Source: a virus. From it: a stretch of DNA of 30,819 bases. Position 1 is the first letter of the stretch. The number at the start of each line of letters is the position of its first letter. The notes under the pieces were generated by a model. That model had not been told where the DNA came from. It saw only the letters and a list, made by a program, of their open reading frames with translations, and made no database searches. The position numbers and the translations under genes were made by a program. Shown piece by piece: positions 1 through 30,819 of this stretch. The stretch spans positions 1 to 30,819 of IMG/VR virus record IMGVR_UViG_3300035659_000847; one strand, written 5' to 3'.

Positions 1-168
1 GATCACGGCAGCGAACCGGGCTTCTCGCGGGCCATACATGTTGCGCAGGATCTGTTCCTGCGCCGGCCGCGAGAACTGCGCCACGACGCTCTGCGCCTCA
101 CGCACGAGCGCAGCATCGACGTTCAGGCGGTACGTCGTGCCGTTGTCATCGTGCTCGGTGTAGATCAT
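1..168 (-). CDS. Hypothetical protein, 3' end cut off by window edge
   Basis: An open leftward frame starts with ATG at 168 and runs off the left edge, giving 56 visible residues (begins MIYTEHDDNG). Its start overlaps the TGA of the upstream gene in an ATGA arrangement, typical of translationally coupled genes in this leftward block. The visible part is soluble and mixed in charge, with a stretch around NVDAALVREAQSVVAQFSRP that should be helical. No family is recognised. It is called a gene because of the coupling and the uninterrupted frame, not from homology. Confidence 0.6.
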   Translation of the reverse strand, partial: MIYTEHDDNGTTYRLNVDAALVREAQSVVAQFSRPAQEQILRNMYGPREARFAAVI

Positions 169-560
169 GCGCACATGTCCATGACGCGCTCGGGGACTTC
201 AACGGGCGGTTCTTCACCGAGCCACGTCAGGTCGTGGATGCGCAAGCCGTGCTCCGTAGCCGACTCCAGCTCGCTGGCCATGCCGGTCGAGACGCGGCCA
301 CCGACCATCCAAAACTCGTCGCAGCGGACCAACACGAAGCCGTTCATCTTCATGCCGTGCGCGCGGTGCTCGGGGTTGTGATCGTCGAGGACCTCACAGG
401 TGATCAACCAATCCGCGACGACGGCAACGTTCGGGAAGTGATCGTAGATCCAACGCACCCAACGACGGGCCTTGGCTAGGTTGGCTTGGACGCCCTCTCT
501 GGTTGGAGCCCCGAGGGGATGGGCAAAGTAGATCACGCGCATCTGAGGTTCGATCTGCAT
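165..560 (-). CDS. Nucleoside 2-deoxyribosyltransferase-like (DUF4406-like) protein
   Basis: This 131-residue protein has the look of the small Rossmann-like deoxyribosyltransferase/DUF4406 group common in phages. Near the N-terminus MRVIYFAHPLG is followed by an Asn/Ala helix (NLAKARRWV). A C-terminal STGMASELESATEHG segment matches the family pattern in which a Glu follows a Gly/Met turn before a helix. Members of the group act on nucleosides or nucleotides, but the substrate here cannot be told. ATG at 560 is preferred because it lies 4 bases after the primase stop; ATG at 542 is an alternative and an upstream in-frame codon at 593 would overlap the primase. It sits directly downstream of the primase-polymerase in one leftward transcription unit, so a role in nucleotide salvage or modification is plausible but inferred. 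Confidence 0.7.
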   Translation of the reverse strand: MQIEPQMRVIYFAHPLGAPTREGVQANLAKARRWVRWIYDHFPNVAVVADWLITCEVLDDHNPEHRAHGMKMNGFVLVRCDEFWMVGGRVSTGMASELESATEHGLRIHDLTWLGEEPPVEVPERVMDMCA

Positions 561-564
561 TCGG

Positions 565-1680
565 TTATCCACACTTTTTGGGCGTGCGCCCACGTTTCGA
601 TTTCACTTCAGTCGCGTCAGCCCAATCTGCGGGTGACACCGTCTGCGCTTTCCACAGCGCCTCCGTAGGATCTTGCAGCTCGCGGTAGCACTGCTGGTAG
701 AGCGCCTCGACGATGCGCCCAGCCGGCGACAAGTCCGGCGCCGGGATCTTGTAGCGCCATGGGTACGACGCGTCGGAGACGTTGTACTCGGCCGACTCGA
801 TCTTGTGCATCAGCTCGTTCTCGGACCATGACGGGATGCACATCGGGTTGTAGACGTGCCACAGCAACTCGAATGCCGCGTCAGGCGGCAAGCAGTAGCC
901 ACGGACCAGCAAGCACGTGGTGCGTAGGCACGACGTCGAGCCGTTTCGACCCTGAATTGCCGGGTCGGCTTCCTTGAGGAGCGCCGCCTTCGCGAGACGT
1001 ATGCGCATCGTAAGCGGGTGACCGTCACGTTCCAGCACGGCTTCTTCGGGGCGCTCTACGCTCGCCGCTACTTTCTGACGTGCACGTGCCGACGTCGCGA
1101 GCTTGAACAGCGCCGCGGGCATCTCAGCGACGGGCACGGTCGTGTCCACCCAGTGATACGTCGCGCCTGTGGGGTGCACGCTGGGCGCCGCGACGATCAA
1201 GCCCCCCTCGGCACGGATGTCGATGCCTGGCGCGAGGTGTGCACGGTTGCGGATCCGATCGATGTCAAGTGCGACGGGGATCGTGAACAGCAGATGCTCT
1301 CCACCTGTGGCGCGTCCCGTCGTCTGCGTCAGCGTCACTGGCAGTGCACCGTGAAGCTGCACGAACTGCGCGATGCTGTCACGACCGTCTGCACCGTCGA
1401 TGTCAACCGTCACAAGCCGTGCTGCGCCGCCCATCAAGAGCCCGATGTTCGAGCGCGGCCACACGCGCCACCATGCCGTGATCAACGTCAGGTCTGTCGT
1501 CGCGATCTCGCGCCAGTTCTTGATGGTCGGGTGCTTGCCCGGCGTCTTGCAATCGCCGGTCTTCGCGCGCCAGCACGAGCACACAGGGTTGTCACCGACT
1601 TCGCGCACGTGATGCAACGGGATCACACGCCATCCACGACGGGCGTAATCCAGTGCAGCAGCGACGAGTCCGGCGATCAT
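565..1680 (-). CDS. Bifunctional DNA primase/polymerase (AEP Prim-Pol)
   Basis: The 371-residue protein matches the archaeo-eukaryotic primase-like Prim-Pol family of phages and plasmids, which synthesises primers and can extend them. Visible signatures are an N-terminal helix (ALDYARRGWRVIPL, about 9-22), a zinc-binding Cys/His cluster (C34, C36, C44, H50), the catalytic acid pair in TVDIDG (D93, D95), and the GGEHLLF motif containing H129. The segment PGIDIRAEGGLIVAAPSVHP (151-170) is diagnostic of the family. A C-terminal helical region (about 220-310) resembles the PriCT accessory domain. The last residues are Lys/Arg rich. The gene starts 2 bases after the ThyX-like gene, with an AAGGG ribosome binding site inside that gene. 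Together with the helicase ATPase at 4305-7061 it would form the primase-helicase of this element. Confidence 0.9.
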   Translation of the reverse strand: MIAGLVAAALDYARRGWRVIPLHHVREVGDNPVCSCWRAKTGDCKTPGKHPTIKNWREIATTDLTLITAWWRVWPRSNIGLLMGGAARLVTVDIDGADGRDSIAQFVQLHGALPVTLTQTTGRATGGEHLLFTIPVALDIDRIRNRAHLAPGIDIRAEGGLIVAAPSVHPTGATYHWVDTTVPVAEMPAALFKLATSARARQKVAASVERPEEAVLERDGHPLTMRIRLAKAALLKEADPAIQGRNGSTSCLRTTCLLVRGYCLPPDAAFELLWHVYNPMCIPSWSENELMHKIESAEYNVSDASYPWRYKIPAPDLSPAGRIVEALYQQCYRELQDPTEALWKAQTVSPADWADATEVKSKRGRTPKKCG

Positions 1681-1682
1681 GT

Positions 1683-3017
1683 TCAGCCCTTTGCCGTGAT
1701 GGTCTGATCCCCGCGCCGCACGTCCCAGTCATCGGGGTCCATGTCGACGTGGAGCGCGATGTCGGGGTAGTCGTGACGGAACGCGCGCACCATCGCGTGA
1801 ACTTGCTTGCGCAGCGTCGGGTGCACGGTCTTGCCCGAACGCAGCTCCAAGACGTAGAGCAGCGCAGGCAACGCGTACATCACGTTGCACGGCACCCGGA
1901 ACCCGAGTGCCGTGTAGTACTGCCGCAGGACACTACGATCTGGACCATCTCCGAGCCGGTTGATCTCGTCGCGTTGCTCGTCGATCAGTGCGACTGCTTC
2001 AGCGCGCAGGTCTCCAAGCTGTTCGAGGTACCACGCCTCGAAGCCGTAGCTCGTGTCGAGCAACGGCATCCGACAGACGCCGTTCCGGTGGCGCTGCAGG
2101 TCCCGGAACGATCCGAAGTCGAGTAGGAACTCGACGTGTACCTGACCCATGTCGGTCATGAAGTGCGGCAGCACGCAGCCACGCGGACGCGTCTTGAGCA
2201 GCTCGGTGTAACGTGCATTCATGCGGAGGTTCATCGCGTTCAAGCGCAGGCTCGACAGCTCGGTCTTCGCCGAGTACGTGAACGCGCTTGCGACACGCCA
2301 CTCCCAGTCTTGACGGACGTCACGGGCCACGCGGTCCTTGTTGTCGACGCCGCTGACCGTTGCAAGCGACAGCCCGAGCCCGCTCGACGGGTAGCGTTCC
2401 CCGAGTTGCGTCCGCAGCTTCAGCGCCAGCTGGCTGATCTCTGGCGACGGGTGATGGATGAGTCCCGCGAGGTGATCGCCGGCCTGGCGCAGATTCGTGT
2501 GCCACGACAGCTGCGTCGTGATGCCTGCGGGCAGGAAGCCGCGCAGGATGTCGAACGTCCGAGCCTTGATGGCGCCGTCGTACGACGCCTGCTTCTCACC
2601 GTCGCGCATCGGATACCGCGCGCGCAGGATCTCGCCGACGGCACCCTGCTTCGACGTGTAGAAGTCCATCCAACGGTCCAGCACGGCCTTCGAGGCGTCC
2701 GACCCGAACGGGTCGACGATCACCTGCTTGCTCATGTCGATGTAGCGCGTCGACGTCTCCTGGCCGTTGTAGAGCGGCCAGTCCTGCACGGCCTTGGCCG
2801 CGAGCAAGCTCACGCCCTCGATGAACATCGTGGTCGTGCCGCAGTCGGCGATGCTCTTGTGACCGTACCCGACGTAGTACTGCGCCATGAACTTGCCGGA
2901 GCCCGACTGCTGGACCTTCTCCAGGTGCACGTCGACGCTCTCGGCGCTGCGCGAGTAGAGCGCCTGTAGCATGGCCTCGTCCTCGGGGTTCAGGTCATCA
3001 ACGATGCGGAGCTTCAT
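1683..3017 (-). CDS. ThyX-like flavin-dependent thymidylate synthase, duplicated domain
   Basis: This 444-residue protein resembles flavin-dependent thymidylate synthase, which makes dTMP from dUMP using FAD and methylenetetrahydrofolate. It is about twice the usual ThyX length and contains two ThyX-like halves. The first half has GYGHKSIADCG (about 50-60), QETSTRYI (86-93, like the SxRY end of the ThyX motif) and an LPAGITTQLSWHTNLR segment (162-177) typical of the ThyX C-terminal helix. The second half has RDLQRHRNG (305-313), which carries the RHR of the signature, and LRSGKTVHPTLR (392-403). The RHR and SxRY elements are therefore split between the halves. Long two-domain forms are known in bacteria, but activity here is inferred. 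An AAGGA site lies 8 bases before the ATG. Its neighbours, including RNR and dTMP kinase elsewhere, fit dTTP supply. Confidence 0.8.
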   Translation of the reverse strand: MKLRIVDDLNPEDEAMLQALYSRSAESVDVHLEKVQQSGSGKFMAQYYVGYGHKSIADCGTTTMFIEGVSLLAAKAVQDWPLYNGQETSTRYIDMSKQVIVDPFGSDASKAVLDRWMDFYTSKQGAVGEILRARYPMRDGEKQASYDGAIKARTFDILRGFLPAGITTQLSWHTNLRQAGDHLAGLIHHPSPEISQLALKLRTQLGERYPSSGLGLSLATVSGVDNKDRVARDVRQDWEWRVASAFTYSAKTELSSLRLNAMNLRMNARYTELLKTRPRGCVLPHFMTDMGQVHVEFLLDFGSFRDLQRHRNGVCRMPLLDTSYGFEAWYLEQLGDLRAEAVALIDEQRDEINRLGDGPDRSVLRQYYTALGFRVPCNVMYALPALLYVLELRSGKTVHPTLRKQVHAMVRAFRHDYPDIALHVDMDPDDWDVRRGDQTITAKG

Positions 3018-3077
3018 CTTCAGGATCCTTGCTAGGTTCGCGTTGGAATACGCTGATCGAACTCGACGAGCTTGGAA

Positions 3078-3287
3078 CTACGGTCGCAGCAGCTCGGCGC
3101 CCGTCATCTTGACGGGACCGCCGTTCAGCATCGTGATCCGACTCGCGACTTCTTTCTGTTGCCGGCGTAGGCCGCTCGCGAGATCGAGGTCGCCGCTGTT
3201 TGCCGCCAGCGTGAACGCGTACTGCAGCGCAGCTGACGCCTTCGACAGTTCCTTGGTGCACAGTGCTTTCTCGACGGTCGTCATCAT
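3078..3287 (-). CDS. Possible internal-start product, small helical protein
   Basis: Inside the longer frame, ATG at 3287 (followed by a second ATG at 3284) is preceded by TGAGG about 7 bases upstream, a good ribosome binding site. The 69-residue product begins MMTTVEKALCTKELSKASAA and is predicted to be mostly helical (two amphipathic helices, the second around SGLRRQQKEVASRI). This could be the true gene, with the upstream half having lost its stop codon, or an in-frame short isoform. No family is recognised. Confidence 0.45.
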   Translation of the reverse strand: MMTTVEKALCTKELSKASAALQYAFTLAANSGDLDLASGLRRQQKEVASRITMLNGGPVKMTGAELLRP

Positions 3288-3569
3288 GGTCAACCTCAGG
3301 TTCGTGGCGGCCACGACCAGCCGGGGGGTCTGTGGGCTTGCGGGATTGAACGGGCGGATGTTGGACTGGTGCGGGGAAGGTGAATGGTGCGGGTCGTAGT
3401 ACTGATCACCGGGCTCGAAGAACACGAACAGGTTCACGACGTCGTCACTCGCACCCACCGACGTCACGACGGCAGGCCGCGACATGCTCACGGGCTTGTA
3501 GTTGACATCGCCGCTCGTGACGGTGAAGTGGTACAGCACGATGCGACACGGTGTCGGGTTGCTGATCAC
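3078..3569 (-). CDS. Hypothetical phage protein, possibly two fused small genes
   Basis: GTG at 3569 overlaps the TGA of the DUF4326 gene (GTGA) and opens a 163-residue frame. The first 90 or so residues (RPAVVTSVGASDDVVNLFVF, then a His/Pro-rich stretch ending PHHSPSPHQ) resemble a small phage protein type of unknown function seen in many tailed phages, which normally ends at about this length. The remaining 69 residues look like an independent small helical protein that begins at an internal ATG with its own ribosome binding site (see the nested entry). There is no stop codon between them, so either one fused protein or both products are made. Function unknown. Confidence 0.55.
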   Translation of the reverse strand: MISNPTPCRIVLYHFTVTSGDVNYKPVSMSRPAVVTSVGASDDVVNLFVFFEPGDQYYDPHHSPSPHQSNIRPFNPASPQTPRLVVAATNLRLTMMTTVEKALCTKELSKASAALQYAFTLAANSGDLDLASGLRRQQKEVASRITMLNGGPVKMTGAELLRP

Positions 3570-3898
3570 TTGATGCTCCGGTCGCTGAAGTCCATCGGCT
3601 TCACAGCGTCGCGTGCCGCGTAGTAGGTCTCGATGTACTCGACAATGATCTCGCCATGGCATCGCTGCGGCGAGCAATGACAGCCCAGGCGCTTCCCGCG
3701 CAGGTCCAGCACGCGCCGCTTGAACTCCGCGTCCTGCTCGACGCGCTTGTAGAAGTAGGTCCGGTACAGCGCCAGCACAGCGTTGCGATCGTTGTGCTGA
3801 TCGCGGTGAAACGGATTTCCGAACGGCGACGAGCGATCGATCGCGACGTCATGCGCGTTGGTCCGCATGTTGACGACGGTGGTATCGATGATCGCCAT
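3566..3898 (-). CDS. DUF4326 domain protein
   Basis: The 110-residue protein matches DUF4326 throughout. It has VVNMRT (8-13), the DRSSPFGNPF motif (21-30), a helix with VLALYRTYFYKRV, then LRGKRLGCHCSPQRCHG (66-82) containing C73, C75, C80 and H81, which could bind a metal. DUF4326 proteins are widespread in phages and have no settled function. The start at 3898 is chosen because ATG overlaps the preceding stop (TGATG) and AAGGAAGG lies just upstream; the in-frame extension to 3967 has no support. Confidence 0.8.
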   Translation of the reverse strand: MAIIDTTVVNMRTNAHDVAIDRSSPFGNPFHRDQHNDRNAVLALYRTYFYKRVEQDAEFKRRVLDLRGKRLGCHCSPQRCHGEIIVEYIETYYAARDAVKPMDFSDRSIK

Positions 3899-3993
3899 CA
3901 CTGCGCCTTCCTTGCGCGTTTGATCTCTTCTCGTTTGATCGCGGGGATCAACTCCGTCACGATCCACGTCGCGACGTCACGCAGCCACGGCAT
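3898..3993 (-). CDS. Possible 31-residue overlapping peptide
   Basis: A short frame fills the gap between the 4005-4274 gene and the DUF4326 gene. It starts at ATG 3993 (two in-frame GTG codons lie just upstream) and its TGA overlaps the DUF4326 ATG in a TGATG coupling. The peptide (begins MPWLRDVATWIVTELIPAIK) has an amphipathic helix and a basic tail. The ribosome binding site is weak. It may be a real micro-protein or only a coupling device for the next gene. Confidence 0.4.
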   Translation of the reverse strand: MPWLRDVATWIVTELIPAIKREEIKRARKAQ

Positions 3994-4004
3994 CCGCACC
4001 ACGG

Positions 4005-4274
4005 TTACGCCGTCTCTTTGCGTCGTGCTTCCTGCAGCGCCGCGACGAGCTTCTTCGGATCGCCGCCAGGGCCGACGACGCCGACGTAGTTCGCGACGTC
4101 TGACGCGTCGCAGACGTCGCCGCCAAGGGCACAGATCGGTCGCACCTCGGCGGTGAGGCACGGTCCCTCGGCCAGCTGCCAGCATGCGATCGGCTCCGTG
4201 AAGAAGCCGTCCACTGCGTCGATCTCCTCGAACACCACCAACCAGCCCGGTTGGCACGCCACTAGATTGCTCAT
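4005..4274 (-). CDS. Hypothetical protein, 89 residues
   Basis: A short acidic protein (begins MSNLVACQPGWLVVFEEIDA) with four cysteines and a C-terminal helix ending in ARRKETA. No family is recognised. The start is well supported: CTAGGGGAG lies 7 bases upstream, a sequence that recurs before several other genes here. It lies 30 bases downstream of the helicase ATPase and is likely cotranscribed with it. Confidence 0.65.
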   Translation of the reverse strand: MSNLVACQPGWLVVFEEIDAVDGFFTEPIACWQLAEGPCLTAEVRPICALGGDVCDASDVANYVGVVGPGGDPKKLVAALQEARRKETA

Positions 4275-4281
4275 GTCGTCG

Positions 4282-4290
4282 CTCCCCTAG
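4282..4290 (-). promoter_or_regulatory. Ribosome binding site of CTAGGGG type
   Basis: CTAGGGGAG on the minus strand, 7 bases before the ATG at 4274. The same core precedes the starts at 7579, 20262 and 23332. Confidence 0.6.
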
Positions 4291-4304
4291 AGAAAAAGAA
4301 AACT

Positions 4305-7061
4305 CTACGCGCGTCGGAACGTGTACAGCATCGTGTTGCCCGGCCCTTGCCGCCGTTCGATCTCGAAGTGATGTGCCAGGGCCCCGCCAGCTTCGCGGAG
4401 CCGTGCTGCCAATCCCTTCGGAGACTTGAAAAACATCGCGTTGTTCTGCACCTTCGCAATCGCCGCTAGCTCGCGGTGAAAGTCTGCAATGCGCATCTCG
4501 CGGCCAACGTTCGTCGTGATCTCAAGCCACTTGTCGATGAGGTCGATCATGGGATCGCCCTCGGTCACCAGCGAGTCGCGCTCGGCCTGCATCGCCCCGA
4601 GCATTTCCTCGATCGCCTCGGGCGTCCAATCGCCGGGCGGCCCAGCAGGTTGGTTCAGCACGCGACCGATCAGGTGCGCCAGGTGCGCGAAGTCAGCCAT
4701 ACGGTACTTCGATGTCGTCATCGCCTGCGGCCGACGCAGCTCGCGGACGATCTCGTTGAGCCAGTAGAGCCATTCACCCTGCAGCTCCGGGCGCCAATAG
4801 GTTGCCTGCTCGAACAGCTGGTTGGCCGGCGTATAGCCTGACTTCTGGGCACGACGTTCGAGGCGCAAGATCAAGCAGCGGTCAGCAACCTGACCTTGGC
4901 GGAACGTCTGTGGGTTGTTCGTCGTGATCGCGAGGAACGCCTCGGGCTTGATCACGTGCTCGGTATCGTCGGAGAACAGCTTGCGACGCGACCACTTGCC
5001 GCCCGTGACGTACGTGCACAGCGTGTCGCGCAGCCACTCGACGGGATCGTTGACGTCGTCGATGATCGCGATCGGCGACCGCAGGATCTTCACGCCGAAG
5101 TCCGGGTCCTCTTTCTTGGGAACGGTCAGCGGCGTGTACTTGCCGTGCAGGGTCATCGCGATGCGCTGCAACGCGAACGTGTTGTGCGTGACGGTGAAGT
5201 CACCGAGCAGGAACCGGCCGTCGCCGTCGAGTGTGAAACCGTAGTAGTTACCTGTGCGTTCGGGTTCGGGTTCGATCGTGAACCCGGTGTGCAGGACGTC
5301 CTTGATCTGCTGCCGTGGCGCAGCTTGTCGCCGCGGGACCTTGCAAGGGATCTGGTCAAGGTGACCCGAGATCGTGACGCGGTAGTAGAGGCCCTCGAAA
5401 TCGATGGACTTGATCGTCGCGGTTTTGTCGCTGACGTACGCGGCAAAACCGAGGCTGCGCGCCAAATACAACAGGTCGTCAGCGAGACCTTTGTACTTGG
5501 TGGTGATCTCGTAGTAGCCGTTGCACAGGTAGCCGTCCGTGTCGAGCAGGCCTGCGAGCAGCTCCAAGCGTTTGTTACGATCGTTCGTCAGGTACAGCGA
5601 CGGGATGCGCTTCGCACCGTCAACGACGCAGGTTGAGAGGTACTGCCATAGTGTGTTGGTGACGGGGTTTCCTCGTTCACCTGTCAACGAGATCGTGTAG
5701 CTGTTGTTGCGCGGGGTCTCGACGATCTTCGCTGTGAGGCCGTAGCGCGGCGCGACGGCCGTACAGTACGCGTGGATCTCGGGCTCGCAGTTGGTGATCT
5801 GTGGCGTGGTCTTGGTGCCGTCACCGAGCCACAACCCCAACAAGTACGGCTCGACAGGAACTTTCTGTGACGGAAATTCGACGCCGGTACGAAGCTGTTT
5901 TGTCTTGGCCCGATACGAATCGTGATGGGCCAGGTAGTCGCGTACCGTGATCTCCTCGACGCGGTAGCCCTCACGGTGGTGGGTGCCTACCACAAGGATG
6001 TGATCCTCATTGCACACCCACGAGTCGCCCTTCACAGGCGTGACGCGGTAGAGCTTGCCACGTCCACGCGTGACGCTGTTGACTTGCCGGGGCTTCGAGT
6101 CTGGGCCCATGAGCTGCTCGCCAACGACAACATCCTCGACGGGCTTGACGGTACCGTCGAACATGAGAACCGGCGTACCGCGCCCTAGGCACTTGCCCGA
6201 GCCCATCTCGCCCTCGACCAGCAAGAGCGGCTTCGTGGGCATCAGATCCGGGAACGCGACGGCGAACATCCAGATCCCCAGGCAGGTCTTCTGGATGTCA
6301 GGTGACATCCCGCCTTCGCGCGTCGGGACGTACTGGAGATCGTCGATCAGGCGCTTGAACAGCTCGTGGTGGTTGCCGACCTCGGGGCCGGTCTTCTGTG
6401 GGACGTCGCAGTTGTAGCCGCCATCGTCGTCGAGGAACACCGCAGGGCCATAGCCATTCGCGCGGATCGTGATCTCGTCGCCGTCGATCTCGTAGCAGGT
6501 GCCGTCATACCGCGAGATGTAGAGCTTCCGCCCGCCACGATCCCAAAACGCGAATCGTCGCACTTCACGGTGCAGCCCTTCTGCGATCGTCAAGTTCTTG
6601 AGTGACGCGATCAGGTGCTTCGTGAGCTGCTCGGTGGAGTTGAGCCCGTAGGCCTGCAACATGTACCCGCAGAACTCCGGATCGCGCTCGTCGATGCGAT
6701 AGAGCTTGCAGGCACGGCCCTCTAATAGATAGGCGCGCTTGTCGGGCGTTCGCAGAAACGCACCGTGGACCGTCTTACGGTTCTCTTGCGTCGCGATGAA
6801 GTTGTGCAGGATTCGGCGCTTCTGATCGTCGTTGTACTTCTTGTGGTAGCGGATGACCCAGACTTGCTGACGGGTGAAGGCATGCGGATCGCTGCTGGGA
6901 CCACCACCACCGCCACCGCCACCGCCACCACCTGGAACGCCTGCGTTGACGCTAGCGTTAGGGACACTTCCAGGCGCACCCGGCGCGCTTGGCGTACTCG
7001 CGGTGATCGCTGCGTTAGCGCTGGTTCCCGGGAACGGGATGATGTTGTTGTTGGACGCCAT
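4305..7061 (-). CDS. Replicative helicase-type P-loop ATPase interrupted by an intein
   Basis: The 918-residue precursor would splice to about 581 residues. The N-terminus is disordered, with an 11-Gly run at 44-54. A middle domain (about 60-270) resembles the leader region of phage primase-associated helicases. The ATPase has Walker A GEMGSGK|T split by the intein at K290/T628, Walker B IAIIDDVND with D668 and D669, and a sensor-like ITTNNPQTFRQGQ followed by RCLILRLERR as arginine-finger candidates. This order fits the DUF5906/D5-like helicases that work with Prim-Pol primases, and such a primase lies downstream in the same unit. The C-terminal 150 residues are helical and probably bind DNA (about 850-900). 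ATG at 7061 follows a G-rich ribosome binding site and lies 8 bases after the upstream stop. The ATPase is clear; the exact helicase subfamily is not. Confidence 0.82.
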   Translation of the reverse strand: MASNNNIIPFPGTSANAAITASTPSAPGAPGSVPNASVNAGVPGGGGGGGGGGGPSSDPHAFTRQQVWVIRYHKKYNDDQKRRILHNFIATQENRKTVHGAFLRTPDKRAYLLEGRACKLYRIDERDPEFCGYMLQAYGLNSTEQLTKHLIASLKNLTIAEGLHREVRRFAFWDRGGRKLYISRYDGTCYEIDGDEITIRANGYGPAVFLDDDGGYNCDVPQKTGPEVGNHHELFKRLIDDLQYVPTREGGMSPDIQKTCLGIWMFAVAFPDLMPTKPLLLVEGEMGSGKCLGRGTPVLMFDGTVKPVEDVVVGEQLMGPDSKPRQVNSVTRGRGKLYRVTPVKGDSWVCNEDHILVVGTHHREGYRVEEITVRDYLAHHDSYRAKTKQLRTGVEFPSQKVPVEPYLLGLWLGDGTKTTPQITNCEPEIHAYCTAVAPRYGLTAKIVETPRNNSYTISLTGERGNPVTNTLWQYLSTCVVDGAKRIPSLYLTNDRNKRLELLAGLLDTDGYLCNGYYEITTKYKGLADDLLYLARSLGFAAYVSDKTATIKSIDFEGLYYRVTISGHLDQIPCKVPRRQAAPRQQIKDVLHTGFTIEPEPERTGNYYGFTLDGDGRFLLGDFTVTHNTFALQRIAMTLHGKYTPLTVPKKEDPDFGVKILRSPIAIIDDVNDPVEWLRDTLCTYVTGGKWSRRKLFSDDTEHVIKPEAFLAITTNNPQTFRQGQVADRCLILRLERRAQKSGYTPANQLFEQATYWRPELQGEWLYWLNEIVRELRRPQAMTTSKYRMADFAHLAHLIGRVLNQPAGPPGDWTPEAIEEMLGAMQAERDSLVTEGDPMIDLIDKWLEITTNVGREMRIADFHRELAAIAKVQNNAMFFKSPKGLAARLREAGGALAHHFEIERRQGPGNTMLYTFRRA
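5181..6191 (-). mobile_element. LAGLIDADG intein in helicase Walker A
   Basis: In-frame intein of about 337 residues (precursor residues 291-627). It begins with Cys (CLGRGTPVLM), ends HN, and is followed by Thr, so it is a standard class 1 intein. Splicing domain block B is seen at VCNEDHILVV. The two endonuclease motifs are YLLGLWLGDGT (about 406-416) and LLAGLLDTDGY (501-511), both with their catalytic Asp, so the homing endonuclease may be active. It lies between Lys and Thr of the P-loop, so the ATPase should be inactive until splicing. Confidence 0.93.
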
Positions 7062-7069
7062 CCCCCAGC

Positions 7070-7312
7070 CTAGCCCGCCGCCAGGTGTTGCCGCTTCCGG
7101 AGTGCGGCCGCTACTTCAGCGCGCTCGAATACGGTCCGGCCAAGGACGCGTTTGCCGGTCAACACTCCGGAGCTGCGCCAGCGCCAGATGGTTGCCACGG
7201 ACACGTCCAGAAACGTTGCGGCTTGCTCGGCGGTCAGCAAGTCGCTGATGCGTTTGGTGCGACTCACGGTTGTCATAGCCAGGTCTGTTGCTGATACACG
7301 TTCGAAATTCAT
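7070..7312 (-). CDS. Excisionase/MerR-like helix-turn-helix protein
   Basis: An 80-residue protein with an excisionase-type DNA-binding domain: LLTAEQAATFLDVSVATIWRW (helix-turn-helix) followed by a wing, SSGVLTGKRVLGRTVFERAEV, and a basic tail. This pattern is shared by small phage regulators and excisionases. It is the first gene of the leftward block and faces the divergent control region, so it probably regulates that region. Start at 7312 gives the longest form; ATG at 7276 (MTTVSRTKRISD) gives a 68-residue form that keeps the whole domain. Neither has a strong ribosome binding site. Confidence 0.75.
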   Translation of the reverse strand: MNFERVSATDLAMTTVSRTKRISDLLTAEQAATFLDVSVATIWRWRSSGVLTGKRVLGRTVFERAEVAAALRKRQHLAAG

Positions 7313-7356
7313 GCGTCAAGATTTTGAGCGACGCGGACACGCCAAACCGGGATCTC

Positions 7357-7377
7357 TCGTCGAGAAATACTCGACGA
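7357..7377. promoter_or_regulatory. Perfect inverted repeat, operator candidate
   Basis: Arms TCGTCGAG and CTCGACGA, 8 of 8 paired, with a 5-base AAATA centre. It lies 45 bases upstream of the HTH gene start. Its size and symmetry fit a dimeric repressor site, possibly autoregulation by the adjacent HTH protein. Confidence 0.5.
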
Positions 7378-7406
7378 TCGCGCTGATCACGATCGCAATT
7401 CACAAG

Positions 7407-7450
7407 CTGTCCACAGGCTGTGAAAAACTTCTGTGGAAAACTTTTCCACG
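7407..7450. repeat. Cluster of DnaA-box-like sequences with palindrome
   Basis: CTGTCCACA at 7407-7415 differs by one base from the high-GC DnaA box TTGTCCACA. TGTGGAAAA at 7432-7440 and TTTTCCACG at 7442-7450 face each other and form the perfect palindrome GTGGAAAA-C-TTTTCCAC at 7433-7449. Three such boxes in 44 bases is suggestive of initiator binding. A phage initiator or repressor with similar specificity is an alternative. Confidence 0.45.
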
Positions 7451-7496
7451 CTCCCGGGATCGCTCCGTGGACTTACGCGATCGCGCATCAACAAAC

Positions 7497-7525
7497 TTGA
7501 CAGGTCGCATCGGTCCACTTAGCGT
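7497..7525 (+). promoter_or_regulatory. Sigma70-like promoter for rightward block
   Basis: A perfect -35 TTGACA at 7497-7502 is followed after 17 bases by TAGCGT (3 of 6 to TATAAT) at 7520-7525. It points toward the SNF2 helicase gene 54 bases downstream. The -10 is weak. Confidence 0.45.
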
Positions 7526-7536
7526 GCGAATCGAGC

Positions 7537-7558
7537 TGAGCGGTTTCTGAGCGGTTTC
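7537..7558. repeat. Tandem 11-bp direct repeat
   Basis: TGAGCGGTTTC occurs twice in immediate tandem (7537-7547 and 7548-7558), just upstream of the ribosome binding site of the first rightward gene and inside the predicted 5' leader. It may be an activator or initiator site. Confidence 0.6.
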
Positions 7559-7565
7559 TGTTTCT

Positions 7566-7572
7566 CTAGGGG
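7566..7572 (+). promoter_or_regulatory. Ribosome binding site of CTAGGGG type
   Basis: CTAGGGG ends 6 bases before the ATG at 7579 and supports that start. Confidence 0.6.
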
Positions 7573-7578
7573 CTGAAA

Positions 7579-9789
7579 ATGAGAGCGATGACGGCGCCAC
7601 GGGCTGAGCTAGCCCTAACGCCACACCCAAAACGACGCGATTGGTACGCGATTCCTCCGGCATGGACGCCTGAGGTTTCGCCTGCCCCGTCGGTGCAGCT
7701 CGACCCGCGGTTCGGACCGCTGGTGCATCGCTCCCATTTGCCGTTGCTTGCGAAGCTCCATCCCGAGGTCGAGCTTTTTTTGATCCAGCACGGATCGCGG
7801 ATGGGACTGGAAAGTGATCGCAACAGCGATCGCAATGCCTTCGACGCGACGACGGAGCCCAACGGTTGGAAACTCCGGGACTATCAGCATACCGGCCGCG
7901 AGTTCATCCGCGCACGCCGCGGCATCTTGCTCGCGGATCAGATGCGTTTGGGGAAGGCGCAACCTCTCGACGCGAAGATCTTGACGCCGACCGGCTGGCG
8001 TCTGATGGGTGATCTCATCGTCGGTGACGAGATCGTTGACCCTGATGGTGGCGTTGCCTATGTCGAGGCGATCTATCCACAAGGTGTCAAGCCGCTGTTT
8101 GAAGTCTTGCTGGCATCGGGCGCCAAGACTTGCTGCTGCGCCGAACATCTGTGGCTCACCGGCTTTCCCGTACCCGATCGTTCTGAGATGCAGCTTCGTG
8201 CGCTGCCGACGACGATGCTGATCGATCCGCAGCCGCGTTGGTTACCTCAGATGGGCAACTCCAATTTCGATTGGACACGGATTGTTCACGTCAAGTCGGT
8301 CCCTGCAGTTGAAGCGCAGTGCATCAAGGTCTCGTCAAAGCGTTCGCTGTACATCACCGACGACTACATCGTCACGCATAACACCGCTCAGTTAGTCTCT
8401 TCGCACGAGCCTAGCGACGGCCCGTTGATCGTCGTCGCGCCGCTCGCGACGCGCGAGGTCTGGCTCGGCTGGTTTCGTCGTCGCTGGCCGGACATTCGAC
8501 CGACCGTGCTGCAGGGCAAGTACGTCGCGTACGTCGACCCGAAGAAGGCGCCCAAGCGCAAGAGGGAGCGCAACTACGATCTGCTCGAAGGCGAGTTCTT
8601 CGACGAGAGCGCGCTCAAGAATGCGCAGCTCGTGTTCATGAACTACGACATCCTCGCCGGCTGGAAGAACTTCGGCAACCGTCGCGTCGGTACGCTGGTC
8701 TTCGACGAGATTCACCTCCTCTCGAACAAAGGCTCGCGGCGTAGCAAGGCCGCTATGTTCCTCGCAGCACAAGCCGAACGCGTCATCGGTGCGACCGGCA
8801 CGCCGCTGTGGAACAAGCCCGCCGGTCTGTTCACGACGCTGGCGTGCATTAGTCCCGGCGCGTGGGGCAAGTACTTCGAGTACGCGAGCCGTTACGCGAA
8901 CGGCCGCATGGGTCCGCACGGATTTGTTGCCGATGGTGCCTCGAACGAAGAAGAGTTCCGGGTGCGCATGCAAGAGATCATGCTGCGCCGTACCTGGCAG
9001 AGCGTGCTCGGTGAAGTGCCTGTCATCGAGCGTACGGTCGAGGTCGTTCAGATCACTGAACGTCAGGCGTTCAAGGTCGAGAAAGAAGCCGAACGCGTAC
9101 GCGACCACGCCGTACGCAGCACCGCCATCGGTGCGATGGCACGTTTCCGGCGGCTACTCGCGCAACTCAAGCTCGACGGATCTATCGACGTTGCTAAGCG
9201 CGTCCTCGACGGTGGCGAGCGTGTGATCGTCTGGACCTGGCACCGCGACATCGCCATCAAGATCGAAGAGGCGCTCGCGAAACAGGGCTTTCCCGGCTTC
9301 GTCGTCACGGGCAGCACCAACCCTGACATCCGCGCCGAGATCTTTGATCGTTGGCGTGCGCATCCGGCAGCGCCGCTCTGCATTACGCTTTCCGTCGGCC
9401 AGGTCGGTATTGATCTGAGCGCTGCACGGCAGGAAGTCTTCGCGGAGCTGGACTACACCCCATCGATCGTCGCGCAGGCTGAGATGCGGCCGTTCAACGG
9501 CAAGCAACCGATCGCCGCAACGTACGTGATCATCGATCACGAGATCGAACGGAAGATCCTCGAAGCGTTGCAGACCAAGTGTGACTTTGCGTTGCGCCTT
9601 GGGATCCCGGCGGCCGAGAGCGCGATCGAAGTCATCGCCAGCGGCTTCACGGGTGTTGGTGGGGGCCTCGGAACGGCTGACGATTTTGCGGCGCTCGCGA
9701 ATGCCGTGCTTACCGATCATCCCGACGAGGATGAAGGCGACAACGACTATCACGGAACAATGTGGACCCTCGACATGGAGGCGGAATGA
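7579..9789 (+). CDS. SNF2/SF2-family DNA helicase interrupted by a mini-intein
   Basis: The 736-residue precursor would splice to about 594 residues. SF2/SNF2 motifs appear in order: WKLRDYQHTG (97-106, Q-like motif), Walker A LLADQMRLGK|T (117-126 plus T269), IVVAPL motif Ia (284-289), DEIH at 376-379, GATGTP (404-409), VIVWTWH (549-555), GSTNPDIRAEIFDRW (578-592), and LSVGQVGIDLSAA with QAEMRPFNGKQ (about 604-643) as motifs V and VI. Phages use such enzymes for fork remodelling or branch processing during recombination-dependent replication. It heads the rightward unit, and its TGA overlaps the start of the nuclease gene. The C-terminal tail is acidic. Motif VI lacks the usual second Arg before the Gly. 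Precise function unknown. Confidence 0.88.
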   Translation: MRAMTAPRAELALTPHPKRRDWYAIPPAWTPEVSPAPSVQLDPRFGPLVHRSHLPLLAKLHPEVELFLIQHGSRMGLESDRNSDRNAFDATTEPNGWKLRDYQHTGREFIRARRGILLADQMRLGKAQPLDAKILTPTGWRLMGDLIVGDEIVDPDGGVAYVEAIYPQGVKPLFEVLLASGAKTCCCAEHLWLTGFPVPDRSEMQLRALPTTMLIDPQPRWLPQMGNSNFDWTRIVHVKSVPAVEAQCIKVSSKRSLYITDDYIVTHNTAQLVSSHEPSDGPLIVVAPLATREVWLGWFRRRWPDIRPTVLQGKYVAYVDPKKAPKRKRERNYDLLEGEFFDESALKNAQLVFMNYDILAGWKNFGNRRVGTLVFDEIHLLSNKGSRRSKAAMFLAAQAERVIGATGTPLWNKPAGLFTTLACISPGAWGKYFEYASRYANGRMGPHGFVADGASNEEEFRVRMQEIMLRRTWQSVLGEVPVIERTVEVVQITERQAFKVEKEAERVRDHAVRSTAIGAMARFRRLLAQLKLDGSIDVAKRVLDGGERVIVWTWHRDIAIKIEEALAKQGFPGFVVTGSTNPDIRAEIFDRWRAHPAAPLCITLSVGQVGIDLSAARQEVFAELDYTPSIVAQAEMRPFNGKQPIAATYVIIDHEIERKILEALQTKCDFALRLGIPAAESAIEVIASGFTGVGGGLGTADDFAALANAVLTDHPDEDEGDNDYHGTMWTLDMEAE
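7957..8382 (+). other. Class 3 mini-intein in helicase Walker A
   Basis: In-frame intein of 142 residues (precursor 127-268), between Lys and Thr of the P-loop. It starts with Ala (AQPLDAKILTPTGW), so it lacks the Cys/Ser nucleophile of ordinary inteins. It carries the three-part WCT signature of class 3 inteins: Trp two residues after the block B His (AEHLWLT), Cys in block F (QCIKV), and Thr before the terminal His-Asn (IVTHN). The next residue is Thr. No LAGLIDADG or other endonuclease is present. Confidence 0.9.
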
Positions 9790-10916
9790 CCAAAGCACCC
9801 AACGGCACCAACGGCAACGGCACACACGAGCTGACGGATGCCGACGACCTCGACCCCAACAAGGGGCCAAACATGATCGTCCCGCCACCGCTCGATCCCA
9901 ACCGCATCAGCATGTTCACCGATCCGACCGTCAAGCGGCTCGACGACATCTTGTTGACGACCTTTGACGCTCACGGCATGGAACGCATGGGCGGTGCCTC
10001 AGGGCGCGGCTGGAGCAGCCACGCAACGTTCCAGCGCTGTCCGTACCTGTTCAAGCTCAGCTATCTCGACGGCCACCGTGGCGCGCCGGCACGTGCGCTC
10101 GAAACCGGATCGGCGTTCCACACGTACCTCGCGCTCCACTATCTGTGGATGCTCAACGAGAACTTGACGCTCACACCGTACGTCGCCCGTGACGCGATGA
10201 TGGACGGCGGCGGTGATGCCGTCGCTATCCTCGAAGCCTGGCGGCTGTACGAAGCCTACGCGAACAAGTACGAGAACGACTACCTCACGCCGATCGCAAT
10301 GGAGCAGTGGGCTCAGGATCCCGACGGCAACACGTGCCGTTTCGACTTGATCGCCGAGGTTCGCGAGGCCACTCCCGGCGTCGTCCCCGGCGTGTACATC
10401 GTCGAGCACAAGTCTGCCGCACGGTTCACTGCCGATGTTCTCGACGGCTGGCGGAACGACGGTGAAATCCTCGGCCAGATCATGATCTGGAAGCGCGCCA
10501 AACTCGACAAGAAGTACGGCAAGCTCCGCGGCACCATCGTCAACATCGTCGGCAAGCAGAAGACGATCCAGTTCCATCGGACGATCGTTCCCGCGCAGAG
10601 GTGGCACGTCCAACAGCACATGGAGGACCTCAAGATGTGGTCCGCGCTGCAGCAGATGTACGCTGCCACGGGCGTCTGGCCAAAGGCGCGCGCGAACTGC
10701 GTGACCAAGTTCGGCATGTGCAGTTTTTTTGATAACTGCGCTGAGAATCAGAAACTCGTGCCTATTCGCAAGCGTGAGTGGGCACCGCAAACCAAGCCGA
10801 CGATCGCGGCCGCGACTGAATCGCAAGAGGGACTTGCGGATGGCGCTGCGATCGGGCAAACGTCTCGCGCTGCCGCGTCGTCAGATGACAACGTAACGAC
10901 AACCGAAGAGAGCTAA
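9786..10916 (+). CDS. RecB/Cas4-like PD-(D/E)XK nuclease, probable Fe-S
   Basis: The 376-residue protein has the motif order of RecB/Cas4-type nucleases: C85 in FQRCPYLF, GSAFHTYL (108-115, with H112), CRFDLIAEV with D187, the catalytic YIVEHKSA (E207, K209), and a Q-I-M-I-W motif at 231. C-terminal C305, C312 and C318, with C85, form the four-Cys pattern that holds a 4Fe-4S cluster in Cas4/AddB-like nucleases. It probably resects or trims DNA ends for recombination. ATG at 9786 overlaps the helicase stop (ATGA). The first 70 residues are low complexity and the last 50 are disordered. It is followed closely by a Sak4-like ATPase, a common phage recombination pairing. Confidence 0.88.
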   Translation: MTKAPNGTNGNGTHELTDADDLDPNKGPNMIVPPPLDPNRISMFTDPTVKRLDDILLTTFDAHGMERMGGASGRGWSSHATFQRCPYLFKLSYLDGHRGAPARALETGSAFHTYLALHYLWMLNENLTLTPYVARDAMMDGGGDAVAILEAWRLYEAYANKYENDYLTPIAMEQWAQDPDGNTCRFDLIAEVREATPGVVPGVYIVEHKSAARFTADVLDGWRNDGEILGQIMIWKRAKLDKKYGKLRGTIVNIVGKQKTIQFHRTIVPAQRWHVQQHMEDLKMWSALQQMYAATGVWPKARANCVTKFGMCSFFDNCAENQKLVPIRKREWAPQTKPTIAAATESQEGLADGAAIGQTSRAAASSDDNVTTTEES

Positions 10917-10926
10917 GGAGCAACGC

Positions 10927-11802
10927 ATGAGGGTTATCGACGTCAGCAAGCCCGGCAAGATCCAGCGTGTCACCGCGCTGTCTTACGGCATGTCCCGCGC
11001 GGGCAAGACGCGCTTCGCAGGTACGTGGCCCAGGCCGCTATTCCTATCCGACGCCACCGAGTCAGGCTGGACGACGCTCGGGAACATGGACCGCAACGCC
11101 TTGTTCGAGATGGGGCGCGCACCAATCGTGTGGTCGATCGACAAAGCCGCCGACATGATGCAGGCCGTGCACGACGCAGAACCGCTCGTCAAGCGCGGCG
11201 AAGTTCAGACCGTCGTCGTCGACTCGATCACGTTCTACGCAGATCTGTTCTTCAACACGCTCGATGCAACCGCGGGACATCGCGCCGACGCGCGCCAGCT
11301 CTACCAGAAGCTCGGTCAGCATCTGAAGAACCTCCGCGAGGTCATTCACCTGCTCGGCAGCAACGTCGTCTGGCTCGCATTGGAGAAGCCCCCGGGCGAA
11401 GACACGCCCGTCGGCGGTCCGATGCTCTCGGGCCAGAACGCAGCGAAGTTCCAGGCAGGCTGCGACTACGTCTTCTATCACCGCAGCTTCCAGGCGCAGC
11501 CGAACACCGCGCTCCAGTGGGAAATCCGGACGAAGAAGTACCAGAACTACCAAGCGGGTGGGCGCGACGAAGGTCGCCTGTCTGATCCGCTCGGTTACGT
11601 GCAGGTCAACGAGGATGGCCAGGAGCTGTTCGTCCCCGACTGCACGTACCGCACGATGGCCGAGGCGCTGGGCATCTTGCCCACCGTCGCGGAAGCTGCT
11701 GCGGCAGCGGCTGCGCCTGTCGCAGCGAACGGCAAAGGCAGGCCTTCGAGCCCGTCTGCGCCGTCAACCCCGTCTCAACCTGGACGGAGCACGCCCAGGT
11801 AA
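10927..11802 (+). CDS. Sak4-like RecA-fold ATPase
   Basis: A 291-residue P-loop ATPase of the kind annotated as AAA_24/Sak4 in phages, RecA-like proteins that promote single-strand annealing with the phage SSB. Walker A is GMSRAGKT (21-28), Walker B is TVVVDS (95-100, D99), and a Gln-rich sensor region follows around GPMLSGQNAAKFQAG. The last 45 residues are Ala/Pro/Ser rich and probably disordered. TAAGGAGCAACGC places a strong ribosome binding site before the ATG, 10 bases after the nuclease stop. A DUF669 SSB-like gene follows directly, supporting a recombination role. Confidence 0.85.
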   Translation: MRVIDVSKPGKIQRVTALSYGMSRAGKTRFAGTWPRPLFLSDATESGWTTLGNMDRNALFEMGRAPIVWSIDKAADMMQAVHDAEPLVKRGEVQTVVVDSITFYADLFFNTLDATAGHRADARQLYQKLGQHLKNLREVIHLLGSNVVWLALEKPPGEDTPVGGPMLSGQNAAKFQAGCDYVFYHRSFQAQPNTALQWEIRTKKYQNYQAGGRDEGRLSDPLGYVQVNEDGQELFVPDCTYRTMAEALGILPTVAEAAAAAAAPVAANGKGRPSSPSAPSTPSQPGRSTPR

Positions 11803-11853
11803 CGAGAGTCTGTTCGAGTCACTGAAACTGCAACCACGAAAGAGAGAGCTACC

Positions 11854-12408
11854 ATGGCCGATTTTGTCGACTACATCAGCATGAATCTGGGCGATCCCTC
11901 CATCACGGCGCACGACGGCCGTTCCCAGCGCATCGAGCCGGGGACGTACGACTTCGAGATCGACAAGGCAGTCTTCGATCAGTCCAAGAAGGGCAATCGG
12001 ACGCTGCGTGTCACCGCGAAGGTCGCGAGCGACGGTGAGATGAAGGGGCGTACCCTCACGGGTTCGTACGTCATCTCCGAGGACGAGTTCGCTCGTCGTC
12101 GCATGAAGGCGCTCATCGAAGCGTCGGGCGCCGTGCTCGACGAGAAGGGCGGCTTCGCGCGCGAGTCGCTCGTGGGCCTGTACTTCACCGCCGACGTCAT
12201 CATCGACACGTTCGATGACATCGACGCGAAGTCGGGTCAGCCGATCACGAAGGAGTTCACGAAGTGGATCGGCGAGCGTCCGTACGAGGGTGTCGGTGCT
12301 GTTGCTGCGGCCCCCAAGGCAGCGGCTCCAGCGCCGGTCACGGCTCCGCAGGGCGGCCCGCGCCGCCCCGCGCCGCCCGCGAACGGTCGTCCTCCGGCTC
12401 GCAGCTAA
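11854..12408 (+). CDS. DUF669-family protein, probable ssDNA-binding
   Basis: The 184-residue protein matches phage DUF669 proteins: IEPGTYDFEIDKAVFD (27-42), SKKGNRTLRV, a DGEMKGRTLTGSY strand-turn, and a region ending in a KWIGERPYEG segment. DUF669 genes commonly sit beside Sak4-type recombinases and are thought to serve as SSB-like partners. The C-terminal 45 residues are Ala/Pro rich, as in many SSB linkers, but the usual acidic tip is absent; it ends PPARS. AGAGAGAG serves as ribosome binding site. Confidence 0.78.
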   Translation: MADFVDYISMNLGDPSITAHDGRSQRIEPGTYDFEIDKAVFDQSKKGNRTLRVTAKVASDGEMKGRTLTGSYVISEDEFARRRMKALIEASGAVLDEKGGFARESLVGLYFTADVIIDTFDDIDAKSGQPITKEFTKWIGERPYEGVGAVAAAPKAAAPAPVTAPQGGPRRPAPPANGRPPARS

Positions 12409-12412
12409 CGAC

Positions 12413-12430
12413 CTAGCGCGTGAGCGCTAG
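12413..12430. terminator. GC-rich hairpin after DUF669 gene
   Basis: Perfect stem CTAGCGC / GCGCTAG with GTGA loop, starting 5 bases after the stop codon. There is no T-run, so factor-independent termination is doubtful; RNA processing or 3'-end protection is as likely. The same stem occurs at 25837-25854. Confidence 0.5.
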
Positions 12431-12450
12431 TCGCGGTTGTTGCTCAACAC

Positions 12451-12469
12451 CGAGTGCAACGTGCACTCG
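12451..12469. promoter_or_regulatory. Hairpin in RNR leader
   Basis: Perfect 8-bp stem CGAGTGCA / TGCACTCG with a 3-base ACG loop, between the first hairpin and the RNR start. No known riboswitch consensus is recognised. Confidence 0.45.
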
Positions 12470-12525
12470 GGCAGGCCAGCTACCTGCTACCGCGGCCGAT
12501 CTCGATCGTCGACGTTCAACCCCCG

Positions 12526-12540
12526 TGTACGGAGCGTACA
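12526..12540 (+). promoter_or_regulatory. Hairpin presenting the RNR ribosome binding site
   Basis: TGTACG / CGTACA stem around a GAG loop; the GGAG at 12531-12534 is the only ribosome-binding-like sequence before the ATG at 12548, 13 bases away. Folding could modulate initiation. Confidence 0.4.
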
Positions 12541-12547
12541 AACACCA

Positions 12548-15500
12548 ATGATCGAACCCGTGCTGACTGAAATTTCCCAGAGTGTACTCGCCAAGCGATA
12601 CCTCATCCGCAACGCCAGCCAAGAAGTCATCGAAACCCCCAAGGCGCTCTTTCAGCGTGTCGCTGATTTTCTCGCAACGGCTGAAGCACCTGGCGAGCGC
12701 GAGAAGTGGGCGGCGATCTTCTACCGGATGATGGCCGCGCGTGAGTTCGAGCCGAACACGCCGTGCCTTGTCAACGCAGGTCGTCCCGACGGCACCGGCC
12801 AGCTCAGTGCGTGCTTCGTGTTGCCGGTGCCCGATTCGATGGACGGGATCTTCAGCGCGATCCGCAACATGGCGCTCGTGCAGAAGACTGGCGGCGGTAC
12901 AGGCTTCAGCTTCAGCCGGCTACGGCCCGAGGGTGACTTCGTCTCGACGACGTCGGGTGTCGCGTCCGGTCCGATCTCGTTCATGGAAGTCTTCGACTTC
13001 GCGACCGAGCGGATCAAGCAGGGCGGTGTTCGGCGCGGCGCGAACATGGGCATCCTGCGCATCGATCACCCGGACATCATGAAGTTCATCGCCCTCAAGC
13101 AGGGCGACACGAACAAGATGCAGAACTTCAACGTGTCGGTGGCGATCACCGATGCCTTCATGCTCGCGCTTGAAGCCGGCAAGGACTTCGACCTGATTCA
13201 CCCCGTCAACGGCAACGTCGTTGCGCAGCTTCACGCGCCGACGGTATGGAAGGAGATCGTCCGCTGCGCCCACAAGATCGGCGACCCCGGGTTGTGGTTC
13301 GTTGATCGCGTGAACGCTGCTGACGCGTTGTCGGAGGCGCTCGGCCCGATCGAGGCGCCGAACCCGTGCCAGCCCGCATGGGCCACGGTGCTCACGCCCG
13401 ATGGCATTCGCACGTTCGCCGACATCGATGTTGGCTCGACGATCTGGAGCGGTCAGCGCTGGACGAAGGTGACCAAGAAGGTCGCGACCGGCGTGAAGCC
13501 CGTCCATGCCTATCGGACGCGCGCAGGTACGTTCTACGGCACCGAGAACCACCGCGTCATGCAGAACGGTCACAAGATCGAAGTACGCGCTGCGGACGCG
13601 ATCGACACGGTCGTCGGGCCGGTCTGCGAACGTCGCGGATACGGGCTCAGTGACGTTGTCGATGGGCTCGTGCTCGGTGACGGCTCGTATCACAAAGCGA
13701 GTGGTCGGGTGTTCCTCTGTGCCGGGCCGGACGACATCAAGGCGTACAACCAGGATCCAATCGCGAGCCAAGACCTGATCGGTGAGCACCGTCCGGGTGT
13801 CAAGGACACGTACTACGAGGTCGAGACGTCGTTCAAGACGCTGCCGCTCACCTACAACCGCGTCGTCCCCGACAAGTATCGCTACGGCGACGCCATCAAG
13901 GTTGCAGGGTTCCTGCGCGGGCTCTATTCCGCGAACGGGTCCGTCGTCGGCAACCGCGTCACACTGAAAGCCGCGTCGTTCGCCGTGATCGAGGCCGTCC
14001 AAGAGATGCTGTCGTCGATCGGCATCGCCTCGTACTACACGACCAACAAAGCGCACGACATCGAGCATCACAACGGCGTGTACACGTCGCGTGAGAGCTA
14101 CGATCTCAACATCGGCAACGTGGAGGGTCGTGCGCGCTTCGCCGATCTGATCGGCTTCATCCACGCACACAAGAACGAACGGCTCGCAGCGAGTCTCGAC
14201 GTTGACGGTCGGCGCGCGCCGAAGGTCACGTACGACATCGCCGACATCGAGTACATCGGTGATGAGCCGGTCTTCGACATCACCGTCGACGCCGACGAGC
14301 ACACGTACTGGACCGGCGGCATGCTCGTTTCGAATTGTGGCGAGGTCGGCCTACGTCCATTCGACGCGTGCTGCCTCGGATCCGTCAACCTCGCCGAGTT
14401 CTTCGTCGAGAAAGAGGGCAACACCGCACACAAGCACGGCAACGTCGTGATGCGGCACGGCTCGATCGACTTCGATCGGTTGCAACGTACCGTGCAACAC
14501 AGCGTCCGTTTCCTCGACAACATGTTGACGGTCAACAAGTACCCGATCCCAGAGATCCACGACGTCACGTCGAAGTGCCGCAAGATCGGCCTGGGCGTCA
14601 TGGGTTGGGCAGACCTACTCGTGCAGCTGGGCATCCCGTACAACTCGCCCGAAGCACGTGAGCTGGGCTCCCACGTGATGAAGCTCGTCAACACGTGGGC
14701 CGCCGACGCCAGCGAGAAGCTCGCGGAGGCACGTGGACCGTTCCATCACTGGCCTGTGTCGAAGTGGGCCAAGCTCGGGCACAAGCCGCGTCGTAACGCG
14801 ACGACGACGGTCATTGCGCCGACTGGCACGATCAGCATCATCGCGGGCTGTAGCAGCGGCATCGAGCCATTGTACGGGCTGTCGATGACGCGCGATCAGG
14901 CGGGCATGACGATGCTCGAAGTGAACCCGCTCGTCGAGAAGATCGCCAGGCGCGAAGGCTTCTGGTCCGATCAGCTCGCCGAGACGGTTCGCCAGAGCGG
15001 GTCGCTGGCTGACGCTCCCGGCGTACCCGATCACTGGCGCGCAGTGTTCGCGATCGCCAACGAGCTGAGCATGGAAGATCACGTCGGGATGCAGTCGGTC
15101 TTCCAGGCACACACCGAGGATGCTGTCAGCAAGACGATCAACCTGAAGAACGACGCAACCGAGGCTGACATCGAGCGCGCGTACATGCTGGCGTGGACGA
15201 AGGGGTGCAAGGGCATCACCGTCTACCGCGACGGCTGTCGTTCCGGTCAGGTCCTGACGGCCGGTGTCGTCGCCAAGCCTGACGCTGTTGTTGCCCCTGT
15301 CGCGTCTGTTACTGCAACCACCAAGCGCCGTGTACCTGCCGATGGCCGGCGTTCGGGTGTGACCCTCAGCCGCTCCACGCCGTACGGCAGCGTCCACATG
15401 ACGATCAACCACCACCCCAGCGACGGCGATCCGTTCGAGCTGTTCGTGCGCGTCGGCAAGTCGGGCTCCGAGGTCATGGCGTGGGCCGAAGCGTTCGGTC

Positions 15501-15901
15501 GCGTGGTCAGCTACACGCTCGCGCTGCCGTCACCGTTCTCGCCGCAAGCACGCCTCGAAGAGGTCGCGCGGCAGCTCAGCAACATCGGCGGCGGCGACGT
15601 CTGGGCGGTTGGCATGGAGCGCGTCGTGTCTGCACCTGATGCAATCGCCAAGATGCTGCTGTCGCACCTAGGTATCAACGAGAGCTTCAACTACAGCGTC
15701 GACGCGCCCCCGACTGCGCACGCACCGACGCCTGTGCTCGCACCCGTCGTCAGTGCTGGCACCGTCAACGCTGCCTCGAACGGCCACGTTCGGCCCAAGT
15801 CCAAGTCGCTGAGCGATCTGTGCCCGGCGTGCGGCAAGGCGGCGTTCATCTACCAGCAGCGGTGCGGGCTGTGCACGAACTGTGGACATTCCAAATGTTG
15901 A
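12548..15901 (+). CDS. nrdJ: Class II (cobalamin-dependent) ribonucleotide reductase with intein
   Basis: The precursor of 1117 residues would splice to about 794. It fits vitamin B12-dependent RNR (NrdJ), which reduces ribonucleotides without oxygen or a separate radical subunit. N-terminal LAKRYLIRNASQEVIETP and FEPNTPCLVNAGRP are typical, followed by the redox Cys in GQLSACFVLP (about C89). NP|CGE, with the radical-site Cys, is split by the intein. After it come LRPFDACCLGSVNLAEF, TTTVIAPTGTISIIAG and TKGCKGITVYRDGC. Near the C-terminus are a TSCPD domain (VHMTINHHPS to about residue 1020) and a zinc ribbon, LCPACG...CGLCTNCGHSKC. ATG at 12548 is chosen because homologous sequence begins there; an in-frame extension to 12437 runs through leader hairpins. 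No class I small subunit is seen. Confidence 0.92.
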   Translation: MIEPVLTEISQSVLAKRYLIRNASQEVIETPKALFQRVADFLATAEAPGEREKWAAIFYRMMAAREFEPNTPCLVNAGRPDGTGQLSACFVLPVPDSMDGIFSAIRNMALVQKTGGGTGFSFSRLRPEGDFVSTTSGVASGPISFMEVFDFATERIKQGGVRRGANMGILRIDHPDIMKFIALKQGDTNKMQNFNVSVAITDAFMLALEAGKDFDLIHPVNGNVVAQLHAPTVWKEIVRCAHKIGDPGLWFVDRVNAADALSEALGPIEAPNPCQPAWATVLTPDGIRTFADIDVGSTIWSGQRWTKVTKKVATGVKPVHAYRTRAGTFYGTENHRVMQNGHKIEVRAADAIDTVVGPVCERRGYGLSDVVDGLVLGDGSYHKASGRVFLCAGPDDIKAYNQDPIASQDLIGEHRPGVKDTYYEVETSFKTLPLTYNRVVPDKYRYGDAIKVAGFLRGLYSANGSVVGNRVTLKAASFAVIEAVQEMLSSIGIASYYTTNKAHDIEHHNGVYTSRESYDLNIGNVEGRARFADLIGFIHAHKNERLAASLDVDGRRAPKVTYDIADIEYIGDEPVFDITVDADEHTYWTGGMLVSNCGEVGLRPFDACCLGSVNLAEFFVEKEGNTAHKHGNVVMRHGSIDFDRLQRTVQHSVRFLDNMLTVNKYPIPEIHDVTSKCRKIGLGVMGWADLLVQLGIPYNSPEARELGSHVMKLVNTWAADASEKLAEARGPFHHWPVSKWAKLGHKPRRNATTTVIAPTGTISIIAGCSSGIEPLYGLSMTRDQAGMTMLEVNPLVEKIARREGFWSDQLAETVRQSGSLADAPGVPDHWRAVFAIANELSMEDHVGMQSVFQAHTEDAVSKTINLKNDATEADIERAYMLAWTKGCKGITVYRDGCRSGQVLTAGVVAKPDAVVAPVASVTATTKRRVPADGRRSGVTLSRSTPYGSVHMTINHHPSDGDPFELFVRVGKSGSEVMAWAEAFGRVVSYTLALPSPFSPQARLEEVARQLSNIGGGDVWAVGMERVVSAPDAIAKMLLSHLGINESFNYSVDAPPTAHAPTPVLAPVVSAGTVNAASNGHVRPKSKSLSDLCPACGKAAFIYQQRCGLCTNCGHSKC
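13367..14335 (+). mobile_element. LAGLIDADG intein at RNR active site
   Basis: In-frame intein of 323 residues, inserted in the NP|CGE catalytic motif. It starts with Cys (CQPAWATVLTPDG) and ends LVSN before Cys, so the penultimate residue is Ser instead of His. Block B is GTENHRV. Endonuclease motifs are LVLGDGSY and GLYSANGSV; the second has Asn where the catalytic Asp is expected, so the endonuclease may be impaired. Block F (FDITVDADEHTYWTGGM) resembles other RNR inteins. Confidence 0.93.
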
Positions 15902-15966
15902 GCGACTGAGCTGACCGAGCGACCGAACAGAGCGCTGTATCACTCGTCTTTAGGGAGGCGAGCCAC

Positions 15967-17649
15967 ATGACCCGAGAGCCATCACTAGGAACCGACTGCG
16001 CGATCGACGTCGACAAGCTCATCGAGTCGCGCTTGCTCATCCAGGCCAACTCTGGCGGCGGTAAGAGCTGGGCGATTCGTCGCCTGCTCGAACAGACGTA
16101 CGGCCGCGTCCAGCAGATCCTCATCGACGTCGACGGCGAGTTCCACACGCTGCGCGAGAAGTTCGACTATGTGCTCGCCGGGCAGAAGAATGGCGACTGC
16201 CCCGCGGACATCAAGAGCGCGGCGTTGTTGGCGCATCGGCTGCTGGAGCTGAACGTCAGCACGATCATCGACATCTACGAGTTGGGCTCGCAGAAGAAGC
16301 TGTTCGTCAAGCGCTTCCTCGACGCGCTCGTGTCCGCACCGCGCGAGCTGTGGCACCCGGTGCTGGTCGTCATCGATGAGGCCCACATCTTCGCGCCCGA
16401 GGCCGGTCAGGCCGAGAGTGCCTCAGCCGTCATCGACCTGATGACGCTCGGGCGCAAGCGCGGGTTCTGCGGCGTGCTCGCGACGCAGCGGATCTCGAAG
16501 CTCCACAAGGACGCCGCCGCCGAGTGCAACAACAAGCTGATCGGTCGGAGCGCACTCGACATCGACATGAAGCGCGCCGCCAGCGAGCTTGGCTTCACGA
16601 CCCGCGAGGACACGCACTCGCTGCGCGCACTCAAGGCGGGCGAGTTCTACGCGTTCGGCCCAGCAATCTCGAACGAGGTCCGGCTGATCAAGGTCGGGCC
16701 GGTCAAGACGACGCACCTCAAGGCAGGCCAGCGTGCGGCCCCGCCCACGCCCCCAAGTGACAAGGTCAAGAAAGTCTTGGCGCAGCTGGCCAACCTGCCG
16801 CACGAAGCCGAGGAAGAAGCCAAGACGGTCGCTGAGCTACGGCTACAGGTCCGGCAACTCCAGGGCGAGCTGAAGAAGGCCAAGGCGATGCCACCAGCCC
16901 CGAAAGTCGACGTGAAGACCGAGAAGCTCATGCGCGACATGCAGCTCGATCAGACCAAGCGGCTCGAAAAGCTCGTCGGTGGCGCAGAAGCGCTCAACGA
17001 ACGGCTCATCGCGCAGCTCGACACGTTCACGTCGACCGCACGCGAACTCCGCTCCAGCGTACTCAGCGCGCAAACACTGTCGCGGTCGAACGGCGTGCGG
17101 CCGATTGATCCGGTGCTCAAGGGCACAGCACAGGCGTTACGCGCCCGTGAACGTTCCGTGCCGCGCGTGGTTACCGAAACCGACGGCGCGTTGCCCATCG
17201 GTGAAGCTGCGACGCTACGCGCGCTGATCCAGTACCCGGACGGTCTGCGCCGCGATCAGCTGACCGTCCTGACCGGCTACAAGCGTTCGACGCGCGATGC
17301 GTACATCGCGCGACTGCGTGAGAAGGGCTTCGTCGACACGATCGGCGAGCGTGTGACAGCGACTGACGCCGGCCGTGACGCCGTGCCCGACGCCGAGCCG
17401 TTGCCGACGGGTGAAGCCCTGCGCGACTTCTGGTTCGGCAAGCTGCCGAGCGGCGAGAAGCAGGTGCTCCAGCAGCTCGTCGAGGCGTACCCGGACGCGA
17501 TCGAGAAGCCTGCCATCGACGACGCCACAGGCTTCAAGCGCTCGACGCGCGACGCGTACCTGTCCCGCCTGGCCGCCAAGGAACTCATCGTCGATGTCGG
17601 GCGCGGCGCCGTGAAGGCCAGCGCGACGTTGTTCGAGGTCGACGCGTGA
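15967..17649 (+). CDS. HerA/FtsK-type ATPase with coiled coil and tandem winged helices
   Basis: The 560-residue protein has a HerA/FtsK-superfamily ATPase: Walker A QANSGGGKSW (26-35), a second motif LIDVDGEFHTL, Walker B VLVVIDEAHIFAP (132-144), and LATQRISKLH (171-180), all typical of HerA/VirB4-like DNA translocases. A Glu/Lys/Leu-rich coiled coil spans about 275-375. The C-terminus holds two winged-helix-like repeats sharing the phrase KRSTRDAY (about 438-445 and 519-526). Candidate roles are DNA translocation during end processing, conjugation-like transfer or packaging; the neighbours favour replication or recombination. GGGAGG lies 8 bases before the ATG. Its TGA overlaps the polymerase GTG. 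Confidence 0.82.
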   Translation: MTREPSLGTDCAIDVDKLIESRLLIQANSGGGKSWAIRRLLEQTYGRVQQILIDVDGEFHTLREKFDYVLAGQKNGDCPADIKSAALLAHRLLELNVSTIIDIYELGSQKKLFVKRFLDALVSAPRELWHPVLVVIDEAHIFAPEAGQAESASAVIDLMTLGRKRGFCGVLATQRISKLHKDAAAECNNKLIGRSALDIDMKRAASELGFTTREDTHSLRALKAGEFYAFGPAISNEVRLIKVGPVKTTHLKAGQRAAPPTPPSDKVKKVLAQLANLPHEAEEEAKTVAELRLQVRQLQGELKKAKAMPPAPKVDVKTEKLMRDMQLDQTKRLEKLVGGAEALNERLIAQLDTFTSTARELRSSVLSAQTLSRSNGVRPIDPVLKGTAQALRARERSVPRVVTETDGALPIGEAATLRALIQYPDGLRRDQLTVLTGYKRSTRDAYIARLREKGFVDTIGERVTATDAGRDAVPDAEPLPTGEALRDFWFGKLPSGEKQVLQQLVEAYPDAIEKPAIDDATGFKRSTRDAYLSRLAAKELIVDVGRGAVKASATLFEVDA

Positions 17650-20252
17650 ACGTTGCCGTCGAAGCCACGATCGACGACGAGCCGCCGCTGATCATCCGCG
17701 GGTCCACCGCCGGGGCAAACTGCGTCGACTGTCCGTTCTCGTACATGGGCAAGCCGAAGCAGCCAGTGACTGGCGAAGGTTCCGAACGTGCGATCTGGAT
17801 CATCGTCGGCGAAGGTCCCGGTTCAAACGAGACCATTCAGCAGCGTCCGTTTGTCGGACAGTCAGGCCGCATGGTCAACGAAGCTCTTGCACGCATCGGC
17901 GTCAAGCGCGAATCGCTCTGGGTCACCAACGCGACCTTGTGCCAACCACCAAGCGGCTCAACGGAACTGCAAAAGCGACAGGCGCGCCAGAGCTGCGCGC
18001 CACGCCTCAAGCAGGAGCTGGCACAGTTCCCCAGTCGGCCTATCGCGGCGTTGGGCTCAATCGCAGCGCAGGGATTCTGCGGCGAAAAGTTCTCGATCAC
18101 GCAAATGGCAGGTGCTCACTATGAAGTCGACGTTGACGGATCTGGAACACTTCGATCCGTCATCCCGACGACGCACCCCGCCGCGATTCTGCGTGGCGGC
18201 AGCGGCAAAGGCGGCGGTGCGCACACGAGCGACCTTGGCTTTTGGTCACTGCTCTACGACCTGAAGAAGATCAACCTCCTCGCGCGTGGCGCTGACATCA
18301 AGTTCACCGATGACATCGAGTTCGAGACAGAAGATCCCGTTCGAGCCGAAAAGCTCGTCGAGGATTTCGTCCGCGAGGTCCGCGTGAAACGCGCGTTCGC
18401 GTGTGACACCGAGACGTACGTCGACGACCCCAAACAGCATTCCGCGCTGCAAGCCGCCCACGCCAAGCTCAGCGCGATTGGCCTCGCGACCGTCGACCGT
18501 GCGATCAGCGTCGCGTGGGCTATCCTCACCGACCGCGCACGGCGCCTCATCGGTGCGATCCTCGCTGATCCTACGATCACGAAGACGTTCCACAACGGTC
18601 TCTACGACGTCCCGGTCCTGAACCGGCACGGTTTCACGGTTCAAGGCCCGCAGGAAGATACCTTGCTCCTGCACCACAGCGCGTTCCCTGGCCTGCCCCA
18701 CGACCTGCAGCGCGTGACGACACAGTTCTACGCGATCTCACCATGGAAGGCCGAGCATCGGCACGGACAGGGTGATCTGATCGACCTGCTCAAGTACAAC
18801 GCCCGCGACACGCTCGCGACGGCGCGTGTCGAGGAGCCGCTGACGATCGTCATCAAGCGGACCAACTCCGAGAAGACCTACGAAGTCGACCGCGCGATGG
18901 CAAAAGCCGCCGCGATCATGCACGTCCGAGGCGTACCCATCGACAGGGACGTCAACGAACACCTCCGGGTTGGCTTCCGTACCAACGTCGACCGATCACG
19001 TGGCGAGCTGATCAACAAGGTCTTCGAACCAGGCATCAACCCAATCTTCAAGGAACGGCTTGCGTTCGAGCAGTCGCGGCGCATGCGCAAGCAGGACCCG
19101 CTTGATCAGGACGAACGTATCGACAAGCGAATTGCCGAGATGGACAACGGCAAGAAGCCGTTCAAGTTCATGATCGACTCCGGCGATCACATTGTTGCGT
19201 TCTTGAAGGCCTGCGGCGTGCCGCTGAGCTTGCAGACAGCCAGCGGTCGGATCTCGACGAAGAAGGACATTCTAGAGAGCTTCGTGCACTACCCCGAGGT
19301 CCGGGCACTGCTCACGTACCGTGAGAACGCCAAGCTGCTGTCGACGTTCGTCGAGCGCATGTTCACGCGCGAGTACGCGAACGGCAAGGTCATCTACGGG
19401 TTCTGCGACGAGAACAGTCGCTGCCACCCGCGCTGGAGCGTCCACAAGATCACGGGACGCTGGGGTTCTGAATCGCCGGGCAGCCAGAACTGGCCGAAGG
19501 CTGACAAGAAGAAGGGTCGACCGAACCTGCGCACGCAGGTCATCGCACCGCACGGGCGCGCACTCGTGGCCTTCGATGCCGCACAGCTCGAAGCACGCAT
19601 CATCGCGTTGCTCTCGGCCGACCCGTTCCTGCTCGACATCTTCGCGAACAAGCGCGACATCCACAGCGAGTTCGCCCGCATCGTCTGGCCTGACTTCGAT
19701 CAGAAGCCTGTCGACGAACGGAAAGTCCTACGCGACATGATCAAGCGGCCCGAGTACGGCGCGTTCTACGGTGGTGCCGTCGACACGTTGTGGAAGGCCG
19801 TCGTGCGTGACTACCCGAACGTCACCATCGGCATGATCGGCAAGATGGTCGCGATGATGAAGACCAAGATGGGCGGCGTCACCGCCTGGCATCAACGCAT
19901 GATGCGCGTGGCCGACACGGCCGGCGAGGTCCGCAGTGCGATCCTGGGGCGTCGTCGTTGCTTCCCGCTCAAGCAGTTTGAGCTGTCCGAGGTCGTCAAC
20001 TTCCCGGTGCAGAGCACGGGCGCGGACATCATCAACCTAGGCTTAATGGACATCATGCCGCGGTTGCCCGAGGACGCGTTCCCGATCTTGCAGATTCACG
20101 ACGCTGTCGTGTTCGAGTGCGACGAAGACGACCAGGATTTGGTGAAGAAACTCGTCATCGAGTCCTTCACGCGCGACGTTACCTACGAAGGCGTGACGGT
20201 GAATTTTCCCGTCGACGCGCGCGCAGGTAAGAGCTGGGCCGAAGTGAACTAG
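17646..20252 (+). CDS. Uracil-DNA glycosylase / 3'-5' exonuclease / DNA polymerase A fusion
   Basis: The 868-residue protein combines three enzymes. Residues 20-210 are a family 4-type UDG: GEGPGSNE (55-62), RPFVGQSG (67-74), VTNATLCQPP (93-102), and THPAAILRG (176-184), with Cys26, Cys29, Cys99 and Cys117 as probable 4Fe-4S ligands. Residues 245-395 are a DEDD exonuclease: D254/E256, N317-D321 and Y384-D388. Residues 415-868 are a family A polymerase: motif A FDAAQLEAR (D644, E649), O-helix R696, K700, Y704, Y708, and motif C IHDAVV (D819). The usual acid after D819 is Ala. Y704 matches E. coli Phe762 and T7 Tyr526. SPO1-like phages have a comparable UDG-polymerase fusion. GTG at 17646 overlaps the previous stop, which fixes this start. 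Confidence 0.93.
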   Translation: MNVAVEATIDDEPPLIIRGSTAGANCVDCPFSYMGKPKQPVTGEGSERAIWIIVGEGPGSNETIQQRPFVGQSGRMVNEALARIGVKRESLWVTNATLCQPPSGSTELQKRQARQSCAPRLKQELAQFPSRPIAALGSIAAQGFCGEKFSITQMAGAHYEVDVDGSGTLRSVIPTTHPAAILRGGSGKGGGAHTSDLGFWSLLYDLKKINLLARGADIKFTDDIEFETEDPVRAEKLVEDFVREVRVKRAFACDTETYVDDPKQHSALQAAHAKLSAIGLATVDRAISVAWAILTDRARRLIGAILADPTITKTFHNGLYDVPVLNRHGFTVQGPQEDTLLLHHSAFPGLPHDLQRVTTQFYAISPWKAEHRHGQGDLIDLLKYNARDTLATARVEEPLTIVIKRTNSEKTYEVDRAMAKAAAIMHVRGVPIDRDVNEHLRVGFRTNVDRSRGELINKVFEPGINPIFKERLAFEQSRRMRKQDPLDQDERIDKRIAEMDNGKKPFKFMIDSGDHIVAFLKACGVPLSLQTASGRISTKKDILESFVHYPEVRALLTYRENAKLLSTFVERMFTREYANGKVIYGFCDENSRCHPRWSVHKITGRWGSESPGSQNWPKADKKKGRPNLRTQVIAPHGRALVAFDAAQLEARIIALLSADPFLLDIFANKRDIHSEFARIVWPDFDQKPVDERKVLRDMIKRPEYGAFYGGAVDTLWKAVVRDYPNVTIGMIGKMVAMMKTKMGGVTAWHQRMMRVADTAGEVRSAILGRRRCFPLKQFELSEVVNFPVQSTGADIINLGLMDIMPRLPEDAFPILQIHDAVVFECDEDDQDLVKKLVIESFTRDVTYEGVTVNFPVDARAGKSWAEVN

Positions 20253-20256
20253 GGGA
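20249..20256 (+). promoter_or_regulatory. CTAGGGG-type ribosome binding site overlapping a stop
   Basis: CTAGGGGA includes the polymerase TAG stop and lies 5 bases before the ATG at 20262. Confidence 0.6.
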
Positions 20257-20261
20257 ACGCC

Positions 20262-22238
20262 ATGAGCAGCATCGATCAGATCGACCACATCTTCGAGGAC
20301 TTCACGGGGGCACTCGCAGGTGTCATCCCCAACTACGCCCGCCGCGAGGGTCAGGTGAAGCTCGCGCACGACGTCAACGACACGTTCGAGCGCGGTGGGA
20401 TCCTGCTCGCTGAAGGCCCAACCGGCGTTGGCAAGTCGCTGGCGTACGCGGTCCCGGCGATCTTGCATGCGCTCAAGACCGGCAAGCCGGCGTTGATCGT
20501 CACGGCCAACAAGGCATTGCAAGATCAGCTCGCTGAGAAAGATCTGCCTCTGCTCGCTGAAGCGCTACGGCCTTTGATCCCTGGCGGGTTCCGCTTCAAG
20601 CTGCTCAAGGGCCGCGCGAATTACCTCTGCCAACGCGAGCTGGCGCTCTATGACGGCGGCGGTCTCGGCTGGCCGAAGGACATCGCGAACGAAGGTGAAG
20701 CGATCAGTGCCTGGGCCGCAGCTGTTCCGTGCTCTGGCGATCGCAACGACGCGCCCGTCGGCATCTCCGACAAAGCCTGGCGGATGGTCTCGGTCGCAGG
20801 TGACAACTGTGATCATGGCGCCTGCCCCAATTACGAGACCTGTCACGCCGAGAAGGCGGCGCAGGACGCGCTCTACGCGCACGTCGTGATCGCGAACTAC
20901 GATCTGTTCTACTCGAAGCTCCTCTACAGCAAAGACCCGATGTGGCAGAAGTTCGGGTACGTCATCCTCGACGAGGCTCACGAGGCTGCAGCCATCGGTC
21001 GGCGGTGCTTCGGCCGGGAAGTCACCGAGTGGGCGGTTCGTCGTCTCGCGACCGCTGTCAGCGAAAAGCTTGGGGAGCCCGAGCTGGCCAAGCAGCTGCG
21101 TACGACCGTTGCACCGCTGTTCGAGAAGATCGCGACGTACGCTGCAGGTACCCGCGGAGGGCGGATCAAAGACCCGGGGTTCATCGACGTCGATGATCTG
21201 TGTGAAGTCCTCGACGAGACCGCCAAGGCCGCGATGGGAGACTGCGGCAGCTGTGTCGATGGCGAAATCTGTGCCGTGTGTATGACGCGCACGAAGATCA
21301 ACGAGCGGGCCGTCGAACTGAAGCGTGACCTGATCGCGTTCGTCGATCAGATCGATGACACGACCGCGTATTGGCTCGATAAGCCGATGGATGCGGCGCG
21401 CATCACAGGTGCGACGGTAAAGCTCTGCGCTGCGCCCTATCACGTCGGCGATCAGCTCAAGAAGCTCGTGTTCACGCAGTACCCCGCGATCGTATGCGTG
21501 TCAGCGACGTTGACGTCTGGTGGCACGTTCGACTTCATCCGCGGCGAGCTGGGTCTCGTGGACCCGGTGATGACGGCCAAGACCATGACGCTCAGGGTTG
21601 CGAGCCCGTTCGACTACGCCAAGCAGGCGCAGTTTGTGATCCCGCTTGGGATCCCCTTCCCGACACGTGAGTTCGAAGACGACTTCGACCGTGCTGCAGC
21701 GATCGCGCTGGAGACCCTCGTGCGGGACTGCCGCGGTCGTACGTTGGCGTTGTTCACATCGTGGCGGCGGCTCAACTACATCGCAGGTCAGCTGCGGGAC
21801 AAGATCGACTACCCGCTGCTGGTCCAGGGTGACGCTCCCAACAAGTTGCTCGCGCAGATGTTCCGTGAGCAGACCAACAGCGTGCTGCTCGCGACCAAGA
21901 GCTTCTGGATGGGGCTCGACGTCTCAGGCGAGTCACTGAGCTGCCTCGTCATCGACAAGCTGCCGTTCGACTCGTTCGATGACCCCTTCGTCGACATGAT
22001 GAAGGCCAAGCACCCGGACTCGTTCTACGATGACTTCTACGTGCCTCGTGCGGCGATCGCGCTCGCCCAAGGCGCTGGACGGCTCATCCGTAGCGTCAGC
22101 GACCACGGCGTGTTCGTGCTGCTCGATCAGCGGATCAAGGCCCGGCGCTACGGCCGTGCGTTCCTGGCGAGCTTGCCGTTCAAGGGCTACTCGCAAGATC
22201 TCGCCGATGCCGGTAAGTTCCTCAACGCGCGCCCATAA
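20262..22238 (+). CDS. DinG/XPD-family Fe-S DNA helicase
   Basis: The 658-residue protein matches DinG-type 5'-3' helicases. Walker A is AEGPTGVGKS (50-59), motif II DEAH at 237-240, VCVSATL motif III near 415, and QGAGRLIR motif VI near 603-610. C123, C183, C188 and C194 are placed like the 4Fe-4S ligands of this family. A second Cys quartet (C328, C331, C337, C340, in GDCGSCVDGEICAVC) is not a usual DinG feature and may bind zinc. DinG unwinds forked DNA and R-loops, which fits replication support. The start follows the polymerase stop by 9 bases. Confidence 0.9.
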   Translation: MSSIDQIDHIFEDFTGALAGVIPNYARREGQVKLAHDVNDTFERGGILLAEGPTGVGKSLAYAVPAILHALKTGKPALIVTANKALQDQLAEKDLPLLAEALRPLIPGGFRFKLLKGRANYLCQRELALYDGGGLGWPKDIANEGEAISAWAAAVPCSGDRNDAPVGISDKAWRMVSVAGDNCDHGACPNYETCHAEKAAQDALYAHVVIANYDLFYSKLLYSKDPMWQKFGYVILDEAHEAAAIGRRCFGREVTEWAVRRLATAVSEKLGEPELAKQLRTTVAPLFEKIATYAAGTRGGRIKDPGFIDVDDLCEVLDETAKAAMGDCGSCVDGEICAVCMTRTKINERAVELKRDLIAFVDQIDDTTAYWLDKPMDAARITGATVKLCAAPYHVGDQLKKLVFTQYPAIVCVSATLTSGGTFDFIRGELGLVDPVMTAKTMTLRVASPFDYAKQAQFVIPLGIPFPTREFEDDFDRAAAIALETLVRDCRGRTLALFTSWRRLNYIAGQLRDKIDYPLLVQGDAPNKLLAQMFREQTNSVLLATKSFWMGLDVSGESLSCLVIDKLPFDSFDDPFVDMMKAKHPDSFYDDFYVPRAAIALAQGAGRLIRSVSDHGVFVLLDQRIKARRYGRAFLASLPFKGYSQDLADAGKFLNARP

Positions 22239-22254
22239 CCAAGGACCCCTGATC

Positions 22255-22281
22255 ATGTTGAAGATCGAGAGCACGAAGTGA
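22255..22281 (+). CDS. Possible 8-codon leader peptide before dTMP kinase
   Basis: ATG at 22255 with AAGGA 9 bases upstream opens an 8-codon frame (MLKIESTK) whose TGA overlaps the kinase GTG start as GTGA. The kinase itself has no good ribosome binding site, so translation of this peptide could deliver ribosomes to the GTG. Function beyond coupling is unknown. Confidence 0.4.
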   Translation: MLKIESTK

Positions 22282-22898
22282 GAGGCAAGTACGTCGTTCT
22301 TGAAGGTCCGGACGGCAGTGGCAAGTCCACGCTCGCCGCGATGCTCGTCAAGGCGCTCCAGAACCTGAACAAACCTGTCCGCGCGCTTGCCTTCCCCGGG
22401 CGCGAATCCGCCGTCGGCAACCTCATCCGCGATGTCTTCGAAAAGCGTACGACGATCAGCCCCGAAGCCATGATGTGGCTGTTCGTTGCCGAGGGCAAAG
22501 ACATGGAGCCGCAGATCCGGCGGCACATCACCGAGGGCGACTGGATCATCTGCGATCGGCACACCATGGTCTCGGGGCTCGTCTACCAGAGCAAGATCCA
22601 TGGCTGGGATCGCGTTGGCGACGTCACGCGCCCCGCAAACTTCATCATCCCCGATCGGATCTACCTGGTTGACGTTCCTGCAGCGGTCTCACTGGCGCGG
22701 CGTGCATCGCGCGGCCGCGAGCGCAATACGCTCTACGAACCAGAGCAGGTCGAACAGATCGAGGCGCAGTGCGCGGCCTACCGTGAGCTACGGGCGCGTT
22801 TCGCGTCCAGTGTAACCATCGATGGTACCAAGCCACTCGACGTAACCCTGCGCTGGATGTGGAAAGACCTGGGCCTTCCAGGCGAACCTACGGCATGA
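22278..22898 (+). CDS. tmk: Thymidylate kinase
   Basis: The 206-residue protein is a dTMP kinase, which phosphorylates dTMP to dTDP. LEGPDGSGKST is the P-loop (8-18), FPGRES (40-45) the substrate-binding turn, DRHTMVSGLVYQ the DR(Y/H) motif, and RRASRGRERN the Arg-rich LID region (about 141-150). Length and motif order are normal for Tmk. It starts with GTG at 22278, overlapping an 8-codon peptide, and ends in an ATGA overlap with the next gene. Together with the ThyX-like protein and RNR it completes a dTTP route. Confidence 0.9.
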   Translation: MRGKYVVLEGPDGSGKSTLAAMLVKALQNLNKPVRALAFPGRESAVGNLIRDVFEKRTTISPEAMMWLFVAEGKDMEPQIRRHITEGDWIICDRHTMVSGLVYQSKIHGWDRVGDVTRPANFIIPDRIYLVDVPAAVSLARRASRGRERNTLYEPEQVEQIEAQCAAYRELRARFASSVTIDGTKPLDVTLRWMWKDLGLPGEPTA

Positions 22899-23173
22899 CT
22901 TCTACAGACGACATCACTGAACGTGCACAAGCCGAACAGCTCATGGCGGCGTTCGCTGTCGTCCTCACGCATCCAGCCGGCTTCGGCATCGAGCTGTTTA
23001 TGAACCTTTTAATCGATCGGCTCGAAGACGGTCGGTTCCGGGTTGCGCTCAAGGATACGCCTGACGTGTCGTTCGAAGAGCTATTCGACGATGTGCATGC
23101 AGCGATCAACTACTACCTCGATCTGCGTGACGAGCTGCGCCACGGGCTCGATTATGAAAGCGCCAAGACGTGA
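22895..23173 (+). CDS. Hypothetical acidic protein, 92 residues
   Basis: ATG at 22895 overlaps the dTMP kinase stop (ATGA), so the longer in-frame form from 22859 is not needed. The product (begins MTSTDDITERAQAEQLMAAF) is acidic and mostly helical. No family or motif is recognised. Its TGA overlaps the next start. Confidence 0.65.
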   Translation: MTSTDDITERAQAEQLMAAFAVVLTHPAGFGIELFMNLLIDRLEDGRFRVALKDTPDVSFEELFDDVHAAINYYLDLRDELRHGLDYESAKT

Positions 23174-23322
23174 GCATGAGCCGCAAAACGCGCAACCGGC
23201 TGTGGCGTGATCTGCTCAAGCGCAGCGTCGCTGCGCCCGATGCACGACCGACGCACGTGACGCACTGGTGGTTGCCGGTACTGCTGCTTGTGCTCGCGTT
23301 GTACCTGTTCGCGAAACTCTAG
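23170..23322 (+). CDS. Small tail-anchored membrane protein
   Basis: GTG at 23170 overlaps the previous TGA (GTGA) and gives 50 residues; ATG at 23176 gives 48. About 30 residues of basic, soluble sequence (MSRKTRNRLWRDLLKRS) precede one C-terminal hydrophobic segment, HWWLPVLLLVLALYLFAKL, long enough to span the membrane. The positive N-terminus suggests it stays in the cytoplasm. It could be a holin-like, membrane-anchoring or host-interaction protein; nothing decides this. Its TAG is part of the ribosome binding site of the Dam gene. Confidence 0.6.
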   Translation: MSMSRKTRNRLWRDLLKRSVAAPDARPTHVTHWWLPVLLLVLALYLFAKL

Positions 23323-23327
23323 GGGAG
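23319..23327 (+). promoter_or_regulatory. CTAGGGG-type ribosome binding site overlapping a stop
   Basis: CTAGGGGAG spans the stop of the small membrane protein and lies 4 bases before ATG 23332 or 7 before ATG 23335. Confidence 0.6.
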
Positions 23328-23331
23328 CTAC

Positions 23332-24234
23332 ATGATGACCGTCCAAGAATCGAAGCCTGACCCGCAACAGGTGGCCGTGCCCGGCACTGAGTCGCTGGCA
23401 CCGCCGCGCGCCCACTGCACCCCACCGCTCAAGTGGGTCGGCTCTAAGCGTTGGCTCGTACCGATGCTGGCGCCGATCATCTATGAACGGCTCGCAGTCA
23501 CCAAAGGTTGGTACATCGAGCCATTCCTGGGTGGCGCAGCCATCGCGCTCAACCTCGGGCTGCCGAACATGCTGCTCAGCGACGTCTGCAAGCCGCTGAT
23601 CAACACGTACCAGGCGATCCGGAAGACCCCTGCGGCCGTCGCGTGGGCACTGCAAACACTCGTCGATCGCGGCACCGACAAGGAGAGCTACCTGAAAGTC
23701 CGTGCGTCGGAGCCTCCCAGCGTCGTGTTTGCGGCCGCGCGGTTCCTCTACCTCAACAAGTTCGGGTTCAATGGCCTCTACCGCGAGAATGGTGACGGCA
23801 AGTTCAACGTTCCGCACGGCGGTGACCGTTCACGCGCGAGCTTGCCGACCGACGTCATGCTCACGGCCGTCTCGCAAGCCCTCAAGGGTGCGGACCTGCG
23901 CGTTGCAGACTTCCGCGAGACGATCGCGACGGCGCAAGCTGGCGATGTCGTCTACGCTGATTCGCCGTACTACGACACGTTCAGCGGCTATACAGCCGGA
24001 GGGTTCACCGAGGATGATCACTTCGCGCTCGCGGCAGCGCTCACCGAGGCATACAACCGCGGTGCCATCATCATCGCCTCGAACAGCGACCACGAGCGCG
24101 TCCGTGAGTTATATGCCTGGGCGTGTGTCACGCCAGTCAACGAACGCCACGCCGTCGGGGCCACTGCCGCGCGGCGCGGGTTGCGGCCCGCAGTCTTGAT
24201 CACGTCGGACGCGACCATTCTGAGGACACCATGA
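23332..24234 (+). CDS. dam: Dam-like N6-adenine DNA methyltransferase (D12 class)
   Basis: The 300-residue protein is a class alpha D12 methyltransferase. PPLKWVGSKRWL (31-42) and EPFLGGAAI (63-71) form the S-adenosylmethionine site, NKFGFNGLYREN (142-153) is the conserved central segment, and the catalytic DPPY appears as DSPYY (210-214). Enzymes with this layout usually methylate adenine in GATC, and the surrounding DNA is rich in GATC; specificity remains inferred. No partner restriction enzyme is adjacent, so it is an orphan methylase, perhaps protecting phage DNA from host cleavage or timing replication. ATG at 23332 and 23335 are both possible. Confidence 0.88.
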   Translation: MMTVQESKPDPQQVAVPGTESLAPPRAHCTPPLKWVGSKRWLVPMLAPIIYERLAVTKGWYIEPFLGGAAIALNLGLPNMLLSDVCKPLINTYQAIRKTPAAVAWALQTLVDRGTDKESYLKVRASEPPSVVFAAARFLYLNKFGFNGLYRENGDGKFNVPHGGDRSRASLPTDVMLTAVSQALKGADLRVADFRETIATAQAGDVVYADSPYYDTFSGYTAGGFTEDDHFALAAALTEAYNRGAIIIASNSDHERVRELYAWACVTPVNERHAVGATAARRGLRPAVLITSDATILRTP

Positions 24235-24503
24235 GCACGCCACGTGTGATCATTCGCGATGACGCTCACGTCTTTGCTGACGGCACCACGCTCAAGACCT
24301 TGCGTGACGCCCTCATCGCAGCGTCGTTGACGGGCATGTGGCACGTCTCCTGGGAAATGGCGCATCGCTACGGCGTCGCGAATCTTCTGTGTATGGGCTG
24401 CGGTAGTCTGCTGCCGTCACAAAAAGGCACGTACATCCAGCGCGGCGGTCACGCAATTCGTGTGTGTCCGACGTGCCACGGTCGGCTGCGGACGCCGTTG
24501 TGA
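24231..24503 (+). CDS. Small zinc-ribbon protein
   Basis: ATG at 24231 overlaps the Dam stop (ATGA), giving 90 residues. The C-terminal part has two CxxC pairs (LCMGCG and VCPTCHG), about 35 residues apart, typical of a zinc ribbon. The N-terminal half (begins MSTPRVIIRDDAHVFADG) is not recognised. It is probably nucleic-acid or protein binding. Its TGA overlaps the next GTG. Confidence 0.7.
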   Translation: MSTPRVIIRDDAHVFADGTTLKTLRDALIAASLTGMWHVSWEMAHRYGVANLLCMGCGSLLPSQKGTYIQRGGHAIRVCPTCHGRLRTPL

Positions 24504-24751
24504 CCAAATTTGCCAACAAGACGTTCTCGTCGCCGCCCAACAGCAAAGCGTACCGCGACAACTGGGACGCCGTGTTCGGCGACGAGAAGAACGCCTACGA
24601 AGCTCTTGCAGCGAAACTAGACAGCCCGCTCATTGCTGAAGACCTGACTTGCGCGCACTGCGGCGGTCCACGGCAACCGAATCCACCCTGGCCGCGAGGG
24701 TTCTGCCGCATCGAATGCGAGCGCGCGTTCTACCGCGCCCTCGGAGACTAG
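24500..24751 (+). CDS. Small zinc-finger protein
   Basis: GTG at 24500 overlaps the previous TGA. The 83-residue product has CAHCGG followed after about 15 residues by CRIEC, giving a treble-clef-like four-Cys site. Function unknown. It is the last rightward gene before the oppositely oriented endonuclease, with which its stop shares CTAG. Confidence 0.65.
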   Translation: MTKFANKTFSSPPNSKAYRDNWDAVFGDEKNAYEALAAKLDSPLIAEDLTCAHCGGPRQPNPPWPRGFCRIECERAFYRALGD

Positions 24752-25461
24752 CGGCGTTGGCGATCCTGTCGTAGCCACCAGAAGCTCGTCACACTGTCGA
24801 GCGACGCCGGATTGACGATTCCTCGTGACGCTGCTTGCCGGGTACCGTCTTCAGACAGATCGAACAGCGTCGCCAACTCGCGATACCCGTACGACCATCG
24901 ACTGCGGCGTGTGGATCGAATGTGGACGTCGGCCGGCACCGCAAGGTTGTCCGGGTGGTTGTTCCACGTATTCTGGTCGACGTGCTCGACAGCGCCTGAG
25001 CCGATCACACCGAAGATCACGCAGCAGATCGGTGTGTACTCGCGACCCGTCCAGAGCACGAAGTGGTCGTCGATGATCTTTGCGAACGGCTGGAACGACC
25101 CGCCGTGAGGTGTGCAGAGCCCCGGTTCCATCATCGTGGCCAGGCAGCCTGGGTAACCGCAGCGGTACAGATCAAACCGTGGCCAGCGTCCTCGCCACTC
25201 CTTCAATGTCGCCGTACCCGTAAGCACCTGGACGGCTTCGTCGTCGGTGAGTTTCTGCGAACGGCGCGTCAACGCCTCGGTGATGTACAGCGCGGCCGCG
25301 CGCGCATCGGTTGACGTTCGCAGTTTCGAGCGTGTCGTCGACGGAGCCTCAACGGCCGCTACCGCGAGATCATCGAACGTGAACAGTCGACTGGGACCCC
25401 GTTCACGGTGCCGGTGCTTGAACACCTTGCGCGGATTTTCGCGTGGTTTGAGGGCTGGCAT
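24748..25461 (-). CDS. HNH homing-endonuclease-like protein
   Basis: The 237-residue protein carries an HNH/NUMOD-type nuclease region: AVEHVDQNTWNNHPDNLAVP (157-176) with H160, N168 and N172 as in phage HNH_3 homing enzymes. Upstream is a Cys/His site (C101, C106, C116, H119) likely to hold zinc. The C-terminus (RELATLFDLSEDGTRQAASRG) looks like a DNA-recognition helix-turn-helix. It lies on the opposite strand within otherwise rightward genes and overlaps the preceding gene tail to tail by 4 bases, as expected for a free-standing mobile endonuclease. The N-terminal 20 residues are basic. No intron or intein remnants are evident at its edges. Confidence 0.75.
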   Translation of the reverse strand: MPALKPRENPRKVFKHRHRERGPSRLFTFDDLAVAAVEAPSTTRSKLRTSTDARAAALYITEALTRRSQKLTDDEAVQVLTGTATLKEWRGRWPRFDLYRCGYPGCLATMMEPGLCTPHGGSFQPFAKIIDDHFVLWTGREYTPICCVIFGVIGSGAVEHVDQNTWNNHPDNLAVPADVHIRSTRRSRWSYGYRELATLFDLSEDGTRQAASRGIVNPASLDSVTSFWWLRQDRQRR

Positions 25462-25514
25462 CGTTGGCGGGCTACGAGTGTAGCTTCAATCGTGGTGATT
25501 AGGGGCAGAGCAGC
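25462..25514. promoter_or_regulatory. Divergent spacer between endonuclease and basic-protein cassette
   Basis: Only 53 bases lie between the leftward endonuclease start and the rightward cassette. It should contain promoters for at least the cassette, but no confident -35/-10 pair is visible. TTAGGGG at 25499-25505 is the ribosome binding site of the next gene. Confidence 0.35.
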
Positions 25515-25637
25515 ATGACGACGATCGCGGCAGCGATCATCTTGACGTCGGCGATCGCTCGTGGGATCTTCTTTAGCGAAACACCCATCGAGAAGGCGTC
25601 GCCGACTTGGGGGATCAACTTCCAGAAAGAAGAATGA
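25515..25637 (+). CDS. 40-residue putative membrane or signal peptide-like protein
   Basis: ATG at 25515 follows TTAGGGG by 9 bases. The product (begins MTTIAAAIILTSAIARGIFF) has a hydrophobic N-terminal segment and a polar tail ending NFQKEE. It could be a single-pass membrane peptide. Its TGA overlaps the ATG of the next gene, so the two are coupled. No homology recognised. Confidence 0.5.
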   Translation: MTTIAAAIILTSAIARGIFFSETPIEKASPTWGINFQKEE

Positions 25638-25834
25638 ACATGGAAACCGCAACTCTGGGCGACGGTCTCGGCAAGCGTCGTCGCCGTCGTCGCAAGCACA
25701 TGGGCGCGCTGCCCACCCTCGTCGGTCGTCGTCGCCGCAAGGGCGCACGGAAGGGTCGCAAGATCTGCATCCGTACGGCCGCCGGCAAGAAGGCCTGCGG
25801 CGTCCGCTGGCGCAAGCGCTCGAAGAAGCGCTAG
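25634..25834 (+). CDS. Arg/Lys-rich small basic protein, nucleoid-like
   Basis: The 66-residue product has nearly half of its residues as Arg or Lys, in blocks such as KRRRRRRKH, RRRRKGARKGRK and RWRKRSKKR, with two Cys about 10 apart (KICIRTAAGKKACG). Such composition points to binding of DNA or RNA, as in DNA-condensing proteins, but no specific family is recognised. ATG at 25634 overlaps the previous stop; AGAAAGAAG serves as ribosome binding site. It is followed by two hairpins, so it may end a transcript. Confidence 0.65.
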   Translation: MNMETATLGDGLGKRRRRRRKHMGALPTLVGRRRRKGARKGRKICIRTAAGKKACGVRWRKRSKKR

Positions 25835-25836
25835 CT

Positions 25837-25854
25837 CTAGCGCGCGAGCGCTAG
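25837..25854. terminator. GC-rich hairpin, copy of the 12413 element
   Basis: Stem CTAGCGC / GCGCTAG with GCGA loop, 2 bases after the stop. Identical stem and near-identical loop (GTGA) to the element after the DUF669 gene at 12413-12430. Confidence 0.5.
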
Positions 25855-25863
25855 TTCCAGGTG

Positions 25864-25896
25864 AAGGCCACGTGCGATAGCATCGTACGTGGCCTT
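25864..25896 (+). terminator. Strong hairpin, likely terminator
   Basis: AAGGCCACGT pairs perfectly with ACGTGGCCTT; inside it a G-U pair and CGAT/ATCG extend the stem to 15 pairs around a 3-base AGC loop. The following TGTGCTT is only modestly T rich. It separates the 66-residue gene from the next cassette and lies 35 bases before the next start. Confidence 0.6.
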
Positions 25897-25931
25897 TGTG
25901 CTTCCAGTGCTGGTAGTAGAAGGAGACGACG

Positions 25932-26243
25932 ATGGCTCGACGAAAAAAGACGCGTTGCAAGCTGAAGGGCGGATGCTCCTACGGGCCCCGTACCCGCAAG
26001 CGCAAGCAACTCGGCGTCAAGCACACGACGCAGCGTGAACTGCTCGCGCAGTACGCGCGCGACGCCGGTCTCTTCGTCGCGTCGTGGTCGCCAGGCGATG
26101 GCGTCACGCGCTATCGGTTCTTCGACAAGCCGGGCAACACCTACTTCGGCCCGCAGAACGGCATCTGCACGGAACTCGGCCTGAAGAAGGCTTGGAAGTT
26201 CCTGCAGACCGGCACGTGCTCGGTCACGCGGAGGCGGCGTTAG
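25932..26243 (+). CDS. Small basic Cys protein (cassette member B)
   Basis: 103 residues, strongly basic at both ends (MARRKKTRCKLKGGC and SVTRRRR), with four Cys. The middle (RELLAQYARDAGLFVASWSP and RYRFFDKPG) looks like a folded alpha/beta core followed by a helix ending in Cys (LKKAWKFLQTGTC). The ribosome binding site AAGGAG lies 8 bases before the ATG. Its stop directly abuts the next ATG. Function unknown. Confidence 0.68.
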   Translation: MARRKKTRCKLKGGCSYGPRTRKRKQLGVKHTTQRELLAQYARDAGLFVASWSPGDGVTRYRFFDKPGNTYFGPQNGICTELGLKKAWKFLQTGTCSVTRRRR

Positions 26244-26495
26244 ATGGCGACCTACCGTCTCAAGGTCTGGGTCGGACCCGTCAACGTCGTCGAGTGGGGC
26301 CGCAAGCTGCGCCGCGCCGGCCTGCGCGTTCCGACGACCGGCACCGAGCATCTCTACGTCGACGTCAAGGCCGAGAAGCAGCACGGCTGTGCCGGCGCCG
26401 AGCACAACATGCGCGCGGCGCTCATGCGCAAGTACAAGAAGGACTGGCGGCTTCATGCCAGCTCGTGTCAGCTGCGCGCAAAGAGGCAGCGCTGA
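26244..26495 (+). CDS. Small basic protein (cassette member C)
   Basis: 83 residues starting immediately after the previous TAG, with no spacer. The N-terminus, TYRLKVWVGPVNVVEWGRKL, and then EHLYVDVKAE suggest a small alpha/beta fold. His/Cys residues (QHGCAGAEH) and a basic tail (CQLRAKRQR) follow. No family is recognised. It is probably cotranslated with its neighbours. Confidence 0.65.
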   Translation: MATYRLKVWVGPVNVVEWGRKLRRAGLRVPTTGTEHLYVDVKAEKQHGCAGAEHNMRAALMRKYKKDWRLHASSCQLRAKRQR

Positions 26496-26497
26496 TC

Positions 26498-26731
26498 ATG
26501 GCGCGTCGTCTGACCTTCGAGGATCTGCCCGTTGGCGCGTGCTTCGCGTTCGAAGTCGCGTCGCCCGTGGCGACGCGTCGCAAGGTCGACACGCACCGCA
26601 CCGTCATCATCCCCGGCGGCAAGCGTCCGCTGGTCGTGCACGAGATCGACACGCCTGTCGTGACGAAGGCGTGCCCCACAAGTTTCGGACGGCGTCGTAA
26701 GCGCCGCAGCACCCAGAAGAGGAGCCGCTGA
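26498..26731 (+). CDS. Small basic protein (cassette member D)
   Basis: 77 residues beginning MARRLTFEDLPVGACFAFEV. The F-x-DL-x-x-G-x-x-F pattern recalls a common type of small phage beta-barrel protein, usually of unknown function. The tail FGRRRKRRSTQKRSR is highly basic. ATG lies 2 bases after the preceding TGA, in the repeated TGATCATGGC junction. Confidence 0.65.
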   Translation: MARRLTFEDLPVGACFAFEVASPVATRRKVDTHRTVIIPGGKRPLVVHEIDTPVVTKACPTSFGRRRKRRSTQKRSR

Positions 26732-26733
26732 TC

Positions 26734-27120
26734 ATGGCGAAGAAACCTTCCATCAACGCTGAGATCGATGCCGCCCAGCGTGCTTACGCGATGGCTGTCG
26801 ATCGCGGTGATCAACGCGAGAAGCGCCTACAGCAGCAGCGCATTACGCGCTTGATGAAGCGCCGTCGAAGAGGCGCGTTCGGTTCGTCCGATCGCTTCGT
26901 CGTCAGCGGCCCTGCGCACTGGAAGCGCAGCTTCCATGACTCGGAGTCTGCCGCGCTCGCGGCGGGGCACAAGTGTTCCAAGCAGTTCCCGAACGCGATC
27001 TGCAAGGTCACGCACGGGCTACCGGGGATGCAGAAGACCATCGCCGAGTGCAACCGCAACGAGTGCTATCGCGTTGCGGGCCTCGGCAAGCGCAAGCGCC
27101 GTCGGAAGGCGCGGAGGTAG
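26734..27120 (+). CDS. Small basic Cys protein (cassette member E)
   Basis: 128 residues: a helical, charged N-terminal half (AQRAYAMAVDRGDQREKRLQ, then RLMKRRRRGAF) and a C-terminal half with four Cys (HKCSKQF, AICKV, AECNRNECYR). It ends GLGKRKRRRKARR. The phrase SFHDSESAALAAGHKC resembles parts of members G, I and K. Junction TGATCATGGC precedes the start. Confidence 0.65.
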   Translation: MAKKPSINAEIDAAQRAYAMAVDRGDQREKRLQQQRITRLMKRRRRGAFGSSDRFVVSGPAHWKRSFHDSESAALAAGHKCSKQFPNAICKVTHGLPGMQKTIAECNRNECYRVAGLGKRKRRRKARR

Positions 27121-27122
27121 TC

Positions 27123-27440
27123 ATGGCGAAACGACGCAAGAGCCTCGGCAGCTCCCCTGCGATCCACACGCAGCAGGCCGCCAAAGCATCCGACGACATC
27201 CAGTACGCTGCCGTGCTGACGACCAACAAGGCGCGCAACGGGCGATGCACGGCCGCGACGGTGGCTTACGCCGAGATGCAGCAGGCAATCGGTCGCTTCG
27301 ACGCGCACAACCGCTCGGGCGGCAAGGCCTGGAAGCCGCAGTCGGCGATCACCCTCGCCGCGGACGCGTACAACCAGCATTGCGTGCGCGAGAGCGCGAC
27401 GGTCAGCGGCCGTCGTCGCCGCCGAAAGGCACGGCGCTAG
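27123..27440 (+). CDS. Small basic protein (cassette member F)
   Basis: 105 residues with a basic N-terminus (MAKRRKSLG), a helical middle (AAKASDDIQYAAVL, VAYAEMQQAIGRF) and the same kind of tail as member E (GRRRRRKARR). Two Cys. The start follows the repeated junction TAGTCATGGCG. No family is recognised. Confidence 0.65.
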   Translation: MAKRRKSLGSSPAIHTQQAAKASDDIQYAAVLTTNKARNGRCTAATVAYAEMQQAIGRFDAHNRSGGKAWKPQSAITLAADAYNQHCVRESATVSGRRRRRKARR

Positions 27441-27442
27441 TC

Positions 27443-27772
27443 ATGGCGAAAGCACTCCGCAGCGCAGCACGTGATCGTTACCGGCATCGCGCCGTGCGCG
27501 ACAAGCTGACAACTGCGCTCAAAGCATCGGCGCGCCGTGCCAGGCTACCCAAGAACGCCGTGCGTGTGAGCGTCGCAGGACCGCTCCTGGTGACCAACAA
27601 CGGCAAGTGCTCAGCCGCGGTCGTCCATTCGCTCAAGGGCGGCCAGTTCGCGGTGCAGCCGCGCTTCGGCGTGCATCGCGATCGCAAGCTCTACAAGACG
27701 CCCAAGGCCGCAGCAACGGCTGCCACGAAGCTCGTGAAGCAGTGCCGCATCGACCTCAAGAGGAGTCGCTAG
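27443..27772 (+). CDS. Small basic Cys protein (cassette member G)
   Basis: 109 residues. A very basic N-terminal helix region (ALRSAARDRYRHRAVRDKL) precedes strands (VRVSVAGPLLVT). The segment LYKTPKAAATAATKLVKQC then resembles TTPAEAVKQANAAC in the 29396 gene. It ends CRIDLKRSR. The start follows TAGTCATGGCG. No family is recognised. Confidence 0.65.
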   Translation: MAKALRSAARDRYRHRAVRDKLTTALKASARRARLPKNAVRVSVAGPLLVTNNGKCSAAVVHSLKGGQFAVQPRFGVHRDRKLYKTPKAAATAATKLVKQCRIDLKRSR

Positions 27773-27774
27773 TC

Positions 27775-28032
27775 ATGGCCGCACGCTACAAGCCCACGCC
27801 ACGGTCGATCTGCAAGGTAGGTACCGTTGCGCACAACCGTTCGTTCACGGCACACGAACTGCGTGAGTACGTGCAGGTCGCGGACCGCAAGCAGATGTTA
27901 CGCTGGCTCAAGCGTCACAAGTTGATCGCATGGGCGGCGACAGGTGGCCCCGGTCCCGAGCGCTACCACCCGACGGCGAAAGGCCGACGCATGATCGAGA
28001 AAGCGTGTCGCAGCGCGAAAGCTCAGAGGTAA
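27775..28032 (+). CDS. Small winged-helix-like protein (cassette member H)
   Basis: 85 residues. SFTAHELREYVQVADRKQMLRW followed by LKRHKLIAWAAT and YHPTAKGRRMIEKA has the pattern of a winged helix: helix-turn-helix, then a wing, then a T-x-K/x-G helix as in many small DNA-binding regulators. A basic tail ends AKAQR. The start follows TAGTCATGGCC, the same junction as its neighbours. It could regulate the cassette or bind DNA structurally. Confidence 0.68.
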   Translation: MAARYKPTPRSICKVGTVAHNRSFTAHELREYVQVADRKQMLRWLKRHKLIAWAATGGPGPERYHPTAKGRRMIEKACRSAKAQR

Positions 28033-28034
28033 CC

Positions 28035-29384
28035 ATGGCCGCCATCATCCCGCATCTCGAAGTCACTGAAGACATCACGCCGATCGAGCGCGCCTACGAC
28101 ATGTGCGTCGGTTCGCTAGACGGTGACGAGTTCGGTGAAGATCATCCTGCGTGTCCTGCACCACAGGCTGTTCTCTCCGACGCGCATGCCGGCCTGCTTG
28201 GGCTGGTCTTCGTGCGCGAGGCCGTGTTCGAGAGCTTGCAGGACCTGCAGTTCACCGTGCACCCCGGCAACATCAAGGACAAGGACACCAGGAACGTCTA
28301 CCTCGTTCTCGATCGGCCAATCGGTCCCGGTCCCGCATGGAATCCAGCGACGGATCCCAACGTCCAACAGTACAAGCTCCTGTCATGGACATCGAAGATG
28401 AACGCCCCGAGCTGGAGCATCCCCGCAGGCGCGCCCCAGATCGGTGGTGCATGCCCCGGTGCCATCGCGGGACAGTCGATCGCACCGCCCGGAGATCGCA
28501 GAGCGAATGCGCGGTTGGTCAACATCGGCCTCAAGCGTCCGCAGAGCACGCCCGTCAATCTCGCGCTGGCGATCTGCGAGCAGTGCTACGCGACCGGCGG
28601 GCAGTACTCGACGGGTCAGGTCCAGTTCGCTCAGACGCTGCGTTACTTGTGGGTGCGTCAAGCGATCGACTTCGAAGTACCTGCACCTGACGGTAGTCGG
28701 TCAACCGCGTTCATCGAGACGATGGTCTACGCGATCAACAACGTCGACTACCTGCTCAATGGCGGCACCGTCAAAGAGGAGCAGGCCATCACCAACCCCG
28801 AGACGGGTGAGATCACGATCGTCGAACAGGTGCAACCACTGCCACCTGAGCCAACAGGTCGACGGTTCTTCCGCATCCATGACTCAGGAGATTTCTTCAG
28901 CCCAAAGTACCTGAAGCAGTGGAAGCAGATCGCAGATCGGCTACCGGACATCACGTTCTGGGCGCCGTCGCGGATCTGGGCCACGAGCTGGGGCATTGAT
29001 CTTGTCAATGAGATCAATGCGCCGCACGCGCGCAGCGCCAACAACCTGATCATCCGTCCAAGCGCGTACGAAGTGAACGCAGCTGGTCCGGAGAATCTCG
29101 GTCCCGGTTGGGCAGGTGCGACGACGGTTCTGCAAGTCGAACAGAACCTCGGCATGGAACCCGAGCTGGAGCAGTACGTCTACGATCGCGCGAAGCGGTT
29201 CCCGCCGAAGATGACCGGCCCCGACCTGCGCTACACGTGGAACTGTCAGGCGTACGCGACGGACGACAAGGGCCACACGTGCCGCAAAGCTGTTGCCCCG
29301 CCGGGTCTCGGTGGACCTGACGGCAAAGGCTGTCGCGCGTGCTGGATCGCCCCGAACGAGATCGTCAACTACTCGTTGCACTGA
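28035..29384 (+). CDS. GP88-family phage protein
   Basis: The 449-residue protein matches the phage GP88 family. Signatures are SWSIPAGAPQIGGACPGA (126-143), the LAICEQCYA Cys pair (C181, C184), RIHDSGDFFSPKYLKQW (280-296), and IADRLPDITFWAPSR. The C-terminus has C404, C416 and CRAC (C433, C436). Family members are usually shorter; here a Glu/Pro-rich insert (about 215-275) and an N-terminal extension of over 100 residues are added. The Cys pattern suggests a metal or Fe-S site, but the family's biochemical role is not established. ATG at 28035 lies 2 bases after the previous stop in a run of coupled genes. It is the only large protein in the cassette. Confidence 0.8.
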   Translation: MAAIIPHLEVTEDITPIERAYDMCVGSLDGDEFGEDHPACPAPQAVLSDAHAGLLGLVFVREAVFESLQDLQFTVHPGNIKDKDTRNVYLVLDRPIGPGPAWNPATDPNVQQYKLLSWTSKMNAPSWSIPAGAPQIGGACPGAIAGQSIAPPGDRRANARLVNIGLKRPQSTPVNLALAICEQCYATGGQYSTGQVQFAQTLRYLWVRQAIDFEVPAPDGSRSTAFIETMVYAINNVDYLLNGGTVKEEQAITNPETGEITIVEQVQPLPPEPTGRRFFRIHDSGDFFSPKYLKQWKQIADRLPDITFWAPSRIWATSWGIDLVNEINAPHARSANNLIIRPSAYEVNAAGPENLGPGWAGATTVLQVEQNLGMEPELEQYVYDRAKRFPPKMTGPDLRYTWNCQAYATDDKGHTCRKAVAPPGLGGPDGKGCRACWIAPNEIVNYSLH

Positions 29385-29395
29385 AGGAGTCCACC

Positions 29396-29974
29396 GTGGC
29401 GAAAGAAAAGAAAACCCCCAAGGCAAAGCTCGATACGTCCAGCGTGCCGTGTCTGCGCGTCGTCGTTGGTGGCAAGCCCGGCAAGACAGGTCAGACCGAC
29501 GCCAAGGCCTGTGCGATCGTCGGCGAACGCCGTGGCGGGGAAGGCGGTTGGGATCTCGCGCGGGAGTACCGTTCGACGAGCAAGACCGTCGACGCTGTCG
29601 ACGGCAAGAACTGCGGCGAGACTATCGTCAAGTCGGGCAAGGACAAGGGCAAGAAGAAGATCAAGAAGTGCCCCAAGCCGTGCGCAGGCGCGCTCAAGCG
29701 CAAGGGCTGCCCCGTACAGCTCGCGTTCGATCAGGGTCAGCCGTTCTTACGGTTCTGTACCACCGAGAAACAGGCAGGCTTTCGCGTCGACGTGACTACC
29801 CCGGCCGAAGCAGTCAAGCAGGCCAACGCGGCGTGTGCGGTTTGGCGCCGTGACGGTCACGCCGTCCCCGTGCCACCAAAGAAGGGCAAGCCGCAGCCCG
29901 ACCGCTGGGTGGGCAGCTTCGCGAAGCACTTTCCACTCGATACGCCGCTGCGCGGCGGCAGCCGTAGCAAGTAA
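29396..29974 (+). CDS. Lys/Cys-rich basic protein (cassette member I)
   Basis: 192 residues with a GTG start and AAGGAG 8 bases upstream. It has eight Cys (19, 39, 73, 92, 96, 105, 121, 147), including KCPKPCAG, and Lys-rich stretches (KSGKDKGKKKIKKC). A segment FCTTEKQAGFRVDVTTPAEA then a helix to AACAVW resembles other cassette members. No family is recognised. It could be a zinc- or nucleic-acid-binding protein. Confidence 0.65.
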   Translation: MAKEKKTPKAKLDTSSVPCLRVVVGGKPGKTGQTDAKACAIVGERRGGEGGWDLAREYRSTSKTVDAVDGKNCGETIVKSGKDKGKKKIKKCPKPCAGALKRKGCPVQLAFDQGQPFLRFCTTEKQAGFRVDVTTPAEAVKQANAACAVWRRDGHAVPVPPKKGKPQPDRWVGSFAKHFPLDTPLRGGSRSK

Positions 29975-29975
29975 C

Positions 29976-29991
29976 GATCGCGTCCGCGATC
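29976..29991. terminator. Palindromic hairpin after member I
   Basis: GATCGCG / CGCGATC arms around TC, 1 base after the stop codon. It is a short GC stem without a T-run, similar in placement to the hairpins at 12413, 25837 and 30769. Confidence 0.45.
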
Positions 29992-30025
29992 ATGGTACGT
30001 TAGAGCACCCGAGGAGCCGACCCCA

Positions 30026-30460
30026 ATGCCCCATGTCTTCACACTCGAAGGTCCGGACCTCAGCGCGATGCCGACGTTCTCGTACCCGCCAGCTGGCTCG
30101 CCGCTCGCGCCAAGTCAGTCGATCGTTGGACCCACGCGTGTCGCGACCATGGTGTTCGGTCCCGGCGGCACGCCCGTCATGTACCGGCGGCGGTTTCCCG
30201 CGCGGGGTCCCGTCTGTGACTACTGCGACCCGAACTACTTCACCGTCGCCGATGGAGGCCAGCAAATGATCCCATACCAACGTCAGCAGTTCGGTGACGC
30301 AACCGACTTCCTGGACAAGCAGACGCCGCTCGTGGCGGGCTTGATGATCCTCGGCGGCGCACTCGCAACGGGCATCGTGCTCGCAGCTGGTGGCGTCTGG
30401 CTGTACCGTCGCTCGGGTGAGCCGAAGCGCGCAACCGACGCGATGGACTCGGACTGGTAG
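30026..30460 (+). CDS. Single-pass membrane protein, hypothetical
   Basis: 144 residues. A proline-rich N-terminus is followed by a CDYC pair (64-67) and one hydrophobic segment, LVAGLMILGGALATGIVLAA (102-121), with Arg-Arg after it (YRRS). The acidic tail ends DSDW. The orientation of charges suggests the N-terminus is outside and the tail in the cytoplasm. GAGGAG precedes the ATG. It could be virion or host-membrane associated; no family is recognised. Confidence 0.65.
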   Translation: MPHVFTLEGPDLSAMPTFSYPPAGSPLAPSQSIVGPTRVATMVFGPGGTPVMYRRRFPARGPVCDYCDPNYFTVADGGQQMIPYQRQQFGDATDFLDKQTPLVAGLMILGGALATGIVLAAGGVWLYRRSGEPKRATDAMDSDW

Positions 30461-30464
30461 CGTC

Positions 30465-30770
30465 GTGGCGCGCAACGCCGGCCACATCTCGCTGATCATC
30501 AAGGGGCCACGTAAGAGCGCGACGCGCGCGGCTCAACGTCACGGCCTCAACCTGTCGTCGTGTCGCGACGTCGGCTCACGTGCCGGTGCAGGTGAAGCAC
30601 AGTGCTACACGCCGTGTACGCCGTCCACGAACAAGAAGATCGTCGAATGGTTTTCGGAGCGCTCACGTTTGAAGGCCGCACGCGGGTTCCCGCCGGGGAC
30701 GCTGCTTTACCACGGCGCGTTCTGCGAGACGAAGAACCTTGGCAAGCGCGCGCACAAGCGCCGTCGTTGA
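30465..30770 (+). CDS. Small basic Cys protein (cassette member K)
   Basis: 101 residues with GTG at 30465, 4 bases after the previous stop. The N-terminus HISLIIKGPRKSATRAAQRHG then LNLSSC has a strand-helix-Cys pattern like other cassette members. Further Cys lie in CYTPC and FCETK, and the tail is GKRAHKRRR. No family is recognised. Confidence 0.6.
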   Translation: MARNAGHISLIIKGPRKSATRAAQRHGLNLSSCRDVGSRAGAGEAQCYTPCTPSTNKKIVEWFSERSRLKAARGFPPGTLLYHGAFCETKNLGKRAHKRRR

Positions 30771-30784
30771 TCGCGCGCGCGATC
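30769..30784. terminator. Perfect 16-bp palindrome at end of member K
   Basis: GATCGCGCGCGCGATC overlaps the last two bases of the TGA stop. It can fold as a hairpin or serve as a protein site. It contains two GATC sites. The final 35 bases of the window hold no recognisable feature. Confidence 0.5.
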
Positions 30785-30819
30785 GGGTGTAGTTTGACGT
30801 CACCTCGTCGCACTCACGC

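Follow-up and report, generated by a model that had tools for sequence, protein, structure and literature searches.

A predicted class 3 mini-intein in the Walker A loop of a viral SNF2-type helicase

The closest described class 3 inteins

According to published descriptions, the Snf2 intein of D. radiodurans belongs to class 3 and splices efficiently (PMC3196547), and it is among the first class 3 inteins with proven splicing (Brace et al. 2010, cited via PMC3196547); detection of its block F branched intermediate is cited in PMC5222942 and PMC6195587. Three class 3 mini-inteins are active in splicing (PMC5222942), and the class 3 mini-intein DnaBi1 of M. smegmatis lies within the P-loop (PMC6195587); an intein placed between Lys and Thr of this loop was termed a classic P-loop insertion (PMC5050341).

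Here, we describe a predicted class 3 mini-intein in the Walker A motif of an SNF2-type helicase. The window, that is, the whole stretch of DNA analysed, is an entire virus record of 30,819 bases. The D. radiodurans intein, likewise of class 3, is also carried by an Snf2-family helicase, but its host is a bacterium and its splicing was shown experimentally; this comparison rests on the papers' descriptions. MchDnaB1 (6RIX/6RIY) and Msm DnaBi1 (6BS8) share with the window intein the small size, the Trp-Cys-Thr (WCT) triad and the Hint fold predicted for it, and Msm DnaBi1 also the location in the P-loop, whereas their host is the replicative helicase DnaB and they are ~25–30% identical to the window intein.

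Viral contig L042 has the same combination as the window, a 167-aa class 3 mini-intein at GLGK/T of an SNF2 protein (the slash marks the insertion point), but its intein resembles the window intein less closely (34 identities in the first 68 residues) than does the intein of contig L034 (41 of 68). The latter belongs to the same supported group in the tree described below, has a GLGK/T site and is 63% identical over the splicing blocks; it differs in its length of 345 aa and in a host protein with LAGLIDADG matches. Pseudomonas phage PhiPA3 gp233, annotated as an SNF2 helicase, carries the class 3 signature at GTGK/T, but its intein has 345 aa and a LAGLIDADG domain. The class 3 mini-intein of Alishewanella phage Slicko01 (OQ508956.1) also has 142 aa and a GK/T site, whereas its host, which matches ResIII and Helicase_C, is an SF2 helicase and not SNF2.

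Two observations were made alongside. The L034 protein (G012:C1, ~3490–6660, minus strand) is an SNF2-type viral protein of 1393 aa with apparently two class 3 inteins. L008 (MT835601.1) has at 3001–3423 a class 3-type mini-intein of 141 aa (HLW, QCITV, THN/S) at GSGK/S of what is apparently an SbcC/Rad50-type ATPase.

The intein, its catalytic residues and its host gene

The locus is composed as follows:

7579–7956, plus strand: N-extein of the SNF2-type helicase, with LADQMRLGK of Walker A at its end (ORF, Pfam, intein-free alleles)
7957–8382, plus strand: predicted class 3 mini-intein, Ala1 to Asn142 (translation, profile, fold prediction)
8146–8154, plus strand: block B His64-Leu65-Trp66 (His B:10, Trp B:12), without variation in an alignment of 18 class 3 mini-inteins
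8320–8322, plus strand: Cys122 of block F (F:4), the nucleophile predicted to start splicing, invariant in the 18-row alignment
8374–8382, plus strand: block G Thr140 (G:5), His141 and Asn142, invariant in the same alignment
8383–9789, plus strand: C-extein from Thr+1, the Walker A Thr, including the stop codon (ORF, Pfam, intein-free alleles)
7932–8499, no strand: mosaic tract around the intein, L012-like and not L018-like (triplet test; extein bases from about −25 to +116)

The ORF at 7579–9789 is intact and encodes 736 aa. Its product is an SNF2-type helicase by Pfam, as a reading of the sequence alone had proposed, since SNF2-rel_dom (E = 6.5e-14, 52.1 bits, cut-off 24.9) and Helicase_C (E = 4.6e-8, 33.7 bits, cut-off 23.5) both score above the Pfam cut-offs. 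The intein occupies residues 127–268, with a single open frame running from one extein through it to the other, and its stop-free translation of 142 aa reads AQPLDAKILTPTGW...CCCAEHLWLT...VEAQCIKVSSKRSLYITDDYIVTHN. It lies between Lys and Thr of Walker A (LADQMRLGK/TAQLV). The sequence-only reading had given exactly these coordinates, and its edges coincide with those set by the intein-free alleles described below.

Position 1 of the intein is Ala; there is no Cys, Ser or Thr, and the Ala start put forward from sequence alone is thus borne out by the translation. The WCT triad claimed along with it was found at the expected blocks, with W66 at B:12, C122 at F:4 and T140 at G:5, and H64, H141, N142 and Thr+1 complete the class 3 signature, which supports the earlier assignment to this class. 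The nucleophilic Cys, Ser or Thr that defines class 1 at position 1 is replaced by Ala1. Class 2 (KlbA-type) inteins are defined as KlbA orthologues whose F:4 and G:6 residues are Asp and Ser, respectively (PMC4031507), whereas here the host is SNF2, F:4 is Cys and G:6 is His. A Pfam search found no endonuclease domain within the 142 aa, and ~55 residues separate blocks B and F, like in other mini-inteins; the description as a mini-intein devoid of an endonuclease is therefore correct.

Two other features of the intein were considered and discarded. Cys61 in block B looked like an odd substitution, but Cys is present there in 118 of 165 relatives. The GC3 of the intein is 0.68, compared to a mean of 0.81 for 142-codon blocks, but the adjoining N-extein is also low (0.71) and GC3 was dropped as evidence for a foreign origin.

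Independent of single residues, a profile made from other class 3 mini-inteins gave the ORF 134.8 bits (E = 3.6e-41), whereas the best of 2000 shuffled sequences reached 6.6 bits; the same profile also weakly matches the two other intein-bearing genes of the window. A phmmer search against the PDB retrieved the class 3 DnaB inteins of M. chimaera and M. smegmatis (E ~1e-9). Together, these matches argue that the resemblance to inteins is not due to chance. The AlphaFold2 model has a predicted Hint fold (pLDDT 95.4), for which Foldseek gave the class 3 inteins 6BS8, 6RIY and 6RIX as top matches; by VIA-align, Z was 19–21 against many inteins (6BS8: Z 20.0, 1.5 Å, 123 residues). Class 3 is told apart from class 1 by residues, not by fold.

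Based on the work on class 3 inteins in PMC5222942, PMC4031507 and PMC6195587, we infer the following order of steps. Cys122 would attack the peptide bond preceding Ala1, giving rise to a block F branched intermediate, with His64, Thr140 and Trp66 shaping the active site. The N-extein would then move to the side chain of Thr+1, Asn142 would cyclise, and an acyl shift would join ...MRLGK to TAQLV..., thereby restoring Walker A. Since Thr+1 is the Walker A Thr, the unspliced helicase should lack normal ATP binding and be inactive.

The helicase itself is maintained. Compared to the nearest allele, L018, the extein has a dN of 0.015 and a dS of 0.39, indicating strong purifying selection, and the ratio of nonsynonymous to synonymous codon changes is 5:50 on the window branch and 5:53 on the L018 branch, although much of this record may predate the intein. 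That the intein has decayed, no longer splices and inactivates this copy of the helicase has a precedent in the Arth_1007 intein of Arthrobacter FB24, which is non-splicing (PMC3196547). Unlike Arth_1007, the window intein retains Cys F:4 and the full set of other catalytic residues; the ORF is uninterrupted, and the window branch has the same pattern of codon changes as that of L018, so that decay is very improbable here; an inactivation that happened very recently would not show in these data. Taking residues, predicted fold and empty alleles together, we favour with high confidence a splicing-competent class 3 mini-intein in the GK/T loop that would descend from an endonuclease-bearing ancestor and would have arrived by recombination.

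The helicase has a peculiarity outside of the intein. The usual SNF2 motif VI is of the QAEDRxHRxGQ type. At the end of the helicase core, the motif VI region (9468–9515, plus strand) reads QAEMRPFNGKQP. QAEMRPFNG is conserved in all nine relatives of the helicase and the second arginine of motif VI is, therefore, missing from the whole family.

Frequency and relatives of the intein

A scan with a class 3 pattern gave at least 567 confirmed relatives in viral contigs and at least 356 in bacterial and archaeal genomes; a scan of 111 genomes from the class to which the genome of L166 belongs gave matches in 8. Inteins were delimited in 165 cases, taken from 80 viral and 80 bacterial or archaeal relatives of those listed, plus phage records. 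In every one of the 165, block B contains His-x-Trp, F:4 is Cys and the last residues are Thr-His-Asn, with the count for Cys slightly favoured by the Cys-containing pattern with which intein ends were first sought. Insertion is at GK/T or GK/S in 114 of them. As to length, 139 have 300 aa or more, five are intermediate and 21 are mini-inteins of 128–167 aa.

These data speak against two claims of the sequence-only reading. It had regarded an SNF2 host as unusual for a class 3 intein, but such hosts include the D. radiodurans Snf2 protein, PhiPA3 gp233 and several viral contigs (by Pfam, SNF2 hosts include L034, L041, L042, L116, L131, L134, L137, L181 and PhiPA3 gp233). It had also found the absence of an endonuclease noteworthy, which does not hold in view of the 21 mini-inteins among the 165 and the three published ones that splice. 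Class 3 inteins are found in numerous SNF2/SF2 helicases of phages and bacteria, and mini-inteins are common in this class; the claim of unusualness falls. The window intein is an ordinary further member of a large known family, to which it adds one clean example, and its value lies partly in correcting the idea that either trait is exceptional.

In a tree of the splicing blocks, the intein groups with those of L034, L041 and L114 (SH-aLRT 95), which are class 3 inteins of 345–376 aa. The tree comprises 124 rows and about 100 columns and most of its forks are open; it is unrooted, as the class 1 outgroups, the window's own class 1 inteins, had saturated branches at the length limit. The hosts of L034 and L041 are SNF2-type and that of L114 has methyltransferase and helicase domains; LAGLIDADG matches are present in all three host proteins. 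A close relative of the mini-intein itself was not found in our searches. The tree has mini-inteins in several places, suggesting more than one loss of the endonuclease. For the window intein, an endonuclease-bearing class 3 intein would most likely be the ancestor, the endonuclease having since been lost.

Intein-free alleles, mosaic flank and other inteins of the window

The same helicase is encoded on nine viral contigs with 71–97% amino-acid identity, and none of the nine has the intein. They run LADQMRLGKT, or near variants of it, uninterrupted across the junction, which fixes both boundaries of the intein independently of its motifs. A search for the intein in the records of these nine alleles gave a single weak match, in that of L011, within the primase-helicase gene. 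The searches turned up no other contig in which this helicase carries the intein, and the allele is known from one contig. A DNA search specific for the junction had L215 as its sole match, where an unrelated GC-rich frame resembles the junction by chance.

The neighbouring genes of the window helicase are colinear with the contig of L018. Downstream of the site, 92% of the nucleotides are identical to those of L018, compared to 73% in the segment between 37 nt before and 47 nt after the site. In a triplet test with L018 and L012 as possible parents, no L012-like run in the gene is stronger than the one that covers the intein site (counting extein bases alone, the intein itself excluded); this run was reached in none of 5000 permutations, before correction for the eight donors tried. 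With L013 and L017 as donors p was ~0.01, and L014, L015, L016 and L019 gave no significant result. The signal from outgroup-like sites close to the junction, taken by themselves, was weak (p ~0.02, with a hand-chosen interval) and fell short of that of the triplet scan, which had no preset interval. However, L018 and L011 also differ from each other in the flanking segment that diverges most, which weakens the argument for recombination; the mosaic supports arrival by this route but does not prove it. Together with the absence of the intein from nine relatives, it makes it probable that the intein reached this helicase allele by recombination.

Since the evidence comes from a single contig and no second one was found, the intein of a foreign genome could have been joined into an empty helicase allele during assembly, but this is scarcely credible for a full intein inserted frame- and residue-exact between K and T, with a divergent flank (~25 nt upstream, ~117 nt downstream) that equals no other known contig and adjoining genes colinear with the contig of L018.

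As the intein is missing from a 97% identical helicase allele and lies in a short mosaic tract, as if brought in by gene conversion, it is tempting to speculate that it spread recently between phage lineages without an endonuclease of its own; this is a tentative suggestion that we consider rather doubtful. Such spread could be due to a trans-acting endonuclease or to plain phage recombination, or the endonuclease could have been lost after arrival. The near-identical phage helicases with and without the intein provide a natural comparison for the spread or loss of a mini-intein.

On the minus strand at 24748–25461, the window encodes a possible free-standing HNH endonuclease, with weak matches (Pfam HNH_3, E = 0.0024; PHROG HNH, E = 0.0015). 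It is conceivable that this candidate is a trans-acting homing enzyme.

The window has two further inteins, both of class 1 type with Cys1 and LAGLIDADG. One, of 323 aa with a VSN/C end (13367–14335, plus strand, in ORF 12437–15901), is located at NP/C of the gene for a B12-dependent ribonucleotide reductase (NrdJ); like the helicase mini-intein, it is absent from the otherwise colinear contig of L018. The other, of 337 aa with THN/T (5181–6191, minus strand, in ORF 4305–7061), sits at Walker A GK/T of the primase-helicase gene. The contig of L018 has this intein as well (94% over the full length), and five other relatives with a complete match lack it.

Follow-up and report, generated by a model that had tools for sequence, protein, structure and literature searches.

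A conserved cassette of small basic proteins with even cysteine counts around a GP88-family gene in a viral genome

Small basic proteins and packaged viral DNA

Small basic proteins are encoded by several dsDNA viruses, among them the Arg-rich proteins VII and mu of adenovirus and P6.9 of baculovirus, and the basic DNA-binding virion proteins of chloroviruses. In adenovirus, a viral protease cleaves the precursors at sites that contain glycine. Protamine-like packing is familiar in animal and algal viruses but not in phages. In the sections of PMC3281028 considered here, PBCV-1 virions are described as containing basic DNA-binding proteins, chromatin-like protein packing is described for eukaryotic viruses, and packaged phage DNA is thought to be neutralised mainly by ions and polyamines; its introduction states that there is no evidence for major neutralisation of phage DNA by basic proteins. 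The internal head proteins of T4 and phiKZ-like phages (inner body and ejected proteins; SPN3US, PMC10052503) are packaged with the DNA, and many of them are cleaved in maturation. These phages are tailed and have recognisable head and tail genes, whereas none were recognised by Pfam in G003, a relative of the virus described here.

The window analysed here is a 30,819-nucleotide stretch of viral DNA (IMG/VR record IMGVR_UViG_3300035659_000847, positions 1 to 30,819). Its cassette at 25,515–30,784 encodes proteins that are small and basic like those of the dsDNA viruses above; what is observed is the genes, and a position on packaged DNA is proposed. Unlike the adenovirus, baculovirus and chlorovirus core proteins, the cassette consists of many small domains rather than one or two proteins, has paired Cys and belongs to a bacterial virus. 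None of the ten small proteins is related in sequence to a known core-protein family at Pfam cut-offs or in searches with the g12 and g10 profiles, and no description of this cassette was recognised among the papers listed by literature searches. We tentatively read it as a set of small virion core proteins of a large bacterial virus, protamine-like, stabilised by disulphides, co-translated and expressed late, an account to which we give somewhat less than an even chance.

Gene content, conservation and family searches

All features of the cassette lie on the plus strand. The ten small genes that the first-pass annotation had placed at 25634, 25932, 26244, 26498, 26734, 27123, 27443, 27775, 29396 and 30465 are all open reading frames with these starts in the ORF list and translations, and their high Arg/Lys content is confirmed in 10 of 10 (K/R 20–41%, net charge +12 to +25). 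A putative gene of 40 aa (25515..25637) overlaps the start of g1, and a similar stretch precedes the g1 orthologue in two relatives (MTTIADAI.. in L002, MTAIADAI.. in L005). The protamine-like g1 (25634..25834, 66 aa, net +25) has GDGLG ahead of an Arg run, is matched in all six related loci, L001 to L006, and has 2 Cys in all six members compared (window, L001–L005). Among these loci g2 (25932..26243, 103 aa, net +20, 4 Cys) is matched only in L001, and g3 (26244..26495, 83 aa, net +13, 2 Cys) is matched at 98% in L001, 38% in L002 and 50% in L004/L006. g4 (26498..26731, 77 aa, net +12), with 2 invariant Cys and a basic tail, is found in L001–L006. g5 (26734..27120, 128 aa, net +22, 4 Cys) is arranged as a basic tract, FG-SS, a Cys domain, GLG and a basic tail, and is found in L001, L002, L004/L006 and L005. 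g6 (27123..27440, 105 aa, net +15, 2 Cys) has SLG-SS near its N terminus and ends in an RRRRRKARR tail; it is found in L004/L006, L005 and L001, where it is fused to domain X. The sole match of g7 (27443..27772, 109 aa, net +24, 2 Cys) among the loci listed is the window's own locus, L007. g8 (27775..28032, 85 aa, net +15, 2 Cys; 78% in L001) is winged-helix-like by eye and has a weak PHROGs excisionase match (E 0.13).

The GP88-family gene follows (28035..29384, 449 aa), and its product is the only cassette protein with a known family (PF17338, E 2.4e-17, 64 bits against a cut-off of 24.4). All 9 of its Cys are invariant in six aligned sequences. It is a member by score of a family known from mycobacteriophages, whose copies share about 26% identity with it across about 30% of its length. 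g10 (29396..29974, 192 aa, net +23) is found in L001–L006 and has 8 Cys, of which 6 are invariant across five aligned sequences and 2 lie in an insert. g11 (30026..30460, 144 aa), also found in L001–L006, begins MPHVFTLEG and has a C-terminal hydrophobic segment that is kept in the G003 orthologue; it lies within the cassette stretch but is a membrane protein and is not basic. The last member, g12 (30465..30770, 101 aa, net +16), has 4 Cys that are invariant in the alignment and NLG before its basic tail, and is present twice in G005 and in G006. The near-identical junctions reported earlier hold for one part of the cassette: a stretch at 26496..28034 has six consecutive stop-NN-ATG junctions, from 26495/26498 to 28032/28035, in which the two intervening bases are TC in five cases and CC in one. 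The genes at 26243/26244 abut, and the remaining junctions differ.

Relatives of the cassette occur in six other viral contigs of 48–221 kb, whose genes were called with a custom script rather than a published caller. g1, g4, GP88, g10 and g11 are present in 6 of 6 relatives; the remaining members turn over. Single-protein searches gave 2 loci for g10 and none for g4, and g1, g10 and g12 had no match among 50,697 phage records. The median pN/pS of the small basic members is 0.48 (n = 33 comparisons, below 1 in 33 of 33), about twice the 0.25–0.29 of GP88. The small proteins are thus constrained yet fast-evolving.

Such variable gene content and a pN/pS twice that of GP88 would also suit early-made host takeover or anti-defence proteins that change rapidly and bind the host nucleoid, RNA polymerase or defence proteins, since rapid turnover is typical of such genes as well. 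In the window, replication genes, a methylase and an HNH gene lie upstream, so that the cassette comes after them, which also favours takeover. Against this, the membrane protein g11 adjoins the cassette and is followed in relatives by further virion-like genes directly downstream, the tails and the motif described below also occur on membrane-anchored proteins, and Cys parity together with a viral thioredoxin-like gene points to oxidised, particle-bound proteins. We consider a takeover role rather unlikely.

The small proteins had been described as unrelated-looking. Of the ten, 0 reach a Pfam cut-off, so none was assigned to a distinct known family, DNA-binding or other, and nine of them (all but 25634) have no PHROGs match better than E 0.07. 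A common fold was not borne out. All-against-all profile comparison of 13 shallow families, three of them single sequences, gave nothing beyond basic-tail stretches; among the best 14 of 78 family pairs, the two strongest (probability 78 and 43) span 27 and 14 columns and take in the basic tail or Arg run, and longer alignments have a probability of at most 17. The g12 and g10 profiles found no solved relative below E 0.18. An AlphaFold2 model of g12 (pLDDT 75.6, pTM 0.64; beta-alpha-beta-beta-alpha-beta) predicts a plausible ferredoxin-like fold.

The structural matches of the g12 model include chains derived from ribosomes, presumably S6, and one from a NusB-S10 complex (Z 5.3–5.7). These matches, tight gene coupling and the KOW/SH3-like look of domain X would fit an RNA- or ribosome-binding set, in which ribosomal-protein-like small basic domains with disordered tails redirect translation. 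However, a Z below 8 may reflect only a common arrangement, Foldseek gave no match at E 0.001, and paired Cys are, to our knowledge, atypical of ribosomal proteins. We regard an RNA- or ribosome-binding role as improbable.

Tails, cysteines and the [L/F]G motif

The data support a conserved cassette whose members have traits in common beyond chance, namely basic tails, even Cys counts and [L/F]G junctions. A strong tail was defined as at least 6 K/R among the last 12 residues. The basic tails claimed for the set are strong in 5 of 10 proteins (25634, 26498, 26734, 27123 and 30465), and the other five hold only 3–5 K/R there; the RRRRRKARR tail ascribed to two neighbours is exact in 27123, and its neighbour 26734 ends in RKRRRKARR. 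Counted genome-wide, C-terminal basic tails number 19 against 2.3 expected in G003 and 30 against 2.5 in G006; the highest count in 200 per-protein shuffles was 7 for each genome. In the window they number 6 against 0.7 (36 gene calls).

These likenesses could also come from unrelated small genes in one operon, through Arg-rich, GC-rich phage ORFs and ribosome-binding sites overlapping gene ends. Within the last four codons of tailed genes, AGG accounts for 15% of Arg codons, against 1–2% elsewhere; therefore the tail is partly dual-coded, and upstream tail codons can hold the next gene's ribosome-binding site. The undetected shared fold and the weakness of the motif at one member per family point the same way. 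However, tails are equally common with a distant next gene (23/352) and a close one (26/357) and exceed shuffles of the same proteins, and neither Cys parity nor the common [L/F]G junctions fit this account, which we regard as improbable. Because the tail rate is independent of next-gene distance, a by-product of ribosome-binding sites was rejected as the whole cause of the tails and kept as a part cause for the last few codons.

Cys counts of the small proteins, in gene order, are 2, 4, 2, 2, 4, 2, 2, 2, 8 and 4. The range of one to eight given at first is right at its upper end, but a single Cys never occurs, the minimum being 2, and all counts are even. Of 46 members, 45 have an even count, and 12 of the 13 families have even counts only; the lone odd count is 3 Cys in the L001 copy of g2. 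Other G003 and G006 proteins of the same size have 184 even and 198 odd counts, controls that may contain a few cassette members with different called starts. This parity suggests disulphides in the cassette proteins. A thioredoxin-like protein (PF00085, E 1.6e-7, CxxC) is encoded in the virion-like block of G003 and matches 9 loci besides the query's own.

Cassette members are mosaics whose parts are joined at an [L/F]G motif. Domain X, KOW/SH3-like by eye, is joined to g6 in L001 and to g12 in L004, with GLG at both joins. Counted with one member per family, GLG occurs 3 times against 0.51 expected, a number reached in 14 of 1000 shuffles; the looser [GASN][LFMV]G falls short of significance (81 of 1000). 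The cleavage motif of T4 and phiKZ-like head proteins differs from [L/F]G.

At N termini, a first test on hand-chosen blocks was uneven and failed in G006 (14 against 10.4, 75 of 500 shuffles), and the blocks were replaced by a set defined through C-terminal hydrophobic segments. In this set N-terminal [F/L]G is enriched among membrane-anchored proteins: 15 of 34 clusters with a C-terminal TM segment have it, compared with 44 of 328 other clusters (p 4.6e-5; 6/34 in the control window). On other loci, of which a few N termini had been seen before the test, the counts are 18/39 and 32/188 (p 1.8e-4; control window 9/39). The plain pattern is [FL]G; a refined one with a third residue was picked after looking. 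The motif is common to core-type and membrane-anchored proteins on contigs of about 40–220 kb.

Two proteins are only candidates for an [L/F]G protease. Peptidase_C39 is matched over the cut-off in 5 of 6 cassette contigs (E 1.5e-14 to 4.2e-18), about 4–9 kb beyond GP88. Like the double-glycine leader peptidases (Peptidase_C39, 6mpz), this protein has the expected catalytic Q, C, H and D, as read by eye; unlike them, it is viral and membrane-anchored, and the motif here is [L/F]G, not GG. N-terminal double glycine is not enriched (6/34, control window 6/34). No C39 was found in 12 of 13 searched contigs of a wider group defined by a capsid candidate. C39 as a general protease is weakened, because the motif replicates in 14 loci, and all 12 of them whose contigs were searched (those other than L060 and L061) lack a C39 match on their contig. 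The other candidate, a transglutaminase-like membrane protein, matches 9 of the 14 motif loci and falls just under the Pfam cut-off (E 1.1e-4).

Virus type and the proposed core

Tailed phages (Caudoviricetes) are marked by terminase, portal, HK97 capsid and tail genes. For 172 of the 188 G003 proteins with at least 125 aa, the Pfam families listed at E 1e-4 include none of these, and divergent genes may escape such profiles. Scans against PHROGs, among them one of 99 proteins with 25 of its 48 families listed, gave the following labels. The weak 'terminase' match is a HerA-like window protein, the 'portal' match overlaps a NUDIX domain, and the 'collagen like minor tail' match is a fibre-like protein; there is also a 'pilot protein' match. 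phrog_2, a terminase family, has no match in any of five contigs. The tailless, jelly-roll Varidnaviria have an FtsK/HerA packaging ATPase and a major capsid protein of single or double jelly-roll fold. Here the HerA-like protein (window 15967–17649; DUF87/HerA, E 1.7e-10, also matching HerA helicases) occurs in 5 of 6 cassette relatives and 1 of 13 capsid-candidate contigs, and is therefore not clearly the packaging motor. The capsid candidate itself (249 aa) is predicted to be all-beta, and its model (pLDDT 42) is too poor for use, which makes its structure search (best Foldseek E 0.52) meaningless. Its gene has a neighbour for a conserved protein of 178 aa, and a small basic 4-Cys protein is encoded about 1 kb from it in several relatives. 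In the wider group, 13 loci of about 10–17 kb were found to have at most one strong basic tail each, so such viruses may manage without these basic tails. The best reading is a large bacterial virus of unclassified type, for which Gemmatimonadota and Actinomycetes would be first guesses as hosts.

Three functions had been raised for the cassette as a family: DNA condensation in the capsid, host nucleoid takeover, and an RNA-binding or anti-defence set. Condensation fits best, because the traits are common to membrane-anchored, virion-like proteins; the function itself is one that we infer. A typical member of the proposed core set would be a tiny Cys-paired domain with Arg/Lys-rich tracts, often attached via an [L/F]G hinge. 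The proteins would be expressed late and enter the particle, where the Arg/Lys tracts would bind and neutralise packaged DNA and the paired Cys would form disulphides that stabilise them. Domains and tails would be swapped and lost among related viruses because, as we propose, charge and packing count for more than any particular fold. The [L/F]G motif, common to viral membrane-anchored proteins, is probably a shared maturation or targeting site, at which cleavage may occur. A bolder version, which we think quite unlikely, pictures a lineage of bacterial viruses, reaching about 220 kb, as tailless and membrane-containing. Its DNA would be packed in a chromatin-like core assembled from interchangeable protamine-like proteins that disulphides lock in place. 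A viral cysteine peptidase would cut core and membrane proteins at the common [L/F]G and set free both the basic peptides and the mature domains, much as adenoviruses or pox-like viruses mature.

The [L/F]G motif, as a cleavage or targeting site, offers a testable handle on this virus group. If the core reading is true, about ten protamine-like, Cys-paired proteins would bring protein-based DNA packing to bacterial viruses and provide a direct test case for it.

Small genes of the cassette and their surroundings

The cassette at 25515-30784 comprises ten small basic genes (g1 to g8, g10 and g12, in order) around a gene for a GP88-family protein (PF17338; 28035-29384 (+), 449 aa). The first-pass annotation had placed the small genes at 25634, 25932, 26244, 26498, 26734, 27123, 27443, 27775, 29396 and 30465, and ten small open reading frames are indeed present there. 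All 33 comparisons of small basic members gave a pN/pS below 1 (median 0.48, range 0 to 0.88), so these genes are coding. The corresponding values for GP88 are 0.25-0.29 (three comparisons), indicating that the small members change about twice as fast, yet under constraint.

A GP88 search yielded six related contigs of 48-221 kb, with cassette loci L001-L006; GP88 identity is 98% across the first 409 residues in L001 and 74-78% in L002-L006. All six relatives contain matches to g1, g4, GP88, g10 and the membrane protein gene g11 (30026-30460 (+)), those of L004 and L006 being identical. No match to g7 was found in any of the six, and some cassette members of other relatives are absent from the window. 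A g12 search added two contigs (138 and 121 kb). That the cassette is a chance collection of genes seems improbable. In the closest relative, the GP88 orthologue (L001:8001-10475) is an 824-aa open frame split by an intein-like insert, whose flanking parts correspond to residues 1-409 and 403-449 of GP88 in the window.

Upstream of the cassette, the window, a 30,819-base IMG/VR virus record, encodes a Prim-Pol primase, ThyX, an intein-bearing protein, an SNF2 helicase, a nuclease, a Sak4-like protein, an SSB-like protein, an intein-bearing ribonucleotide reductase, a HerA-like ATPase, a DNA polymerase, a helicase, a thymidylate kinase and a DNA methylase. Homing-endonuclease-type domains (inteins) lie at 4305-7061 and 12437-15901, in one protein and in the reductase, and the SNF2 gene (7579-9789) has PHROGs matches that are intein-derived by appearance. 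An HNH-type gene on the opposite strand (24748-25461 (-)) directly precedes the cassette, a position kept in L002, L003 and L005.

None of the ten small proteins reached the Pfam cut-off. A fold shared by the whole cassette was not detected; in profile comparison of 13 families, only short stretches with a basic tail or an Arg run stood out among the best 14 of 78 pairs. The predicted g12 structure is beta-alpha-beta-beta-alpha-beta (pLDDT 75.6, pTM 0.64) and matches ACT-, PII- and ribosomal-type chains at Z 5-6, values that may mean only a common arrangement. The g12 and g10 profiles gave no convincing relative among solved structures. A set of RNA or ribosome binders, which the ribosomal-type matches of g12 would fit, is quite unlikely.

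Tails, junction motifs and cysteines

Basic C-terminal tails had been ascribed to the small proteins generally; with a tail defined as at least six K/R in the last 12 residues, five of the ten window members have one and the other five do not. Genes in four relative contigs were called with a custom script that recovers 10/10 small window genes. Tails occur in 19 of 351 proteins of contig G003 and 30 of 358 of G006, against 2.3 and 2.5 expected from per-protein shuffling. In tailed genes, AGG accounts for 15% of the Arg codons among the final four codons, compared with 1-2% upstream of these and in long genes; judging from codon usage, the final codons can double as ribosome-binding sites. Because tails are about equally frequent where the next same-strand gene lies within 12 bases (26/357) and where it is far (23/352), the tail is mainly a protein feature.

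In several families, a short motif marks the meeting point of basic tracts and domains: SLG-SS, NLG-SS or AFG-SS after the N-terminal tract and GLG, GMG or GVG ahead of the C-terminal tail. Among 46 members, which are related to one another, GLG occurs 19 times (2.1 expected), LG[SD]S 9 times (0.13) and G[LMV]G[KR] 17 times (1.4). Because of this relatedness, the figures are weaker with one member per family: GLG 3 versus 0.51 (reached by 14/1000 shuffles) and G[LMV]G[KR] 4 versus 0.31 (0/1000), the loose [GASN][LFMV]G being not significant (81/1000). A domain, termed X, is fused through GLG with g6 in L001 and with g12 in L004, these two copies being 71% identical; in G003 it is free-standing.

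The cysteine number is even in 45 of the 46 members (13 families), compared with 184 even and 198 odd among other cysteine-containing G003 and G006 proteins of 45-200 aa. In 12 of the 13 families every member has an even count (binomial p 0.0017), g2 being the exception. In alignments, all cysteines of g12 and g4 are invariant, as are six in g10, where two more lie in an insert that the window and L004 have. This pairing suggests disulphides. The virion-like block of G003 includes a thioredoxin-like, CxxC-containing protein (PF00085, E 1.6e-7), which has matches in G006 and loci of the wider group.

Membrane-anchored proteins and Peptidase_C39

In four contigs, [FL]G occurs within residues 5-24 in 15 of 34 clusters with a C-terminal hydrophobic segment and in 44 of 328 others (p 4.6e-5); in a control window of the former it occurs in 6/34. 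In 14 loci of other viruses with the capsid candidate, a 249-aa protein, the counts are 18/39 and 32/188 (p 1.8e-4; control window 9/39). When the N-terminal motif was first tested, on blocks chosen by hand, the result reached significance in G003 but not in G006. The leaders of one membrane family, present in nine of the 14 loci, vary in length and sequence and end at LG, immediately ahead of the conserved start [LIMF][IV]P.[WY]Q[FY]. From these patterns, a cleavage site is one reading of [F/L]G, and targeting is another.

Five of six relatives encode a Peptidase_C39 protein downstream of the cassette, on the GP88 strand and about 4-9 kb past that gene (among them G003:30823-31926, G005:36842-37432 and G001:10312-10911); the sixth contig stops about 1.7 kb past GP88. 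The residues that an active enzyme should have are present in this protein, along with a hydrophobic C-terminal segment and a basic tail; among solved structures, its best match is a double-glycine leader protease (6mpz, E 1.7e-4). Among 13 contigs of the capsid-candidate group, which may be fragments, C39 was found in one. Because the motif persists where C39 was not found, C39 cannot be the sole enzyme for this site, if it is cut at all. Also downstream of the cassette, G003:26447-27545 and copies in other relatives hold tandem paralogues of 110-135 aa with KAG.LLWNR near the start. Between 33.5 and 104 kb, G003 encodes two phage-integrase-family proteins and one with a peptide-release-factor (RF-1) domain.

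Virus type and a proposed role for the cassette

Of the G003 proteins, 188 have at least 125 aa; a Pfam scan of 172 of these (99 + 73; the other 16 belong to the replication end) listed no family for terminase, portal, capsid or tail proteins at E 1e-4; PHROGs labels of these kinds exist and are weak. Such genes are recognisable in other poorly known large viruses, as annotated terminase-like and head-morphogenesis genes in the first 50 kb of the 197-kb virus Rctr197k indicate.

When G003 was compared with G006, the 249-aa protein was the most alike (90% identical) among the G003 proteins that reach 150 aa or have a hydrophobic segment. Its loci number 16 in viral contigs (39-221 kb), plus one on a Gemmatimonadota MAG chromosome and one on a contig of an Actinomycetes MAG, with no match in 50,697 phage records. 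Only its conservation and neighbourhood make it a capsid candidate, the predicted model being poor. Around it are many proteins that have a hydrophobic segment at the C-terminus, in several cases with a basic tail; a transglutaminase-like protein and a small basic 4-Cys protein are also encoded there. The conserved membrane protein with the transglutaminase-like domain (G003:139656-140459) has matches in 9 of the 14 other loci. Relatives of about twenty virion-block and accessory genes of these viruses span some 60 kb of the Gemmatimonadota MAG chromosome (CP070815.1, ~3.66-3.72 Mb; L060, L078-L085), perhaps an integrated relative, with runs of N in some surrounding sequence.

We hypothesize that the neighbourhood of the 249-aa protein is a virion module, belonging to an unusual virus that contains a membrane and possibly lacks a tail. 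The cassette is tentatively read as encoding protamine-like proteins of the virion core, ahead of RNA or ribosome binders, a chance collection and takeover proteins, the last of which also appear unlikely. No sequence relation to the basic core proteins of adenovirus, baculovirus or chlorovirus was found, so the cassette is not assigned to those families; as core proteins, its products would work in a similar manner.
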